Source of the DNA: Occultella glacieicola
Lineage (GTDB): Bacteria > Actinomycetota > Actinomycetes > Actinomycetales > Beutenbergiaceae
NCBI RefSeq assembly: GCF_004353825.1
Contig: NZ_SMNA01000015.1
Coordinates: forward strand, 1 to 64,000
Direction: 5' to 3'
DNA length: 64,000 nt
Shown: piece by piece, positions 1 to 64,000 of the stretch
Numbering within the stretch: position 1 is the stretch's first letter
Layout of the letters: the number at the start of each line of letters is the position of its first letter
Position numbers and translations under genes: made by a program
Notes under the pieces: generated by a model
Told to the model about the DNA's origin: nothing
Database searches by the model: none
What the model saw: only the letters and a program-made list of their open reading frames with translations

Positions 1-321
1 GAACCGGCCGGAGGTGTCCCAGGTCCCGGCCTCCTGCTCGGCGCCCATCCAGTCCAGCACCGCACCGGTCAGGGCCTCGGTGACCCTGTGAGCGCGGGCC
101 GCAGCCCCACCCAGGAACCGGGACCCGTACCGATCGGACTCCTCGACCGGATCGACAAGATTGATCGTCGCGGTCAACGCCTCCAACGCGACAAGCTGGT
201 CCTCCAGGGAACCGGTCAGCAGCTCACTCAGGGGCAGATGCGCACGGGACGCGAGCGCCACACCCACACCCGACACACCACCGGCCCCGGTGCCGGTGCC
301 GGTGGTTGTGGTGTCGTCCAT
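1..321 (-). CDS. DUF222/HNH-endonuclease-type protein, N-terminal part (runs off the window)
   Basis: Only the first 107 codons are present; the gene reads leftward off the window edge. It starts with ATG at 321, with GGGGAGG nine bases upstream. A Thr/Gly-rich leader of about 20 residues is followed by a helical stretch (LVALEALTATINLVDP, then a GSRFLGGAAARAHRVTEAL region). This resembles the start of the DUF222 proteins that carry a C-terminal HNH nuclease motif and occur in many copies in actinobacterial genomes. The HNH part itself is outside the window, so the nuclease function cannot be confirmed here. Confidence 0.55.
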   Translation of the reverse strand, partial: MDDTTTTGTGTGAGGVSGVGVALASRAHLPLSELLTGSLEDQLVALEALTATINLVDPVEESDRYGSRFLGGAAARAHRVTEALTGAVLDWMGAEQEAGTWDTSGRF

Positions 322-960
322 GGATGCTCACCTCCCCGCGAGTGCCGATCAAGCTCGGACGGATGTTCGATCTGGTCCCACCCTAGAACACCCCACCGAC
401 AACGCCAGATCCCGGATTTCCCTTGTGGATACAGGGCAATCGGGCCCTCAAACCACCCCACCCGGGCGCCAGAAACGCAGCCCCGATGACATCCCGTCCA
501 CAGGCTGGGACCGGTTCGCTCCGTTCAAGTCGCATGCTTGTGGTACCCGAACCGCCCCGGGGTGATCGCCCCGGTCGCGGCCTTCCTGGGCGCCGAGGAC
601 TGTCCCTGGCCGGCCAGGTGACGAGCTGCGCGGCGGGACCGCGGTGCTCCCGTGCGGCTGGGCAACGCGTCCGGCGGTCCGCGCGGGGCCCTCGGGGCCG
701 AGCCTCTGCGCGGGCGAGCGACCGTGGACCGTCGAGCGCCTCGGCCACGAGTCGCCGGGCTGCCGGTCCTCGATCCCTTCGAGCGGCTCGCCGACGCCCT
801 TAGCGGCGCACTCGGGCCGATCGACACCGAGCAGGGTCGCGCGTCGCCGCGCAGGGGACTGATCGCGCGGGAAGGAACACTGTGCCCGGCCTCTCAGCGG
901 CGCCTGACCGGGCGCTGCAAGCCCAGCGCGGCCCGGTCAGTTCCGCATGAAGCGGCCTGG
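322..960. other. Intergenic stretch, no convincing gene
   Basis: These 639 bases lie between two leftward genes. Open frames exist on both strands, but they have Arg/Pro/Gly-rich compositions typical of antisense GC-rich DNA and no clear ribosome binding site. One short frame, about 541-621 on the plus strand, reads NRPGVIAPVAAFLGAEDC and then stops at 619. It faintly resembles the C-terminal part of a short-chain dehydrogenase and may be gene debris. Otherwise I see nothing here. Confidence 0.5.
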
Positions 961-975
961 TCAGTTCCGCATGAA
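935..975. repeat. 17-bp direct repeat duplicating the last codons of the DUF2249 gene
   Basis: The sequence GGTCAGTTCCGCATGAA occurs at 935-951 and again at 959-975, a period of 24 bases. Read on the minus strand, each copy encodes the terminal FMRN plus TGA. The functional stop is the copy at 961-963; the second copy lies in frame just downstream. It looks like a small tandem duplication at the gene end. Confidence 0.8.
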
Positions 976-1878
976 TCGGAGACGCCAGGCCTGGGGGCCC
1001 TGCTCGACGTAGGTCACCGCGAACGCGCCCGGCTGCCGCTGCTCCAGCTGGGCCAGCAGCGGCAGCGGGTCGTGGGGCGCGACGAGGATCATCGAACCGC
1101 CCGGGCGCACCGCGTCCAGGGCGCCGAAGATCGTCGCGTGCCGGATCGCATGGGGCACCGCTCGAGCGTCCAACTCCGGCTCGGGGGCCTCGGTGCCGCC
1201 GCAGGCGCAGGCGTGGCGGGCCCCGTGCTCGACGGCGGGGGTCGGGTCGGGTGTGTCGGTTCCGAGGGCGGGGCCCGGGTCGGGTGTGTCGGTTGCGAGG
1301 GCGGGGCCCGGGTCGGGTGTGTCGGTTGCGAGGGCGGGGCCCGGGTCGGCCGCGCCGGTTCCGACGGCGGAGCCCAGGTCGGGAGCGTGCGTTACGTGGG
1401 TCGTGGGCGTGGTGAGGGCATGGGCGACCTCCGCCAGGGAGACCCCCGGCAGCGCGGCGAGCGCGGGCAGCAGGTGGTCGTCGACATCGGCGAGATGGGC
1501 GGTGGTCAGCGCCGTCAGCGCGCCGGCCGCGGCGACGCCGGCGATCGGGTCCGGGGCGTGCGCGAGGGACTGGGCCGCGCCGACGATGCCACCCTGCTGC
1601 GCCGTCAGGGTCTGCGCGAGCAGCCGGGTCCGGTCGTGCTCGCCGGCCCGGGCGAGGGCGCCCGCGGCCAGACGGGTCAGGTGTGGTAGCACGACCGTCG
1701 CCGTGAACTCCTGCACCTCACGCCGCGCCGACTGGGCCGCGGCGGGGTCGCCACCGGCCGCCGCGAACAGGGCATCCGTGCGCGCCCGCAGCGCGGACCC
1801 GAGTTCGGCGTGCCGGGCACGGATCTCCTCGACGGCGTTGGCGTCCGCCTGGGTGGTGGCGACTACGAGCGTGGTCAT
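961..1878 (-). CDS. Hemerythrin-like / DUF2249 domain protein
   Basis: A 305-aa protein starting at ATG 1878 with GGAGGA just upstream. The N-terminal ~150 residues are helical, with scattered His and Glu as in hemerythrin-like cation-binding domains. A Pro/Asp/Thr-rich linker with three near-identical 11-residue repeats follows, then a HACACGG motif, and the last ~70 residues match DUF2249 (RHATIFGALDAVRPGGSMILVAPHDPLP). DUF2249 proteins are often encoded near denitrification and nitric-oxide genes. Here the gene is divergent from a regulator that precedes a copper nitrite reductase, which fits a role in handling nitrogen oxides or metal. The biochemical function is inferred, not seen. Confidence 0.75.
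   Translation of the reverse strand: MTTLVVATTQADANAVEEIRARHAELGSALRARTDALFAAAGGDPAAAQSARREVQEFTATVVLPHLTRLAAGALARAGEHDRTRLLAQTLTAQQGGIVGAAQSLAHAPDPIAGVAAAGALTALTTAHLADVDDHLLPALAALPGVSLAEVAHALTTPTTHVTHAPDLGSAVGTGAADPGPALATDTPDPGPALATDTPDPGPALGTDTPDPTPAVEHGARHACACGGTEAPEPELDARAVPHAIRHATIFGALDAVRPGGSMILVAPHDPLPLLAQLEQRQPGAFAVTYVEQGPQAWRLRFMRN
1251..1349 (-). repeat. Three tandem 33-bp coding repeats
   Basis: Near-identical 33-base units at 1251-1283, 1284-1316 and 1317-1349 encode an 11-residue Pro/Asp/Thr repeat in the linker of the DUF2249 protein. They differ by single bases, so they are recent, and the copy number could vary between strains. Confidence 0.85.
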
Positions 1879-1915
1879 GGCTTCCTCCGGACGTGGTGTG
1901 CGATCGCTCGAAACT

Positions 1916-1943
1916 TTATTACACTGTATTCCGTGATAATTAA
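1916..1943. promoter_or_regulatory. Divergent promoter/operator candidate between DUF2249 gene and regulator
   Basis: An unusually AT-rich patch in GC-rich DNA. It has imperfect inverted arms, ATTACAC on the left and GTGATAAT on the right, about nine bases apart. GATAAT at 1935-1940 could be the -10 of the rightward gene, and TAATAA on the minus strand could serve the leftward gene. A binding site for the adjacent regulator is likely but inferred. Confidence 0.45.
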
Positions 1944-1977
1944 TCGAGGTCGGCCGACGGACCTGGGACCCCGGCCG

Positions 1978-2667
1978 ATGCCGCGGCCGACGCCCGTGCG
2001 CGCACCGATGAGTACGGCCCGCGGCGCGGTCCTGGACCTCCTGGCGCAGCAGTCCGCCCCGTGTACCGTCGGCTCGCTCGCGCAGGCACTGCACCAGCAC
2101 CCCAACACCGTGCGCGAGCACCTCGACGCGCTCATCGACGCCGGGCTGGTCACGCGCACCCGGGCCCCCGCCGAGGGTCGGGGTCGGCCCGCCTGGCTGT
2201 ACGAGGCCTCCGAGCCGGAGCCGCCGATGGCGACCCAGGAGTACGTCGGCCTGGCCACCGCGCTCGCGGCGCAGATCGCTCGGACCAGCACCGACCCGCA
2301 CCGGGACGGGGTTACCGCCGGGCGGCACTGGGGTCAGGAACTGGCCCGTCAGGCGGCGGCCCGGCAGGCGGCAGGCGGCAGCCTCCCGCCCGGGACGGCT
2401 TACGACGAGGTGATCGACACCCTCGACGGGCTCGGGTTCGACCCGGAGCCGGAGGATGGCTCCGACGTGGTCCGGCTGCGCCGCTGCCCGCTCCTCGAGG
2501 CCGCCCACCGCCACGAGCGCGTCGTCTGCGGCGTGCATCTGGGCATGGTCCAGGGCCTCTTGGAGGAGTCCGGTGCGACGGCGGCGGGGGTCCGCCTCGA
2601 GCCGTTCGCCGAGCGCGGGGCCTGCCTGCTCCACGTGCCCGAGGACCCGCCGGCGACGGCGCGCTGA
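1978..2667 (+). CDS. Winged-helix regulator with C-terminal cysteines (SufR-like, putative Fe-S sensor)
   Basis: A 229-aa regulator when started at ATG 1978; GTG 1933 and ATG 2008 are in-frame alternatives. The N-terminal third is a winged helix of the ArsR/MarR kind (GSLAQALHQHPNTVREHLDAL, then a wing GRGRPAWLY). The C-terminal part has the pattern RRCP, VVCGVHLGMVQGLLE and a final GACLLHV, giving Cys170, Cys184 and Cys216. SufR-like regulators bind a 4Fe-4S cluster through Cys in this region. Only three candidate ligands are seen here, so cluster binding is inference. It is followed two bases later by the membrane gene and then by the copper nitrite reductase, so it probably controls that operon in response to NO or redox state. 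Confidence 0.7.
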   Translation: MPRPTPVRAPMSTARGAVLDLLAQQSAPCTVGSLAQALHQHPNTVREHLDALIDAGLVTRTRAPAEGRGRPAWLYEASEPEPPMATQEYVGLATALAAQIARTSTDPHRDGVTAGRHWGQELARQAAARQAAGGSLPPGTAYDEVIDTLDGLGFDPEPEDGSDVVRLRRCPLLEAAHRHERVVCGVHLGMVQGLLEESGATAAGVRLEPFAERGACLLHVPEDPPATAR

Positions 2668-2669
2668 CC

Positions 2670-3803
2670 GTGGTGCGACGCCTCGTCCTCCTGCTCCCGG
2701 CCGGTCTCGCGCTCCTCGCCGGCCTGAACGGCGCGCTGCTGCTCCTCGGGGTGCCCGCACCGGTGACGTCCGGGCGGCTCGGCGACGGTCACGGGATCCT
2801 CCTCGCGCTCGGCTTCGTCGGCACCGTGGTCGCGCTGGAGCGAGCCGTGGCGCTGCGCCGCCCGCTCGCCCTCGCGGCGCCGGCGCTGACCGGTCTGGGG
2901 GCGCTCGCGCTGATCGTCCCGGCCCCGCCGGCGCTCGGCCGTGCGCTCCTGGTCGCGGGGATGCTCGCGCTCGGCGGGATCTGCGTGCCGCTCTGGCGCC
3001 GCCGTCGGGAGGACGCGGTCGCGATCCAGGCGCTCGGCGCGGTGGCCGGCGCCGGCGGCGCGATCCTCTGGGCCGCGGGCGTGGGCATGGGGCAGGTGCT
3101 GCCCTGGCTGACGGGGTTCGTGGTCCTGACCATCGCCGGTGAGCGGTTGGAGCTGTCCCGGGTCTCGATCGATGAAGCCGCCGGGACGCGGGCCGGGCTG
3201 CTGGCCCTCGCGGTCTTCGCGGTCCTGCCGGCGACCCTGCTCTGGCCCGCGGTCGGCGGTGCCCTGCTCGGGGTCGCGCTCCTCGCCCTGGTCGGATGGT
3301 TGGTCGTGCACGACGTGGCCCGGCGGACCATCCGAGCGACCGGACTGGTGCGGTTCATCGCCGCCTGCCTGCTCGCCGGCTACGCCTGGTTGGCGCTCGC
3401 CGGCGGGATCTGGCTGGTCGCCCCGACGCCGCTCGCCGACGGGGCCTACGACGCAGTGATCCACGCCGTCTTCCTCGGCTTCACGATGTCGATGATCATG
3501 GCGCACGCGCCGGTGATCCTGCCTGCGGTGCTCGGCGTCCGGATGCCGTACCACCCCGTGATGGTGGTGGCGCCGTCCCTGCTGCACGCCTCGCTGCTCG
3601 TGCGGATCCTCGGCGATGCCCGTGGGTCCGAGGTGCTGCGCGAGGTCGGCGGGCTCGGCAACATCGCCGCGGTGCTCGTGTTCGTGCTGGTCACGGTGGG
3701 CATCGTGGTCAGGACCGGAAGCGGACGCGCGGGCCGGACGGATCGTGCCGGCCCCGACCCGAGCGCCGATCAGCCCGCCCCCGCCCTGGAAGGAACCCCC
3801 TGA
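2670..3803 (+). CDS. Polytopic membrane protein, NnrS / heme-copper-oxidase-I-like
   Basis: About 377 residues. It starts at GTG 2670 (or GTG 2673), two bases after the regulator's stop, so translation is probably coupled. The protein is almost wholly hydrophobic with roughly 10-12 membrane helices. His residues lie at helix ends (GHGILLALGFVG near the N-terminus and HAVFLGFTMSMIMAHAPVILP near residue 270), as expected for a heme- or copper-binding NnrS-like protein. A polar Asp/Pro-rich tail of ~35 residues ends it. The next gene encodes a related membrane domain fused to a copper nitrite reductase, so the two may form one membrane assembly. The exact family is uncertain. Confidence 0.6.
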   Translation: MVRRLVLLLPAGLALLAGLNGALLLLGVPAPVTSGRLGDGHGILLALGFVGTVVALERAVALRRPLALAAPALTGLGALALIVPAPPALGRALLVAGMLALGGICVPLWRRRREDAVAIQALGAVAGAGGAILWAAGVGMGQVLPWLTGFVVLTIAGERLELSRVSIDEAAGTRAGLLALAVFAVLPATLLWPAVGGALLGVALLALVGWLVVHDVARRTIRATGLVRFIAACLLAGYAWLALAGGIWLVAPTPLADGAYDAVIHAVFLGFTMSMIMAHAPVILPAVLGVRMPYHPVMVVAPSLLHASLLVRILGDARGSEVLREVGGLGNIAAVLVFVLVTVGIVVRTGSGRAGRTDRAGPDPSADQPAPALEGTP

Positions 3804-3804
3804 C

Positions 3805-6552
3805 ATGCCCGAACCGGGCTCACCCACGACGGTCGGCCCCGCAGCGTCGGACGGTGGCCGCGGCGCCCGTCCGCCGTTGCCGCCGATGCCGGACCGCTCC
3901 CGTCATCATCTGCGCGCGAACGCGCCGGTCGCGTTCTGGATGCTCGCCGTGGTGGTCGTCGCGGTCGCGCACCGGTGGGTCCCCGAGCAGCGTTGGCTGC
4001 TCGTGCACCTGCTGCTGCTCGGCGCGGTGATGAACGCGATCCTCGTCTGGAGTTCCCACTTCACCGACGCGTTGCTGCGACGCCGGCCGACCTCACGCCG
4101 CGGTCAGGCCATCCGCGCGGTCGCGCTGAACGCCGGTGTGCTGGCGACCGTGGCCGGGGTGGTCGGCGCGATCTGGCCGCTCGTGCTCGCCGGCGCGATC
4201 GTGATCGGCGCTGCCGTGGCCGCCCACGGGACCGCGCTCGCGTGGCGGGCCCGGCGGGCCCGGCGGGCACTGTCGTCGCGGTTCGCCTCGACGGTCCACT
4301 ACTACGTGGTCGCGGCCTGGCTGCTGCCGGTCGGCGCCGGCCTTGGTGCGGTGATGGCCCTCGGCCTGACCGCGCCGTGGCAGGCGCGGCTGCAGGTGGC
4401 GCACGTCGCCGTGAACCTCCTCGGCTTCGTCGGACTCACGGTGCTCGGGACGCTCGTGACGCTCTGGCCGACCATGCTGCGCACCCGCATCGATCCCGAC
4501 GGCGAGGCCGCCTCTCGACGGGCGCTGTGGCTCCTGGCCGGTTCCGTCGCGATGGTCGGGGCCGGTGCGGTGGGAGGTCTACGGGTCGCCGTGCTGGGCG
4601 GGCTGGTCGGCTATCTCGCTGGGATCGTCTGGATCGGGACACCGATGGTGCGGGTCGTGCGGGCGAAGCCGCCGACGGCGATGCCCACCATGTCCGTGCT
4701 CGCCGGGATGTGCTGGCTGCTCGTCGGACTGGTGCAGTTGGTCGTCCTGGTGGCTCGGACCCCGGGTTGGCCCGAACTGTCCGACGCCGTCGGGGCGGTG
4801 ACGGTCCCGTTCGCGGCCGGGTTCGCCGCCCAGGTCCTCATCGGCGCGATGACCTATCTGGTGCCGGTGGTCCTCGGTGGCGGCCCGGCCGTGGTCCGCG
4901 TGACGGTGACCACGATCGAGCGGGGTGCCGGGTGGCGGGTGGCACTGGTCAATGCGGGCTTGGTGCTCGGCGTGGCACCGGTGCCCTCGCTGGTGTTGGT
5001 GGCGGCGTCGTTCGCGGTGCTGATCGGCCTCGGATCGTTCCTGCCGCTCCTGGTCGCAGCGGTCGTGACGAACCGCCGAGCGCGCTCGGCCGGGTCCGCC
5101 GCGCCGGCGGCCGCGCTCGCGGGCGCGCCCGGGAACGGTCCTCGCGTGCCCGAGCCGCGCCGGTACCGCGGCCAGGCTGTGGCCGCCGTGGCGGTGGTGG
5201 CCCTCGCCGTCGCCGTCGCGGTCGCCGCGGACCCGGCGGCCGTCGGTGCCGGGACCAGCGCCGGGGCCGGCGCGAACGCCAGTGGGCGGATCACCACCGT
5301 GGTGGTCGAGGCCGCGGACATGCGCTTCTCGCCCGACGTCATCGAGGTGCCCGCCGGCGACGAGCTCATCATCGAGGTCCGCAACACCGACGCCACCCAG
5401 GTGCACGACCTGGTCCTGGACAACGGGATGAGCTCGGGGCGCCTGGCGCCCGGGGAGTCCGCCACGATCGACGTCGGCGTGGTGGGCCGGCCCCTCGATG
5501 CCTGGTGCTCGGTCGTCGGGCACCGACAGATGGGCATGGTGCTGGCCATCCAGGTGATCGGTGGAGCACCACCGGCGGCGGGATCCACCGCCCCGGACGC
5601 AGGCGGGACCGGCACCGAGCCGGACGGCGGCGCCGGGCACGAAGGGCACGAAGGGCACGGCGGCGCCGCCGCCCACCCCGACCCGAACGCGACCCCCGCG
5701 TCGGGCTGGGAGGCACCGGACGCCGTCGTGCCCCCGATCGGGCCGGGCACCACGCACTCCCACACGTTCACGGTCGGCGAGGCACCGGCCGAGGTCGCGC
5801 CCGGTGTGACCCAGAACCTGTGGACGTTCAACGGGACTGCGCCCGGGCCCACGCTGCACGGGCGGATCGGCGACACGTTCGTGATCACGCTCGTCAACGA
5901 CGGCACGGTCGGGCACTCGATCGACTTCCATGCCGGGGCCCTCGCGCCGGACGAACCGATGCGCACGATCGCGCCCGGTGAGTCCCTCACCTACACGTTC
6001 ACGGCCACCCGGTCCGGGATCTGGCTGTACCACTGCGCGACGATGCCGATGAGCGCGCACATCGCGAACGGCATGTTCGGGGCCGTGATCATCGACCCGC
6101 CGGGCCTGGCGCCGGTGGACCGGGAGTACATCCTGGTCCAGTCGGAGTACTACCTCGGGGAGCAGGGCGGCGAGGTGGACACCGCGAAGGTGGCCGCAGG
6201 GCAGGCGGACCTGGTGGTCTTCAACGGGTACGCGAACGCCTACGACCATGCGCCGCTGGCGGCGGTCACCGGCGAGCGGGTCCGGATCTGGGTGCTCGCG
6301 GCCGGGCCGAACCGGGGCACGTCGTTCCACGTCGTCGGCGGCCAGTTCGACACCGTGTTCGCCGAGGGGGCCTACCTGCTCACCCCGGACGAGCCCACCG
6401 GCGGCGGCGCCCAGACGCTCGCGCTCGGCGCCGCCCAGGGCGGGTTCGTGGAGCTCGTGATGCCACAGGCCGGGCACTACCCGATGGTCAACCACGTGAT
6501 GAGCGATGCCGAGCGGGGTGCGCACGGCATCCTCGAGGTGAGGGACCCGTGA
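3805..6552 (+). CDS. Membrane-cupredoxin-copper nitrite reductase fusion (NirK/AniA type)
   Basis: A 915-aa protein starting at ATG 3805, one base after the previous stop, with GGAAGGA upstream. Residues ~35-440 are a polytopic NnrS/heme-copper-oxidase-like membrane domain with His at helix ends. After one more hydrophobic segment (~455-480) comes a cupredoxin (~495-590) with type-1 copper ligands His534, Cys568, His573 and Met576 or Met578. A His-rich linker (GHEGHEGHGG) leads to a two-domain copper nitrite reductase unit (~640-915). There His704, Cys744, His752 and Met757 form type-1 copper, and His709, His743 and His842 form the type-2 site. Asp707 of IDFH matches the proton-donor Asp of NirK, and the segment YHCATMPMSAHIANGM is typical of AniA. 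The expected reaction is nitrite to nitric oxide outside the membrane. I did not assign the second catalytic His. Confidence 0.85.
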   Translation: MPEPGSPTTVGPAASDGGRGARPPLPPMPDRSRHHLRANAPVAFWMLAVVVVAVAHRWVPEQRWLLVHLLLLGAVMNAILVWSSHFTDALLRRRPTSRRGQAIRAVALNAGVLATVAGVVGAIWPLVLAGAIVIGAAVAAHGTALAWRARRARRALSSRFASTVHYYVVAAWLLPVGAGLGAVMALGLTAPWQARLQVAHVAVNLLGFVGLTVLGTLVTLWPTMLRTRIDPDGEAASRRALWLLAGSVAMVGAGAVGGLRVAVLGGLVGYLAGIVWIGTPMVRVVRAKPPTAMPTMSVLAGMCWLLVGLVQLVVLVARTPGWPELSDAVGAVTVPFAAGFAAQVLIGAMTYLVPVVLGGGPAVVRVTVTTIERGAGWRVALVNAGLVLGVAPVPSLVLVAASFAVLIGLGSFLPLLVAAVVTNRRARSAGSAAPAAALAGAPGNGPRVPEPRRYRGQAVAAVAVVALAVAVAVAADPAAVGAGTSAGAGANASGRITTVVVEAADMRFSPDVIEVPAGDELIIEVRNTDATQVHDLVLDNGMSSGRLAPGESATIDVGVVGRPLDAWCSVVGHRQMGMVLAIQVIGGAPPAAGSTAPDAGGTGTEPDGGAGHEGHEGHGGAAAHPDPNATPASGWEAPDAVVPPIGPGTTHSHTFTVGEAPAEVAPGVTQNLWTFNGTAPGPTLHGRIGDTFVITLVNDGTVGHSIDFHAGALAPDEPMRTIAPGESLTYTFTATRSGIWLYHCATMPMSAHIANGMFGAVIIDPPGLAPVDREYILVQSEYYLGEQGGEVDTAKVAAGQADLVVFNGYANAYDHAPLAAVTGERVRIWVLAAGPNRGTSFHVVGGQFDTVFAEGAYLLTPDEPTGGGAQTLALGAAQGGFVELVMPQAGHYPMVNHVMSDAERGAHGILEVRDP

Positions 6553-6600
6553 CCGGATCGGCGGCGCCGACGACGGCCGCGAGGGTGCCAGACTGGTCCC

Positions 6601-7506
6601 GTGACCGACACCGCGACCACCCCCGCAGCGCTGCCCGGCTGGCGGCACACCTACTCCGGCAAGGTCCGTGACCTGTACGTGCCCGACGGCGGTGCCACCG
6701 ACGTCGACGTCGTACTGGTGGTGGCCAGCGACCGGATCAGTGCCTACGACCACGTGCTGCCGACCACGATCGACGACAAGGGCGCGGTGCTCACCGCGCT
6801 GAGCCTGTGGTGGTTCGAGGAGCTCGGCCCGATCGTGGCCAACCACGTGGTCTCCCTCGACGTGCCCGACCAGGTCGCGGGCCGGGCCATGGTCTGCCGG
6901 AGGCTGCAGATGTACCCGGTGGAGTGCGTGGCCCGCGGCTACCTCACCGGCTCCGGGCTGCTCGAGTACCGGGAGACCGGCGAGGTGTGCGGGGTGCCGC
7001 TGCCGGCAGGGCTCGTGGACGGCTCCCGGCTGCCCGAACCGATCTTCACGCCGGCCACCAAGGCCGCCGTCGGGGAGCACGACGAGAACGTCTCGTTCGA
7101 GGTGATCGCGGCCCAGGTGGGCGAGGACGTCGCCACCCGGCTGCGGGACACCACCCTCGCCGTCTACGCCCACGCCGAACGGGTCGCGGCCGATCGCGGC
7201 GTGATCCTGGCGGACACCAAGCTGGAGTTCGGCACCGACCCGGTCACCGGGGACCTGGTCCTCGGTGACGAGGTGCTCACCCCGGACTCCTCGCGGTACT
7301 GGCCGGCCGACCAGTGGCAGCCGGGTCGGGCCCAGCCCAGCTTCGACAAGCAGTTCGTGCGGGACTGGCTGTCCGCGCCGGAGTCCGGCTGGGACCGCGC
7401 CTCGGACACTCCGCCGCCGCCCCTGCCCGCGGACCTCGTGGCCCGCACCCGGGCCCGGTACGTCGAGGCGTACGAGCGGATCACCGGACTGACGTTCGGC
7501 GCCTGA
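6601..7506 (+). CDS. purC: SAICAR synthase (purine biosynthesis)
   Basis: A 301-aa phosphoribosylaminoimidazole-succinocarboxamide synthase, which ligates aspartate to CAIR with ATP in step 8 of purine synthesis. Family signatures include YSGKVRDLY at the N-terminus, [20 protein letters not shown], and [15 protein letters not shown] in the middle. The start is GTG 6601; no Shine-Dalgarno is visible and a CAGACT hexamer ends six bases upstream, so the mRNA may be leaderless. It heads a purine cluster with purS and purQ, interrupted by a TOPRIM-like gene. The length is typical. Confidence 0.95.
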
Positions 7507-7513
7507 GCGAGCC

Positions 7514-8065
7514 ATGCGCGCCGCGGTGCTGGTCGAGGGGCGCAGCGACAGTGCCGCGCTCGAACGCCTCGCCGCCCGCCGCGGGCGGGATCTGGCCGCC
7601 GAGGGTGTGGCCATCGTCGGGATGGGCGGCGCCACGAACATCCGCCGGTACCTCGAGCTCCTCGGTCCCCGCGGGCAGGGCCTCGCCCTCGCCGGGCTGT
7701 GCGACGCGGCCGAGGTGGGCTACTTCCGGAGGGGACTGGCCGCCGTCGGGCTCGGCTCGGACCTGAGCCTCGCCCAGATGCGGGCGCGCGGGTTCCACGT
7801 CTGCGTGGCCGACCTCGAGGACGAGCTGATCCGCGCGCTCGGCACCGACGCCGTCGAGGCCGTCATCGCCGACCGCGGCGAACTGAACTCGTTCCGGACC
7901 ATGCAGCGCCAGCCCGCACAGCGTGACCGCCCGCTGGAGGCTCAGCTTCGCCGGTTCCTCGGCACCCGCGGCGGGCGCAAGATCGCCTACGCACCGGCGC
8001 TCGTCGACGCACTGGACCTGGCCCGCGTGCCCGCCCCGCTCGACGGGGTGCTCGCCGCGGTCTGA
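7514..8065 (+). CDS. TOPRIM-like (OLD-type) small protein
   Basis: A 183-aa protein seven bases after purC. The start VLVEGRSDSAALERLA carries the TOPRIM glutamate motif, followed by VAIVGMGGATNI and LAGLCDAAEVGYF, the latter supplying the acidic residue of the second TOPRIM motif. This is the layout of the nucleotidyl-transfer/hydrolase domain found at the C-terminus of OLD-family nucleases, here as a stand-alone protein with no ATPase part. Its role and its place inside the purine cluster are unexplained. It could be a nuclease-like regulator or a diverged OLD fragment. Confidence 0.6.
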   Translation: MRAAVLVEGRSDSAALERLAARRGRDLAAEGVAIVGMGGATNIRRYLELLGPRGQGLALAGLCDAAEVGYFRRGLAAVGLGSDLSLAQMRARGFHVCVADLEDELIRALGTDAVEAVIADRGELNSFRTMQRQPAQRDRPLEAQLRRFLGTRGGRKIAYAPALVDALDLARVPAPLDGVLAAV

Positions 8066-8131
8066 GGGCGACGGCGGCCGGTAGGATCGGGAGGTCCACC
8101 CACCTTCTCAAGTCCAGGGAGTCCCGCTCAG

Positions 8132-8395
8132 ATGGCACGTGTCGTCGTGGAGATCATGCCGAAGCCGGAGATCCTGGACCCCCAGGGCAAGGCGGTCGCC
8201 GGCGCCCTGCCGCGGCTCGGGTTCACCGGCTTCGCGTCCGTGCGCCAGGGCAAGCGGTTCGAGCTCGAGGTGGAGGGTGAGGCGACCGAGGAGGTTCTCG
8301 CCGCGGCCCGCAAGGCCGCCGCCGAGGTGCTCTCCAACCCGGTCATCGAGGACGTCGTCTCGGTGCACGTCGCACCGGTCGCACAGGAGGACTGA
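8132..8395 (+). CDS. purS: FGAM synthase subunit PurS
   Basis: An 87-aa small subunit of phosphoribosylformylglycinamidine synthase. It contains the usual [19 protein letters not shown] opening, [10 protein letters not shown] in the centre and an ANPVIEDV-like end ([10 protein letters not shown]). PurS bridges PurL and PurQ in the multi-subunit enzyme. Its stop overlaps the purQ start by one base (TGATG). TAGGAT at about 8082-8087 could be a -10 element giving it its own promoter after the TOPRIM-like gene. Confidence 0.95.
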
Positions 8396-9078
8396 TGGCC
8401 CGCATCGGTGTGATCACGTTCCCCGGCAGCCTCGACGACGGAGACGCGGCCCGGGCGGTGCGCCTGGTCGGAGCCGAGCCCGTGCGGCTGTGGCACGCGG
8501 ACGACTCCCTCGCCGAGGTTGACGCCGTCATCCTGCCCGGCGGCTTCTCCTACGGCGACTACCTGCGGGCCGGCGCGATCTCCCGGTTCGCGCCCGTCAT
8601 GGGGGCCCTCGTGGACGCCGCGAACGGCGGGCTGCCGGTCCTCGGGATCTGCAACGGGTTCCAGATCCTGTGCGAGTCCCACCTGCTCGCCGGCGCCATG
8701 ATCAAGAACGAGCGGCTCACGTTCGTGTGCAAGGACCAGACCCTGCGGGTGGACAACAACTCGACGGCCTGGACGAACGAGTTCGCAGCCGGCGAGGAGA
8801 TCGTCGTCCCGCTGAAGAACCAGGACGGGCAGTTCATCGCCGACGACGCCACCCTCGACGAGCTCGAGGGGGAGGGCCGGGTCGTGTTCCGGTACGTCGG
8901 CAACCCGAACGGCTCACGCCGGGACATCGCCGGCATCACGAACGCCCGCGGGAACGTGGTGGGCCTGATGCCGCACCCCGAGCACGCCGTCGAGGCCGGG
9001 TTCGGGCCCGAGGGTGCCGGGACCGACGGCCTGCGGTTCTTCAGTTCCGCGCTCGGCTCGCTGCTCGCGAGCAACTGA
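8395..9078 (+). CDS. purQ: FGAM synthase glutaminase subunit PurQ
   Basis: A 227-aa class-I glutamine amidotransferase that supplies ammonia to FGAM synthase. The nucleophile Cys lies in [11 protein letters not shown], with [15 protein letters not shown] before it and the catalytic His/Glu in [11 protein letters not shown] near the C-terminus. It starts at ATG 8395, overlapping the purS stop. purL is not in the window. Confidence 0.96.
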
Positions 9079-9085
9079 CCCCCCG

Positions 9086-9544
9086 ATGACCGCTCCCGAA
9101 ATCCCGGCCGTGCAGATGTGGACCGACGGGGCCTGCAAGGGCAATCCTGGCGTGGGCGGATGGGGTGCCTGGATGCGCTTCGGCGAGCATGAACGCGAAC
9201 TGTTCGGTGGTGAGGAACTCACCACGAACAACAAGATGGAACTCACCGCCGTCATCGAGGGGCTGCGGGCCCTGAACCAGCCGTGCGAGGTGACCCTGCA
9301 CGTGGACTCCTCCTACGTGATGAACGGGATGAAGTCCTGGTTGGCAGGCTGGAAGAGGAACGGCTGGCGCACCGCGGACAAGAAGCCCGTCAAGAACGTG
9401 GAACTGTGGAAGTCCCTCGACGAGCAGGTGGCCCGGCACACGGTGCACTGGGTGTGGGTCAAGGGCCACTCCGGCGATCCGGGCAACGAGCGGGCCGACG
9501 CCCTCGCCAACCGTGGGGTGGACGCGGTGCGCGCCGCGGGCTGA
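9086..9544 (+). CDS. rnhA: Ribonuclease HI
   Basis: A 152-aa RNase H that cleaves the RNA strand of RNA-DNA hybrids. The four metal-binding acidic residues are in [30 protein letters not shown] and GNERADALA, and the basic-protrusion region [15 protein letters not shown] is present. The start ATG 9086 lies seven bases after the purQ stop. It is probably cotranscribed with the purine genes. Confidence 0.95.
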
Positions 9545-9631
9545 CTGCCCCGCACCAACGTCCCTCCAGCGTGCGAGACTGAGCGGCGCGGGCCGTCCCG
9601 CCTGGTCACCCGGTCACAGCACAGGAGCAGC

Positions 9632-10912
9632 ATGTCCCACCAGTCCGGAACGGACGTACTCGAGGTCAGCTCTCGGCCCTCCCTGCAGACCACGGCGCTC
9701 GTGCTCGGGGGGCTGACGATCGCTGCTGTCGGCCTGCACTTCGCGTCCAGCATCATCGCGCCCACGTTCTTCGCGCTCACGCTCATCGTGTCCGCCCGGC
9801 CCATGCAGATGTGGCTGACCAGGCACCGGGTCCACCCGATGGTGGCAGCGATCCTGGTGTTGCTGTTCCTGTACGTGATCCTGGTCGCGTTGGTGATCAT
9901 GCTGGCCATGTCGGTCGCCCGCCTCGTCACCGAACTGCCGGCCTACTCCTATCGGTTCCAGGCGATCTACGCCGACCTCATCGAGTGGCTGAGCCAGTTC
10001 GGGGTCGACGAGCAGACGCTCGAGGGGGTGCTCGGCGACTTCGACCTGAACCGGATCGTCGGGCTACTCGGCACCGTGCTCGAGGGGATGTCCTCCGCGG
10101 GCGGCCAGGCCGCCCTGCTGCTGGTCGTGATGTTCTTCCTGGCCATCGACTCGACCAACGTCGGGCGCAGGTTCGAACTGTCCGCGTCCAGGCGGCCCAA
10201 CCTCACTGCCGCCCTGACCGACTTCGTCACCGGCGTCCGCAAGTACTGGATCGTGGCCACGGTGTTCGGCCTCATCGTGGCCGTGCTGGACGTGATCGCG
10301 CTGTCGATCATCGGCGTACCGATGGTCCTGGTGTGGGGCGTGCTCGCGTTCGTGACCAACTACATACCGAACGTGGGGTTCGTCCTCGGCCTGATCCCGC
10401 CGGCACTGATCGCCCTGGTCGACGGCGGGGTGAGTCAGATGATCTGGGTGATCGTCACCTACTCGGTGCTCAACTTCACCGTGCAGACGATCATTCAGCC
10501 GAAGGTCACCGGCGACGCGGTCGGCCTGAGTCCGGTGGTCAGCTTCCTCAGCCTGACGTTCTGGACCCTGGTGGTCGGCCCGCTCGGCGCCATCCTCGCG
10601 GTCCCACTGACCCTGTTCGCCAAGGCGATCCTCGTGGACGCCCACCCCGAGTCCCGCTGGATCAGCGCGTATCTGGTCACCGACGCCGAGGCGCGAAAAC
10701 AGCTCGCCCGGTTCCGGGTGTCCAGCACCGACGACGTTCCGGCGGCCGACGAGGAGGCCGCGGCGGGGCCGGATCGGGCCGAGAGTGATCCCGTGCCGGT
10801 AGCCGCTGGGCCCGCGACCCCGCAGGGCGCGGCCGGGGCGGATGACGCAGCAGGGGCCGGCGAGTCCGGCGAGTCCGACGAGCCCGGAGACGGGGCGCGC
10901 CCGACGGCGTGA
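9632..10912 (+). CDS. AI-2E family (PerM-type) transporter
   Basis: A 426-aa membrane protein with ~7-8 helices. It has the amphipathic PAYSYRFQAIYADLIEWL region between helices 3 and 4 and the characteristic VTNYIPNVGFVLGLIPP motif, followed by QTIIQPKVTGDAVGLSP. Family members export small molecules or exchange ions. The name comes from E. coli TqsA, so an autoinducer-2 role should not be assumed. A ~70-residue acidic Ala/Glu/Asp tail is cytoplasmic and low complexity. The start is ATG 9632 with AGGAG eight bases upstream. Confidence 0.88.
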   Translation: MSHQSGTDVLEVSSRPSLQTTALVLGGLTIAAVGLHFASSIIAPTFFALTLIVSARPMQMWLTRHRVHPMVAAILVLLFLYVILVALVIMLAMSVARLVTELPAYSYRFQAIYADLIEWLSQFGVDEQTLEGVLGDFDLNRIVGLLGTVLEGMSSAGGQAALLLVVMFFLAIDSTNVGRRFELSASRRPNLTAALTDFVTGVRKYWIVATVFGLIVAVLDVIALSIIGVPMVLVWGVLAFVTNYIPNVGFVLGLIPPALIALVDGGVSQMIWVIVTYSVLNFTVQTIIQPKVTGDAVGLSPVVSFLSLTFWTLVVGPLGAILAVPLTLFAKAILVDAHPESRWISAYLVTDAEARKQLARFRVSSTDDVPAADEEAAAGPDRAESDPVPVAAGPATPQGAAGADDAAGAGESGESDEPGDGARPTA

Positions 10913-10939
10913 GCCAGGGTTCGTCGGGTCCGGCCGACG

Positions 10940-11629
10940 TCAGGCGGTCCGACGTGCCCGTAACACCACGTCGTCCACATGGCCGGCGCCGGCCCCGCTC
11001 GTCGGCACCAGGCGGGGGCGGATCTCCAGGGTCTCCACCTGCCAGCCGTCCCCGAGCGTCGCCGCGACCTCCTCCGGGCGGAGGAACTCGCTCGGGTCCG
11101 GTCCGCGCCATCCGGCGGGGAGGTCGCCCTCCGGACCGGCCTCCGGGTGTTGGCGGTGCTGGTGGTCGTGGCCGTGACCCTGGCCGTGGCCCGCGGCCGC
11201 CCGGTCCGCCGGTGCCGTCAGGTCGTGCGCGACCATGAGGAACAACCCACCTGGGGCGACGGCGTCGGTCAAGCCGCGTACCGCCGTCGGGCCCTGGCTG
11301 CGCAGCATCGGGAAGTACATGAGCGAGACCAGGTCGTACCCACCCGGCTCGGGCGGCGCGACGGTCAGGTCGCCGTGGACCCACTCGATCCGGTCGCCGT
11401 GCTCGGTGGTCACCGCAGCAGCGGCACGCTCGAGCGCGACGGGGGAGATGTCCGTCGCCGTCACCCGCCACCCGCGGGCGGCGAGCCAGAGCGCATCGCC
11501 GCCCTCACCCGAGCCCACATCCAGGGCGCGACCCGGCTCGAGGTCGGAGACCTCGATCGCCAGGGCGCCGTTGACCGCGCCGCTCCAGATCCGCTCGGCG
11601 TAGATCCCGTCCCACATCGCCTGGTCCAT
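10940..11629 (-). CDS. SAM-dependent methyltransferase with His-rich insertion
   Basis: A 229-aa class-I methyltransferase. Motif I is ALDVGSGEGGDALWLAARG, an acidic SAM-ribose contact follows in VTATDISPVALERA, and YDLVSLMYFPM is motif-IV-like. Residues ~160-178 form a His-rich loop (GHGQGHGHDHQHRQH) that is unusual for the fold and could bind metal. The start ATG 11629 has AAAGGAG seven bases upstream. The substrate is unknown; the architecture recalls TehB/thiopurine-type methyltransferases. It lies downstream of a metal-uptake operon read in the same direction. Confidence 0.8.
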   Translation of the reverse strand: MDQAMWDGIYAERIWSGAVNGALAIEVSDLEPGRALDVGSGEGGDALWLAARGWRVTATDISPVALERAAAAVTTEHGDRIEWVHGDLTVAPPEPGGYDLVSLMYFPMLRSQGPTAVRGLTDAVAPGGLFLMVAHDLTAPADRAAAGHGQGHGHDHQHRQHPEAGPEGDLPAGWRGPDPSEFLRPEEVAATLGDGWQVETLEIRPRLVPTSGAGAGHVDDVVLRARRTA

Positions 11630-11687
11630 CCGGGCTCCTTTCGTCGTCCCCAGACTGCGCCGGAGCCGACCGATCGACAAACTTTCG

Positions 11688-11702
11688 TTGCCGGAACGGC
11701 AA
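11688..11702 (-). terminator. Candidate terminator hairpin after the leftward wall-protein gene
   Basis: A perfect 6-bp inverted repeat, TTGCCG / CGGCAA, with a 3-base loop lies 36 bases beyond the stop at 11738. On the minus strand it is followed by CGAAAGTTTG, a weak T-containing tail. It may end the GNAT/wall-protein transcript before the methyltransferase gene. Confidence 0.4.
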
Positions 11703-11737
11703 GGGCCGACGGCGCAGCATCAGTGTCGCTCTGAGGG

Positions 11738-14700
11738 CTATCGGGTCGAGGACCATCGCCTCCGGCCGACCGCCAGCAGCGCCGCACCGGCGAGTGCCAG
11801 CACGAGCGCCACAGTGAGCGCTGCGGCGTGCACCGAGGAGCCGGTCGTTGCGAGTACGGGCGTCCCGTCGTCCGTCCCTGCGTCCCTGTCGCCCGTGTCG
11901 GCGCCGGTGCCACTGTCGGTGTCGTCGCCGGTGCTGCCACCCGTGCCGTCACCACCACCGGTGACGGTCAGTTCAGCCCACCCGATCAACGCGCCGTCGG
12001 ACGTGAACACTGCCAACCGGTGCTCCCCGGCCGTGGCGTCACTCGGGACCTGCACGGTGACGGATCCGGCCGCGGTGGCCCGCAGCCAGTCCCCACCGAG
12101 CAACGTCGGGCCGGAGAACAGCCACGCGGCGACCCACGCCTCGGCGTGTGCGTCGCCAAGACCGAGCCGAAGGAAGTCGCCGGGAGCCACGGAGGTGGCG
12201 TCGAGCGCGATGCCCCCTGCCGGCGTCTCGCCGAGATCGGCGGGGCTCCGGTCGCTCGGTGCCTCGGACGGCTTGCCCGACGGCGGCGGCTCCTCGCCTG
12301 ACTCCTCGACCTGGAGCGTGACGGGCGCCGACGGGCCGTAGGCCGGGGTCCCGTCGGGCTTGACCAGGGCGACGCTGAGCTCGGCGCCACCATGGGCGAG
12401 GGTCGCGGTGAACTCGTACGTCGCCGACGTTGCACCGTTGATCGGCGCAGGCGCCGTCGCTCCCGGCTCCTTCACGAACCACTGGAAGGCGTCGAGCACC
12501 GTGCCGTTCGCGACGGCAGCGGTCAGGCTGACCGCATCCCCCTCTGAGACGGTCGCGCTCCCATCGGCTACCACGTCCCCGGTCACGGTGACCACCTGGA
12601 TCGGCGCCGCACCGTGATCGTCGACCTCGATGGCGACCGGCTCGGCGACGAGCGTCTCAGTGCCACCGCTGAACGTCAGTGTCGCCCGGATCTGCACCCC
12701 GTCGAGCGCCTGTTCGGCCACGAGGACGTGGCTCAGACCTGACGCGTCGGGCAGTGCGCTCCACGCCTGCGAGCCCGGCCACAACCACTCCCAAGCGATG
12801 GTGTCGCCCCGGGCCAGGGCGGGGTCGGCCACCAGGGTCAGGTTGACGTCGCCGCCCTGGTGATAGTGACCGGCGAGACCCTCGAGGTAGAACAGCTGCG
12901 TGTCGGGGTCGATGTCCGAGACCGCCAGCGTCGCGTAGTGCCACCCGACGATCGAGTCGTAGGAGCTGCCGGCAGCAGGGCTGACCTCGAACGCCAACTG
13001 CCACCCGTCGTGGCTCGCCTCCAACGGCAGCTCCACCCTGAGGTTGTCCGGGCCGGGGCCTTCCTTGAGGGTGACACGATCCAGGGTGGAGGTTTCACTG
13101 TTCCACTTGATGAGCTGCCACAGGTAGGACGCACCCTCGAGCGCCGGGTAGACCTCGGCACTCAGGGACATCGTCTGACCGACACGGTAGACCGGCTGGA
13201 ACCCTTGGACGTTGACCTCGCGGGCCAGGATGCTCTTGGTGACGGACTCGCTCTGCGCCACGACGACGCCGTCGCGCAGGGTCTGCACGACCCACGACGG
13301 GCCGTTGAGAGCGTTCGTCGGATGCACGTGGAGCGTGGTCGCGTCGATCTGCGTGCTGATGTCGGCCGCCGAGTTCCAGGGCCCTGTCTCGAAGCGGTAG
13401 GCCAACCGCACCGTCTCGCCGGCAGTCGCTGGGCGATCGAGCGTGAAGGCGATCGGGTCCCCGAGGTAGGAGTCCCCTTCGAGGAACGAGCCACCGATCG
13501 GGTCGTCGTCGGAACCGACGACCAGCGGGACCCAGGCGGACCGGGTCACCACCGCCGAGTTCTCGCGGATCACCACGCTGACTTCGTAGTCGTCGTAGGA
13601 AGCATCGAGCGCAACCCTGAGGCGACCGGCGGCTTCCTGTCCGCCGCCGGTGATGACGTAGGCCGACTCGGCACCGACCGGGCGCCAGTGCCACTGGTAG
13701 ACCTGACCCTCGCCAAGCGTGTGCCCGACCACGCGAGCCTCGAGGTGATCGCCCACCCGGTAGGTCTCCTGGATCCCGGCGATGCCGAACCCGACTCCCG
13801 AGTCGTCCGTGACCGTGACGGTCAAGGGTTGCGACCTCGAGGTCCCGGCGTTGTTCGCGACCGCGGGAACGAAGACGGCGGTCAGGGAATGTCTGCCCAC
13901 CGCCGGCGCGCTCGTCGCGAAGACGGCGGAGCCCTCGACGACACTTTCGTGGCCGAGCACTGTGGTGCCGCTATGGAACTCGACATGGCCTTCGGTGTCA
14001 GCCGGTTCGATGGTGGCCGTGAGGGTCAGCGGGTCGCCGGTGGTGAGGTCGATAGTCGAGGCGGTGAGCGTCGTCGTCGTCGCGACGGCGCGGGGGGCGT
14101 CGCCGACCACGAAGGTGTACGAGGCCGAGGATGACTGTGCGACGCCGTTGATCGAGGCCGTGGCCTCGACCCCGAGCGTGTAGGTGCCGGCCTGCGTGAA
14201 TGCCCAGTTCGCGTGCTTGTGGGTCCAACCGATGTCGAAGCTACGGATCGCTGCGTCCTGGGACGACCACAGTCGCTCGATCGTGCCGATGCCGCCGCCG
14301 GCGAACACCTCCAACTCGCCGGGGCCCTCGATGGAGGTGAGCGTGAAGGTGGTCACGTCCGCATCGATCGTGCCGCGGTCGATCGACTCGGTGTTGAAGC
14401 CCGGCCAGAGCCTGTCGGCGCCCGGGTTGCTCTCCGGAGCCAGCCACACGTCCGTACCCGCGGGCGCGATGAAGCCGTAGTCGCCGGGCAGGACGACCCT
14501 GGCATCGTCCTCGAGGTGGAACCAGACCTCGTCCGGGTCCAGGCGGGTGCCGGTCGCGCCGGGCAGATCAGCCTTGGCCGCCAGGGTGAGCCTGCCCTCG
14601 TCGAGGAACGTGGCGGCGACGTCGGTGTGGACGCCGGAGACGACCTGGTACTCGCTGGGCTCAGGTGCGGGGCCTTCGGCAGCGGCGGCCGACGGCGCCG

Positions 14701-14779
14701 GGAGCAGTAGCGCGCTGAAGCCCACGGCGAGGGTAGTGGCCAGGGCAGCCTCCCGCCGACCCGGTGATCGTGCCGTCAC
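11738..14779 (-). CDS. LAxTG-anchored wall protein A, choice-of-anchor M (anchored-repeat) module plus Ig-like domains
   Basis: A 1013-aa secreted protein. The start GTG 14779 overlaps the upstream GNAT stop by four bases (GTGA), with AAAGGAAG upstream. A signal peptide (~1-33, cut near PSAAAA) is followed by one anchored-repeat module (~38-230) with HKHANWAFT at residues 187-195. Next come an Ig-like Big_3-type domain (~235-330), several further beta-sandwich repeats, and a domain near 850-925 (APGDFLRLGL to GWAELTV) that is also present in wall protein B. An acidic Gly/Asp/Thr linker precedes a sorting signal, LATTG at 976-980, a membrane helix and an Arg-rich tail. LAxTG suggests a class E sortase, which is not in the window. 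Likely role: metal or ligand capture at the wall for the importer encoded on the other strand. Confidence 0.85.
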   Translation of the reverse strand: MTARSPGRREAALATTLAVGFSALLLPAPSAAAAEGPAPEPSEYQVVSGVHTDVAATFLDEGRLTLAAKADLPGATGTRLDPDEVWFHLEDDARVVLPGDYGFIAPAGTDVWLAPESNPGADRLWPGFNTESIDRGTIDADVTTFTLTSIEGPGELEVFAGGGIGTIERLWSSQDAAIRSFDIGWTHKHANWAFTQAGTYTLGVEATASINGVAQSSSASYTFVVGDAPRAVATTTTLTASTIDLTTGDPLTLTATIEPADTEGHVEFHSGTTVLGHESVVEGSAVFATSAPAVGRHSLTAVFVPAVANNAGTSRSQPLTVTVTDDSGVGFGIAGIQETYRVGDHLEARVVGHTLGEGQVYQWHWRPVGAESAYVITGGGQEAAGRLRVALDASYDDYEVSVVIRENSAVVTRSAWVPLVVGSDDDPIGGSFLEGDSYLGDPIAFTLDRPATAGETVRLAYRFETGPWNSAADISTQIDATTLHVHPTNALNGPSWVVQTLRDGVVVAQSESVTKSILAREVNVQGFQPVYRVGQTMSLSAEVYPALEGASYLWQLIKWNSETSTLDRVTLKEGPGPDNLRVELPLEASHDGWQLAFEVSPAAGSSYDSIVGWHYATLAVSDIDPDTQLFYLEGLAGHYHQGGDVNLTLVADPALARGDTIAWEWLWPGSQAWSALPDASGLSHVLVAEQALDGVQIRATLTFSGGTETLVAEPVAIEVDDHGAAPIQVVTVTGDVVADGSATVSEGDAVSLTAAVANGTVLDAFQWFVKEPGATAPAPINGATSATYEFTATLAHGGAELSVALVKPDGTPAYGPSAPVTLQVEESGEEPPPSGKPSEAPSDRSPADLGETPAGGIALDATSVAPGDFLRLGLGDAHAEAWVAAWLFSGPTLLGGDWLRATAAGSVTVQVPSDATAGEHRLAVFTSDGALIGWAELTVTGGGDGTGGSTGDDTDSGTGADTGDRDAGTDDGTPVLATTGSSVHAAALTVALVLALAGAALLAVGRRRWSSTR

Positions 14780-15834
14780 GGTGAGTTCTTCCTTTCGGTC
14801 GTGCTGCGGAGGTTGGTGGGCGCATCGGTGAACAGCGTCAACGCCGGGGCGAAGCCGCGCCGCTGCCAGAACGGCGCCGAGAGTGCGTTGTCGGCCACGT
14901 AGTGGAGCCCGACGGCGTCCGGCGGGTCCGGGAGGTGGCGCGCCCACTCCAGGGCGTGAGCCATCAGCGCCGTTCCGGCGCCGGTCCCGCGGGCGGACGC
15001 GGTCACCGAGGTGAGTCCGAGGTAGGCATACCGGGCCGGGAGTAGGGCGGCGGAGGAGGATCCGGCGGGTGCCGTGAGCACCTGCGCGGTGGTGACGCCG
15101 ACCGGGTGGTCCCATTCGTCGACGGCGACGAACGCGCGCTCACGGTCCTCTCCCGCGCCGTGGTCGAGCCAGTTCCCGGCGATCCGCTCGACCGTGCGCC
15201 GGTCCTGGTCGGGGGCTACCCCGGACCCGGTGTTCGCCGCGTGGAAGGCATGCTCCTCCAGGCACAGCGGGACTACCGCGCCGAGGTCGGACGCCGTCGC
15301 TGCCCGCACGCGCGGGCCGGTGGCAGGTGCGTGGATCGGTGCGTCCAGCGGTCGCAGTGCGAACACGGTGTCCGGGCGGAAACCGAGCGAGCGCCACAGT
15401 CCGGCCGACCACCAGTCGCCGTCCAGGACCTGGATGTTCAGGCGACCGATCGAGGCCGCGTCCAGGTGTTCCCGGGCGGCGGCGAGTAGCGGCGGGAGAG
15501 ACTCGACGGCGGACCTCGGGTCGTGCGCGCACCACGTCGACAGCGGCACGTGTGCGTGCCGTGGCGCCATGTAGGTGTAGGCCTCGTCCCGTGGGGACAG
15601 TCGTGCGATGGCCCCGGCGAGCAGGGCCGTCACGGTCCCGCCGTCGTCGAGCGCGATGTAGGCGAACCGGTCGCCGTCGGTCAGATGAGGATCGAGCGCG
15701 GCGCGAGCGATGCCGGCGGGATCGCGTGGCGGGGAGGAGCCGGGGCCGGCGAGTGAGGCCCGGAGTCTCAGCGCGGTGGCGGCAAGGTCGATGGTGGCCT
15801 CGAGATGGCCGGGGCTCAGCGGAAGGTAACGCAC
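14776..15834 (-). CDS. GNAT-family acetyltransferase (two GNAT-like halves)
   Basis: A 352-aa protein if started at GTG 15834; ATG 15870 is in frame but would place a promoter-like box inside the gene. The C-terminal half has GNAT motif A (ARGTGAGTALM, residues ~281-291) preceded by YLGLTSVTAS, and a final FWQRRGFAPAL strand. The N-terminal half is a degenerate GNAT fold (LNIQVLDGDWWSAGLWRSLGFR), an arrangement like mycothiol synthase and other duplicated GNATs. The substrate is unknown. The gene heads the operon for wall protein A through a 4-base GTGA overlap. A TACGGT hexamer ends six bases before the GTG, so the transcript is probably leaderless and under the adjacent Zur-like box. Confidence 0.78.
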   Translation of the reverse strand: MRYLPLSPGHLEATIDLAATALRLRASLAGPGSSPPRDPAGIARAALDPHLTDGDRFAYIALDDGGTVTALLAGAIARLSPRDEAYTYMAPRHAHVPLSTWCAHDPRSAVESLPPLLAAAREHLDAASIGRLNIQVLDGDWWSAGLWRSLGFRPDTVFALRPLDAPIHAPATGPRVRAATASDLGAVVPLCLEEHAFHAANTGSGVAPDQDRRTVERIAGNWLDHGAGEDRERAFVAVDEWDHPVGVTTAQVLTAPAGSSSAALLPARYAYLGLTSVTASARGTGAGTALMAHALEWARHLPDPPDAVGLHYVADNALSAPFWQRRGFAPALTLFTDAPTNLRSTTERKNSP

Positions 15835-15840
15835 GCGCTC

Positions 15841-15870
15841 ACCGTAATGAGAACCAGTCGCAAATAGCAA
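15841..15870 (-). promoter_or_regulatory. Leftward promoter with Zur-like box 1
   Basis: On the minus strand TTGCTA (15870-15865) and TACGGT (15846-15841) are 18 bases apart and fit -35 and -10 elements. The 15-mer TGAGAACCAGTCGCA at 15848-15862 matches the actinobacterial Zur consensus (TGAAAATGATTTTCA) at nine positions and has symmetric ends TGnGA/TCnCA. Read leftward, it shares TTGCGAnnGnnTCTCATTA with box 2 at 15939-15953. Zur control is inference. Confidence 0.55.
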
Positions 15871-15905
15871 CCAGGAGGGCGCCGCGTTCAGGACCAGGAG
15901 GGCGC
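15870..15905. repeat. 13-bp direct repeat in the divergent regulatory region
   Basis: ACCAGGAGGGCGC occurs at 15870-15882 and at 15893-15905, 23 bases apart, midway between the two divergent promoters. It could be an extra protein-binding element or a small duplication. Confidence 0.6.
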
Positions 15906-15931
15906 TGAACTGCTCTCGCAGCGATCTTCAC

Positions 15932-15960
15932 GTGTTGTTGCGAACGACTCTCATTATAAT
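15932..15960 (+). promoter_or_regulatory. Rightward promoter with Zur-like box 2
   Basis: A perfect TATAAT -10 lies at 15955-15960 with GTGTTG 17 bases upstream at 15932-15937. Between them TGCGAACGACTCTCA (15939-15953) is the reverse-oriented partner of box 1, with the same relation to its -10 element. A repressor bound here would block the -35/-10 spacer. The first gene starts at 16050, leaving a leader of ~83 bases. Confidence 0.6.
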
Positions 15961-16049
15961 GTACGGTCGATCCGTCCCTGACGCCCCTCTCTGCGGGTGT
16001 CTGCCTCGCCGCGCGTCAGCGCCAGATCTGAAACCCAGGTGCACGTCCC

Positions 16050-19000
16050 ATGCCTCCCTCAGCTCCGCGTGTCGGTTCGCGTTCACGCTGCTCGCTCCTC
16101 GCGGTCACCGCGGGGCTCGTCGCGCTCGTCGGCTCAGTACTCGCTCCGCTCGCTCCGAGTGCAGCGTCCGAACGGCCGCTCGTCCTTGACCACGGGCACA
16201 TCGACGCCTTCAACGTGATGCTCGACGACTCCGGTTCGCCGGTACTGACGCTCAAGGAGGACGTCACGGGGTCGCATGTCTCGCATGCTCCCGAGGACGT
16301 ATCGCTGCGGGTGAAGGAAGCGGCGCTGACCTCGCTGCCCGACATCCCGAACGTTCCGGCGCAGGTGCGTGGAACCGACGTCTACTACCTGCCGCTCTCA
16401 CAGGACGCCAACCTCGTCTGGCCGGGCTGGGACAGCCAGAGTCTGGCCGGGACCGGCTATGACCAGGTGGACATCGAGATCCAGGATGTGACCGGTCCGG
16501 GCGAGGTCTATGTGTGGTCCTCGGGCGCGTTCGGTGGTCTGACCTCGCTGCTGACCGACGGCGGCTACGCGCTGCCCAACACCATTCACCAGTCCTACCT
16601 GGCGCACGTGCACGCCAACTGGGCGTTCACACAGGCCGGCGAGTACCACTTCACGGTCCAGGCGTTCGCGATCAACTCGACAACCGGCGAGCGGATACCC
16701 ACGAACACAGGGGAGTACCACTGGATCGTCGGCGACGTGCCCGAACCGGCGCCAACCATGCTGACTATCGAAGGCCTGGCGAACCCGTACGAGCCAGGAG
16801 CCGCGGTGAGCCTGCGGGCCGTCCCGGACGTCGAGGCAGAGGGTGCCGCCCACGGCTGGGAAACGCTGGGCGCTGACGGGACCTGGCTGCAGATCGAAGG
16901 TCAGGACACCGCGACCCTCGCGGGCATCGCAGCATCCGACGGCCAGCAGGTGCGTGCGTGGCTTCGCCTGGGTGAGGCCACGTTGACCTCTGAGCCTGTC
17001 ACCATCGAGGTCAACGCCGCGCCGCAACTTCCGCGGGCCTTGATCATCGACGGGCTCGAAGCATCCTACGTGCAGGGTGCCGACGTCCGGCTCGAGGCCA
17101 AGCCAGACATCCTGGTCGAGGGCGCCACGTATCGCTGGGAGACCTCGGTAGACGGCGAGACATGGACGACCAGCCCTGCGACCACGGGCTCGGTCCACAC
17201 CGGGATCGCGCAGTCCGACGGGCAGCGTCTGCGCGTGACGATCATCATCGGCGGCGCCGATGTCGTGACGTCGGCACCGGTGGTCCTGGTCGTCGAAGCG
17301 GCCGCGCCCGTCCTGCCTACGAGCGTCTCCCTCGAAGGGCTGGCGAACCCGTACGCACCGGGTACCTCGGTCACCCTCACCGCCGTCCCCGATATTCCCG
17401 CCGACGGTCTCGTGCACCAATGGTCGACATCGGCCGACGGCGTGACCTGGCACACCATCGAGGCGGACGCGGGGCCTGTGCTGACGATTCCCGCCAGCGA
17501 CGGCCAGTGGGTCAGGGTGGCCATCCGCTTCGCGGGTGACGAGCTCGCCGTCGCCACGCCGGTCACGGTCCGCACCCTCGAGGAACCGATCACCGCGCCG
17601 ACACGCTTGACGATCGGCGGTCTGGCGGACTCCTACGTCGCAGGGGCTGCCGTCGCGCTCACGGCGGAGCCGGATGTCGTGGTGCCCGGGGCGTCCTACC
17701 GGTGGGAGTCCTCGCTCGACGGGACCGCGTGGCGAGCCGTCACGGGCCAGACCACGAACTCCTACTCGTCCACCGCCGAGGCCGACGGTGAGCGGATCCG
17801 GGCGGTCCTGGTGCTGGACGGTGCTGACGTCGTGACGTCCCAGCCCGTCACGATCGTGCTCCGTTCCGACTCGCCCGGCCTCTGCTGGGCGCTCGACCTC
17901 GATCACGGCCACGTGGACGCCTTCAACGTCGCACTCATCGGTGGCGACCCGGTGTTGACGCTCAAGGAGGACGTCACCGGTTCGCACGTCCAGCACGCCC
18001 CCGAAGAGGTGAACCTCGTAGTCAAGGCAGCAGCGCTGGAGACCCTCCCCGATGTGGCGTCGGTCCCGGAGGGCCTACGTGGCGTCCCGGCGTACTACCT
18101 TCCACTGAACCAGGATCCGAACCTGCTCTGGCCGGGCTGGGACAGCCAGGGCCTCGCCGGCAGCGGTTTCGACCAGGTCGACATCAGGATCCTCGAGGTC
18201 CACGGACCCGGCGAGGTGTACCTGTGGAGCACCGGCTCCTTCGGAGAACTCGACTCGCTGTTGGTAGGGGACGGCTACACGTTGCCGGGCACCATCCATC
18301 AGTCCTACCTCGCGCACGTTCACGCCAACTGGGCGTTCACGCAACCTGGTACCTACCACGTCACGGTGGAGGCGACCGCGATCAACTCCACCACCGGGGC
18401 TCGCGTCACGACGAACACGGGCGACTACCTGTTCTCGGTTGGCGACTTCGTGGCCGCCCCCGGCGATCATGCCTGCCCCTCCGACGGGCCGGCGGTTCCG
18501 ACTCTGGCGCCGGCGGCACCGGCCGAGGACGAGCTGACCGACGCCACGCGCGGGGGTGTCACGGTCAGCCCGGCTGAGGTCGACGCAGGTGAGCAGGTCA
18601 CGGTGGAGGTCGGAGATGCCGTGGCCGGGGACTTTGCGGCCGCGTTCATCTTCTCGGAGCCTCACCTGCTGAATCCCACCGTCGACGGCGGCTGGAACCG
18701 GACCAATGCAACGGGGGCTTTCCAGGTGAGTATCCCCCGGGATACCGCGCCGGGTGATCACCGGGTCGCGGTCGTCGATCGCGACAGCGAACTTGTCGGC
18801 TGGGCGGATGTGCTGGTCACCGAGGCCGCGGACCCTGACCCGACGCCGCCCCCGGGTACGACGCCACCCCGGGGCGTGACGCCGCCGGGCGGATCCGCTC
18901 CGGGGGGCACGAATCCCGGCGGAACCCCGCAGTTGTGCCGGCCGGTAGCCGCCTCGGCGACACCCACGTCAGGAACTGGTGCGAACCCTTCCGTCAACGG

Positions 19001-19793
19001 TGCCGCGGCGACGCCCACCGGCGAGGTGGTGGTCGGCGCCGAGGGACACTTCGACTTCGGCCCCGCGATCCTCGACGGATGGTTCACCGTCCTGGTGAAA
19101 GATGACCGCACCGCGCCGCCGGTGTGGCGCGATCCGGCGACCGTCGTCTTCGACCTCGGCGACGCCGCGCTCCGTTCGGCCGAGGAGATCCCGGACGAGT
19201 TGTCCTTCATCGCCCCGGCCGGCCAGGACGTCTACATGATCCAGCAGATCCAGGAGTCCGGGGTGCCGTGGCTGGGCTGGAACACCCAGCACGAAACCGT
19301 AGTGAACGGCCCCGGCGCGCGTGGCGTGGAGATGACGCTCGACGATGTGGAGGGCCCCGGTGAACTGGCCGTCTTCCTGAACGGCAACTTCGGCCAATTG
19401 GTCGGCCACCGGGTCGTGGACACCGTCGGTGGTCCGACGAGCTACACGATTCCTGGCAATACCCACCAGCACGGCAATTGGGTGTTCACCGAGGCCGGAG
19501 TGTATGCGGTCACGATCACGATCAGTGCCGACGGCGAGAGTGCCACCTCGACCCTGCAGTTCTCCGTGGGGCAGAGCGACCCAGCGGCGGCAGCGACCGG
19601 AACCACTTCGGCCACGACCGGCACCCAGGCCACGGCAGGCTCCGGAGTCACCGCGGACGGCGAGCCGTGCGTCCTTGCCTCCACCGGAGCGGACACCGAG
19701 ATGGGGCTTCTGGCGCTGGCCGGTGCACTCGTGATGCTGGCGGGTGGAGTCCTCGTGCGGGCCTCGCGGCGCAGGTCCTATGTCGGACGCTGA
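16050..19793 (+). CDS. LAxTG-anchored wall protein B with three anchored-repeat modules and four Ig-like repeats
   Basis: A 1247-aa secreted protein starting at ATG 16050. After a signal peptide (~1-40) come: module 1 (~43-232, HVHANWAFT at 186-194); four ~90-residue Ig-like repeats (~235-605) that each begin like LTIEGLANPYEPGAAVSL; module 2 (~612-805, HVHANWAFT at 756-764), very close to module 1; a domain shared with wall protein A (~830-925); a Pro/Gly/Thr linker; and module 3 (~970-1160, HQHGNWVFT at 1139-1147). The sorting signal LASTG is at 1209-1213, followed by a membrane helix and an RASRRR tail. Each module also has a GHxD motif near its start. This matches the wall component (TIGR03773-type) of anchored repeat-type ABC transporters. 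The 3' end overlaps the next gene by 14 bases. Metal capture is the inferred role. Confidence 0.87.
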   Translation: MPPSAPRVGSRSRCSLLAVTAGLVALVGSVLAPLAPSAASERPLVLDHGHIDAFNVMLDDSGSPVLTLKEDVTGSHVSHAPEDVSLRVKEAALTSLPDIPNVPAQVRGTDVYYLPLSQDANLVWPGWDSQSLAGTGYDQVDIEIQDVTGPGEVYVWSSGAFGGLTSLLTDGGYALPNTIHQSYLAHVHANWAFTQAGEYHFTVQAFAINSTTGERIPTNTGEYHWIVGDVPEPAPTMLTIEGLANPYEPGAAVSLRAVPDVEAEGAAHGWETLGADGTWLQIEGQDTATLAGIAASDGQQVRAWLRLGEATLTSEPVTIEVNAAPQLPRALIIDGLEASYVQGADVRLEAKPDILVEGATYRWETSVDGETWTTSPATTGSVHTGIAQSDGQRLRVTIIIGGADVVTSAPVVLVVEAAAPVLPTSVSLEGLANPYAPGTSVTLTAVPDIPADGLVHQWSTSADGVTWHTIEADAGPVLTIPASDGQWVRVAIRFAGDELAVATPVTVRTLEEPITAPTRLTIGGLADSYVAGAAVALTAEPDVVVPGASYRWESSLDGTAWRAVTGQTTNSYSSTAEADGERIRAVLVLDGADVVTSQPVTIVLRSDSPGLCWALDLDHGHVDAFNVALIGGDPVLTLKEDVTGSHVQHAPEEVNLVVKAAALETLPDVASVPEGLRGVPAYYLPLNQDPNLLWPGWDSQGLAGSGFDQVDIRILEVHGPGEVYLWSTGSFGELDSLLVGDGYTLPGTIHQSYLAHVHANWAFTQPGTYHVTVEATAINSTTGARVTTNTGDYLFSVGDFVAAPGDHACPSDGPAVPTLAPAAPAEDELTDATRGGVTVSPAEVDAGEQVTVEVGDAVAGDFAAAFIFSEPHLLNPTVDGGWNRTNATGAFQVSIPRDTAPGDHRVAVVDRDSELVGWADVLVTEAADPDPTPPPGTTPPRGVTPPGGSAPGGTNPGGTPQLCRPVAASATPTSGTGANPSVNGAAATPTGEVVVGAEGHFDFGPAILDGWFTVLVKDDRTAPPVWRDPATVVFDLGDAALRSAEEIPDELSFIAPAGQDVYMIQQIQESGVPWLGWNTQHETVVNGPGARGVEMTLDDVEGPGELAVFLNGNFGQLVGHRVVDTVGGPTSYTIPGNTHQHGNWVFTEAGVYAVTITISADGESATSTLQFSVGQSDPAAAATGTTSATTGTQATAGSGVTADGEPCVLASTGADTEMGLLALAGALVMLAGGVLVRASRRRSYVGR

Positions 19794-21369
19794 CCATCGA
19801 ACGGCGGGGCCATGCCGGCCCCGCCGTGTCGCCGGCGTCGGCACCGTCGCGGCGGTCGCAATGCTGGTGGCTGGCTGCTCGCTCGTACGGGACAGCGCGG
19901 CGGAAGCGGACCGTCCGTCGATCGTGACGACGACGGGCATCATTGCGGATCTCGCCCGCAATGTGGTCGGGGACCGCATGGATGTGCACTCGCTGGTCCC
20001 GGAGGGTGGGGACCCGCACTCCTACGAGCCGTCGTTGCGGGACGTGCGAGCCGTCGCGTATGCGGATGCGGCGTTCTCCAACTACGTGCTGCTCGAGGCG
20101 CACTCCATCATCCGCACGCTCGACGCCAACCTCGCCGAGGGTGTTCCCAATGTGGCGCTCGCGGAGGCAGGCGTCCGGTACGCCGCCGAGATCATCCCGC
20201 TGGTCGAGAACATCTCGCTCGACACGGTCTGGCTCGGCATGCGGGTACGCGGCACCGGTGCGCACAACGGCGCTGACCGTGCGTCATCGGTGGAGCTGAC
20301 GGCCACCGAAGTGCGTGGTCCCGGTGAGATGTTCGCCTACCTGACCGAGACGTTCGGGGACCCGGACTTCTCGGTGAACTCCAGCGACGGCCTCAGCGAT
20401 GCCGACGTGACCGTCCTGCCACCGGACGCGCACACCCATATGAGCTGGGCGTTCACAGAGGTTGGCGTGTATGAGGTGACCTTCGCCGCGCACCTGGACG
20501 TCACCGAGGACGAGCGGGTCGAACTCGGCGCTCCGACGACGGTGACCTTCGCCGTCGGGGTCGATCCCCACTCGGTGCCCGGGATGGAGGGCGCGACGGT
20601 GCTCGACTCCGGCCACGCGGACGTCACGGTCGACCTGGATGCACCCGGTGGCGACATCTACCTGTACGTGGACCCGCATGGGGGTGGCGACCAGACGCAG
20701 GAGGTCCATTCGGCGCGGGAGGTTGTGGTGTCGGTGCCGACCCGGGCACTCCACGAGATTCCGGGGGACCCGCGGTTCCGCTTCCTCGGCCGGGCCGGCG
20801 AGCTGGTCTACCAACTGCCGCAGGCGGTCCTCGGCGCCCACGTGCACGGGGAGATCGACCCGCACCTGTGGCAGAACGTGCGCAACGCGCAGGCTTACGT
20901 GGAGATCATCCGGGACACCGTCATCGAGGTGGATCCGGCCGGTGCCGCGCAGTACCGGGCGAACACGGCCGCGTACCTTCGTGAACTCGAAGTGCTGGAC
21001 ACCTATGTCGAGCAGACGATCGAATCGATTCCCCTCTCTCGCCGGCACCTGGTCACGACCCACGACGCGTTCGGCTACCTCGGCGCGGCCTACGGCGTCG
21101 ACATCGCCGGCTTCGTGACGCCGAACCCGGCGACCGAGCCGAGCATCGCCGAACGCAGGCGACTCGTCGAGACCATTCGAAACCTGAGGGTGCCAGCGGT
21201 GTTCCTGGAACCGAACCTGATCTCGCGTTCGAGCACGTTGCGGGAGGTTGCCCGGGAACTCGACATCGAGGTCTGCCGGATCTACGGCGACGCCTTCGAC
21301 ACCGACGTGACCACCTACATCGAGATGATGCGCTTCAACGCTGACTCTCTCCGCGACTGCCTGACCTGA
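19780..21369 (+). CDS. ZnuA-type metal-binding lipoprotein with inserted anchored-repeat module
   Basis: A 529-aa ABC substrate-binding protein. A signal peptide with lipobox LVAGC puts the lipidated Cys at 33. The cluster A-I (zinc/manganese) fold is clear: GGDPHSYEPSLRDV (His80), GEIDPHLWQNV (His362), TTHDAFGYLG (His428) and CRIYGDAFDT (Asp504) are the expected metal ligands. Between the first two, where family members have ~80 residues, there are ~280. The ~200-residue insertion (~140-345) is an anchored-repeat module with HTHMSWAFT at 218-226 and a second SGHAD segment. This is the architecture of TIGR03772-type proteins. It starts at ATG 19780 inside the end of the preceding gene. It should deliver zinc or manganese to the downstream permease. 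Confidence 0.9.
   Translation: MSDADHRTAGPCRPRRVAGVGTVAAVAMLVAGCSLVRDSAAEADRPSIVTTTGIIADLARNVVGDRMDVHSLVPEGGDPHSYEPSLRDVRAVAYADAAFSNYVLLEAHSIIRTLDANLAEGVPNVALAEAGVRYAAEIIPLVENISLDTVWLGMRVRGTGAHNGADRASSVELTATEVRGPGEMFAYLTETFGDPDFSVNSSDGLSDADVTVLPPDAHTHMSWAFTEVGVYEVTFAAHLDVTEDERVELGAPTTVTFAVGVDPHSVPGMEGATVLDSGHADVTVDLDAPGGDIYLYVDPHGGGDQTQEVHSAREVVVSVPTRALHEIPGDPRFRFLGRAGELVYQLPQAVLGAHVHGEIDPHLWQNVRNAQAYVEIIRDTVIEVDPAGAAQYRANTAAYLRELEVLDTYVEQTIESIPLSRRHLVTTHDAFGYLGAAYGVDIAGFVTPNPATEPSIAERRRLVETIRNLRVPAVFLEPNLISRSSTLREVARELDIEVCRIYGDAFDTDVTTYIEMMRFNADSLRDCLT
19801..19827 (+). promoter_or_regulatory. Perfect 11-bp hairpin at the wall-protein/substrate-binding gene junction
   Basis: ACGGCGGGGCC and GGCCCCGCCGT are perfect inverted arms around a 5-base loop. 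They lie eight bases after the stop of wall protein B and within codons 8-16 of the next gene. There is no T-tract, so it is not a classic terminator. It could cause attenuation, stabilise the upstream mRNA or slow translation, setting different amounts of the two proteins. Confidence 0.6.
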
Positions 21370-21377
21370 GGAGTTCC

Positions 21378-22358
21378 GTGATTCCCCCGAACGTCCGCCG
21401 CAGGCGGCTTGCCCTTGCCCTGACCGCCGTGGCACTGATAGGAACCACCGCCGTTCCCAGCGCGGTGGCCGACACCGCGGATGACCTCGACCAGACCGTG
21501 GATCCCGATGAAGCTCTCGGACAGGGGCAGGTCGTGGTCGATTCCGGCCATCTCGACATCGGGCCACGGCTGCCGGGCGGCACATGGCAGCTGCAGATCC
21601 GCGACGACTCCCAGGCACCCCCGGTGTGGCGGTATCCACAGGACGTGGTGTTCCACCTGCTCGACGACTCGATCCTGCCGGCTCCCGCGGAGGAGGAGTT
21701 CGACTTCATCGACGCGGAGCCGGGGTCCGAGGTCTACGTCATCCCACAGACCCAACTGACCGAGGTCGTGTGGGTCGGCTGGAACAGCCAGGACCCCGAG
21801 GTGGTCTCACAACTGGCCGGTGGGATGACCCTGCGGTTCCACGGCGCGCAGGGACCGGGCCAGTTCACGCTGTTCCTGCAGAGCGGGAACTTCGACCCCC
21901 CTCAGCTGCTGTGGACGTCCGACGATCCGGAACCCCAGGACATCTGGGCCGACGCCAACACCCACGTGCACGGCAACTGGGTCTTCACCGAGCCCGGCGC
22001 CTATCTCATGGACGTCGAGGTGCTCGCGGAACTGACCGACGGCACCTCGGTCAGTGACCGTAGCCTGCTCCGATTCGCCGTCGGTACCGCCGCTGATCCC
22101 GAGGCACTCTTCGGATCGGAGTGGGACGCGGCGGGAGCCGTGGCCGACCCCGACGGTTCGGTGGGCCTCGACAGTTCGGATGACTCGGACCCGAGCGACT
22201 CTGGATCTTCAGGCACGAATGCCGCCGGCGACACGGGCGGACCACCGATCGCCGTCGTTGCCGGGGGCGGGGCACTGATGGTCGTGGCCGCCGCAGCCAT
22301 CGTCGGGGGACTGCGCTCGCGGCGAGCGCGGCGCCAGGCCGAGTCGGAGTCGGAGTGA
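21378..22358 (+). CDS. Membrane-anchored anchored-repeat module protein
   Basis: A 326-aa protein starting at GTG 21378 with TGAGGAG upstream. The signal peptide (~1-31) is followed by a single module (~50-235) with VDSGHLDIG near its start, VVWVGWNSQDPE in the middle and HVHGNWVFT at 196-204. A Ser/Asp/Gly-rich stalk leads to one membrane helix (~288-310) and a short RRARRQ cytoplasmic end. Unlike the two wall proteins it has no LAxTG motif, so it stays in the membrane. It overlaps the ATPase gene by four bases (GTGA). It may be the membrane-level relay or a subunit of the transporter. Confidence 0.82.
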   Translation: MIPPNVRRRRLALALTAVALIGTTAVPSAVADTADDLDQTVDPDEALGQGQVVVDSGHLDIGPRLPGGTWQLQIRDDSQAPPVWRYPQDVVFHLLDDSILPAPAEEEFDFIDAEPGSEVYVIPQTQLTEVVWVGWNSQDPEVVSQLAGGMTLRFHGAQGPGQFTLFLQSGNFDPPQLLWTSDDPEPQDIWADANTHVHGNWVFTEPGAYLMDVEVLAELTDGTSVSDRSLLRFAVGTAADPEALFGSEWDAAGAVADPDGSVGLDSSDDSDPSDSGSSGTNAAGDTGGPPIAVVAGGGALMVVAAAAIVGGLRSRRARRQAESESE

Positions 22359-23125
22359 GCACGCGGCCCAGGCCCGGCGCGACGCCCGCACTGCGGGTGC
22401 AGGACCTGGCGGTGGATCTTGGCGGCCGACCGGTCCTGCACAACGTCAGCCTCGACGTGGACGCCGGCGAGCTCGTCGGGCTGGTCGGTCCGAACGGGGC
22501 GGGCAAGACCACGCTGCTGCGCGCCGTGCTGGCGCTCGTGCGCACCCGAGCCGGCGCCGTTCGCATCGACGGCGACACCTCCCGCCGTGCACGGACCCAG
22601 GTCGGCTACGTGCCACAGCGGCACGAGTTCTCCTGGGACTTCCCGATCAGCGTCGAGGGTGTGGTGCTGACCGGACGAGTCGGCTCGATCGGGTGGCTGC
22701 GTCGGCCTGGCGTGGATGACTATCGGGCCGTGCGCGAAGCACTCGACAAGGTGCGGATGACCGACCTTCGTCATCGGACCGTCGGGGAACTGTCCGGTGG
22801 GCAGCGCCAGCGGGTGCTCGTGGCCAGGGCGCTGGCGCTGCGCCCGAGGCTGTTGTTGCTCGACGAGCCCTTCACCGGCCTGGACATTCCGACGCAGGAA
22901 CTCCTGACCGATCTGTTCCTCGATCTCAGTTCCGAGGGCCGGGCCCTGCTGATGACCACCCATGACCTCACCGGGGCCCGGCACGCGTGCTCGCGGCTGT
23001 GCCTGATCAACCGAACCGTGATCGCGGACGGCCCACCACAGGAGTTGACCGACCCCGACGTATGGATCCGTACCTTCGGCTTCCGTACGGGATCGCCCCT
23101 GCTGACCCAGCTGGGGGTGTCGTGA
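22355..23125 (+). CDS. Anchored repeat-type ABC transporter ATPase
   Basis: A 256-aa ABC ATPase of the metal-uptake (ZnuC/MntB) group. It has Walker A GPNGAGKTT, signature LSGGQRQRV, Walker B LLLLDEP followed by FTGLD, and the switch His in MTTHDL. The GTG start at 22355 overlaps the preceding stop as GTGA, and its own stop overlaps the permease start. It energises import by the adjacent permease. Confidence 0.95.
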   Translation: MSTRPRPGATPALRVQDLAVDLGGRPVLHNVSLDVDAGELVGLVGPNGAGKTTLLRAVLALVRTRAGAVRIDGDTSRRARTQVGYVPQRHEFSWDFPISVEGVVLTGRVGSIGWLRRPGVDDYRAVREALDKVRMTDLRHRTVGELSGGQRQRVLVARALALRPRLLLLDEPFTGLDIPTQELLTDLFLDLSSEGRALLMTTHDLTGARHACSRLCLINRTVIADGPPQELTDPDVWIRTFGFRTGSPLLTQLGVS

Positions 23126-24027
23126 TGTTGTCCTTCACCGAGTTCCTCGCGGACCTGTCCAACCCGCTGCTGACGTTCCTGCCCAAGGCGCTCTTGATCG
23201 CCGTCATGTCCTCTGTGGTCTGCGGGGTCATCGGGTGCTACGTGGTGTTGCGGGGCATGGCGTTCATCGGCGACGCCGTTGCCCACGCCGTGTTTCCGGG
23301 CCTGGCCGTCGCGTTCGTGCTGCAGGGGTCCCTGGTGCTCGGGGGGATGGTCGCGGGTGTGCTGACCGCCGTGCTGGTGGCCGTGTTCTCACAGAACCGT
23401 CGGCTCAAGGAGGACAGTGTCATCGGCATCTTCTTTGCCGCCGCGTTCGCCTTGGGCATCGTGATCATCTCCCGGTCGCCGGGATACGCGGGATCGCTGC
23501 AGAGCTTCCTGTTCGGGTCGATCACGGGCATCCCCGACGAGGACGTCTACACGGTCGCGGGCGCCGGTGCGGTCCTGCTTCTGGCCGCGCTCGCGATCCA
23601 CAAGGAGATCGTGGCGGCGAGTCTTGATCGTGAGATGGCCCGGTCGATGGGCCTACCCGTGTTCGCGATCGACCTGACGTTGTACGTCATGGTGACCATC
23701 GCCGTCGTCGTCTCCGTGCAGACCATCGGGAACATCCTCGTGCTCGCGCTGCTCATCACACCGGCGGCTACGGCCCGGCTGCTGACCGATCGCCTCGGCC
23801 TCATGATGGTGCTTGCCCCGGTCCTCGGGGCTGCGGCCGCGCTCATCGGCGTCTACCTGTCCTGGTCACTCGACCTGCCGACCGGAGGCACGATCGTGCT
23901 GACCTCGACCGTGTTGTTCCTGATCACCTGGGCGATCGCCCCCAAGCACGGGATGCTCGGCAGGATCCTCCCAGCGCACGTCCACCACGCCCGCGCGGAC
24001 GTTCGTGATCTCGATCCGGTCGGATGA
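23125..24027 (+). CDS. Anchored repeat-type ABC transporter permease (ABC-3 family)
   Basis: A 300-aa ZnuB-like permease with ~8-9 helices. Typical features are GCYVVLRGMAFIGDAVAHAVFPGLA, which includes the ABC-3 conserved His-Ala segment, and TIGNILVLALLITPAATARLL. It ends with the usual PTGGTIVL and APKHGM region. The start is ATG 23125 (TGATG overlap with the ATPase stop); GTG 23122 is an alternative. The last 162 bases overlap the 3' end of the convergent rhamnosidase gene. Confidence 0.93.
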   Translation: MLSFTEFLADLSNPLLTFLPKALLIAVMSSVVCGVIGCYVVLRGMAFIGDAVAHAVFPGLAVAFVLQGSLVLGGMVAGVLTAVLVAVFSQNRRLKEDSVIGIFFAAAFALGIVIISRSPGYAGSLQSFLFGSITGIPDEDVYTVAGAGAVLLLAALAIHKEIVAASLDREMARSMGLPVFAIDLTLYVMVTIAVVVSVQTIGNILVLALLITPAATARLLTDRLGLMMVLAPVLGAAAALIGVYLSWSLDLPTGGTIVLTSTVLFLITWAIAPKHGMLGRILPAHVHHARADVRDLDPVG

Positions 24028-26532
24028 CCGGGTGATCATGGACTCCGCCGGTGCCTCGACGGTGATCGGCTCGGCCGGGACGAGGTCGCCGCGGTGGAGG
24101 ATGACGCGGGCGGTCGTGTTCGGCGGCGTGGTGACGCGAAGGTGGCCACGGCTGCGGTCGTAGTCGACCGTGACCGGGCCCCGGATGGTCGGGACCGTCC
24201 CGGACATGCGGCCGAGAGGACCGGGACGCGGTTCGATCACGAGGCGTGCAGCCCCGGGCGCCTCCGGACGCACCCCGAGGATCCATCGAGCGATCACGTT
24301 GACCGGAGCGGACCCCCAGGCGTGGGAGTAGGTCATGTTGGGCTTCAAGGACGGATCCCAGGCCTCGGGGACGATCGTGGCCGCGAGGTCGTCGATCAGG
24401 TGCAGCCAACTGTTCGGCCCGGACGCGGACATGAGCGCGAGTGCCTGGTCGCTCCGGCTCGCCCGGCAGAGGGCTTCCAGGAGGAACTGGGCACCGTAGA
24501 CGCTCATCCTCATGCCGCCGCGGCAGAGCAAGTCACCGAGCCCCGCGAGCCGGTCGGCAGGAGCGAGGCCGAGAGCGACCGGGAACGCCGTGGCATGTTG
24601 GCTGTGATGGGTCGAACCCAGCCCGTCACGGTAGGCGGACGCGTCGAGCAGCAGCGAGTTGACGGCGGTGGCCATCCGGTCGGCCAGGGCACTGTAGTGG
24701 GCGGCCTCGTCCGCACGGTCGATGACCTCGGCGATCCGGGCGAGGGCAGCGTAGGCGGCGGCCTGGAAGGCGTTCAGGACCGTGTTCACCTCGGTGAACT
24801 CGTACCCGTCCCGGTAGGTGGCCGGCCAGTCGACGAGGTCGGAGTCCCATCCGCTGGTCGGTCCCGGTTCCTTGCGCAGCAGGCCGTTCCCACCGAGGTG
24901 GTCGTCGTAGTTGAGTCCTTGCCAGAGGTCGAAGTCGGTGCGCAGCTGCCGGTCGTCCCCGGTGGCGACGTAGTCCTCCCAGGCCATCAGGACCGGCATC
25001 AGGTGGTACTCGGACGGCCAGGTGGAGCGCCGGGTGAGGTATTCGCCGGAGTAGCGTGCCAGCGCGTAGCTGCGCTCGACCGCGTACTGGGAGAGCTGGT
25101 TCACGTACGCGTCTCCCTCGTACGGGCCGCGCTCTCGGGCCGGGGTGTCGAGGTACACGTCGAGCGAGGTGGCCTCGATCGAGTACCGGCAGAGCTCCCA
25201 CACGCGGTCCAGATCCGGGTCGGAGGAGGAGAACGCAGCACCGCCCACATAGGGGGAGTGGAGCACGACGGGCCTGACCGCGTGGGTCAGGTCGAGCGCC
25301 GGGTCCGCGGCGAGCTCGACGTAGCGGAACGCCCGGTACCCCCAGTGCTCCACCGACTGCGGACCCTCACGCAACGTCCAGACGTCCTCGTAGACGTTGC
25401 CCGTCCGCATCCGGAACCGGACGCGTCCGTCCTCCTGCTCCTCGCCGAGGCGCACCTGCACGCGCACCCCCGCAGTGCCGGCGGTGCCGTCGATGTCGAG
25501 GCGGATCCCGCCGACGATCTCGCGGCCGAGGTCGACGAACCAGCGGCCGTCCGGCCGGCGGGCCGCCTCGGCGACCTCGCCGACGCTCTGCTCGATGCTC
25601 ACGATCGCCGGGGCCGGACCGGGCGGCGCCCCGCGCGCGAGGGCCGGTGCCCAGTCGCCGTCGTCGAACCCGGGCTCGGTCCAACCCACGGGTTCGTGCC
25701 TGAGGTCCCAGTCCTCGCGGGGGGCGCGGTACCACCCGCCGCCGACGTCCGTCGTCCCGGGGAGCATCGTCGCCCCGCTCGCGGCCCGCCACCGGGTGGA
25801 GGTGGGTACTTCGATGCGGCGACCGTCGGCGAGCACCACGACAAGTCGTGCGACGAACTGCCGACCGTGCTCGGCCCAGCACAACGCCGCCAGCGCGTTC
25901 CCGCCCGGCCGCAGGACCCTCGAGAGATCGTGGGTGTGATACCTGGCGCGCGCGTCCGAGGCGCGCACGCTGCCACGCCCGGCGACGTGCCCGTTGGCCC
26001 ACAACTTGTAGACGTACTGCCGCCCACCCCGCGGCCCGGCCCCCGCCGTCGGCCCACCCTCGGGCGAGCACCCCGCGGCCTCGACGAACGCCGCCAGCAC
26101 CGGCACCTCCGGAAGGTCGAACTCGGTGCGTAGGAGCACCCAGGAGTTCTCGACGCCGGAGTCCTCGACGACGACGGGCCCCCAGATCGGCGTGCCACCC
26201 CAGGTCCCGGCCGCGGTGACGAACCGGGACGGCGCCGCCCAGTCCCCGGCCACCGACGTGTCGACACGCACCCGCCACCAGTACGGCCTCGAGGGCTCCA
26301 GCCGCGGGCCCGCGTACGGGACGGCGGTCGACGACCTCGACTCGACCGTCCCGCTGTCCCAGACCGGCGCTCCGAACGACGTCGGCGCCGCGGCGACCTG
26401 GACCCGGAACCGCACCTGCATGCCGTCGCCGAGCGGCGGGACCAGCCAGGAGAACCGGGCCCCGGCCACGTCCACACCGACCGGTTCGGACTGCAGGTCG
26501 ACCATCAGGCCGGACGGTCGGACGTCCGGCAC
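23866..26532 (-). CDS. Alpha-L-rhamnosidase (GH78-like)
   Basis: About 888 aa, cytoplasmic (no signal peptide). The start is uncertain: GTG 26532 is used here, and TTG 26547 would give a TTGA overlap with the upstream gene. An N-terminal Ig-like region (DVRPSGLMVDLQSEPVGVD, FSWLVPP) is followed by a lectin-like domain with YHTHDLSRVLRPGGNALAAL. The (alpha/alpha)6 catalytic part has YLDTPARERGPYEGDAYVNQLSQYA, whose Arg/Glu/Asp residues match the GH78 catalytic segment, and EAWDPSLKPNMTYSHAWGSAPV. It should remove terminal alpha-L-rhamnose from imported oligosaccharides. The C-terminus runs ~54 codons into the antisense of the convergent permease gene, beyond the expected domain end. Confidence 0.87.
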   Translation of the reverse strand: MPDVRPSGLMVDLQSEPVGVDVAGARFSWLVPPLGDGMQVRFRVQVAAAPTSFGAPVWDSGTVESRSSTAVPYAGPRLEPSRPYWWRVRVDTSVAGDWAAPSRFVTAAGTWGGTPIWGPVVVEDSGVENSWVLLRTEFDLPEVPVLAAFVEAAGCSPEGGPTAGAGPRGGRQYVYKLWANGHVAGRGSVRASDARARYHTHDLSRVLRPGGNALAALCWAEHGRQFVARLVVVLADGRRIEVPTSTRWRAASGATMLPGTTDVGGGWYRAPREDWDLRHEPVGWTEPGFDDGDWAPALARGAPPGPAPAIVSIEQSVGEVAEAARRPDGRWFVDLGREIVGGIRLDIDGTAGTAGVRVQVRLGEEQEDGRVRFRMRTGNVYEDVWTLREGPQSVEHWGYRAFRYVELAADPALDLTHAVRPVVLHSPYVGGAAFSSSDPDLDRVWELCRYSIEATSLDVYLDTPARERGPYEGDAYVNQLSQYAVERSYALARYSGEYLTRRSTWPSEYHLMPVLMAWEDYVATGDDRQLRTDFDLWQGLNYDDHLGGNGLLRKEPGPTSGWDSDLVDWPATYRDGYEFTEVNTVLNAFQAAAYAALARIAEVIDRADEAAHYSALADRMATAVNSLLLDASAYRDGLGSTHHSQHATAFPVALGLAPADRLAGLGDLLCRGGMRMSVYGAQFLLEALCRASRSDQALALMSASGPNSWLHLIDDLAATIVPEAWDPSLKPNMTYSHAWGSAPVNVIARWILGVRPEAPGAARLVIEPRPGPLGRMSGTVPTIRGPVTVDYDRSRGHLRVTTPPNTTARVILHRGDLVPAEPITVEAPAESMITRSSDRIEITNVRAGVVDVRWEDPAEHPVLGGDRPGDQEQHGRGQHDRASGRQVE

Positions 26533-26543
26533 CCGCGGACGGG

Positions 26544-28010
26544 TCAACGAGCCGGCGGCCGTCGAGCCGACCGCAGCGTCATCCCGGCGCCGTCGGCCCC
26601 CGGTGGCGTCCGATAGTGCAGCCACCACGTCCCGTCGGGGGCGGGCTCGACCTGTTCCAGAACGGCGGGACCATCGACGGCGACCTCCAGCCCGGGCAGC
26701 CGCCACCGCTGCGACGTCACCGATCCGCCGTCGAGCCCGTCCGCTCGGACCTGGAACGCGAACAGGCCACCCGCCGGCCATCCCAACCGGACCTCGGCGC
26801 CGTCGCCACCGGACGGCGACACGGCGACGTCGATCGTGAGCTCGCTGACCAGCCGGAGCCAGCCCACGCCGTCCCCCACGCGCCAGTGGGCGGTCAACGG
26901 GTGGAACTGGTCGTTCAGGTTCCCCCGGTCACCACCGACGTGCTCGGCGCCGACCATGAGGTGCTCCTCGAGCACGGCGGACGCGACGCGTCGGCCGACG
27001 ATCGGCTGTTCGAGGGTGTGCCGGCCCGGGAAGGTCCGGAGCGCGGCGTGCACCTCGGCCGGAAGGTCAGGAACGCCGAGCTCGGCAACCGATGGAGCGA
27101 GTGCGAGGTCCCACTGGTGCTCGAACGGCGCGCCGACGTCCGGGAACGCCGATCGCTCCCCCAACGCCTGCCACAGCCACAGGCCGACCCCGCTCGCGTA
27201 GGCGCTCAGGTCCATGCCGTAGGAACGGTCGTAGGGACCGGCGAGGTTGCGCAGACCCGCGTGGTAGTGGTCCGCGATGTCGCGCCAGAGCGCGATCTCG
27301 ACGGCGCAGGCTCGCTCGGCGATGGGCGTCCCGTTGCCGTAGCGGCGCCACAGGGCGAGCGCATAGAGGTCGATGCCGTAGTAGGTGGGCGAGTTGTACT
27401 CCTCGAACACCCCGCCGGAATCGAAGAGGTCGAGGACCTGCCCCATCAGGTCGAGCCCGCGAGCGTCGTCGCCATGATCGCCCCGCCGTCGCCCGACGGC
27501 GTGCATGAGGAAGCCGGCCATCAGCGCGATGTTCGAGTAGCGAGGACTCACCCCCCGCGCGCGGGTCCCGGCGACCGCCAGCTCGAGCGCATGCTCGATC
27601 CGCCCGACGAGCTCGCCCGGGAGCACCCGCTCCCACTCGCTGAGCACCATGAACAGGGTGCAGCCGACGAACTCACGCCAGTTGGGGTCGTAGTCCCGGA
27701 ACGCCCGGGCCTCCGGGCCCGGCGACGGCTCGTCCGGCCAGCGGAGCCAGGTGCCGTGCCAGGGTGTCCCCGGTCGGTCCAGCTGCCGGTCCAGCACGGC
27801 TTCGAGCGCGACCACGGCCCGCTCGGTGTCCCCGGCCCGACCGCGCGCGAGCAGCCCCAGGGCGTACCAGCCCGTCTCCCGTACCCGCGCGCGCCGCGGT
27901 GCCTGACCCCACGCGGGATCGGTGATGAGGTGGGTGTTCGGGTCCCACCACTGGTCCAGGACCGCCATCGAGGCGGCCGCCAGCGAGTGGTCGCTCGTCG
28001 GCGTGCTCAT
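26544..28010 (-). CDS. Uncharacterised (alpha/alpha)-barrel-like protein of the polysaccharide locus
   Basis: A 488-aa protein starting at ATG 28010, overlapping the upstream lyase stop by four bases (ATGA). No signal peptide. The first ~330 residues look like an all-helical toroid (WYALGLLARG, NIALMAGFLMHAVG, GVFEEYNSPTYYGIDLYALAL). The rest is beta-rich (LTIDVAVSP, GLEVAVDG, TWWLHYRTPP), as in glycoside hydrolases or polysaccharide lyases with a helical barrel plus a beta domain. I do not recognise the exact family. Its position between a lyase and a rhamnosidase says it acts on the same glycan. Confidence 0.6.
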   Translation of the reverse strand: MSTPTSDHSLAAASMAVLDQWWDPNTHLITDPAWGQAPRRARVRETGWYALGLLARGRAGDTERAVVALEAVLDRQLDRPGTPWHGTWLRWPDEPSPGPEARAFRDYDPNWREFVGCTLFMVLSEWERVLPGELVGRIEHALELAVAGTRARGVSPRYSNIALMAGFLMHAVGRRRGDHGDDARGLDLMGQVLDLFDSGGVFEEYNSPTYYGIDLYALALWRRYGNGTPIAERACAVEIALWRDIADHYHAGLRNLAGPYDRSYGMDLSAYASGVGLWLWQALGERSAFPDVGAPFEHQWDLALAPSVAELGVPDLPAEVHAALRTFPGRHTLEQPIVGRRVASAVLEEHLMVGAEHVGGDRGNLNDQFHPLTAHWRVGDGVGWLRLVSELTIDVAVSPSGGDGAEVRLGWPAGGLFAFQVRADGLDGGSVTSQRWRLPGLEVAVDGPAVLEQVEPAPDGTWWLHYRTPPGADGAGMTLRSARRPPAR

Positions 28011-29923
28011 GCCGTTACCGCCTCGACGACGAAGGTCGCCCGCAGGGTCGTCGTGCCGACGAGTGCGGGGCCGCGCACGGCCACGACCCCGAGCGGGAGC
28101 CCGGACGGGTTCGCGGGGGCATCGGCGCGCAGCGCCGTCCAGCCCGCCGGCATCGTGAGGCTCAGTCGTGGCGCGTCCGGGTGGTCCCAGGTCACGTCCA
28201 CGGCACCATCGTGCGCCGACAGGGCCCGGACGTCCGTGAGCCACGCGTGCCCGAGGTCGTCGGTGGGCGGTTCGACCGCGGCGCCGGTCGCGGCCACGAT
28301 CGTGCCGTCACCATGGAACAGCCACTCCAGTGGGGTTCCCGGGTCGCACACGACCTGCAGCTCATCGGTCCAGCCCGATCCGGTCAGGGCCAGGCTCCGG
28401 CTCACCTCGGCACCGTTCCAGGAGCTGCGCGCCGTCAGGCTGCGGTCGTCGGCGTGCACCAGCTCGCCGTCGTGCGGTGGTTGCGGTCGGTCCCCGACGA
28501 CGATCACGTTGTGCGCGACCTGCGAACGCATCCACACCGTGATGTCGGCTCCGTAACCGCTGGTCCCGAGGTCCAGGCTGCGCCACTGCCCACACTCGAC
28601 GTCGACGGCCAGCTTGTCGTGGTGGTCGTGCCAACCCGCGTCGGGGCCGAACCGTATCGCCACGCGGGCCAGCCGGCTCCGCAGCAGCCCGATGCCGGGG
28701 CCGCGCCACACGAACGAACCGGGCTGTGCGCCGTCGCTGCCGTCCGGGAGTGTCTCCGCGCCGAAGACCAGCGCCCCGACGCTGTAGCGGCCGACGCGCT
28801 CGCCCGACGGGCCGGCGACGTGACCGGCGCCGAACCACACCTGGACCGGAGCCGGCCGGTCGTCGAGGTACGGCGGGACGAGCGCCGTGCTCGCCCCGGG
28901 AAGCAGCGCCGAGGCGACCTCGGCCGTCTGGGCGAACGTGCCGAGGAAGCTGTCCGGCCAGCCGTCCCCGTAGGCCGGGACCCGGCCGTCGGTGTACGCC
29001 AGCTCGGCCGGTGCCTGCACGGCCCGGAGCAGGCGCTGGGCCGGCTCGCCCGCCAGCGCTTCCGGCCCGGCGACCTCGACGAACGACAGGAGCGCGTTGA
29101 CCGCGTAGAAGTGGTAGTGGGGATTGACCTCGAACCACAGGCCCTCGGGGTGCATGCCCTCGAGGAGCTGGGCTCGTGCCCCGAACGGCCCGTCGGTCGC
29201 GGTCGCCAGCAGTTCGGCGTCGCCGGTGGCGACCGCGCACTCGGCGAGCGCGGCGACGATCCAGCAGTGGATGTTGTGGATCATCCCGAGCTGGGGCGCG
29301 AGCACGTCGGCGACGTCAGCGGCGAGCGCTCGCGCGGCGGCCCGGGTGGACTCGGCCAGGTGCGGCCCTGCCCATCGGACCGATCGCAGCAGCCCGATGA
29401 TCCACACCGACTCGTCGAGGTTCTGCGGCGTCACGCGCGCCTTCCCGACGTTGACGCCGTGCAGCTCGTAGGAACGGTAGTGGGAGGCGTAGTGGGTCAC
29501 GATCCGGGTGAGGGCTTCGCCGGCGGCCGCGCGTGAGTCCTCGTCGTCGCCGAGCCGGGCGAGCAGGGCGGCTCGCTGCGACTGGGCGGCCGCCATGTTG
29601 TGCATCCGCGTGCGCCAGGCGCCGTCCCAGGGGTCCCCGCGGTAGGTGCGCCCGCAACCGGGGCAGACGTGCTCGTTTGGGCGGGCGGAGTCGAAGCGCA
29701 GCGGCTCGCCGTCGTCGTCGCAGAAGTAGTGGTGCGTCCAGGCGCTGACCTGGTCCGGGCCGGGCAGGCGCAGACGGGTCTGCCAGTGCTCGAAGTCCGC
29801 ACGGACCGCGTCGAGGGTGTCGGCGGCCCAGCCGGTCCGCGCGACCCGGCTGCGTACGTCCGCCCAGTTCGGGATGGTGCTCGGTGCGATCGATGGTGCT
29901 TCGGCCGGAGTGGGGTGAGGCAT
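28007..29923 (-). CDS. Heparinase II/III-like polysaccharide lyase
   Basis: A 638-aa protein with AAGGAC upstream of ATG 29923 and no signal peptide. The N-terminal helical barrel (~1-330) has the family segment PNEHVCPGCGRTYRGDPWDGAWR and NPHYHFYAVNALL with candidate catalytic His/Tyr. The C-terminal beta-sandwich has GWHDHHDKLAVDVECGQ, the conserved heparinase II/III His block, then AHNVIVVGD. These lyases cleave uronic-acid-containing chains by beta-elimination. With no export signal it probably works on imported oligosaccharides. Confidence 0.82.
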   Translation of the reverse strand: MPHPTPAEAPSIAPSTIPNWADVRSRVARTGWAADTLDAVRADFEHWQTRLRLPGPDQVSAWTHHYFCDDDGEPLRFDSARPNEHVCPGCGRTYRGDPWDGAWRTRMHNMAAAQSQRAALLARLGDDEDSRAAAGEALTRIVTHYASHYRSYELHGVNVGKARVTPQNLDESVWIIGLLRSVRWAGPHLAESTRAAARALAADVADVLAPQLGMIHNIHCWIVAALAECAVATGDAELLATATDGPFGARAQLLEGMHPEGLWFEVNPHYHFYAVNALLSFVEVAGPEALAGEPAQRLLRAVQAPAELAYTDGRVPAYGDGWPDSFLGTFAQTAEVASALLPGASTALVPPYLDDRPAPVQVWFGAGHVAGPSGERVGRYSVGALVFGAETLPDGSDGAQPGSFVWRGPGIGLLRSRLARVAIRFGPDAGWHDHHDKLAVDVECGQWRSLDLGTSGYGADITVWMRSQVAHNVIVVGDRPQPPHDGELVHADDRSLTARSSWNGAEVSRSLALTGSGWTDELQVVCDPGTPLEWLFHGDGTIVAATGAAVEPPTDDLGHAWLTDVRALSAHDGAVDVTWDHPDAPRLSLTMPAGWTALRADAPANPSGLPLGVVAVRGPALVGTTTLRATFVVEAVTA

Positions 29924-30027
29924 CGAGGTCCTTGGTCGGTGGTCGTGGAGTTCTCTCGAGCGAGGTGTTCGCCCGTCGAGGAAGGGATCTGGTCCGTCTG
30001 CTGGTCGTCTGCTGGTTCGGTCCGCGT

Positions 30028-30741
30028 TCAGTCGGGCAACACCCCAAATCCGACGGCGGCCAGCCCACGGTCCCGCGCTGCGCCCAGGACCGCGCCCAAC
30101 CGTCCGGGCGTGATGAAGTTGCGGCCCTGGGCCAGGCCCCGGTCCCACTCGGCGATGTCGTGCGCGTACAGGCACACGCTCGCTCCCGTGCGCTCTGCCT
30201 CGTCGAGGACGTGGAGCAGCACGCCGCCGTCGTCGGGGTTCGCGACGCCTCGACGTCCGACGTCGATGCCGCGGGCCGGAAGGACCCGCGGCATCGATGG
30301 CTCGTCAAGATCGGCGAGCACGGCCAGGGCCCGCTCGTCGAGGTGCCTCGGAGTCGTCGATCGCAACCAGGAGAAGCGCCCCGTCAGAACGTCGTCGATC
30401 GCCCGGGTGTGCCGGCCGAAGGGGTGGGCGAAGTCGCGATGACCCAGGCTGCGCTCCGCCAGGGCGGCGATCGACGGCTCGATCTCCTCCTCCAGGTAGG
30501 CCGCGAGTCCGTGGTCGGCCACGAACCCGGGTCCATCGGCATGACGCGAGCCGTGGCTCGCGATCGTGTGGCCCTCGCGCTGCAGCACCTGCAGCCGCTC
30601 GGTCTCCTCGTCGGTGAGCCGGTCCGCGTGCGAGACGAAGAACGTCACGCGGGCCCCGGCGTCGTCGAGCACTCCCCGATGCGCGAACCAGTGATCGACG
30701 GTGCGGTCGTCGAACGACATCAGCAGGCTCGGTTCCGTCAT
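30028..30741 (-). CDS. Polysaccharide deacetylase (NodB-like)
   Basis: About 237 aa from ATG 30741; GTG 30765 would add eight residues. The NodB motifs are visible: LMSFDD with the catalytic and metal Asp pair, TIASHGSRHAD with the metal His residues, and DFAHPFG. A late LYAHDI supplies the final His. The family removes N- or O-acetyl groups from glycans with a divalent metal. It sits in the same leftward transcript as the sugar importer and lyases, so the target is likely an acetylated sugar of the imported glycan. Confidence 0.82.
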   Translation of the reverse strand: MTEPSLLMSFDDRTVDHWFAHRGVLDDAGARVTFFVSHADRLTDEETERLQVLQREGHTIASHGSRHADGPGFVADHGLAAYLEEEIEPSIAALAERSLGHRDFAHPFGRHTRAIDDVLTGRFSWLRSTTPRHLDERALAVLADLDEPSMPRVLPARGIDVGRRGVANPDDGGVLLHVLDEAERTGASVCLYAHDIAEWDRGLAQGRNFITPGRLGAVLGAARDRGLAAVGFGVLPD

Positions 30742-30783
30742 CGGTGGGCGCCCGGGCGTCCGCACCTGTTCTCGAACGAGGCC

Positions 30784-32412
30784 TCAGGCGTCCCCGTTCT
30801 CGGCGAAGGCCTCCGCGAACTCGTCACGCATGGCGTCGCCGCCGCCGTCCTTCCAGGTCTGCACGGCGTCGGTCCACGCCGAGACCGGCTTGCGGCCCTG
30901 CAGGATGTCGACCTCGAGGTCGCGCAGTGCGGTGCCGATCTGGGTGCCCTTGCGGGACTCGGTCTCGCTGAACAGGGTGGCCGACGGGTTCGGGATCGCC
31001 GTCGGGACCGCCTCGGTCTGTACGTCGAACAGCGTCTGGGCGACGTCGGGCCGCCCGGGCATGTAGGTCACCCACGGCCCCTCGCCGAGGTACCGCAGCC
31101 CCAGCTGGGTCTCGCTCTTGCCCTTGTCGTTGAGGACCGGGTCACCGTCGACGAGCTCGTGGTGTACGCCCTCCAGGCCGTAGCTCTTGAAGAGGTGTTC
31201 GGCACTGCCGAACGGAGCGGCGAAGTAGTTGAGCACGTCCAACAGCGCCTCGGCACGGTCCGCCGACTTCAGGCTGATCCCGGTGAGGTTGTGCGTCGGA
31301 CCGGCGAGCCAGATCGGTGCCATGCCGCCGCCCTCGGCGAGCGGAGGCAGGATCACGTCGAGGTCGAGACTCTGGTCGCCGGAGAGGTTCGCGAACGCCG
31401 GCCAGGCGCTGAAGGTGTCCTCGACGAACCGCGTGGTGCCCGCGATCGTCCAGGCCTGCCGCTGCTGGTTGTCCGAGGACGTGGTGTCGGGGTGCACCAG
31501 ACCGTCGGCGACGAGCTTGCGACCGGCCTCGAGGGCATCGAGCTGGCGTTCGTCCTCGTTCGCGCTCACCCAGGTGCCACCGTCCACCGACCAGCCGTTG
31601 GCGATGCCGAAGGACTGCCGGATGACCTGGAGGGGGACGTTCGCGAGAGCCCAGGTGGTCGAGGAGGTCAGCTCGGCGAACATGGCGTAGAGGTCGTCCC
31701 AGGACTGGGCGGCCGGGTCGATTCCCTGCTCCTCGAGCAGGTCATAGCGGCCGTAGAGCACGGTGCTGCTCTGCGCCCCGCGCGCGATCGGCACGCCGTA
31801 GATGCGGCCACCGTAGACGCTCGACCTCCAGCTCTCCGTGGGGATGCTGGCGAGGAACGGGTACTTCTCGATCGCGTCGCCGCTGAGCAGTTCGGTCAGG
31901 TCCGCGGCGCGCTCGTGCAGGAGCGAGGGCAGGCCGGGGATGCCCTTCGGCCAGAACGTGAACAGGTCGGGGAGCCGGTCGCCGGCCACCGTGGTCTGGA
32001 ACCGGTCGGTGTAGTCGCCGCTGGGGACCAGGGAGACCGAGAGCGTGAACCCGAGCCGCTCGTTCAGTTCCTGCCAGAAGGCGTTCTGGTCCATCGCCGG
32101 CGGCACCGGATTGTTGGTGAGGGCGAAGGCGGAGACGTCCTGACCGTCGCCCGGAGGGCCGTCGGTGGCCGGCTGCGGGTTGGCCGGGTACGCCAGCATC
32201 GTGTCGCTGACGCCGTTCTCGCCGGGCAGGTCCGCGACGAAGTCGGGATTGGGGATGTAGGTGGGCAGCGTGACACTGCTGTTCTCGGCCTGCGAGCCGG
32301 CGTCACCGCGGCCCTCGTTGCTGCAGCCGGCGAGTCCGCCGAGAGTGGCGAGGCCTCCGATGGCGAGCGTGCTCTGCAGCAGTTGCCGGCGTGCGATACG
32401 GATCTCTGACAT
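30784..32412 (-). CDS. Sugar ABC transporter substrate-binding lipoprotein (LplA type)
   Basis: A 542-aa extracellular solute-binding protein with AAAGGAG upstream of ATG 32412. The signal peptide has twin Arg (RRQLLQS) and a lipobox LAGC. The length and two permease partners of LplB/LplC type point to oligosaccharide uptake. Conserved features include DRLPDLFTFWPKG and WKDGG near the C-terminus. It is the first gene after the two permeases in the leftward operon. Confidence 0.9.
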   Translation of the reverse strand: MSEIRIARRQLLQSTLAIGGLATLGGLAGCSNEGRGDAGSQAENSSVTLPTYIPNPDFVADLPGENGVSDTMLAYPANPQPATDGPPGDGQDVSAFALTNNPVPPAMDQNAFWQELNERLGFTLSVSLVPSGDYTDRFQTTVAGDRLPDLFTFWPKGIPGLPSLLHERAADLTELLSGDAIEKYPFLASIPTESWRSSVYGGRIYGVPIARGAQSSTVLYGRYDLLEEQGIDPAAQSWDDLYAMFAELTSSTTWALANVPLQVIRQSFGIANGWSVDGGTWVSANEDERQLDALEAGRKLVADGLVHPDTTSSDNQQRQAWTIAGTTRFVEDTFSAWPAFANLSGDQSLDLDVILPPLAEGGGMAPIWLAGPTHNLTGISLKSADRAEALLDVLNYFAAPFGSAEHLFKSYGLEGVHHELVDGDPVLNDKGKSETQLGLRYLGEGPWVTYMPGRPDVAQTLFDVQTEAVPTAIPNPSATLFSETESRKGTQIGTALRDLEVDILQGRKPVSAWTDAVQTWKDGGGDAMRDEFAEAFAENGDA

Positions 32413-32475
32413 GGGTGACTCCTTTGTGGATGGTCACGTCCGCAGCTCTGCGGGACGCGGTGGTGCGAGGCCGGC

Positions 32476-33402
32476 TCAGCCCTTGACGGCGCCGGTGAGC
32501 ATGCCCTTGGCGAAGTGCCGTTGCAGGAAGGGATAGACGATGAGGATCGGGATGATCGAGATGACGAGGATCGCCATCTGGATCGTCGTCTGCGGCGGTA
32601 GCGACGCCTCGGCGCCGAGGTCCTGAGCCCCGAGCTGGGTGCCGTCGACGACGTAGGTCCGCAGCACCAGTTGCAGCGGCCACAGGGAGGAGTCGCTGAG
32701 GTAGAGCATCGCGTTGAAGAACGCGTTCCAGTAGCCGACCCCGTAGAACAACCCGACCACCGCAAGGACCGGGCGCGCCAGTGGCAGGCCCATGTACCAG
32801 AACAGCTTCCACTCGCCCGCGCCGTCGATGCGTGCGCTGTCCATGACCTCCTGGGGCAGCCCCACGAAGAAGGCGCGCACCACGATGACGTTGAAGGCGG
32901 ACACCGCCGTCGGCACGATGATGGCCGAGAGGGTGTCGAGCATGCCGAGCTGCTGGACCACCAGGTAGCTGGGGATGATGCCCGGGTTGAAGAGCAGGCT
33001 GACCAGGACGAGCAGCAGCAGCTGCCGGTTGCCCATCGTCTGGCGGCGCGACAGTGCCCAGCCGAGCATCGCGGTCAGGGTCAGACTCAGCACGGTCCCG
33101 ACGGCGGTGACGCCGACGCTGACGAGCAGCGCGCGCGTGACGACACCACCGGTCAGGATCGAGGCGTAGGCGGTCAGGTCGATGCCTTCGGGCAGGAGCA
33201 CGAAGCCGCCGGCCCTGTTGACCTGCTCCGCGGGAGCCAGACTCGTCGAGATGATGCCGACGAACGGCAGGATCACCAGGCCGCAGGCGATCGTCAGCAC
33301 GATCGCCTTGATGACGCTCTCGACCCGGCTGGGGCGCGGGACGCCGTCGATCAGGGTGCCGCGGCCGGTCTTGCGCCGACGTGGTGTGGTGATGGTGCTC
33401 AT
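32476..33402 (-). CDS. Carbohydrate ABC transporter permease (LplC/YtcP type)
   Basis: A 308-aa permease with six helices. The EAA loop is EVMDSARIDGAGEWKLFWYMGLPLARPVL. It ends with FLQRHFAKGMLTGAVKG, the typical C-terminal end of LplC-type permeases. The start ATG 33402 overlaps the upstream permease stop as ATGA. Confidence 0.93.
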   Translation of the reverse strand: MSTITTPRRRKTGRGTLIDGVPRPSRVESVIKAIVLTIACGLVILPFVGIISTSLAPAEQVNRAGGFVLLPEGIDLTAYASILTGGVVTRALLVSVGVTAVGTVLSLTLTAMLGWALSRRQTMGNRQLLLLVLVSLLFNPGIIPSYLVVQQLGMLDTLSAIIVPTAVSAFNVIVVRAFFVGLPQEVMDSARIDGAGEWKLFWYMGLPLARPVLAVVGLFYGVGYWNAFFNAMLYLSDSSLWPLQLVLRTYVVDGTQLGAQDLGAEASLPPQTTIQMAILVISIIPILIVYPFLQRHFAKGMLTGAVKG

Positions 33403-34394
33403 GCGCGGTACACCCCTTCCTCGCCGAGGAGGTGGGCGATCTTGTTGGCCACCAGGACCAGCACGAGACCGACCAGCCCCTTGACGAGCCCGACGGCGGC
33501 CGAGACACCCCAGGCGCCTCCGATCACGCCGTTGTTGTAGACGTAGGTATCGAGGACCTCGGAGACGTCCCGGCCGACGGCCTGTTGCTGCAGGAGCAGC
33601 TGCTCGAAGCCGACCGACAGCGAGTCGCCGAGCTTGAGGATCAGCAGCAGCACGATGATCGGCTTCATCCCGGGCAACGTGACGTGCCAGATCTGGCGCC
33701 ATCTGGTGGCGCCGTCCATCGCCGAGGCCTCGTACAACGACCGGTCGATCTGCGAGAGGACCGCGAGGAACAGGATCGTGGCCCAGCCGGTGTCCTTCCA
33801 GATCACCTGCGAGGTGATGAGCGCGTAGAAGGCGTCCGGGTTGCCGATGATGTCGACACCCGCCCAGCCGTGGCTGCGCAGGAAGTTGTTGATCATGCCG
33901 GCGCCGCCGAGCATCTGCTGGAACACGGCCACGACGATGACCCAGGACAGGAAGTGCGGCAGGTAGAGCACGGACTGAACGGCCTGCTTGACCTTGTTCG
34001 AGACCAGGCTGTTGAGCAGCAGCGCCAGGATGATCGGGGCCGGGAACACGAAGACCGTCTGCAGCAGCGTGATGTAGAGCGTGTTCCGCAGGGCGTTCAG
34101 GAACTCCGGATCGCCGGAGAACAGGATCGAGAAGTTCTCGAACCCGACCCACAGGCTCCGCCCGATGCCGAGGTACGGCTGGTAGTCCTGGAAGGCGATG
34201 ACATTGCCGCCCAGCGCCACGTACTGGAAGACGATCACGACCGCGATGCCGGGCAGGGCCAGGAGCAGCACCGGATGGTCGCGGCGCAGCCTCGCCCAGA
34301 AGCCCTGGCTCTCCCGGCGCGCAGGTCTGCCGGTTCCAGTGGGGTCGGGGGTGGGTGTGGGGGTCGACGCTCGCGCTTCGCGCGTCGCCGTCAT
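33399..34394 (-). CDS. Carbohydrate ABC transporter permease (LplB type)
   Basis: A 331-aa inner-membrane permease from ATG 34394; GTG 34406 is an alternative. The N-terminal ~35 residues are a polar Thr/Pro/Arg-rich extension. Six helices follow, with the EAA loop LYEASAMDGATRWRQIWHVTLPGMKP. It is the first gene of the leftward polysaccharide operon, directly downstream of the two LacI-type operators. Confidence 0.93.
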   Translation of the reverse strand: MTATREARASTPTPTPDPTGTGRPARRESQGFWARLRRDHPVLLLALPGIAVVIVFQYVALGGNVIAFQDYQPYLGIGRSLWVGFENFSILFSGDPEFLNALRNTLYITLLQTVFVFPAPIILALLLNSLVSNKVKQAVQSVLYLPHFLSWVIVVAVFQQMLGGAGMINNFLRSHGWAGVDIIGNPDAFYALITSQVIWKDTGWATILFLAVLSQIDRSLYEASAMDGATRWRQIWHVTLPGMKPIIVLLLILKLGDSLSVGFEQLLLQQQAVGRDVSEVLDTYVYNNGVIGGAWGVSAAVGLVKGLVGLVLVLVANKIAHLLGEEGVYRA

Positions 34395-34458
34395 GAGGCG
34401 CACCACGGGAGGGTGCGTGAGCCTGGTGCGTGTGCCAACACTGGCGCTCCTTCGGGCC

Positions 34459-34498
34459 TGAGTGATCGTTCACTCGGGACCTTAAGTGATCGTTCACT
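34459..34498. promoter_or_regulatory. Twin LacI-family operators between importer operon and regulator
   Basis: The 14-mer AGTGATCGTTCACT, a near-palindrome with the central CG usual for LacI-family sites, occurs at 34461-34474 and 34485-34498. The copies are 24 bases apart, a little over two helical turns. They lie between the divergent importer and LacI genes and probably repress both. Confidence 0.75.
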
Positions 34499-34520
34499 CA
34501 TCGTCAACTACAGTGTGCGG

Positions 34521-35519
34521 ATGAGCCAACCGACACGACGTCCGACGATCCGAGAGGTCGCCAAGCACGCCGGCGTGTCTCATCAGACGGTGTCCCGCTT
34601 CCTGCGGGACGACCCGACGCTGCGCCCGCAGACCCGCAAGGCCGTCGAGGACGCCGTCGGCGCGCTCGGCTACCGGCCCAATCTCGCGGCCCGTTCGATG
34701 CGCACCAGACGGTCCGGAGCGGTCGCGATCGTCCTGCCCACGATGACCGGACCGGAGCGGACGGTCGCGGCCGCCGTCGAGGAGGCCCGATCCAGCGGCT
34801 TCCGCGTCGAGGTCATCATCGGCGTCGACGAGAGCGCCGCCGCGCTGAGCGCGCGTGCTCGCGACCTGTTGGACAGCGGGCAGGTCGAGGGAGTGCTCTC
34901 CGTGGCGCCGATCGTGGCCGCGACGGATCGCGCCGGCGCCGTGATCGACACCGGCGAGTATGACCAGCGGATGCGAGCGGTGGAGGCTGTCGCCGGTGAC
35001 GTCGAGACGATGGCCTCACTCGTGCGGGCACTGGCCGATCTTGGGCACCGCCACCTCCTGCATGCCGCCGGCCCACAGGGCTGGAACTCGGCCCAGCTGC
35101 GGTTGCGCGGTTACCTGCGGGCGATCGAGGAGCTGGGCCTGACGTCGCACGGCGAGCCGGCCGGGGACTGGCACCCCGAGACCGGGATCAAGGCGATGGC
35201 GACGCTCGATGACGACTCCCCGGTCACCGCCGTGGTCGCGGCCAGCGATCGGATCGCGGCCGGCGTGCTGTCCGCGGCGGCGGATCGCGGTTGGGCCGTG
35301 CCGGACCGGATCAGCGTGACGGGCTGGGACGACATGCTGCTGATGCGGTACGCGACTCCGCCGTTGTCCACGGTCGTGGTCGACCGCGAGACTGCCGGGC
35401 GTCACGCCATGCGGCGGCTGATCGCCGCGGTCCGTGGCGAGGCGGAGCCGCCGGCGCCGGAGACCACGCTCACGCGGGTCACGCTGCGTGGGAGCTCCGG
35501 ACCGCCGCCGCGGCGGTGA
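34521..35519 (+). CDS. LacI-family transcriptional regulator
   Basis: A 332-aa repressor from ATG 34521. The N-terminal helix-turn-helix is TIREVAKHAGVSHQTVSRFL and the hinge helix contains PNLAARSMRT. The periplasmic-binding-like domain ends with VTGWDDMLLMRYATPPLSTV, the usual effector-side motif. Divergent from the polysaccharide importer with two operators in between, so it most likely senses an oligosaccharide product of the lyases or rhamnosidase. Confidence 0.92.
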   Translation: MSQPTRRPTIREVAKHAGVSHQTVSRFLRDDPTLRPQTRKAVEDAVGALGYRPNLAARSMRTRRSGAVAIVLPTMTGPERTVAAAVEEARSSGFRVEVIIGVDESAAALSARARDLLDSGQVEGVLSVAPIVAATDRAGAVIDTGEYDQRMRAVEAVAGDVETMASLVRALADLGHRHLLHAAGPQGWNSAQLRLRGYLRAIEELGLTSHGEPAGDWHPETGIKAMATLDDDSPVTAVVAASDRIAAGVLSAAADRGWAVPDRISVTGWDDMLLMRYATPPLSTVVVDRETAGRHAMRRLIAAVRGEAEPPAPETTLTRVTLRGSSGPPPRR

Positions 35520-35521
35520 CG

Positions 35522-36118
35522 TCAGTACTCGTCGGCGGGTAGGTCCACCCGCGCGGCGATCGTCCGCCGCGCCTGTTGCGCCGCCGAGCGTGCCGAACCG
35601 TCCGGGTCGTCGAGGGCGACGTCGGCGAGCGGTGCGAGATGCTCGCGTTCGCCGACCGCGCCCAGCGCCTTGGCGGCGGCCGCGCGTACCCGGGGGACGT
35701 CGTCCTCCAGAAGGGCGGCGAGCCGGTCCGCCGCGGCGCCGATCTCGCGTGACCCGGCCACCTTCGCGGCCATCTCCCGGACCCGCCAGTGCGCATCGGT
35801 GAGGGCGCCCACCAGCGCCGCCGCTGCGCCGTCGGCGGCCTCGGTGCCCTCCGCCCAGCAGTACCGCATCGCGCGAGCAGCCCACACCCGCGACCAGTGC
35901 CCGAACATCGGCCCGCGGGGACCGGTGAGATCGGTCGGCAGGGCCGCGCCGGGCCGACCGCCGATCCAGGCGAGCGGGTGGGGGCTGGCCAGCGGGTCGG
36001 CGCCGGCGAGGAGGTCGGCACACCAGCCGAGCACCTCGTCCGTGCCGAGCTCACGCTCGGCCTGGGCCACCCAGACACTCCGGTGGGCGGTGGGGTCGTC
36101 CGGACCGTCGTCGGCCAT
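35522..36118 (-). CDS. HEAT-repeat domain protein
   Basis: A 198-aa protein from ATG 36118, convergent with the LacI gene (two bases apart). Residues ~95-195 form two to three HEAT-like helix pairs (DAHWRVREMAAKVAG, DDVPRVRAAAAKALGAVGE, DDPDGSARSAAQQARRTI). The N-terminal part is helical with several Trp. HEAT repeats are protein-protein scaffolds; no catalytic motif is seen. Function unknown. Confidence 0.75.
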   Translation of the reverse strand: MADDGPDDPTAHRSVWVAQAERELGTDEVLGWCADLLAGADPLASPHPLAWIGGRPGAALPTDLTGPRGPMFGHWSRVWAARAMRYCWAEGTEAADGAAAALVGALTDAHWRVREMAAKVAGSREIGAAADRLAALLEDDVPRVRAAAAKALGAVGEREHLAPLADVALDDPDGSARSAAQQARRTIAARVDLPADEY

Positions 36119-36205
36119 GCGCCAAGCCTGCCAGCCGCTGCCCGTTCCGGTGCCCGTGCGCGCGTCGGCGGTGCGTGGGCCCGCGGTTTCGGGAAGGATC
36201 GGGGC

Positions 36206-37018
36206 ATGGCAAACCCTGGAACGGACACAGCGACCGAGTTCGGAGTCATCGTGGGGACCGACGGCGTCGCAGCCGCCCGGGCCGCGGGCGCGGACTACGT
36301 GGAGCCCACGATCGTGGGCAACCTGGTGGTGCCGGCGCCCTCCGGTGGCTGGATGCGCTCGCCGCACTACGACGGCGACCCCAGCCCGTCCTTCGCGATC
36401 CTGTTCCCGCGCGACCTGCGCCTCGCGGATCCGGACTTCCCGGTCGAGGAGATCGACGCCTATCTGGAGGCGGCGATGGCCGTCGTGGCGTCGGCGGCCC
36501 GGCCCGGCGCGAAGATCGTGTTCGGCAGCGGCGCCGCCCGCAACCGGCCCGACGGCGTCGACGTCGCCGTGGCGAGGGCGCTGCTGGCCCGCGTGCTGAC
36601 CCGTGCGCGGGACGTCGCCGCCCGGCATCAGCTGCGAGTGCTGCTCGAGCCCCTGCACACCGGTGAGACGAACATGATCAACTCGATCGCCGAGGCGGTG
36701 GCGTTCCTGGACGAGTTCGCCATCACCGACGTCCAGGTGGTGGCGGACCTGTTCCACATCATGACCGCGGGCGAGGACCTGGCCGTCGTCCGGGAGCAGG
36801 GCGCGCGGATCGGGCACGCCCACATCGCCGACTCCGGCCGCACCCCACCCGGGCAGGGGGACTGGCCGCTGCCGGCGTTCCTGAACGCGCTGCGGGCGGG
36901 CGGCTACACCGGCCCGGTGAGCGTGGAGTGCCACTTCACCGATCTCGGGCCGGAACTCGCCGGGGCCCTCGCCCACCTGCGTGAGCTCGATGCGGCGAGG
37001 GCGGTCCCGGCGAACTGA
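36206..37018 (+). CDS. Sugar phosphate isomerase/epimerase (TIM barrel, AP-endonuclease-2-like)
   Basis: A 270-aa protein from ATG 36206 with GGAAGGA upstream. Barrel signatures: GADYVEPTIVGNL, VLLEPLHTGETNMINS with the metal Glu, VVADLFHIMTAGED with metal Asp and His, IGHAHIADSGR, and SVECHFTD with the last metal Glu. The family isomerises or epimerises sugars and keto-acids. It is convergent with the second sugar ABC importer and probably processes its substrate. Confidence 0.88.
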   Translation: MANPGTDTATEFGVIVGTDGVAAARAAGADYVEPTIVGNLVVPAPSGGWMRSPHYDGDPSPSFAILFPRDLRLADPDFPVEEIDAYLEAAMAVVASAARPGAKIVFGSGAARNRPDGVDVAVARALLARVLTRARDVAARHQLRVLLEPLHTGETNMINSIAEAVAFLDEFAITDVQVVADLFHIMTAGEDLAVVREQGARIGHAHIADSGRTPPGQGDWPLPAFLNALRAGGYTGPVSVECHFTDLGPELAGALAHLRELDAARAVPAN

Positions 37019-37025
37019 GGTCCGG

Positions 37026-37895
37026 CTACTTGCCGCCGGTGGTGGCGATGCCCTGGAGCAGGTACTTCTGACCGAACAGGAACACCAGGAACAGCGGTAC
37101 CAGCGAGACGATGGACATGGCGAACATCGCTCCCCAATTGCTGCCCGAGGTCGCGTCCAGGAAGGACCGCAGGGCCAGCGGCACCGTGTACATGTCCGGG
37201 GCGGTCAGGTAGATCAGCGACGTGAAGAAGTCGCTCCAGGTCCAGATGAACGTGAAGATCGCGGCCGTCGCCAGGGCCGGCACCATCAACGGGATGATGA
37301 TCCGGAAGAAGATGCGGAAGTGCCCGCAGCCGTCGATCCGGGCCGCCTCGTCCAGCTCGCGGGGGATGCCCCGGATGAACTGGACCATGAGGAACACGAA
37401 GAAGGCGTCGGTCGCGAGGAACTTCGGCAGCACCAGCGGGAGGAACGTGTTCACCATGCCGAACGTGTTGAACACGATGTACTGGGGCACGATCACGACG
37501 TGGAACGGCAGCATGATCGTCATCAGCATGATCGCGAACCAGAGCGTACGGAGCCGGAACTTCAGCCGGGCGAATGCGTAGGCCGCGAGCGAGCAGGACA
37601 GCAGGTTCCCGATGACCGCCCCGGCGACCACGATGCCCGAGTTGACGATGTACCAGTCGAACGGGCGGGCCAGCGCCGTCCAGCCCTCGATGTAGTTGTC
37701 CAGGTAGAGCTCGTTGAGCCACAGGCCCGGGGTCCGGAAGATGACCTCGGTGGGTCGTAGGGAACTGACGAGCATCCAGACGAGCGGATAGATCATCACC
37801 AGGCTGGCGGCGATCAGCAGGGCGTGCTTGCCCGCCGAGCGCAGACGGCTGGCCGCATCGGGCCGTGGCCCGGCCATGGAATCGACGTCAGTCAT
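37026..37895 (-). CDS. Sugar ABC transporter permease (MalG type)
   Basis: A 289-aa six-helix permease starting at ATG 37895 and overlapping the upstream permease by eight bases. The EAA loop is ELDEAARIDGCGHFRIFFRIIIPLMVPA. It ends with FLFGQKYLLQGIATTGGK, typical of MalG-type partners. Confidence 0.94.
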   Translation of the reverse strand: MTDVDSMAGPRPDAASRLRSAGKHALLIAASLVMIYPLVWMLVSSLRPTEVIFRTPGLWLNELYLDNYIEGWTALARPFDWYIVNSGIVVAGAVIGNLLSCSLAAYAFARLKFRLRTLWFAIMLMTIMLPFHVVIVPQYIVFNTFGMVNTFLPLVLPKFLATDAFFVFLMVQFIRGIPRELDEAARIDGCGHFRIFFRIIIPLMVPALATAAIFTFIWTWSDFFTSLIYLTAPDMYTVPLALRSFLDATSGSNWGAMFAMSIVSLVPLFLVFLFGQKYLLQGIATTGGK

Positions 37896-38844
37896 CGTAG
37901 AACACCCAATACTTGGCGGCGAAGAAGTTGATCGCGGTGAAGGCGGCGATGATGACGAGGAGCAGCCACGCCATGGCGGAGGCGTAGCCCATCTGGAAGT
38001 TCGTGAACCCGCGCTCGTACAGGTAGAGCGTGTAGAAGAGTGTCGAGTCCGACGGGCCGCCGGACCCACCGGAGACGATGTAGGCCTGCGTGAAGGACTG
38101 GAACGCGCCGATGATCTGCAGCACGAGGTTGAAGAAGATGATCGGCGAGAGCAGCGGCAGGGTGACCCTCAGGAAGAGGTTGCGCTTGTTGGCACCGTCC
38201 AGCGCGGCGGCTTCGTAGTACATCGTCGGGATCTGCCGGAGCCCGGCGAGGAAGATCACCATGGGGGATCCGAACGTCCACACGTGCAGCAGGATCAGCG
38301 CCCAGAGCGCGTAGTCGGGATGCGAGACGTACCCGATGGTGGCGTCCACGCCGAACGCGCGAAGCATTTGGTTGATCAGGCCGTCGGTGCCGAAGATCTG
38401 CCGCCAGAGCAGGGCGATGGCGACCGAACCGCCGAGCATCGAGGGCAGGTAGAACACCGACCGGTAGAACGGCAGTCCCCGCATCCCCTTGTTCAGCAGG
38501 AGCGCGATCCCGAGGGCCACGATGAGCTGCAGGGGCACCCCGACGAGCACGTAGGTGAAGGTCACCCGAAGCGAGGTGTGCAGCCGCTCGTCCCCGAGCA
38601 TCCGCACGAGATTGTCGAAACCGGTGAAGTTCGGGGACTGGATCAGGTTGTAGTCGGTGAACGAGAGATAGAGGGACGCGAGCATCGGGCCGATCGTGAA
38701 CGCGAACAGGCCCACCAGCCAGGGCGCCAGGAAGGCATAGCCGGCCCGGTTGTCCCGCGACGCCTCCTTGCGACGGGCCGCACGTTGCTCCGGTGTCTGG
38801 TGCCCGCCCGTCTTGAGCTTTGAGAGTTCCCCGAGCGCGCTCAC
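37888..38844 (-). CDS. Sugar ABC transporter permease (MalF/UgpA type)
   Basis: A 318-aa permease from GTG 38844. The N-terminal ~30 residues are polar and basic. Six helices follow, starting at YAFLAPWLVGLFAFTIGP, with the EAA loop YEAAALDGANKRNLFLRVTLPLLSP. It lies three bases after the binding-protein gene in the same operon. Confidence 0.94.
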   Translation of the reverse strand: MSALGELSKLKTGGHQTPEQRAARRKEASRDNRAGYAFLAPWLVGLFAFTIGPMLASLYLSFTDYNLIQSPNFTGFDNLVRMLGDERLHTSLRVTFTYVLVGVPLQLIVALGIALLLNKGMRGLPFYRSVFYLPSMLGGSVAIALLWRQIFGTDGLINQMLRAFGVDATIGYVSHPDYALWALILLHVWTFGSPMVIFLAGLRQIPTMYYEAAALDGANKRNLFLRVTLPLLSPIIFFNLVLQIIGAFQSFTQAYIVSGGSGGPSDSTLFYTLYLYERGFTNFQMGYASAMAWLLLVIIAAFTAINFFAAKYWVFYDD

Positions 38845-38847
38845 GGG

Positions 38848-40161
38848 TTAGGACCCGGAGACCGCGGCGGTCAGCTCGTCGTAGAAGCCGCTGGCGGCTT
38901 CCGCCGCCGTGGAGTTCCCGAACAACATCTCGGTGGCGTAACGGAGCAGGAGGGCACCGAACTGGCCACCGCCCGGCGGGGGTGCGATCGGGGTGTCGCC
39001 GAGCTCGGGCTCGATCTCCGAGATGAACGCTGCGACCCGCTGCTGCGGGTCCGAGAGCAGGTCCGAGATGTGGGCCTGCACCTCCTGGTTGGCCGGGATG
39101 CCTCGCTCGGCGAGGTTGGCCTCGCCGGACGCCGTGCTGTTGATCAGCCAGTTGATGAACGCGACGGCGGCCTCGGGGTTCTCGGTACGGGCCGAGGCGG
39201 ACCAGAGCATGGAGGCCTTGTACCAGGCCTTGCGGGTCGTGGCGTCCCCGTCGAGGCTCGGGAAGCGCAGGATCGTGAGCTCGGCTCCGCTCGCGGTCTC
39301 GGCCGCCTCCAGCTGGTTGGACCAATACATGGCCATGCCGGTCTTGCCGGTCAGGAACATGCTCTGGTCGAACGCGACCGAGGACTCCTCCGTGATCTGG
39401 GAGGCGGACGGCATGGCGCCCGCGTCGGCGAACTTCTGTTGGAACTCCAACCACGCCGTGACGTCATCCACCTCGAAGCCCAGCTGGGCGCCCTCGAGGA
39501 AGAGTTCCTTGCCCTGCTGACGCAGCCAGGCGCTGAACATCGCGTCGTTGGAGATGATCGCCGACGTGCCGATCACCGCGCCGGCCGAGGCGTCCGTGAT
39601 CGAGGTCGCCATTGCGAGCCAGTCGTCCCAGGTCCACGTCGTGTCGTCCGGAAGCGAGATGCCGTACTGGTCGAGGAGGGCGGTGTTCACCATCACGAGC
39701 GGGGTGTTGATTCCGGCGTTGACCCCGTAGTTGGTGCCGTCGATCACGCCGGAGTCCGCCGTGCCCTCGAGGAAGTCGCTGGTGTCGAGGCCGTACTCGT
39801 CGAGGTCGAGCAGCGCTCCGCGGCCGCCGTACTCGCTGATGTAGGCCATGTCCATCTGGATCACGTCAGGCGCGGTGTTGCCGGCCGTCTGGGTGGCGAG
39901 CCGGTCCCAGTAGCTCGCCCACTCGCCCGGCTGCGCCTCGATCGAGACGTCGGGGTTCTCATCCAGGTAGGCCGCGATGGCGTTCGTGGTGTTCTCGTTG
40001 CGGACCGGGTTGCCCCACCAGGTGAACGTCAGGGAGGTGCCGTCGCCGGAGGCGTCACCCCCGCCTCCGTCGCCGGTGTCGCCGCGGCTACAGCTGGCCA
40101 GACCGAGGCCGGCGGCCCCCATCGAGGCCATGGTGAGGAACTGACGTCGTGTTGTTCTCAT
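38848..40161 (-). CDS. Sugar ABC transporter substrate-binding lipoprotein
   Basis: A 437-aa family-1 solute-binding protein from ATG 40161. It has a Tat-type signal (RRQFLTMAS) with lipobox LASC. Features include LTFTWWGNPVRNENT at the start of the mature part, APDVIQMDMAYISEYGGRGALLDL and GKTGMAMYWSNQL. It is the first gene of a three-gene sugar importer operon; no ATPase gene is present, so a shared MsmK-type ATPase is likely. Confidence 0.94.
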   Translation of the reverse strand: MRTTRRQFLTMASMGAAGLGLASCSRGDTGDGGGGDASGDGTSLTFTWWGNPVRNENTTNAIAAYLDENPDVSIEAQPGEWASYWDRLATQTAGNTAPDVIQMDMAYISEYGGRGALLDLDEYGLDTSDFLEGTADSGVIDGTNYGVNAGINTPLVMVNTALLDQYGISLPDDTTWTWDDWLAMATSITDASAGAVIGTSAIISNDAMFSAWLRQQGKELFLEGAQLGFEVDDVTAWLEFQQKFADAGAMPSASQITEESSVAFDQSMFLTGKTGMAMYWSNQLEAAETASGAELTILRFPSLDGDATTRKAWYKASMLWSASARTENPEAAVAFINWLINSTASGEANLAERGIPANQEVQAHISDLLSDPQQRVAAFISEIEPELGDTPIAPPPGGGQFGALLLRYATEMLFGNSTAAEAASGFYDELTAAVSGS

Positions 40162-40216
40162 CGGGGTGTCTCTCGTCTTCGTCGTTGAAAGGGGCCGAGT
40201 GCGCGCGGTCACGTTA

Positions 40217-40224
40217 CAACGTTG
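40217..40224. promoter_or_regulatory. Candidate LacI-type operator upstream of the second sugar importer
   Basis: CAACGTTG is a perfect 8-base palindrome inside GTTACAACGTTGGA, about 55 bases upstream of the binding-protein gene and with the central CG of LacI-family operators. No regulator gene is adjacent, so control would be from elsewhere. Confidence 0.4.
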
Positions 40225-40320
40225 GATCGAGAGACAACAAGCGAGCGGGCGCGATGATCGGAAACCGATCTCTCGCCGGGACGCTTCAGCCGGACGGCCT
40301 CCGAGCGAGGCGCCGGCGCG

Positions 40321-41244
40321 TCACGGGAGCGGGTGGACCGAACCGGAGAAGTGCACGCGGCCGCTGCGCGGGTCCCACCCGAGGTAATTGGTACCGCCCT
40401 CGGTGGGGGTCAGGTTCAGGGCAACCTGGCCCGGCAGGAGGACCGGCTTGGCGAACTCGACGTCCCACACGAACGCGTCCCCGCGGGCCGGCCCCACGGT
40501 GGCGAGGGCCCGCGACGCCGTGTACATCCCGTGGGCGATCGCCTTGGGGAACCCGAACAGCTTCGCGCTCAGCCCGGACAGGTGGATCGGGTTCCGGTCC
40601 CCGGAGACGTCGGCATAGCGGCGGCCGGTGGACGCCCCGAGTCTCCAGTTCGCCGTGATCGGCGGTAGTGGCGCGTCCGGGTCGCGCCCGCCCGCTCCGG
40701 TGGGCTTCGACCCCTCGGCGGACTCGACCAGGGCGAGGCCCTTCATCGGCTTGCCCTTGGCCAGGTACGTCGACACGCCACGCCAGAGCACGTCAAGCCC
40801 GTCGGCCTGGCCGACCTCGGTGACGAGATCCACCTGGGTGCCGGAGCGGTGCGCGCGCAGGTTCTGCGCCCACGCCCGCACCGTCAGCACGTCCTGGGCA
40901 TGGACCGGGTGGCGTTGCTCGACCCGGTTGGCCACGTGCACCATGCCCATCAGAGGTAGCGGGAAGTCCTCCCGGGCCATCACAGCCACCGCGACCGGGA
41001 ACCCGATCACATGCACGTACCCGGCGGGCAGAGTGTCCGTGCCCGCTTCCCCGAGCAGGTGCTGGTAGGCGGCGAGCTGGGCCTGGTCGACGCGCACGTT
41101 GTCGACCCGGTAGGCGACCTCCGGGAGCCGAGCCGCGAGCGGACCGGGTCGGCGCACCATCAGGCGCGCGGACCTGGCCACGGCCTGCCCGTACAGCGAG
41201 GTCAGGGACGGGACCTCCGGGAGGAGGTGCTCGCGCCCGCTCAC
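40321..41244 (-). CDS. MaoC-like enoyl-/3-hydroxyacyl-CoA dehydratase (HtdX-like)
   Basis: A 307-aa double hot-dog protein. The start GTG 41244 overlaps the fabG stop by four bases (GTGA). The C-terminal hot dog carries the hydratase-2 motif YADVSGDRNPIHLSGLSAKLFGFPKAIAHGMYT with the catalytic Asp/His pair. The N-terminal half is the non-catalytic hot dog. It hydrates or dehydrates acyl-CoA/ACP thioesters. The order with fabG and thiolase matches M. tuberculosis Rv0241c (htdX)-fabG4-fadA2. Confidence 0.88.
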   Translation of the reverse strand: MSGREHLLPEVPSLTSLYGQAVARSARLMVRRPGPLAARLPEVAYRVDNVRVDQAQLAAYQHLLGEAGTDTLPAGYVHVIGFPVAVAVMAREDFPLPLMGMVHVANRVEQRHPVHAQDVLTVRAWAQNLRAHRSGTQVDLVTEVGQADGLDVLWRGVSTYLAKGKPMKGLALVESAEGSKPTGAGGRDPDAPLPPITANWRLGASTGRRYADVSGDRNPIHLSGLSAKLFGFPKAIAHGMYTASRALATVGPARGDAFVWDVEFAKPVLLPGQVALNLTPTEGGTNYLGWDPRSGRVHFSGSVHPLP

Positions 41245-42587
41245 TGGCCCACCATGTTCTGTCCGCACACCCGCAGCACCTCACCGTTGATGCCACCGGC
41301 CTGCGGGGACGCCAGGAAGGCGATGGCCTCGGCCACGTCGACCGGCTGCCCACCCTGCTGCAACGAGTTCAGCCGACGGGCAACCTGACGGGTGAGCGTG
41401 GGGATCCGCGCCGTCATCTCGGTCTCGATGAAGCCCGGAGCCACGGCGTTCGCGGTGCCCGCCCCGGCGACCCGGCCGGCCAGCGAGCGGGTCATCCCGA
41501 TCACGGCGGCCTTGGAGAACCCGTAGTTCGTCTGACCGCGGTTGCCGGCGATCCCCGACGTCGAGGCGAGCGAGACCAGGCGCAACCCGTCCGGTGCCAG
41601 CCCGTCGGCCGCCAGGAACACGTCGTTCATGCGTAGTTGTGCCTCGATGTTCACGGCGACGACCGCGTCCCACTGCTCGGGCTTCATGTTCGCGAGCAGC
41701 TTGTCCCTGGTGATCCCGGCGTTGTGCACCACGACGTCGATCCTGCCGTAGCGGGCCCGGGCCCGCTCGATGATGCGCTCGGCCGCATCGTCGGCCGTGA
41801 TGTCCAGCTGCAGCGCGATGCCACCCACCTCGTTCATCACGGTGGCCAACGACTCTCCGGCCGCCGGCACGTCCACGCCGAGCACCTGCGCGCCGTCGCG
41901 GTGCAGCACGCGTGCGATCTCCGCGCCGATGCCGCGTGCGGCACCCGTCACGACGGCGACCCGGCCCTCGAGCGGACGCGTCCAGTCGGCCGGTGCGGCG
42001 CCGTCGGGCGTGCTCACCCGCACGAACTGGCCGTCCACGAAGGCCGAGCGGGCGGACAGCAGGAACCGCAGGGCCCCGACGGCGGAGGGCGCGTCGGGGC
42101 TGACCGTCTCGCCGAGCACGACGCCGTTGCCGGTCGCACCGGCGCGCAGTTCCTTCGCGACCGAGCGCAGCAAGCCGTCCACGCCGTGGCGGACCGCCGC
42201 GACGGCCGGCTCGTCCTCCGGACCCGCGGCCCGCGAGACGGTGACGACGCGGCCGCCCGGAGCCAGTGAGCGCAGCACGGACCCGAGGGCGCGAACCCGC
42301 TGGGAGGCCTGCTCGGGGCTGGTCAGGTCGGTCAGCACGACCACCACGGCGCCGACCTTGCCCTCGGGCGCATTCCGGTGCACGTCAAGGTCCCAGCCCA
42401 GCAGGACCCGGGCGATCGCGTCCGTGTCCGGCCCCTCGCCGATGACCAGCGTCCGGCCCGGGACCAGCGGGGTGTCGACGGCCGACGGGTCCGTGCGGCG
42501 CAGGTGCGCCGGACGCGGCAGGCCGAGCTTGGTGGCGAGCGTCTTGGTGATGCCCGAGTTCACGAGTTCGAGGTAGGCGTCGCTCAT
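41241..42587 (-). CDS. fabG4: High-molecular-weight 3-oxoacyl-(ACP/CoA) reductase, FabG4-like
   Basis: A 448-aa protein, about 200 residues longer than normal FabG. The N-terminal ~200 residues are a flavodoxin-like domain (PLVPGRTLVIGEGPDTDAIA, VVVVLTDLTSPEQ), as in mycobacterial FabG4. The C-terminal SDR domain has the cofactor motif TGAARGIGAE, NAG in VVHNAGITRD, catalytic Ser342, Tyr355 and Lys359 (NYGFSKAA), and APGFIETEM. It reduces 3-oxoacyl thioesters. The start ATG 42587 overlaps the thiolase stop as ATGA. Confidence 0.9.
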   Translation of the reverse strand: MSDAYLELVNSGITKTLATKLGLPRPAHLRRTDPSAVDTPLVPGRTLVIGEGPDTDAIARVLLGWDLDVHRNAPEGKVGAVVVVLTDLTSPEQASQRVRALGSVLRSLAPGGRVVTVSRAAGPEDEPAVAAVRHGVDGLLRSVAKELRAGATGNGVVLGETVSPDAPSAVGALRFLLSARSAFVDGQFVRVSTPDGAAPADWTRPLEGRVAVVTGAARGIGAEIARVLHRDGAQVLGVDVPAAGESLATVMNEVGGIALQLDITADDAAERIIERARARYGRIDVVVHNAGITRDKLLANMKPEQWDAVVAVNIEAQLRMNDVFLAADGLAPDGLRLVSLASTSGIAGNRGQTNYGFSKAAVIGMTRSLAGRVAGAGTANAVAPGFIETEMTARIPTLTRQVARRLNSLQQGGQPVDVAEAIAFLASPQAGGINGEVLRVCGQNMVGQ

Positions 42588-43909
42588 GCCGCTTCCAGGA
42601 TCATCGCGACGGCCTGGCCACCGGCGGCACACACGGAGATGAGCCCACGGACGGCTCCGCCGTCGGGGCGGTCCTTCTTCGCTCTTGCCAACAGGGTGGC
42701 CAGCGTGCCGACGATCCGGGCGCCGGTGGCACCGAACGGGTGGCCGGCCGCCAGGGAGGAGCCGGCCACGTTGAGGACGGCCGGGTTGATCCGGCCGAGC
42801 GGGGGCAGGCCGACCTTCTCCACCATGAACTTCTCATCGGCCCAGGCGGCCGTCGTGGTCAGCACGGTGGAGGCGAACGCCTCATGGATCTCGATGAAGT
42901 CGAAGTCCGCGAGCACCAGCTTGTTGCGGTGCAGCAGGCGCGGCACGGCGTACGCGCCGCCCATCAGCAGGCCCTCCTCGCCACGCACGAAGTCCACGGC
43001 GGCGGCCTCGGCGTCGACCACATGCGCGAGCACCGGCAGGCCCCGCTCGGCGGCCCACTCGTCGGTTCCGAGCAGGACCGTCGCGGCGCCGTCGGACAGC
43101 GGCGTCGAGTTGCCCGCCGTCATCGTCGCAACGCCCTCACCGAGTCCCTTGCCGAACACCGGCTTGAGCTTGGCGAGCTTCTCCGCCGAGGTGTCCGGGC
43201 GTAGCGACTCGTCCCGGGTCAGACCGCGGTAGGGCGTGATCAGGTCGTCGAAGAGACCGTCGGAGTAGGCCTGCGCGAGGTTCTGGTGGGAGGCCAGCGC
43301 GATCTCGTCCTGGGCCTCACGGGTGATCTTCCACTTCAGCGTGGTCAGCGCCTGGTGCTCGCCCATCGACAGCCCGGTGCGGGGCTCGGCGACGTCCGGC
43401 GCCACGGGGGCCAGGTCGCCGGGGCGGATGCTGGCGACCAGCCTCAGCTTGTCCGGGATGGTCTTCGCGCGGGACAGCTTGATCAGGGTCCCGCGGAGCC
43501 GGTCGCTGACCACGATCGGGGCGTCCGAGGTCGAGTCCACCCCGGCGGCGATCCCGGAGTCGATCTGGCCGAGGGCGATCTTGTTCGCGACGGCCGTGAC
43601 CGTCTCCAGGCTGGTGCCGCAGGCGCGCTGGACGTCGAACGCGGGGGTCTGCGGGGACAGCGCGGACCCCAGGACGGCCTCGCGGGTCATGTTGAAGTCA
43701 CGGGAGTGCTTGAGCACGGCGCCGCCGGCCACGTCCCCGAGGCGCTCGCCCTGCAACTGGAACCGGGCCACCAGTCCGGAGAGCGCGGCGCCGAGCATGT
43801 CCAGGTTGGAGGCGTTGGCGTACGCGCCGCCGGCCTTGCCGAACGGGATGCGGTTGGACCCGATCACCGCGGCGCGGCGGGGGGTGGGACTGCTCGGCCT
43901 GTTCGGCAT
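42584..43909 (-). CDS. Acetyl-CoA C-acyltransferase (thiolase)
   Basis: A 441-aa thiolase with CGAGGAG upstream of ATG 43909. The acyl-accepting Cys97 is in QRACGTSLETV; FIEIHEAFASTVL supplies the active-site His; GHPFGATGARIVGTL and SVCAAGGQAVAMILEA contain the C-terminal glycine loop and the second Cys. It cleaves or condenses 3-ketoacyl-CoA. The counterpart in the mycobacterial locus is fadA2. First gene of the leftward fatty-acid operon. Confidence 0.94.
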   Translation of the reverse strand: MPNRPSSPTPRRAAVIGSNRIPFGKAGGAYANASNLDMLGAALSGLVARFQLQGERLGDVAGGAVLKHSRDFNMTREAVLGSALSPQTPAFDVQRACGTSLETVTAVANKIALGQIDSGIAAGVDSTSDAPIVVSDRLRGTLIKLSRAKTIPDKLRLVASIRPGDLAPVAPDVAEPRTGLSMGEHQALTTLKWKITREAQDEIALASHQNLAQAYSDGLFDDLITPYRGLTRDESLRPDTSAEKLAKLKPVFGKGLGEGVATMTAGNSTPLSDGAATVLLGTDEWAAERGLPVLAHVVDAEAAAVDFVRGEEGLLMGGAYAVPRLLHRNKLVLADFDFIEIHEAFASTVLTTTAAWADEKFMVEKVGLPPLGRINPAVLNVAGSSLAAGHPFGATGARIVGTLATLLARAKKDRPDGGAVRGLISVCAAGGQAVAMILEAA

Positions 43910-44034
43910 GGAACTCCTCGTTCGGATCGTTGCGACTCGGAACTGATGGTCGTGGTCGTGCTCTGATCGTGGCCCGGCCGGAAGCCGGACCCCGACGCGT
44001 GCCTACTACCAACAGTACCTGATACTCTCAGTCC

Positions 44035-44736
44035 GTGAGTAGGGTCACAGTCGCCACGACACCCGCCGAACCCGAGGGTTCCGACGCGGACGGCCGCTCG
44101 CGCCGATGGGACGCCCACCGGGCCGAGCGCCGGGCCGAACTGTGCCATGCTGCCCGCCGGGCCGTGCACCACGGCGGCGCGGAGCTGTCCATGGACGAGC
44201 TGGCGGCCCAGATGGGCACCTCGAAGTCGATCGTGTACCGGTACTTCACGGACAAGGCCGGCCTCCAGGCGGCCGTCGGGGCGATGGTGCTGGCGGAGAT
44301 GTCCGGGGCCTTCGAGGAGGCCGCACACGGTGCGGGCAGCCCGCGGGACCGGCTGCGGGCCATGGTCGGGATCTACGTCGGCACCCTCGCGCAGTCGACG
44401 AGCGTGTACCGCTTCGTGACCCGGTCGGGCGACGGCGCCCCCGGGGCGGACGCGGACGTGTCCGACTTCCTGACCACCCTGACCGACTACGTCGCGGCGC
44501 CCCTGCGCGACGTCCTGACCGGATCCACGTCCGACCCGCGCCTGGCCGACGCCTGGGCGGCCGGCGTGGTCGGGTTCGTGCGGGGAGCGGCCGAGTCCTG
44601 GCTCGCCCTCGATCCTGCGGACCGCCTGGACCCCGAGCGTCTCGTGGTCCTGATCAGCAACTGGCTCTGGGCCGGGGCGAGTGCCCCGCTGCCCGGCATC
44701 ACCCGGATCTCGACAGTTCCATCGGAGGAAGCATGA
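44035..44736 (+). CDS. TetR-family regulator of the fatty-acid locus
   Basis: A 233-aa regulator from GTG 44035. The N-terminal helix-turn-helix is LSMDELAAQMGTSKSIVYRYFTDKAGLQ. The helical C-terminal domain has no known ligand motif. TACTCT at 44023-44028 ends six bases before the GTG, so the transcript may be leaderless. It is divergent from the thiolase and overlaps the downstream dehydrogenase by ATGA, so it probably represses both sides in response to acyl-CoA. Confidence 0.9.
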   Translation: MSRVTVATTPAEPEGSDADGRSRRWDAHRAERRAELCHAARRAVHHGGAELSMDELAAQMGTSKSIVYRYFTDKAGLQAAVGAMVLAEMSGAFEEAAHGAGSPRDRLRAMVGIYVGTLAQSTSVYRFVTRSGDGAPGADADVSDFLTTLTDYVAAPLRDVLTGSTSDPRLADAWAAGVVGFVRGAAESWLALDPADRLDPERLVVLISNWLWAGASAPLPGITRISTVPSEEA

Positions 44737-46820
44737 GCAGTACTGCCAAGCCCACCGCCCCCGAGCGCCTGCAGTTCGACACGGCGGCGGTCGCCGACCT
44801 GGTGGACGGCCGCTGGGCCCAGATCCGCCGCGAGATGCGCGAGTGGATGCTGGACGAGCGCCTCCGCAAGGTCGAGGGGCTGCCGTACTCCGAGCACCGC
44901 GCCCGGGTCCTCGAGCAGGCCAAGCTCCTGGTGGAGCTCGGGCTCATCCAGCGTGCGTTCCCGGCGCGGCTCGGCGGGTCGGACGACCCGGGCGGCAACA
45001 TCGCCGGGTTCGAGGAGCTCGTGGTCGGGGACCCGTCGCTGCAGATCAAGGGCGGCGTGCAGTGGGGCCTGTTCGCGGCGGCGATCCTGCACCTGGGCAC
45101 CGACCACCACCACGACGCGTTCCTGCCGGGCGCCATGGACCTGACCGTCCCGGGTTGCTTCGCGATGACCGAGATCGGGCACGGCTCGGACGTCGCCGAA
45201 CTCGCCACCACCGCCACCTACGACCCGCAGACGCAGGAGTTCGTCATCAACACCCCGTTCCGCGGGGCCTGGAAGGACTACATCGGCAACGCCGGTGAGC
45301 ACGGCACGGCCGCCGTGGTGTTCGCGCAGCTGATCACCCGTGGCGTGAACCACGGCGTGCACGCCTTCTACACCCCGATCCGGGCGACGAGCCCCGACGG
45401 CAGCGCCGGGGACTTCCTGCCCGGTGTCCAGGGTGAGGACGACGGCCTCAAGGGTGGCCTGAACGGTGTGGACAATGGTCGGCTCGCGTTCGACCACGTG
45501 CGGGTGCCGCGGACGAACCTGCTGAACCGGTACGGCGATGTGACCCCCGAGGGTGAGTACTCCTCACCGATCGACAGCCCCGGCCGCCGGTTCTTCACCA
45601 TGCTCGGCACCCTGGTCCAGGGCCGGGTCTCGCTCGGTGGCGCCTCGGTGGCGGTCTCGAAGATGGCGCTGGCCACGGCCATCCGCTACGGCAACGAACG
45701 CCGCCAGTTCACCGGCGCTGACGACACGGTCGAGACCGTGATCATGGACTACCAGCAGCACCAGCGGCGGCTGCTGCCGCTGCTTGCCCGCACCTACGCG
45801 GCTCAGTTCACCCACAACCAGCTGCTGCAGCGCTTCCACGAGGTGTTCTCCGGCGAGTTCGACACCGACTCCGACCGTCAGGACCTCGAGACCCTCGCCG
45901 CGGCGTCGAAGCCACTGAGCACCTGGCTCGCGATGGAGACCATCCAGACCGCCCGCGAGGCGTGCGGCGGGGCGGGCTACATGGCCGAGAACAAGCTCGT
46001 CGGGCTGCACCAGGACATGGACGTGTACACCACGTTCGAGGGCGACAACACGGTGCTCCTGCAGCTCGTCGGCAAGCGGCTGCTCACCGACTACGGCCGG
46101 TCCATGGCGAAGATGGACGTGGCCGGGGCGGTGCGGTACGTGGCCGACCGGGCCGTGGACATGACGCTGCACCGGACCCCGCTGCGCCGGGCCGCCCAGT
46201 CCATCCAGGACTGGGGCTCCAAGGCCCGCTCGGCGGGCGAGTTGCGCGACCCCGAGGCCCAGCGGGAACTTCTCGAGGACCGCGTGGAGACCATGGTCGA
46301 GGGCGTCGCACTCGCCCTCCGCGGGGCCAAGGGGGCCTCGCCCGAGGTCGGCGCCGACCTGTTCAACGACAACCAGCACGAGCTCATCGAGGCGGCCCGC
46401 GCCCACGGGGAACTGCTCCAGTGGGAGGCGTTCACCGAGGCGCTGGGTCGGATCGAGGACCAGGACACCCTCCGCGTGATGACCTGGCTGCGGGACCTGT
46501 TCGGGCTGGTGACGATCGAGAAGAACCTGTCCTGGTACCTGATCCACGGGCGGATCTCCGCGCAGCGGGCCGAGACGGTGACCTCCTACATCAACCGGCT
46601 GCTGCCCCGGCTGCGGGTGCACGCCGCCGAGCTCGTGGAGGCGTTCGGCTACACCGACAAGCACATCGGCGCCACCATCGGCACCGGCGTGGAGGCCGAG
46701 CGCCAGGCGCAGGCGCGCGAGTACAAGCGCCAGCAGCGCGCCAGCGGCGACGAGCCGGTCACCGAGAAGACACTCCGGGCCCGGGAGAAGGCCGAGCGGA
46801 AGGCCAAGGTCAGCGCCTGA
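44733..46820 (+). CDS. Long acyl-CoA dehydrogenase (FadE5-like)
   Basis: A 695-aa protein from ATG 44733 with GGAGGAA upstream, overlapping the TetR stop by four bases. The central ACAD region has FAMTEIGHGSDVAELATTATY (FAD and substrate contact), GRVSLGGASVAVSKMAL, and EACGGAGYMAENKL with VYTTFEGDNTVLLQ, the Glu typical of acyl-CoA oxidases and long ACADs. The extra ~150-residue C-terminal helical domain matches the acyl-CoA-oxidase-like build of FadE5. The C-terminal end is Lys/Arg/Glu-rich. It starts beta-oxidation by making enoyl-CoA. Confidence 0.92.
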   Translation: MSSTAKPTAPERLQFDTAAVADLVDGRWAQIRREMREWMLDERLRKVEGLPYSEHRARVLEQAKLLVELGLIQRAFPARLGGSDDPGGNIAGFEELVVGDPSLQIKGGVQWGLFAAAILHLGTDHHHDAFLPGAMDLTVPGCFAMTEIGHGSDVAELATTATYDPQTQEFVINTPFRGAWKDYIGNAGEHGTAAVVFAQLITRGVNHGVHAFYTPIRATSPDGSAGDFLPGVQGEDDGLKGGLNGVDNGRLAFDHVRVPRTNLLNRYGDVTPEGEYSSPIDSPGRRFFTMLGTLVQGRVSLGGASVAVSKMALATAIRYGNERRQFTGADDTVETVIMDYQQHQRRLLPLLARTYAAQFTHNQLLQRFHEVFSGEFDTDSDRQDLETLAAASKPLSTWLAMETIQTAREACGGAGYMAENKLVGLHQDMDVYTTFEGDNTVLLQLVGKRLLTDYGRSMAKMDVAGAVRYVADRAVDMTLHRTPLRRAAQSIQDWGSKARSAGELRDPEAQRELLEDRVETMVEGVALALRGAKGASPEVGADLFNDNQHELIEAARAHGELLQWEAFTEALGRIEDQDTLRVMTWLRDLFGLVTIEKNLSWYLIHGRISAQRAETVTSYINRLLPRLRVHAAELVEAFGYTDKHIGATIGTGVEAERQAQAREYKRQQRASGDEPVTEKTLRAREKAERKAKVSA

Positions 46821-46968
46821 CGACTCGGCCGGCGCGGCGGTTCGGCCCGCGCCTCCCGGCGTGCCGCCTCCACTCCCGGCCCTCGCTCCAAGCCCCCGCT
46901 CCTCGAGGCTGTCGCCGACGCCCCGAGTCAATCGTTGCGGCGCGATCACTGACTCAAGGGCTACCCGA

Positions 46969-47811
46969 CTACCTCGGCGGCGCCCCGTCGGAGGCGGGTG
47001 CGGCCCGGGCGGCACGCACGTTGGCCTCGTGCTCCTCGCGCAGCCAGGCGGGACCGGTCGCGAGGCGCGGGTCCTCGTCCCGCGCGCCCTCGGCCGGTCC
47101 GATCGGCTCCGCCAACGCGGCAAGGTAGGCAAGGTAGGCAAGGTAGGCCCGGTCGGCACGCAGCCGGGCAGCGGGTGAGTCGGCCGTGCCGGCAGGGCCG
47201 GAGAGTGCCACGCGCCCGTGCCCGGGGATGAGCACCGCCGCCTGTTCGACGTAGGGCGCAAGCCGCTCCAGGCCCGCCGCGTACGCCGTGATCCCGGTCT
47301 CGCCGGCGAGCGGGATCTCGACGTCCGAGAGCATGTCCGCGGCGACGAGCGCGCCCACTGCGGGTACCCAGAGCGCCCCGTGTCCGGGCGCGTGCGCGTC
47401 GTGCGCGACCACCTCGACGACCGGACCCGCCCAGGGCAACCCTGCGCCGTCGTACCCCTCGACGAGCCCCGCGAGCGGTCGCAGGTTCGGCTCGACGGCG
47501 GCACGCAGTTCGTCGAGATGCTCGACGGCGGAGGTCGCCGCCGCGGTCGTGGCCAGTCTCGGGCCGGTTCCGAACCGCTCGTGCCAGAGCACGTGGTCGT
47601 GGTGGGCGTGGGTCGCCCAGCCGAGCACCACCCGCAGCGATCGGGACTCGAGCAGGTCGGCGATGGCCGCGAGCTCGTCGGGGTGCCAGGTGGGGTCGAC
47701 GAGGACGGCGTCGCGGCCGTCGTGCAGCACCGTGGTGGTCGTGTGCATGGTGCGCGAGGTGAGCACGAGGATGCCCTCGGCGACCTCGAGGGGGTCGGCG
47801 GCGTGGTCCAT
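46969..47811 (-). CDS. MBL-fold metallo-hydrolase
   Basis: A 280-aa protein from ATG 47811. The metal-binding motif HAHHDH is in VLGWATHAHHDHVLWHE; later HDAHAPGHG, VAADMLSD and LIPGHG supply further metal ligands. The C-terminal region carries a repeated AYL tract from a 9-bp repeat. The substrate is unknown; the layout is like quorum-quenching or glyoxalase-II-type hydrolases. Confidence 0.85.
   Translation of the reverse strand: MDHAADPLEVAEGILVLTSRTMHTTTTVLHDGRDAVLVDPTWHPDELAAIADLLESRSLRVVLGWATHAHHDHVLWHERFGTGPRLATTAAATSAVEHLDELRAAVEPNLRPLAGLVEGYDGAGLPWAGPVVEVVAHDAHAPGHGALWVPAVGALVAADMLSDVEIPLAGETGITAYAAGLERLAPYVEQAAVLIPGHGRVALSGPAGTADSPAARLRADRAYLAYLAYLAALAEPIGPAEGARDEDPRLATGPAWLREEHEANVRAARAAPASDGAPPR
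47122..47148 (-). repeat. Three tandem 9-bp coding repeats
   Basis: AAGGTAGGC is repeated three times in a row and encodes the (AYL)n tract of the MBL-fold protein. Copy number changes would keep the frame. Confidence 0.85.
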
Positions 47812-47858
47812 CGCAGCAGTGTGGCGTGAGGCGCGGCCGGTCACACTCCGAGACCGGG

Positions 47859-47877
47859 TTAGGGTGGCCTTAGTCGA
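47859..47877 (+). promoter_or_regulatory. DtxR/IdeR-like iron box
   Basis: TTAGGGTGGCCTTAGTCGA matches the IdeR consensus (TTAGGnTAGsCTnACCTAA) at most positions of its left and central parts; the right arm is degenerate. It lies 16 bases before the siderophore-interacting protein gene, where iron-bound DtxR/IdeR would repress. Confidence 0.6.
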
Positions 47878-47892
47878 GTCGAGGAGTAGGTC

Positions 47893-48750
47893 ATGTCCCA
47901 GCCAGAGCCGCGTCGTCGCGGAGGCCCCGCGGTCCGTGCGGAGGTGGTCTCCGCCGAGAACGTCACCCCACACATGCGCCGGGTGGTGCTCTCCGGCCCC
48001 GGCGGCGAGCCGTTGCCGATCGAGTTCAGCGGCCTGACCGACGCCTACGTGAAGCTGGTGCTGCCGCGACCCGGCTCCGGCGTCCGTGAGCCGTTCGACG
48101 TCGACGAACTCAAGGAGACGCTGTCCGCCGAGCAGTGGCCGGTCCTGCGCACGTACACGATCCGCGCCTGGGACGCCCAGACCGGACGGATGACCCTCGA
48201 CTTCGTGGTCCACGGCGATGAAGGGATCGCCGGGCCGTGGTCCGTGGCGGTCGAGCCGGGCGACCAGGTCCAGTTCCGTGGGCCCGGCGGTGGGTACGCG
48301 CCCGATCCCGCAGCGGACTGGCACCTGTTGATGGGGGACGAGAGCGCGCTGCCCGCGATCGCGGCCGCCCTCGAGGCGATGCCGACCGACGCTCCGGTGC
48401 GCGCATTCATCGAGGTGTCCGACCCGGCCGAGGAGCAGCCGCTGCTGACCGCCGCGCAGGCGCAGGTGCGGTGGATCCATCGGGACACCTCGCCGCGTCC
48501 GCCGGGGGTGGAGCTGGTCGAGGCCGTGCGGGAACTGGAGTTCCTGCCCGGGCGGGTGCAGGCGTTCGTGCACGGCGACGCGGACGTGGTCCGGGAGATC
48601 CGCTCCCACCTGCGCTTCGAGCGCGAGATCCCGACGGCGGACCTGTCGATCTCCGGCTACTGGCGCCGCGGCCTCGACGACGAGGGCTGGCGGGCCGCCA
48701 AGCGGGAGTGGAACGCCGCCGTGGACGCCGAGGAGACCGCGCACGCCTGA
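47893..48750 (+). CDS. Siderophore-interacting protein (FAD-dependent ferric reductase)
   Basis: A 285-aa ViuB/YqjH-like protein from ATG 47893. The FAD motif is RTYTIRAWDAQTGRMTLDFVVHGDEGIAGPW; GPGGGYAPDP and DWHLLMGDESALPAI follow, then the NAD(P)H-side residues and YWRRGLDDEGWR at the end. These proteins reduce iron in ferric siderophores inside the cell. The iron box upstream supports the role. Confidence 0.93.
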   Translation: MSQPEPRRRGGPAVRAEVVSAENVTPHMRRVVLSGPGGEPLPIEFSGLTDAYVKLVLPRPGSGVREPFDVDELKETLSAEQWPVLRTYTIRAWDAQTGRMTLDFVVHGDEGIAGPWSVAVEPGDQVQFRGPGGGYAPDPAADWHLLMGDESALPAIAAALEAMPTDAPVRAFIEVSDPAEEQPLLTAAQAQVRWIHRDTSPRPPGVELVEAVRELEFLPGRVQAFVHGDADVVREIRSHLRFEREIPTADLSISGYWRRGLDDEGWRAAKREWNAAVDAEETAHA

Positions 48751-48799
48751 CAAGCACGCGAGTGGAATAGGGCCCGGGTGCCGGACGGTTGAGCCGGGC

Positions 48800-49828
48800 G
48801 TGAGCACACGCAAGAACATCGGCTTCCTCTCCTTCGGGCACTGGACCCCGCACCCCACCTCCGAGGTCCGGACCGCCTCCGACGCCCTGCTGCAGAGCAT
48901 CGACCTCGCCGTCGCCGCCGAGGAGGTCGGCGCGGACGGCGCCTACTTCCGGGTGCACCATTTCGCCCGGCAGCTCGGTTCGCCGTTCCCGCTGCTGGCC
49001 GCCGTCGGCGCCCGGACCAGCCGCATCGAGATCGGCACCGGCGTGATCGACATGCGCTACGCGAACCCGCTGGCGTTCGCCGAGGACGCCGGGGCCGCCG
49101 ACCTGATCGCCGGGGGCCGGCTCCGACTCGGGATCTCCCGCGGGTCACCGGAACAGGTCATCGACGGTTGGCGCCATTTCGGGTTCGTCCCGGCCGACGG
49201 CGAGACGGACGCGGACCTGGCCCGGCGGCACACCGAGGCGGCGCTCCGGGCGCTCGCCGGTGAGCAGTTCGCCGAGCCGAATCCCCGGCCGATGTTCCCG
49301 AACCCGCCCGGCCTGCTGCGGATCGAGCCGTACTCGCAAGGTCTGCGGCAACGGATCTGGTGGGGTGCCGGCTCGGACGCCACTGCCCGTTGGAGTGCCG
49401 AGCAGGGCATGAACCTGATGTCCTCGACCCTCAAGTTCGACGAGTCCGGCGAGCCGTTCCACGTCCAGCAGCGCAAGCAGATCGAGGCGTACCGCGGTGA
49501 ATGGGCCCGCCACGACCACGGGTTCGAACCACGGGTGTCGGTGTCCCGGTCGATCTTCCCGATCGTCGACGACCGCGACCGCCGGTACTTCCTCGGCACC
49601 GGCGAACGCGCCGACCAGTTCGCCCAGCTCGACGGTGGCCGCGCCGTGTTCGGCCGCACCTATGCCGACGAGCCGGACGCCCTGGTCGACCAGCTGCGCG
49701 GGGACGAGGCGATCGCCGAGGCAGACACGCTGCTGCTGACGGTGCCGAACCAGCTCGGGGTCGACTACAACGCACACGTCCTGGAGTCGGTCCTCACGGA
49801 CGTCGCCCCCGCACTCGGCTGGCGCTGA
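48800..49828 (+). CDS. LLM-class flavin-dependent oxidoreductase
   Basis: A 342-aa luciferase-like monooxygenase from GTG 48800. Barrel signatures: SIDLAVAAEEVGADGAYFRVHHFA, TSRIEIGTGVIDMRYANPLAFAEDAGAADLIAGGRL and ISRGSPEQVIDGW. It uses reduced flavin (FMN or F420). The substrate is not predictable. Confidence 0.9.
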   Translation: MSTRKNIGFLSFGHWTPHPTSEVRTASDALLQSIDLAVAAEEVGADGAYFRVHHFARQLGSPFPLLAAVGARTSRIEIGTGVIDMRYANPLAFAEDAGAADLIAGGRLRLGISRGSPEQVIDGWRHFGFVPADGETDADLARRHTEAALRALAGEQFAEPNPRPMFPNPPGLLRIEPYSQGLRQRIWWGAGSDATARWSAEQGMNLMSSTLKFDESGEPFHVQQRKQIEAYRGEWARHDHGFEPRVSVSRSIFPIVDDRDRRYFLGTGERADQFAQLDGGRAVFGRTYADEPDALVDQLRGDEAIAEADTLLLTVPNQLGVDYNAHVLESVLTDVAPALGWR

Positions 49829-49846
49829 CGACCCCTGGCCGGCGCG

Positions 49847-51032
<1,186 letters not shown>

Positions 51033-51153
51033 GGTGGTGAGACTAAGCGGGCTCGACCCGCAGCGTCGTCGCCGTGGCGACGGCGTTCGTGGTCGCGGCG
51101 ACGGCGTTCTCCGGCCGCTTCGACCGCGGCCAGGTCGGCAGGGCTCCAACCGG

Positions 51154-51888
51154 TCATGTCTCCTCCGTACCGGTCGCGGGCGCGACCTGGTCGAGCGCGC
51201 GCAACGCGTTGAGCGCGCGCGGGTAGCCCACCAGGGGCAACAACTGGGTGAGGACGGCGATCATCAGCGCACGATCGTTGCCGACCCGCAGGTTCGCCCG
51301 CACGTGTGCCGCGACCTGCGGGTCCGCGCCGCCGAGGGCGACCAGGATCGCGAGGGTGAGCAGTTCCCGGTCGGGCAGGCCGATGCCGTCGCGGGTGTAG
51401 TGGTCGCCGAAGCAGTGCGCGGACAGGTACCGCTGGATGTGGGCGGTGTCGGCCGGTGCGCCGGCGTACATGGCGTCCACGGCGTCGTCACCGACGAGGC
51501 GTTTCTGGACCCGGAGACCGAGCTCGGCGCGGTCCGCGGCGGTCGTGGTCGCCTGCCCGGGCAGCGGCAGGGTGACGTCATGCGCGAGGAGGACCTCGTT
51601 GACGACGGCGACCGCCTCGTGAGCCCGACCGAGGCCCACGTAGGGGACGGCCTGGTAGGTGACCTCCTTGATCACGACGGCGGGGACGCCGTCGTGCAGC
51701 GCCTGCGCCAGCCGCAGCCGGAGGTGACGCCAGGCGCCGACGGCGATCAGGGCACCGAGTTCCACGATCGCCCTGGTCGTGGTGGGCAGCGGCGCGTCAC
51801 GCTGGACCTCGAGCGCGAACGGCTGGGTGATCGCGAGCAGGTCGGGGTCGGTGCCGGCGAGCTCGTCGCGGAGGTCGGTGGGAGTCAT
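51154..51888 (-). CDS. Carboxymuconolactone decarboxylase (CMD) family protein, two CMD units
   Basis: A 244-aa protein. The start ATG 51888 overlaps the alcohol dehydrogenase stop as ATGA. The first CMD unit (~35-110, AIVELGALIAVGAWRHLRLRLAQALHDGVPAVVIKEV) lacks the CxxC redox pair. The second (~165-235, DRELLTLAILVALGGADPQVAAHVRANLRVG) is also Cys-free, so a peroxidase role like AhpD is unlikely. It probably acts with the dehydrogenase on an aromatic or lactone compound. Confidence 0.88.
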   Translation of the reverse strand: MTPTDLRDELAGTDPDLLAITQPFALEVQRDAPLPTTTRAIVELGALIAVGAWRHLRLRLAQALHDGVPAVVIKEVTYQAVPYVGLGRAHEAVAVVNEVLLAHDVTLPLPGQATTTAADRAELGLRVQKRLVGDDAVDAMYAGAPADTAHIQRYLSAHCFGDHYTRDGIGLPDRELLTLAILVALGGADPQVAAHVRANLRVGNDRALMIAVLTQLLPLVGYPRALNALRALDQVAPATGTEET

Positions 51889-52922
51889 GGGCGCACCAGT
51901 ACCTTGAGCGCCTCGCGGGAGTCCATCAGCCTGTAGGCCTCGGCGATGTCCTCGAGCGAGGTCTCCGCGTCGAAGACGGCGCCGGGATCCAGGCGCCCGT
52001 CGAGCACCCGGACCAGGGCGTCCTCGAGGTAGGCCCGCACGGGTGCGGGGCCACCGTTGAGGGTCGCGTTCTTGCCGAACAGCGATCCGAACCCGACCGG
52101 GGCGTCCTCGTACTGGGGCACGCCGACCCGGGAGATGACCCCGCCGGGGCGGAGCACGCCGTAGGCCTGCTCGTAGGCGGGCATCAGTCCCACGGCCTCG
52201 AGAACGACGTGGCTGCCCTCGCCGCCGGTCAGTTCGACGACCCTCGCGATGCCCTCCTCGCCGCGCTCGGCGACGACGTCGGTCGCGCCCCATTCCCGTC
52301 CGAGGTCGGTGCGCGCGGTGTGTCGGCCCATCAGGATGATCCGCGCGGCGCCCATCTGCTTGGCGGCCAGGACCGCGGACAATCCGACCGCGCCGTCCCC
52401 GATCACGGTCACGGTCTGGCCCGGGCTCACCCGGGCCATGAACGCGGCGTGGTAACCGGTCAGGTAGACGTCGGCGAGCGTCAGCAGCGCGGGCAGGAGA
52501 TCCTCGTCGACGGCGGGGGGCAGCTTCACGAGGGTGCCGGCGGCCTGGGGGACACGGATCTTCTCGGCCTGGGCGCCGCCGGTGTCCCAGTTCCCGTAGA
52601 AGCCGCCGTGCGGGCAGGCGGTGTGGAAGCCGTCCCGGCAGATCGGGCAGGTGTTGTCGGCCCAGGCGAACGGGGAGATCACCAGGTCGCCGGGCGCCAG
52701 GTCGCGCACGTCGGCGCCGACCTGATCGACGACGCCGATGAACTCGTGGCCCATCGGCTTTCCGGTCTCGTCCGCGGGCATCGAGTGGTACGGATGGAGG
52801 TCCGAGCCGCAGACGCAGGCCAGGGTGACCCGGACGATCGCGTCGGTCGGTTCGAAGATGCTGGGTTCGGGGACGTCGACGACGCGGACGTCGCCGGCGC
52901 CGAACATGACTGCTGCTCGCAT
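51885..52922 (-). CDS. Zinc-dependent alcohol dehydrogenase
   Basis: A 345-aa MDR protein from ATG 52922. Catalytic zinc: Cys in LACVCGSDLHPYH and GHEFIGVVDQVG. The structural-zinc region is shortened to NTCPICRDGFHTACPHGG. The Rossmann motif is VIGDGAVGLSAVLAAKQMGA. It oxidises an alcohol or reduces an aldehyde with NAD(P)H. Head of a leftward operon with the CMD protein, divergent from an MmyB-type regulator. Confidence 0.93.
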   Translation of the reverse strand: MRAAVMFGAGDVRVVDVPEPSIFEPTDAIVRVTLACVCGSDLHPYHSMPADETGKPMGHEFIGVVDQVGADVRDLAPGDLVISPFAWADNTCPICRDGFHTACPHGGFYGNWDTGGAQAEKIRVPQAAGTLVKLPPAVDEDLLPALLTLADVYLTGYHAAFMARVSPGQTVTVIGDGAVGLSAVLAAKQMGAARIILMGRHTARTDLGREWGATDVVAERGEEGIARVVELTGGEGSHVVLEAVGLMPAYEQAYGVLRPGGVISRVGVPQYEDAPVGFGSLFGKNATLNGGPAPVRAYLEDALVRVLDGRLDPGAVFDAETSLEDIAEAYRLMDSREALKVLVRP

Positions 52923-52989
52923 CAGCGGGGGTGTCTCTCGTGGTCGTGCATCGCCACGGCGTCGTTGAGCGCGAGGGGTGGGGGCTGGG

Positions 52990-53006
52990 GTCATGGCATC
53001 CATGAC
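52990..53006. promoter_or_regulatory. Perfect palindrome between ADH operon and regulator
   Basis: GTCATGG-CAT-CCATGAC, 7-base perfect arms around 3 bases, in the divergent space. A second inverted repeat, CCTGG-TGTT-CCAGG, lies at 53034-53047. Both are candidate operators for the adjacent MmyB-like regulator. Confidence 0.55.
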
Positions 53007-53096
53007 ACACCCGGGCGTCCGCCCGTGGGAGTTCCTGGTGTTCCAGGTACCGGCAGGACCTCCCTTCCGGCCGCTCCCGGTCGTACCGTCATACCC

Positions 53097-54026
53097 ATGG
53101 ACCTGAAGGCCGAGACCCGGGAGTTCCTGGCGACCCGGCGGGCCCGGATCACGCCGGACCGTGCCGGGCTGCCCGCCTACGGTGGCAACCGCCGAGTGCC
53201 GGGGTTGCGCCGCGAGGAGGTCGCGATGCTCGCCGGCGTGAGCGTGGACTACTACACGCGGCTGGAGCGGGGGAACCTCGGGGGTGTGTCCGAGGAGGTG
53301 CTCGAGGCCCTGGCCGAGGCTCTGCAGCTCGACGATGCCGAACGGCTGCACCTGTTCGACCTGGCCCGGGCCGCGAGCGCTTCGGGCGCGGCTCGCTCAC
53401 GTGCCCGCCGGACCCCGGCGCCGACGCTGCGGCCGTCGGTCCAGCGGGTCCTGGACTCGATGGTGGCGACGCCGGCGTTCGTGCGTAACGGTCGGCTCGA
53501 TGTGCTCGGCATGAACCTGCTCGGCCGAGCCCTGTACGCGCCGATGTACGACTCGCCCGCGCGCGAGGCGAACGAGCCGGTCAACACCGCACGGTTCCAC
53601 TTCCTCGACCCGGCCGGCGCCCAGAAGTTCTGGGGCGAGCGGTGGCAGAAGACGGCACATGACGCCGTCGCCATCCTGCGTGCCGAAGCGGGACGCAACC
53701 CCTACGACCGGGACCTGACCCAACTCGTCGGGGAACTGTCCACCCGCAGTGAGGACTTCGTCCGCCTGTGGGCCTCGCACGACGTACGCCTGCACCTGAG
53801 TGGGACGAAGGTGTTCCACCACCCCGCCGTCGGGCGCCTCGAACTCGACTACGAGGCCCTGCCGCTGCCCGCGGACCACGGCCTGCAGATGAATGTCTAC
53901 ACCGCGGCCCCGGGCTCGCCGTCGGAGGACGGGCTCAGGCTGCTCGCCTCCTGGGCGGCGACCATGCTCACCGCCGCCGAGGCGGTCCCCGACGCTGCCC
54001 CGACGAAGGAGTCTGGCTGGACCTGA
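53097..54026 (+). CDS. MmyB-like helix-turn-helix regulator
   Basis: A 309-aa protein from ATG 53097. The N-terminal XRE domain starts with FLATRRARITPDRAGLP and has VPGLRREEVAMLAGVSVDYYTRLERGNLGGVSEEVLEAL. The C-terminal MmyB-like ligand domain has LDVLGMNLLGRALYAP and HLSGTKVFHHPAVGRLELDYEALPLP. Such regulators sit beside oxidoreductase genes and are thought to bind a small fatty or aromatic ligand. It is divergent from the ADH/CMD operon; the cupin gene follows. Confidence 0.92.
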   Translation: MDLKAETREFLATRRARITPDRAGLPAYGGNRRVPGLRREEVAMLAGVSVDYYTRLERGNLGGVSEEVLEALAEALQLDDAERLHLFDLARAASASGAARSRARRTPAPTLRPSVQRVLDSMVATPAFVRNGRLDVLGMNLLGRALYAPMYDSPAREANEPVNTARFHFLDPAGAQKFWGERWQKTAHDAVAILRAEAGRNPYDRDLTQLVGELSTRSEDFVRLWASHDVRLHLSGTKVFHHPAVGRLELDYEALPLPADHGLQMNVYTAAPGSPSEDGLRLLASWAATMLTAAEAVPDAAPTKESGWT

Positions 54027-54055
54027 TCGTCACGCCGCAGGAGGGTGACCAGCGG

Positions 54056-54352
54056 ATGACGGTGGGCCTGGTCAGGTTCGCGCCCGGGGCGCGCACCGCC
54101 TGGCACTCCCACGCCCGCGGGCAGTACCTGCACGTGGTGTCCGGCGTCGCGCTGACCGGGACCCGCGACGGTGAGGTACTGCGGGTGTCGGCCGGCGAGA
54201 CGGCCTATTGCGCCCCGGATGAGGAGCACTGGCACGGAGCCGGCGCGACGGGGTTCATGGAGCACCTGGCGATCACCGAGGGCGCCGACGACCCGGAGCA
54301 GACCACGGTCTGGCTCGAGCACGTCACCGACGAGCAGTACGCCGCGGGCTGA
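54056..54352 (+). CDS. Cupin, N-terminally shortened
   Basis: A 98-aa cupin from ATG 54056 with GGAGGG upstream. Metal motif 1 is WHSHARGQYLHVVSG, motif 2 AGETAYCAPDEEHWHGA. The end WLEHVTDEQYAAG is typical of (R)-mandelonitrile-lyase-like cupins. Upstream in the same frame, VWLDLIVTPQEGDQR would match the missing N-terminal strands, but it lies partly inside the 3' end of the regulator gene and has no ATG, GTG or TTG. The gene seems to have lost its original start through a small deletion. Confidence 0.75.
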   Translation: MTVGLVRFAPGARTAWHSHARGQYLHVVSGVALTGTRDGEVLRVSAGETAYCAPDEEHWHGAGATGFMEHLAITEGADDPEQTTVWLEHVTDEQYAAG

Positions 54353-54369
54353 CCGGTAGCCTGCCCGTC

Positions 54370-55209
54370 GTGGAGTTCATGACGATGGGCGACGGCGCCC
54401 GCCTGGCCACGTGGACCGTGTCGGCTCCCGGGCCGGGTTCGTGCCGCCCGCCCGTGATCCTCGTGCACGGCGGCCCGGGTCTGTGGGACTACCTCGAGCC
54501 GCTCGGCCACCTGCTCGGCGGGCTGTGCACCGTGCACCGCTACGACCAGCGTGGGTGCGGGCGCTCCTCGGCATCCGAGGAGCTGACCATGCAGCGCTAC
54601 GTCGCCGACCTTGAGGAGTTGCGGGTCCGGTTCGGGCACGAGCGGGTCGTGGTCGTCGGGCACTCGTTCGGGGCCACCCTCGCCCTGGCCTACGCGGGCA
54701 CGCATCCGAAGAGGGTGGCCGGGCTCGGCTACCTCGACGGCACCGGCATCGGTGACTGGCGCACCGCCTACCGCGCCGAGCGGGACCGGCGGCGGGCACC
54801 GTGGGCGTCGCGGTTCGCCGACCTCGACGGCCGTGACCGCACCCACGCCGAGGAGGTCGAGTGGCGCCGGATCTCCTGGGCACCCGACTACGCCGACCCG
54901 CGCGCCGGCTACGACCTCGCGCTGGAGATGGCACGCGCTCCAATGCCGATCAACCACGTCGCGAACCGGAGCCTGATGGCCTTCGGCGACGCCGACCAGA
55001 TCGGCTGGGCGACCGCCGCGACGTGCCCGATCACGTTCGTGCACGGCACCGCCGACCCCCGGCCGGCGGCGAACGTCAGCGACCTCGCCACCTACGCCCA
55101 CCGGCCGCGTAGGCGCGTGGTCGACGGCGCCGGTCACCTGCCCTGGCTGGAGCAGCCGGAGCGCACGCGCGAGATCCTCGAAGAGATCGTGCTGACCGCC
55201 GACCCGTGA
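54370..55209 (+). CDS. Alpha/beta hydrolase (proline-iminopeptidase-like)
   Basis: A 279-aa protein from GTG 54370. The oxyanion segment is ILVHGGPGLWDYLEPL, nucleophile Ser in VVVGHSFGATLALAY, the acid in FVHGTADPR and His in VDGAGHLPWLEQ. The HGGPG and YDQRGCGRS motifs are typical of prolyl iminopeptidases. TAGCCT ends seven bases before the GTG, so it may be leaderless. Confidence 0.88.
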   Translation: MEFMTMGDGARLATWTVSAPGPGSCRPPVILVHGGPGLWDYLEPLGHLLGGLCTVHRYDQRGCGRSSASEELTMQRYVADLEELRVRFGHERVVVVGHSFGATLALAYAGTHPKRVAGLGYLDGTGIGDWRTAYRAERDRRRAPWASRFADLDGRDRTHAEEVEWRRISWAPDYADPRAGYDLALEMARAPMPINHVANRSLMAFGDADQIGWATAATCPITFVHGTADPRPAANVSDLATYAHRPRRRVVDGAGHLPWLEQPERTREILEEIVLTADP

Positions 55210-55237
55210 CCCCGGGTGTCGCAGCGTCGACACGCTG

Positions 55238-55253
55238 TCGAATGTATGTTCGA
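55238..55253 (+). promoter_or_regulatory. LexA (SOS) box
   Basis: TCGAATGTATGTTCGA differs from the actinobacterial LexA consensus TCGAAC-N4-GTTCGA at one base. It ends eight bases before the start of the radical-SAM gene, so LexA would block its transcription until DNA damage. Confidence 0.8.
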
Positions 55254-55261
55254 ATGGGTGG

Positions 55262-56317
55262 ATGCGATGGGAAGCGCGGGAACTCACGGCGACCGACGAC
55301 GCGGCCCTGCTGCCGCTCAAGGGTCTGGTGCGTAGCGTCCGCACCCCGGAGTTCGCCGGTGTCACGTTCCACGAGGTGCTCTGCCGCAGCGCCCTGAACA
55401 AGGTGCCCGGCGTCTCCGAGATGCCGTTCGGGTGGACGATCAACCCGACCCGGGGCTGCCTGCACCGGTGCACCTACTGCTTCGCCCGGAAGACCCACGA
55501 GTACCTCGACCTGGACTCCGGCGTCGACTTCGACACCCAGATCATCGTCAAGACGAACCTCGTCGAGGTGCTCCGCAAGGAACTCGGCCGGCCGTCCTGG
55601 AAGCGCGAGCACGTGGCCCTGGGTACGAACTCCGACCCGTATATGCGCGCCGAGGGCCGCTACCGGCTGATGCCCGGCGTGATCCAGGCGCTCGCGGCCT
55701 CGGACACGCCGTTCTCGATCCTGACCAAGGGCCCGCTGCTCAAACGCGACCTGCCGCTGCTGGTCGACGCCGCGCAACGGGTCGAGGTCGGCGTCGGGGT
55801 GTCCCTCGCGTTCGCCGACCCGGAACTGCAGCAGCGCGTCGAGCCGGGCACCCCCACCCCGAAGGCCCGGCTCGACCTGGTCCGGGCGATCACCGACGCG
55901 GGCCTGGACTGCACCGTGATGGCGATGCCGATCCTGCCCTGGCTGACCGACTCCGACGCCCATCTCGACGCCCTGTTCGGAGCCGTCGCGCAGGCCGGCG
56001 CCACCTGGATCACCGCCGGCGCCCTGCACCTTCGCCCCGGCGCGCGCGAGTGGTTCCTGGCCTGGCTCGGCCGCGACCACCCGGACCTGGTGCCCCGCTA
56101 CCGGGTCCTGTACGAGGGTGGATCGTACGTCTCGCAGGAGTACCGCGCCTGGCTCTCGGGCCGGTTGCGGAGCGCCAGGCTCCGGCACGGTTTCGTCTCC
56201 CGGCCCGGCCGGGAGAACCGCCAGTTCCCCCTGCGCGGGAGCACGCCCGACGGCGTTGCCTCCTCGGTCCCGAGTGTTGTCTCGAGCGTGGGTCAGGAGC
56301 AGTTGGCGCTCTTCTAG
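55262..56317 (+). CDS. Rv2578c-family radical SAM protein
   Basis: A 351-aa protein from ATG 55262. The 4Fe-4S motif is CLHRCTYC (Cys-x3-Cys-x2-Cys) in INPTRGCLHRCTYCFARKTHEYL. It also has VALGTNSDPYMRAEGRYRLMPGV and SILTKGPLLKRDLPLLV, as in spore-photoproduct-lyase-like proteins of the Rv2578c group. With a LexA box directly upstream, a role in repair of DNA lesions is plausible; the substrate is not known. The last ~35 residues are a loose Ser/Val-rich tail. Confidence 0.9.
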   Translation: MRWEARELTATDDAALLPLKGLVRSVRTPEFAGVTFHEVLCRSALNKVPGVSEMPFGWTINPTRGCLHRCTYCFARKTHEYLDLDSGVDFDTQIIVKTNLVEVLRKELGRPSWKREHVALGTNSDPYMRAEGRYRLMPGVIQALAASDTPFSILTKGPLLKRDLPLLVDAAQRVEVGVGVSLAFADPELQQRVEPGTPTPKARLDLVRAITDAGLDCTVMAMPILPWLTDSDAHLDALFGAVAQAGATWITAGALHLRPGAREWFLAWLGRDHPDLVPRYRVLYEGGSYVSQEYRAWLSGRLRSARLRHGFVSRPGRENRQFPLRGSTPDGVASSVPSVVSSVGQEQLALF

Positions 56318-56338
56318 TCGACTCCTGGAGGCGGCTGA

Positions 56339-56545
56339 TCTCGGCGGGTCAGTGAGCCCGAACGTTCGACTTGGCCGTCGCAGATCAAGGCGAGTCGGGC
56401 TGAAGCCGGGCGGCTCGAGCGGGAGGCCTCCGATCTGGCCAGGGCACTGGCCCGTGACCTGGTCGCGGCCGACGTGCCGCTGCGCGACGTGGGGGAGGTC
56501 CTCGGCGTCTCGTATCAGCGCGCGCACCAGTTGGCATCGAGGTGA
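56339..56545 (+). pseudogene. Remnant of a small helix-turn-helix protein
   Basis: An open frame with no ATG, GTG or TTG at its beginning ends at TGA 56543. It reads WPSQIKASRAEAGRLERE, then SDLARALARDLVAADV and PLRDVGEVLGVSYQRAHQL. This is the conserved C-terminal part of small actinobacterial HTH proteins that occur as orphan or antitoxin-like genes. The N-terminal part is missing. Together with the flanks it fills the 310-base space between the radical-SAM and aminotransferase genes; nothing else is seen there. Confidence 0.55.
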
Positions 56546-56627
56546 GCTCCAGGAGGCGCGCCGGCGCCGGCCAGCGCACAAACTGTCGGCTCATCGGGCT
56601 CGTTGTCTCCTATGGCACCCTGATCCG

Positions 56628-57818
56628 ATGAGGGTCTCGAACCGCGCGCAAGTCCCCCCGTTCGAGGTGATGAGCATCCTGGACCGGGTCGCCGGGCTCC
56701 GGGCCCAGGGTCGGGACGTGATCTCCCTGTGCGCCGGCGAGCCCAGCGGCGGTGCCCCCATCGACGTGAACGCCCGCGCCGCAGCCGCGTTCGCGAACGG
56801 CGACGACCTCGGCTACACGAGCGCGCTCGGGCTACGGGAGCTGCGGGACGCCGTCGCCGGGCATTACCGGCGCTGGTACGGGCTGGCCGTCGAGCCGCAC
56901 GAGGTCGCGATCACCACCGGCTCGTCGGGGGCGTTCGTGCTCGCATTCCTGGCCGCGTTCGACGCCGGCGACCGGGTCGCCCTGGCCAGCCCCGGGTATC
57001 CCGCCTATCGCAACATCCTGACCGCACTCGGCTGCGAGGTGGTCCAGGTCGAGTGCGGTCCCGAGCACCGGTTCCAGCCCACCCCCGAACTCCTCGAGGG
57101 GGCCGGACCGCTCGACGGGTTGATCCTCGCCTCGCCCGCGAACCCCACCGGCACGATGGTCAGCCGCACCGAGCTCACCGCGCTGACCGACTGGTGCCGC
57201 GGGAACGGGGTCCGCCTGGTCAGCGACGAGATCTACCATGGCATCACCTACCCGGCCGACCGGGCGGGGTTGACGGGGCCCGACTCCCGCGGCGTCTGCG
57301 CCTGGGAACTGGACCGTTCCGGCGTCGTCATCTCCTCGTTCTCCAAGTACTGGGGGATGACCGGATGGCGGCTCGGCTGGGCGCTCGTGCCCGCGGACCT
57401 GCGCACCGCCGTCGACGCCCTCGCCGGGAACGTCGCCCTGTGCCCGCCCACGCCCGCCCAACGGGCCGCCGTCGGGGCGTTCACCGAGAGCTCCTACGCG
57501 CAGGCGGACGCCCGCGTCGCCTCGTTCGCGCGCACCCGCGCGGTGCTGCTCGAGCAGGTCCCGCGGCTCGGCTGGGGCCCGGTCGCCCCCGCGGACGGCG
57601 CCTTCTACCTCTACGCCGGGCTCGGTGAGCGGCTAGGCCGGTACCCGGACTCGACGGCGTGGTGCCGGGCTCTGCTCGAGGAGGCCGGGGTGGCCGCGGT
57701 CCCGGGCAGCGACTTCGACCCGGCGCGCGGGCACGACTACGTGCGGCTGTCCTTCGCGGCCGGGCCGGACGCCGTCGCCGAGGCGGTCGAACGGATCGTC
57801 GGGTTCCAGGGTGGCTGA
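56628..57818 (+). CDS. Pyridoxal-phosphate-dependent aminotransferase (class I/II)
   Basis: A 396-aa protein from ATG 56628. Fold-type-I signatures: ISLCAGEPSGGAP, LASPANPTGTMVS, VSDEIYHGITYP, and the PLP Lys in SSFSKYWGMTGWRLGW, with the C-terminal Arg in YVRLSFAAG. Probably an aspartate/aromatic-type aminotransferase. It overlaps the next gene by eight bases. Confidence 0.93.
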   Translation: MRVSNRAQVPPFEVMSILDRVAGLRAQGRDVISLCAGEPSGGAPIDVNARAAAAFANGDDLGYTSALGLRELRDAVAGHYRRWYGLAVEPHEVAITTGSSGAFVLAFLAAFDAGDRVALASPGYPAYRNILTALGCEVVQVECGPEHRFQPTPELLEGAGPLDGLILASPANPTGTMVSRTELTALTDWCRGNGVRLVSDEIYHGITYPADRAGLTGPDSRGVCAWELDRSGVVISSFSKYWGMTGWRLGWALVPADLRTAVDALAGNVALCPPTPAQRAAVGAFTESSYAQADARVASFARTRAVLLEQVPRLGWGPVAPADGAFYLYAGLGERLGRYPDSTAWCRALLEEAGVAAVPGSDFDPARGHDYVRLSFAAGPDAVAEAVERIVGFQGG

Positions 57819-58677
57819 GCCGCCGCTGCCCGACGTCCGCGACTGGGCCGCCCGGGCTTGGCCCAGCCATGACTGGGCGCACGCGCGCCTCGCGCACGGC
57901 GCGTTCCACCGGATCGCCGTTCTCGAGCAGACCGTGGTGGCCCGGGTCGCCTTCGGCGACGACGCCATCGAACGCACCGCCCGCGAGGTGCGCACGCTGC
58001 ACGTGGTCGCGGCCCTCGGGCTGCCGGTGACCACCCCGCGCCCGCTCGGCGAGATCGTCACGTCCGGCGGCGCGGCCGGGATCCTGACCACCTTCGTTCC
58101 CGGCGTCGCCTCAGACGCGCCCTGGCCGCGGGTGCGCGAGCCGCTCGCGGCCCTGCTCGAACGGCTGCGCGCGACCGCACCCCCCGACGTCGGGCTCTCG
58201 CCACCGCGCGCCTGGTGCGGCGGGTCGAGCTGGCCCCGGATCGTCGCGGACTACCTCGCGCCTCAACTCCCGACGGCGGTCGCGGCCGAGGCGGTCGCGC
58301 TCACCGAGCGGGTGGTCGCCGTCGAGGCCGGCGTGCCGCCGGCGTTCGTGCACGGAGACTTCGGCATGCACAACCTGCTCTGGTCGGGTCGCTCGGTCAC
58401 GGGGATGATCGATCTCGACCACGCGGCCTGGGCGGACCCGGCGATCGACGTGGCACCCCTGATCGGGCAGTTCGGAGCCGCTCAGGTCGCCGAGATCGCC
58501 GAGCCTGCCGTGCTGAGTCGGGCGATGCACCATCGGGCCACGCTGTCCCTCCAGGTCGCGGCCGCGGCACAACTCGCCGGGGACACCGAACTGCGCGACT
58601 TCGCCCTCGGTAACTTCGCCCGCCGCGTTGCCGACGGCACCAGCCACGATCCGGGCGGCATGCGGCCACGGGACTGA
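57811..58677 (+). CDS. Aminoglycoside-phosphotransferase-like kinase
   Basis: A 288-aa APH-fold protein from GTG 57811, overlapping the aminotransferase. The catalytic loop is FVHGDFGMHNLLW (Asp and Asn), followed by the metal Asp in GMIDLDHAAWADPAIDVA. The N-lobe is short and lacks a clear ATP Lys motif. Most family members phosphorylate small hydroxylated molecules; antibiotic resistance cannot be inferred. Confidence 0.83.
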   Translation: MAEPPLPDVRDWAARAWPSHDWAHARLAHGAFHRIAVLEQTVVARVAFGDDAIERTAREVRTLHVVAALGLPVTTPRPLGEIVTSGGAAGILTTFVPGVASDAPWPRVREPLAALLERLRATAPPDVGLSPPRAWCGGSSWPRIVADYLAPQLPTAVAAEAVALTERVVAVEAGVPPAFVHGDFGMHNLLWSGRSVTGMIDLDHAAWADPAIDVAPLIGQFGAAQVAEIAEPAVLSRAMHHRATLSLQVAAAAQLAGDTELRDFALGNFARRVADGTSHDPGGMRPRD

Positions 58678-58697
58678 GTGCAGCTAGGCTCTGCGCC

Positions 58698-59708
58698 GTG
58701 ACTGCTGAGGATGTCAGGGTGACCCCGTCCATGGAGAGCACGATCTGGCGCGGCGCCGTCGACTGGGCCGCCGAGGATGGGCTCTGGCAGCCGTGGCGGC
58801 TGCTGCCCGCGCAGGCCGACCGCGCACACGCGCCCGATCTGATCCGGGTCGCCCGGATGGCCGCCGGGGTGCGCGCGCAGGTGCGCACCGACGCGGGCGA
58901 ACTCGTCCTGCCGTTCGAACATGCCGACGGCGAGGGCCGGATCGACCTGATCGTCGACGGCGAACTCACCCGCCGTGTCGACGTCGCCGAGGGGGTCGCC
59001 GAGGTGAGGCTCCCGCTGCCGGCCGGGGTACACGACGTCGAGCTCTGGTTGCCGCAGTCCGGCAACACCCGGGTGGGCGACCTCGGCCTGGTCGGCGCGA
59101 ACGTCGCCGAGGCGACGGCGCCACGGCCCCGGTGGACCACCTACGGCAGTTCGATCAGCCAGTGCGGCGCCGCGTTCGGGCCGAGCGAGACCTGGCCCGC
59201 GCTCGTGGCGCGCCGGCTCGGCTGGGACCTGACCTGCCTGGGGTTCTCGGGTCAGTGTCACCTCGACCCGATCGCGGCGCGCACGATCGCCGCCGTGCCC
59301 GCCGACGTGATCTCCCTCTGTCTCGGCATCAACATCATGGGCGGCGCCACGTTCGGCCCACGTTCGTTCGCCGCGCACATCTCCGGCTTCGTGGAGCAGG
59401 TCCGCGCGGCCCATCCCGACGTGCCGATCCTGGTGATGACCCCGATCGTCAGCCCGCCCCGGGAACGCACGCCGAACGCCGTCGGGCTCACCCTGGAGCT
59501 GATGCGCACGGCCATCGCCGAGGTGGTCGCCATGCTTGCGACCGACGATCCGAACCTGCACCTGCTCGACGGGACGACCATCATCGGCACCGAGGACGTC
59601 CACCTGCTCCCCGACGACCTGCATCCCGACGGCGAGGGGTACCGGCTCATGGCGGAGCGGATCGCCCCGGCGCTGGTCAACCTGCCCCGGCTCGTCGGCG
59701 TGCGCTAG
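58698..59708 (+). CDS. SGNH/GDSL-type hydrolase
   Basis: A 336-aa protein from GTG 58698. The N-terminal ~140 residues form a beta-sandwich (RRVDVAEGVAEVRLPLPAG). The SGNH part starts at WTTYGSSISQCGAA with the nucleophile Ser; GFSGQCHLD and CLGINIMGG supply the Gly and Asn; the catalytic Asp/His are in PDDLHPDGEGYRLM. A carbohydrate-esterase role is likely. TAGGCT ends seven bases before the GTG (possible leaderless start). The FGGY kinase gene follows 35 bases later. Confidence 0.88.
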   Translation: MTAEDVRVTPSMESTIWRGAVDWAAEDGLWQPWRLLPAQADRAHAPDLIRVARMAAGVRAQVRTDAGELVLPFEHADGEGRIDLIVDGELTRRVDVAEGVAEVRLPLPAGVHDVELWLPQSGNTRVGDLGLVGANVAEATAPRPRWTTYGSSISQCGAAFGPSETWPALVARRLGWDLTCLGFSGQCHLDPIAARTIAAVPADVISLCLGINIMGGATFGPRSFAAHISGFVEQVRAAHPDVPILVMTPIVSPPRERTPNAVGLTLELMRTAIAEVVAMLATDDPNLHLLDGTTIIGTEDVHLLPDDLHPDGEGYRLMAERIAPALVNLPRLVGVR

Positions 59709-59743
59709 CGTCGGCATCCCTCGCAACGGCAAAGGAGCACGCG

Positions 59744-61231
59744 ATGGCGTCGACGCACCACAAGATCGACCCGGCTGAGGCGATCGACCCGTTGATCCTC
59801 GGCCTCGACGTCGGCTCGACCGCGTCCCGCGGTGGCCTCTACGACGCCGCCGCCCGGCCGCTCGAGGGACCGAGGGCGAAGGTACCGCACGCGTTCACCA
59901 CGGCCGCGGACGGCACCAGCGAGATCGACCCGGACGCCGTCGTCGACGAGATCGAACAGATCCTCGACCTGCTCGCGACACCGGACCTGCGGGGGCGGAT
60001 CGGTGGCGTCGCGATCGACACGTTCTCCGCCTCCCTCGTGGGCGTCGACGCCCGGGGGCGGGCGGTCACCCCCTGCTACACCTACGCCGACTCCCGGTGC
60101 GCCGCGCAGGTCCGCGAGCTTCGTGACGAACTGGATGAGCAGGACGTGCTGCAGCGCACCGGCACCCGGCTGCACAGCAGCTACCTGCCCGCCCGGCTGC
60201 GCTGGCTGGCCGCGACCGACCGGGCGGCCTTCTCCGCCGTCGACCGCTGGATGTCCCTGGGCGAATACGTCCACCTGCGGATCATCGGCACCGCCGTGGT
60301 CGGTACCGCCGCGGCCGCCTGGACCGGGCTGCTGGACCGGCGCACCGGCGCGTGGGACGAGCGGATGGTCGAGACCTCGGGCATCGACGTGGCCCAGCTC
60401 TCCCCGGTCCACGACCCGGACCTACCGGTGCGCGAGGTGTCCGCCCGGGTCGCCGAGCGGTGGCCCGCGCTGGCCGGGGCGGCCTGGTACCCGGTGATCG
60501 CGGACGGGCTCGCCTCGAACGTCGGCGTCGGGGCGACGGCGGAGGGAACCGTCGCGCTCGCGGCCGCCACCAGCGGGGCGATGCGGGTGCTCCTGCACCA
60601 GATCCCGCAGACCATCCCGAGCGGGCTCTGGTGCTACCGGGTCGACGCCCGCCGCAGCCTGCTCGGTGGGGCGCTCAACGACGTCGGCCGGGTGGTCACC
60701 TGGCTGGAGCAGACCCTGCGCGTGCCGGACGACGTCGGCGCCGTCCTCGCCGCCGATCCCGACCCGGCCACGCCCACCGTGCTGCCGTACCTCAGCGGCG
60801 AACGCTCCACCGGCTGGGCCGCGCAGGCCCGGGCGACGATCACGGACGTGGGCGCCGCGGCCACCGCCGAGCTGATCTACCGGGGCGCGATGGAGGGTGT
60901 CGCGCTCAGCTACGCACGGGTGGCCGAGGAACTGGCCGGCGCGGCCGGGACCCACGCGCACGAGATCCGTGCGGCCGGCCGGGTCGCCGCGGACCTGACG
61001 CCGTGGCTGCAGGTGGTCGCCGACGGCCTCGACGCGGACGTGCGGCACGTGACGAACAAACGCACCACCCTGCGCGGGACCGCCCTGATCGCGCTGGAGT
61101 CGCTCGCGCCGGACGTGCCGCGCTCCGAGCCCACGATCGGTGCGACGTTCGAGCCCGTGCCGGCCCGACGCGGATATTACGACGAACGAGCCCGGCGGTA
61201 CCAGGACGTGTACGCGGCGCTCGTGCGCTGA
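59744..61231 (+). CDS. FGGY-family carbohydrate kinase (gluconokinase-like)
   Basis: A 495-aa sugar kinase from ATG 59744 with AAAGGAG upstream. The first ATPase motif is ILGLDVGSTASRGGLYD. The substrate region has VAIDTFSASLVGVDARGRAVTPCYTYADSR, with GLASNVGVGATAEGTVALAAATSGAMRV following. GEIRAAG-like AHEIRAAGRVAADLTPWLQVVAD is the C-terminal adenosine motif. Gluconate or a related polyol is likely but not certain. Confidence 0.9.
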   Translation: MASTHHKIDPAEAIDPLILGLDVGSTASRGGLYDAAARPLEGPRAKVPHAFTTAADGTSEIDPDAVVDEIEQILDLLATPDLRGRIGGVAIDTFSASLVGVDARGRAVTPCYTYADSRCAAQVRELRDELDEQDVLQRTGTRLHSSYLPARLRWLAATDRAAFSAVDRWMSLGEYVHLRIIGTAVVGTAAAAWTGLLDRRTGAWDERMVETSGIDVAQLSPVHDPDLPVREVSARVAERWPALAGAAWYPVIADGLASNVGVGATAEGTVALAAATSGAMRVLLHQIPQTIPSGLWCYRVDARRSLLGGALNDVGRVVTWLEQTLRVPDDVGAVLAADPDPATPTVLPYLSGERSTGWAAQARATITDVGAAATAELIYRGAMEGVALSYARVAEELAGAAGTHAHEIRAAGRVAADLTPWLQVVADGLDADVRHVTNKRTTLRGTALIALESLAPDVPRSEPTIGATFEPVPARRGYYDERARRYQDVYAALVR

Positions 61232-61265
61232 GCCGGCCGACCGGCCGCCGCAGCCCCGGAGACCG

Positions 61266-61823
61266 TCAGGCCTCGAGCACGCTCGCGGGCAGGTGCCCGT
61301 CGAAACCGTCGATCGACCTGGCGTTCTTGTCCCGCTGGTAGCGGGCCAGGCCCTCCGCGCCGCGTCGGTCCGCCCACGAGTGCATCAGGTCCCGCTGACC
61401 GACGAAGTCGAACAACGGCACGCCGAAGCCGCACGAGGTCTGCACCTCCTCGACCCGGATGTCGTAGACCTGCCGGGCGCCGAGCAGCGGCGGGAACAGG
61501 CCGACCAGCTCGTCCCAGTCAGCATCGCCCGGCTGCACCATCCGGGTGGTTCCGAACAGGCGCAGGATCCACGGCTTGCCCTCGAACGCGCAGAACATGA
61601 CCGTGATCCGCGGGTTCAGCGCCGTGTGCGCCGCGGTCTCGTTCCCGGAGCCGGTGCCGTTCAGCCAGGCGACCCGGTTCGGGCCGAGGATCCGGAACGT
61701 GTCCAGACCCTTCGGGGAGACGTTGACCCGCCCGTCCGCCGCCGCCGTCGCGACGAAGAACATCTGCTGACGCTCGATGAACTGCCACAGCTTCGGCTCG
61801 ATGCTGTCGTAGAAGGTGGCCAT
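61266..61823 (-). CDS. Pyridoxamine-5'-phosphate-oxidase-related flavoprotein
   Basis: A 185-aa split-barrel protein from ATG 61823. Features: FFVATAAADGRVNVSPKGLDTFRIL, then NETAAHTALNPRITVMFCAFEG, and a C-terminal region with CGFGVPLF. It may bind FMN or F420; a true PdxH role is unlikely because the PLP-binding C-terminus is absent. Confidence 0.88.
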   Translation of the reverse strand: MATFYDSIEPKLWQFIERQQMFFVATAAADGRVNVSPKGLDTFRILGPNRVAWLNGTGSGNETAAHTALNPRITVMFCAFEGKPWILRLFGTTRMVQPGDADWDELVGLFPPLLGARQVYDIRVEEVQTSCGFGVPLFDFVGQRDLMHSWADRRGAEGLARYQRDKNARSIDGFDGHLPASVLEA

Positions 61824-61829
61824 GCGCCG

Positions 61830-62276
61830 TCAGCCCCGGCGCCGGCGCAGCCGGGTGCGCAACACACACGCCACCGAGACCGCGACGATCGCACCGAGGA
61901 TCTGACCGCCGAGGATCGCCCGGTTCACGTCCAGCGCGGGCTGCCAGGACACCTTGCCGTCGCGGACCACGTAGACCCCGGCCGGGCGGGCGAGCACCCC
62001 GAACCCGCCGCCACCGCCGGAGCCCTCGGCGTGCGGGGCGCCCTCGCCGGACGGGCCCATCCCGGCGCCGTCCCCGTAGCCCATGCCCGCGCCGCCGTAC
62101 ACCTTCGCGACCGGGATCACCGTGGCGCCGTCGGAGGAGTAGGCCTCGCCGAACACCCGCTTCACGGTGAGTGCGTCGCGGGCGGCCTCGATGGGCAGCC
62201 TCGGGTCGCCGTGGGGTGGGCGGGGCGGCTTCGGCGGGTGCTGGTCGTGATCAGGCGTTCCCTCACTCGTATTCAT
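61830..62276 (-). CDS. GerW (YtfJ)-family protein with C-terminal membrane helix
   Basis: A 148-aa protein from ATG 62276. After a Pro/His-rich start come VKRVFGEAYSSDGATVIPVAKV, a Gly-rich loop (YGGAGMGYGDGAGMG) and GGFGVLARPAGVYVVRDGKV. A hydrophobic helix (~120-140) and an Arg-rich end follow. GerW was named in Bacillus spore germination, but the family is common in non-sporulating actinobacteria, where its function is unknown. It lies seven bases before the PNPOx-like gene. Confidence 0.85.
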   Translation of the reverse strand: MNTSEGTPDHDQHPPKPPRPPHGDPRLPIEAARDALTVKRVFGEAYSSDGATVIPVAKVYGGAGMGYGDGAGMGPSGEGAPHAEGSGGGGGFGVLARPAGVYVVRDGKVSWQPALDVNRAILGGQILGAIVAVSVACVLRTRLRRRRG

Positions 62277-62283
62277 CCCACCA

Positions 62284-62670
62284 TCATGACCCCAGCAGGA
62301 GCCCGACGGCGAGGCCCAGGGTCGCCGCGAGCACGGTGAGCAGCAACGTCCCGAACGCGCTCACCAGACCCCGGCGCAGATCGCCCGAGGCGACCAGACG
62401 GACCGACTCCACCATCGCCGTCGAGAAGGTCGTGTACCCGCCGCAGAAGCCGGTGGCCGCGACCGTGTACACGTCGGCGGAGATCACACCCGTGCTCAGG
62501 GCACCGGCGAGCACCCCGATGACCACGGACCCGGTGACGTTGATGATCATCGTCGCGACCGGCAGGAGCCGTGACCACCGCCCCCGGATCGCCCCGTCCA
62601 CGGCGAACCGGGCCGCGGCGCCGAGGCCGCCGAGCAGCCCGACGAGGAGGGCCACCAGCACGGGGCTCAT
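62284..62670 (-). CDS. crcB: CrcB-like fluoride channel subunit 2
   Basis: A 128-aa four-helix protein. The start ATG 62670 overlaps the first crcB stop as ATGA. Fluc signatures: GGLGAAARFAVDGAI, NVTGSVVIGVLAG and GFCGGYTTFSTAMVES. Paired crcB genes encode the two halves of a heterodimeric fluoride exporter. Confidence 0.94.
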   Translation of the reverse strand: MSPVLVALLVGLLGGLGAAARFAVDGAIRGRWSRLLPVATMIINVTGSVVIGVLAGALSTGVISADVYTVAATGFCGGYTTFSTAMVESVRLVASGDLRRGLVSAFGTLLLTVLAATLGLAVGLLLGS

Positions 62671-63104
62671 CCTGGTCCGCCCGAGCCGGCGGCGCGCCGC
62701 CGGTGCCGGGCCCCGGCGAGGGCCACCCCGGCCAGGCACGCCGCGAGACCGAGCACCACGCTCCCGAGCCCGTAGCCGAGGCCGAGCGCGACCTGCCCGT
62801 CGGCGAGCAGCTGCTGCACCTCGAGCGCGAGGCTGGAGAACGTGGTGAACCCGCCGAGCATCCCGGTGCCGAGCCCGAGCCGTAGCAGCCGCCGGGTGCG
62901 GGTCTCCGCGCCGCGGCGCACGAGGGCTTCGAGGAGCAGGCCGAGCGCGAACGCGCCGAGCAGGTTCTCGACGGCGGTCGCGACCGGCAGGCCGTCGTCG
63001 TGGGGGAGGAGGTGGCCGAGCCCGTAACGGGCCAGGGTGCCGGCGGCGCCGCCGAGCGCGACCACCGCGAGGAACCGTGGGTCGCGGTGTGCCGGGCGGC
63101 TCAC
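62667..63104 (-). CDS. crcB: CrcB-like fluoride channel subunit 1
   Basis: A 145-aa four-helix protein from GTG 63104, whose start overlaps the universal-stress gene stop by four bases (GTGA). Signatures: GGAAGTLARYGLGHL, ENLLGAFALGLLLE and GMLGGFTTFSSLALEV. It pairs with the following crcB. No fluoride riboswitch was seen upstream of the operon. Confidence 0.94.
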   Translation of the reverse strand: MSRPAHRDPRFLAVVALGGAAGTLARYGLGHLLPHDDGLPVATAVENLLGAFALGLLLEALVRRGAETRTRRLLRLGLGTGMLGGFTTFSSLALEVQQLLADGQVALGLGYGLGSVVLGLAACLAGVALAGARHRRRAAGSGGPG

Positions 63105-63610
63105 CGGGCGCCGTCGTGCTTCGCCGGGATCACCAGCACCGGAACGTCCTGGGTGTGCGCGAGGTGACCCGCGACCGACCCACCGATCAGCTCGTTCATC
63201 CAGCCGCCGAAGCCGGGGCGGCGGGTGCCGACCACGATCATCGACGCACCGTGCTCCGCGGCGGCGACCGCCAGGCCCCGGGTGACCTCGCCGATCCGGT
63301 ACTCCAGCGCCCAGGGCACGCCGGTCGGAGCGAGCACGCCGGTGAGACGGGCCACGAGGAGCTCGACCGTGTCGTCGTCGTCCGCGCGGTCCGGGTCCAG
63401 CGGCACGGTCGGCAGCGTCCCGTCGATGCCGACGAGCCCCTCGGAGGCGGCGATCTGCGTGCCGTCGACCCACGTGCACAGCAGTCCGGTGCCCATCGTG
63501 GCGGCGATCTCGGCGGCACGGGTCGGCACCTGCGGTGTCTGATCCGGCTCGACGCCGACCACGAGCGGATGCTCCGGCGCATCCCCCGACCATGGGCGTG
63601 ACGTCCTCAC
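63101..63610 (-). CDS. Universal stress protein (UspA family)
   Basis: A 169-aa protein from GTG 63610 with GGAGGGAG upstream. The nucleotide-binding motif is VVGTRRPGFGGWMNELIGGSVAGHLAHTQDVPVLVIP (GxxGx9GS layout), typical of ATP-binding Usp. It is coupled to the crcB pair, which suggests a stress-linked fluoride export unit. Confidence 0.9.
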   Translation of the reverse strand: MRTSRPWSGDAPEHPLVVGVEPDQTPQVPTRAAEIAATMGTGLLCTWVDGTQIAASEGLVGIDGTLPTVPLDPDRADDDDTVELLVARLTGVLAPTGVPWALEYRIGEVTRGLAVAAAEHGASMIVVGTRRPGFGGWMNELIGGSVAGHLAHTQDVPVLVIPAKHDGAR

Positions 63611-63715
63611 GTGCTGCTCCCTCCGCCGGGCGCCACTCTACGCGCGACCCATGGTGGCGCCGATCACACTCGGCCCGGTCTGGTTGCGGAAACCCCGTCG
63701 CGGCGGATGATGGTT

Positions 63716-63747
63716 TCCCACAGGTCCGCCGTGGACCGGATGTGGGA
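63716..63747 (+). promoter_or_regulatory. Strong hairpin overlapping the ribosome binding site of the small acidic gene
   Basis: TCCCACA-GGTCC-GCCGT-GGACC-GGA-TGTGGGA forms a 7-bp plus 5-bp stem with a 3-base bulge on one side. The 3' arm overlaps GGGAGGG (63744-63750), the only Shine-Dalgarno candidate for the ATG at 63762. The hairpin could hide the ribosome binding site, or mark an operator. Confidence 0.5.
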
Positions 63748-63761
63748 GGGATGTAGGCACG

Positions 63762-63971
63762 ATGGGACGTCACGTACGCGAGGGCGTCGAGGTGGACGCC
63801 GTCCCCGAAGCACCCGAGGCACCCGAGGCACAGTCGGCCGATGAAGCCACCGAGGCGAGCGACGCCGCTGAGGACGTCGCCGACCCCGCGCAGACCGGCC
63901 CGGCTGCGGGCGGCGCCGATGACACCGCTGCGGACGTGCAGGTCTCGAGCCCCGACGACCCGGAGGTCTGA
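63762..63971 (+). CDS. Small acidic protein, unknown function
   Basis: A 69-aa protein from ATG 63762. It is very rich in Ala, Asp, Glu and Pro (VPEAPEAPEAQSADEATEAS), with almost no hydrophobic core, so it is probably disordered. A 9-base repeat encodes the PEA units. It could be a small acidic regulator or an over-read low-complexity frame. The GGGAGGG upstream favours a real gene. Confidence 0.45.
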   Translation: MGRHVREGVEVDAVPEAPEAPEAQSADEATEASDAAEDVADPAQTGPAAGGADDTAADVQVSSPDDPEV

Positions 63972-64000
63972 GCGCCCCGCCCCGGATTGCGCGGCCCGGG

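What the first reader, a model, noticed from the sequence alone, without database searches (positions are those of the whole stretch)
11738..24027. Divergent, probably zinc-controlled wall-to-membrane metal uptake locus
One divergent regulatory region drives a leftward GNAT/wall-protein operon and a rightward operon of a wall protein, a ZnuA-type lipoprotein, a membrane-anchored module protein, an ATPase and an ABC-3 permease. The families of the rightward operon match the named but functionally undescribed 'anchored repeat-type ABC transporter' set. The His/His/His/Asp ligands of the binding protein say zinc or manganese. Two LAxTG proteins, a membrane module and a module inside the binding protein suggest a physical relay through the thick wall, comparable in idea to heme relays. 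The added GNAT gene and the second wall protein are not part of the usual set as I know it.
Basis: partly seen in the sequence, partly recalled or inferred. Interest (0 to 1): 0.85.

Follow-up and report, generated by a model that had tools for sequence, protein, structure and literature searches.

The report
Zinc-uptake operon with wall-anchored zinc modules
This actinobacterium carries a zinc-scavenging system in which copies of one probable zinc-binding module sit on the cell wall, on the membrane and inside the transporter's own capture protein; the system is already known from another bacterium, but the rearranged copy inside the capture protein and an added enzyme gene look like new details.

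Summary
The genes are there as described. Wall protein, binding protein, ATPase and permease exceed curated NCBIfam cut-offs. The system is not undescribed: it corresponds to the Zur-repressed ZnuAECB/ZnuFG zinc system of Corynebacterium diphtheriae (PMC6711530, PMC12445094). Zinc control is supported here: the only two window matches of score 16 or more to the published actinobacterial Zur consensus lie in the divergent region, and 26 of 40 related loci have a match of 18 or more at the operon start against about 0.8 expected. Two details look new. (1) The binding protein holds a circularly permuted copy of the module: 41 of 41 proteins show the reversed order and keep HxH and HxD, at the place of the His-rich loop of the genome's ordinary ZnuA. 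(2) The GNAT gene is rare (3 of 297 genomes of the order); those three genomes carry the system, and each copy has a Zur-like box at its start, one of them unlinked. Best reading: a Zur-repressed zinc uptake system with surface capture. Module-to-module hand-over is inferred; published genetics fit surface sequestration as well.

The parts
11738..14779 (-). Second wall protein (WALL2, 1013 aa) with one module, an Ig-like domain and an LATTG sorting tail
   Evidence: NF038134 133 bits, PF16640; GTG start overlaps the GNAT stop
14105..14644 (-). Module of the second wall protein
   Evidence: NF038134
14776..15834 (-). GNAT-family acetyltransferase gene, GTG start
   Evidence: PF00583 39.2 bits, cut-off 20.7; no NCBIfam match at 0.001
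15845..15865 (.). Zur-like box, 11 bases upstream of the GNAT start
   Evidence: score 18 of 23
15936..15956 (.). Zur-like box before the rightward operon, touching a TATAAT at 15955-15960
   Evidence: score 19 of 23; TATAAT read; no paired sigma-70 promoter found
16050..19793 (+). First wall protein (WALL1, 1247 aa), three modules, LASTG sorting tail
   Evidence: TIGR03773 475 bits, cut-off 190
16182..16730 (+). WALL1 module 1
   Evidence: NF038134
17898..18440 (+). WALL1 module 2
   Evidence: NF038134
19041..19568 (+). WALL1 module 3
   Evidence: NF038134
19780..21369 (+). ZnuA/TroA-type substrate-binding lipoprotein (SBP) with an inserted permuted module
   Evidence: TIGR03772 734 bits, cut-off 350; PF01297; start
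20221..20556 (+). C-terminal part of the module (profile 77-184, holds HxH), placed first in the SBP
   Evidence: 60.7 bits
20599..20826 (+). N-terminal part of the module (profile 1-73, holds GHxD), placed second in the SBP
   Evidence: 26.2 bits, E 2.0e-5
21378..22358 (+). ZnuE-like single-module protein with a C-terminal membrane stretch
   Evidence: NF038134 181 bits, cut-off 55; TIGR03773 172 bits, below its cut-off of 190
21534..22082 (+). Module of the ZnuE-like protein
   Evidence: NF038134; model with mean pLDDT 90.3
22355..23125 (+). ABC ATPase
   Evidence: TIGR03771 360 bits, cut-off 269
23125..24027 (+). ABC-3 permease
   Evidence: TIGR03770 453 bits, cut-off 297; start

Best explanation
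A Zur-repressed high-affinity zinc uptake system with surface capture. When zinc is short, Zur leaves the two boxes and both divergent units are expressed. Wall proteins (four modules in all) and a membrane-anchored single-module protein bind zinc at His-x-Asp/His-x-His sites. The lipoprotein, which carries a circularly permuted copy of the same module next to its metal cleft, feeds the ABC-3 permease and ATPase. I think it most likely that the permuted copy is the docking and acceptor domain for zinc from the surface modules, in place of the flexible His-rich loop of ordinary ZnuA; that hand-over step alone I put at about 0.35. The GNAT enzyme is a further member of the Zur regulon with unknown substrate. 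Shown here: gene content, module homology, permuted order, ligand conservation, Zur-like boxes. Shown by others in C. diphtheriae: Zur repression, thermal shifts with zinc, need for ZnuE in low zinc. Inferred: zinc as the metal in this organism, hand-over, the GNAT's role.
For: Four families over curated cut-offs. Every module match found in the 5.34-Mb genome (E 0.001) lies in this locus. Published Zur consensus: two window hits of 16 or more, both in the divergent region; shuffles of the 360-bp region reach one hit of 18 in 1 of 2000 and two in 0 of 2000, 20 window shuffles gave none. 26 of 40 other loci have a hit of 18 or more at the operon start, about 0.8 expected. The score also flags the genome's ordinary znuA (19, 0 of 1000 shuffles) and cysteine-free L33 (17, 5 of 1000) but not the cysteine-bearing L33 (13, 510 of 1000). 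A Fur-family gene lies beside the ordinary znu genes. SBP, membrane module protein, ATPase and permease in 40 of 40 loci, a co-oriented wall-like frame upstream in 31 of 40. Reversed module order in 41 of 41 SBPs, HxHxxW before GHxD in 41 of 41, four ligands invariant in 9 of 9 aligned modules. His-rich stretch at the insertion point in the ordinary ZnuA. C. diphtheriae. Acceptor-loop precedent AztD to AztC.
Against: 14 of 40 loci have no hit of 18 or more near the assumed operon start. The window boxes are imperfect palindromes; the stricter Streptomyces 15-mer with up to 3 mismatches does not match; no paired sigma-70 promoter was found. C. glutamicum Zur bound DNA with zinc or manganese in vitro. 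In C. diphtheriae the znuA mutant has a weak phenotype, znuF and znuG mutants grow normally, deleting znuF/znuG rescues the transporter mutant, and His-to-Ala ZnuE still shifted with zinc. The N-terminal piece of the SBP module scores weakly in some proteins (per-stretch E up to about 0.05, 0.16 for a fragment in L064). The SBP model was unusable (mean pLDDT 35.6), so the two pieces were not seen to form one domain.
Confidence: 0.72

Rival explanations
1. The wall proteins are a zinc store or sponge on the surface and do not hand zinc to the transporter; only the membrane module protein and the ABC components carry out uptake.
For: In C. diphtheriae deletion of znuF and znuG restores growth of the transporter mutant, and cloned znuF or znuG reduces growth, for znuG through its His residues.
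Against: A wall-like frame leads the transporter operon here and in 31 of 40 loci; the SBP keeps its own ligand-bearing copy of the module in 41 of 41.
Confidence: 0.3
2. The system takes up manganese, or both metals, under a manganese regulator rather than Zur.
For: The ATPase and SBP also match manganese transporter models, below their cut-offs; the best PDB sequence match of the SBP is a manganese-binding MntA.
Against: Zur-like boxes; the third cleft ligand is His where MntA has Glu (alignment); C. diphtheriae orthologues are zinc- and Zur-repressed.
Confidence: 0.08
3. The SBP insert is not one permuted domain but two half-modules that fold apart.
For: No usable structure model; weak scores of the N-terminal piece in some proteins.
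Against: The pieces are nearly complementary, the C-terminal one starting at profile position 51-82 in 37 of 41 and the N-terminal one ending at 77-78 in most, and both ligand pairs are kept in 41 of 41.
Confidence: 0.1

Closest known systems
ZnuAECB-ZnuF-ZnuG zinc system of Corynebacterium diphtheriae (dip0438-dip0443; CmrA, CmrA2)
   Same: Same transporter families, membrane module protein, wall module proteins, HxD/HxH sites, reversed motif order in ZnuA, Zur control
   Different: There the wall genes form a second downstream operon; here a wall gene leads the transporter operon and a second one lies divergent behind a GNAT gene. The paper reports the reversed order but its text holds neither 'circular' nor 'permut'
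Anchored repeat-type ABC transporter set (NCBIfam TIGR03769 to TIGR03773, NF038134)
   Same: Wall protein, SBP, ATPase and permease exceed the cut-offs
   Different: GNAT gene is not part of the set; the membrane module protein is below the TIGR03773 cut-off
AztD/AztC of Paracoccus denitrificans
   Same: Works like: an extra zinc protein outside the membrane gives zinc to a cluster A-I SBP through a flexible loop (PMC6689063, passages)
   Different: No homology of AztD to the module appeared in any search here; the loop is a folded module in this SBP
AdcA with fused ZinT domain, and Pht proteins of streptococci
   Same: Works like: fused or surface zinc proteins that feed a ZnuA-type SBP (as described in passages)
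   Different: Different domains; relation not tested here

Membership tests
Anchored repeat-type ABC transporter (TIGR03770/71/72/73) | Permease, ATPase, SBP and wall protein above curated cut-offs | tested here: met
   452.8, 360.4, 733.8, 475.3 bits against 296.8, 268.8, 350.45, 190.3
Anchored repeat-type ABC transporter (TIGR03770/71/72/73) | Module (NF038134) in surface proteins of the same locus | tested here: met
   Five full modules and one in two pieces
C. diphtheriae type Znu zinc system | HxD/HxH in all modules, reversed in the SBP | tested here: met
   9 of 9; 41 of 41
C. diphtheriae type Znu zinc system | Zinc binding and need in zinc-poor growth | not testable with these tools
   Reported for C. 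diphtheriae only
Zur regulon | Zur box at the promoter | tested here: met
   consensus from PMC5472717 and PMC2823685; the stricter 15-mer was not met
Zur regulon | Zinc- and Zur-dependent repression | not testable with these tools
   Shown for C. diphtheriae orthologues only
GNAT superfamily | Acetyltransf_1 above gathering score, acetyl-CoA loop | tested here: met
   39.2 bits against 20.7; RGTGAG (that this is the acetyl-CoA loop is recalled)
Sortase-anchored wall proteins | Sorting signal and a sortase in the genome | tested here: met
   LASTG and LATTG tails; three sortase genes; which sortase acts was not tested

The most novel reading that the evidence does not exclude
The capture lipoprotein has replaced the His-rich acceptor loop of ZnuA by a circularly permuted copy of the very module used by the wall proteins, so that donor and acceptor are the same fold and zinc passes from module to module across the wall into the transporter; in Occultella a Zur-controlled acetyltransferase is an added part.
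Probability: 0.35. Interest if true: 0.72.

Novelty: new variant of a known kind. Interest (0 to 1): 0.48.

Why it matters
How Gram-positive bacteria move zinc across a thick wall is open. A permuted copy of the wall module inside the binding protein gives a concrete donor-acceptor interface to test, offers an explanation for the reversed motif order that the C. diphtheriae authors reported, and holds in the 41 binding proteins examined. The GNAT gene is a candidate new member of the zinc-starvation response.

Tried and rejected
Heme: no heme-binding protein family appeared for the SBP or wall proteins in Pfam or NCBIfam (the ATPase has a weak general match to a heme ABC ATPase, below its cut-off), so the heme comparison is an analogy only. 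A 16-bp palindrome in the own genome was uninformative: 8 places, against 4 for the reversed control. The pattern was built from the two sites themselves and is not used as evidence. The Streptomyces 15-mer with up to 3 mismatches found nothing in the window. Solved structures: no sequence relative of the membrane module protein at E 1, nothing at E 0.001 or better for the module model by Foldseek, best E 0.064 for the GNAT, so neither fold nor substrate could be named from them. The SBP structure job with two sequences gave an unusable model. No model coordinates were found in the Python box, so ligand distances were not measured. The genome-contig scan for the GNAT gave one close locus, O. 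gossypii, and three short weak matches; it used two short peptide patterns, so absence there is weak evidence. Class-level search: own genome and four partial distant matches in 394 genomes. A literature search for a GNAT in Zur regulons listed nothing on point (listing only).
Full report
Observation. The leftward unit is GNAT 14776-15834 followed by a wall protein 11738-14779 whose GTG start overlaps the GNAT stop. The rightward unit is wall protein, lipoprotein, membrane module protein, ATPase and permease, with overlapping or nearly touching genes. Wall protein, SBP, ATPase and permease exceed their NCBIfam cut-offs; the membrane protein and the second wall protein exceed the cut-off of the module (NF038134) but not that of TIGR03773. 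In the genome (search at E 0.001) the module was found only in this locus: five full copies and one in two pieces. Three sortase genes are present elsewhere.

Organism. The closest named relative is Occultella gossypii (Micrococcales, Ruaniaceae). Its contig has the same length, 234944, as contig 1 of genome G002, which genome search places in the window's genus, so I take the two to be the same genome and the window to be an Occultella.

Prior art. The system is described in Corynebacterium diphtheriae. PMC6711530 (passages) shows zinc and Zur repression of dip0438-dip0444, which include the annotated anchored-repeat SBP, ATPase and permease. PMC12445094 (abstract, introduction, three results sections, discussion and passages) names it ZnuAECB with ZnuF and ZnuG, reports thermal shifts with zinc for ZnuE, ZnuF and ZnuG, the HxD/HxH motif, and the reversed order of the motif in ZnuA. 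In Gardnerella vaginalis anchored-repeat transporter and choice-of-anchor M genes are among the ten most induced in a medium simulating genital secretions (PMC11979175, passages). So 'functionally undescribed' is out of date.

Zinc control. I used the 21-bp actinobacterial Zur consensus as quoted in PMC5472717 (passages), which traces to comparative work like that in PMC2823685 (passages); weights 2 for capitals and 1 for small letters were mine, maximum 23. The window has two hits of 16 or more: 19 at 15936-15956 and 18 at 15845-15865. Shuffling the 360-bp region gave at least one hit of 18 in 1 of 2000 and two in 0 of 2000; 20 shuffles of the window gave none. Against this, the Streptomyces 15-mer with up to three mismatches does not match, and no paired sigma-70 promoter was found, although a TATAAT lies at 15955-15960. 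In 40 loci of other genomes, 26 have a hit of 18 or more between 350 bases before and 250 after the assumed operon start, where about 0.8 would be expected from the density elsewhere in the same loci. 14 do not; in L054, L076 and L077 a hit lies 461 to 720 bases away, and the operon start was placed by open frame only. Several of the 40 are close relatives of each other, so they are not independent. The score also picks out the genome's ordinary znuA (19, 0 of 1000 shuffles as good) and cysteine-free L33 (17, 5 of 1000) but not the cysteine-bearing L33 (13, 510 of 1000). One of three Fur-family genes follows the ordinary znu genes; I take it for zur by position.

Neighbourhoods. In 40 of 40 loci SBP, membrane module protein, ATPase and permease occur together, in that order in 39 (in L075 the membrane module protein precedes the SBP); 31 of 40 have a co-oriented wall-like frame upstream (BLAST E 1e-5 to window proteins). 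Full-length modules per locus range from 1 to 6.

Permuted module. NF038134 matches the SBP twice, first with positions 77-184 and then with 1-73. A profile of the five full window modules gives the same order in 41 of 41 SBPs (window plus 40 loci): the first piece starts at profile position 51-82 in 37 of 41 (99-146 in L064, L074, L075 and L077), the second ends at 77-78 in 40 of 41 (58 in L074). The second piece is weak in some proteins, with per-stretch E-values up to about 0.05. HxHxxW precedes GHxD in 41 of 41 (for L071 only the longer piece of a split gene was used). This is the pattern of a circular permutation cut near position 78. The insert ends just before the second cleft ligand (DPH). 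In the genome's ordinary ZnuA the same place holds a His- and Glu-rich stretch before DPHFWLDP. A further HxHG precedes that ligand in 39 of 41 printed rows; L076 deviates and the printed slice of L074 does not reach it. The module itself models well as a beta-rich domain (nine sequences, mean pLDDT 90.3) and found no solved relative at E 0.001 or better. The SBP model was unusable (35.6). I found no paper that calls this a permutation: PMC12445094 holds neither 'circular' nor 'permut', and searches listed none on point; most subscription papers are not in the library.

GNAT. It matches Pfam Acetyltransf_1 and no NCBIfam model at 0.001. At E 1e-10 homologues occur in 3 of 297 genomes of the order: own, O. 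gossypii (73% identical) and G121 (43%); a weak match, E 4.8e-5, is in G065. The three are among the 47 of 297 genomes over the TIGR03772 cut-off. By hand arithmetic three random genomes would all fall there with a chance near 0.004, but two are of one genus. Two of the five family members with the system (G016, G201) lack the gene. The box lies 11 bases before the GNAT start in both Occultella copies (window 15845 and 15834; L086 1497-1517 and 1528). In G121 the gene is about 61 kb from the operon, and a Zur-like box overlaps its presumed start (score 17, 0 of 1000 shuffles). In five more distant GNAT loci the best score anywhere was 13-15 (L088, L103-L106). In O. gossypii a COG0523-type GTPase with its own Zur-like box (score 18, 4 of 1000 shuffles) faces the GNAT gene; its best NCBIfam match is NF047431, 108 bits, well below the cut-off of 375. 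In G016 a CobW-family match lies on the opposite strand just beyond the start of the wall gene, with a Zur-like box near it. So the divergent slot seems to hold different zinc-starvation genes in different relatives; that is an inference from few cases. The GNAT substrate is unknown.

Mechanism. Best supported: zinc scavenging under Zur control with capture on surface modules. Most likely next step, inferred: the SBP's permuted module is the acceptor in place of the His-rich loop. The loop of AztC is needed to take zinc from AztD (PMC6689063, passages). In C. diphtheriae the wall proteins behave like a sponge when the transporter is missing, and the His-to-Ala forms did not settle the binding site.

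Verdict. Real and largely known; a new variant in gene layout and, in my reading, a clearer account of the binding protein's architecture.

Noticed in passing
L045 (O. gossypii), oriented about 4160-5300: COG0523-type GTPase gene with its own Zur-like box facing the GNAT gene; the own genome shows only a weak CobW-family match (30.8 bits inside a 1217-residue frame).
   Followed up: partly
L047/L117 (G016): A CobW-family match sits opposite the wall gene of the zinc operon, where Occultella has the GNAT gene.
   Followed up: partly
L071 (G121): The TIGR03772 binding protein is split over two reading frames in this genome, by mutation or sequencing error; described only.
   Followed up: no
window 20800-20870 and the same place in related binding proteins: A conserved HxHG directly before the second cleft ligand in 39 of 41 printed rows, a possible extra metal site where module and cleft meet.
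   Followed up: partly
window 10940-11680: Methyltransferase gene with weak TehB similarity just left of the locus; a homologue is also near the O. gossypii locus.
   Followed up: no
window 23866-26781: Alpha-L-rhamnosidase gene converging on the permease gene; the open frame overlaps the permease end.
   Followed up: no
own genome, contig C1 near 69-72 kb (L002, L107): A second, ordinary znuA with His-rich loop and Zur-like box, beside an ABC permease, an ATPase and a Fur-family gene, so this genome has two zinc importers.
   Followed up: partly
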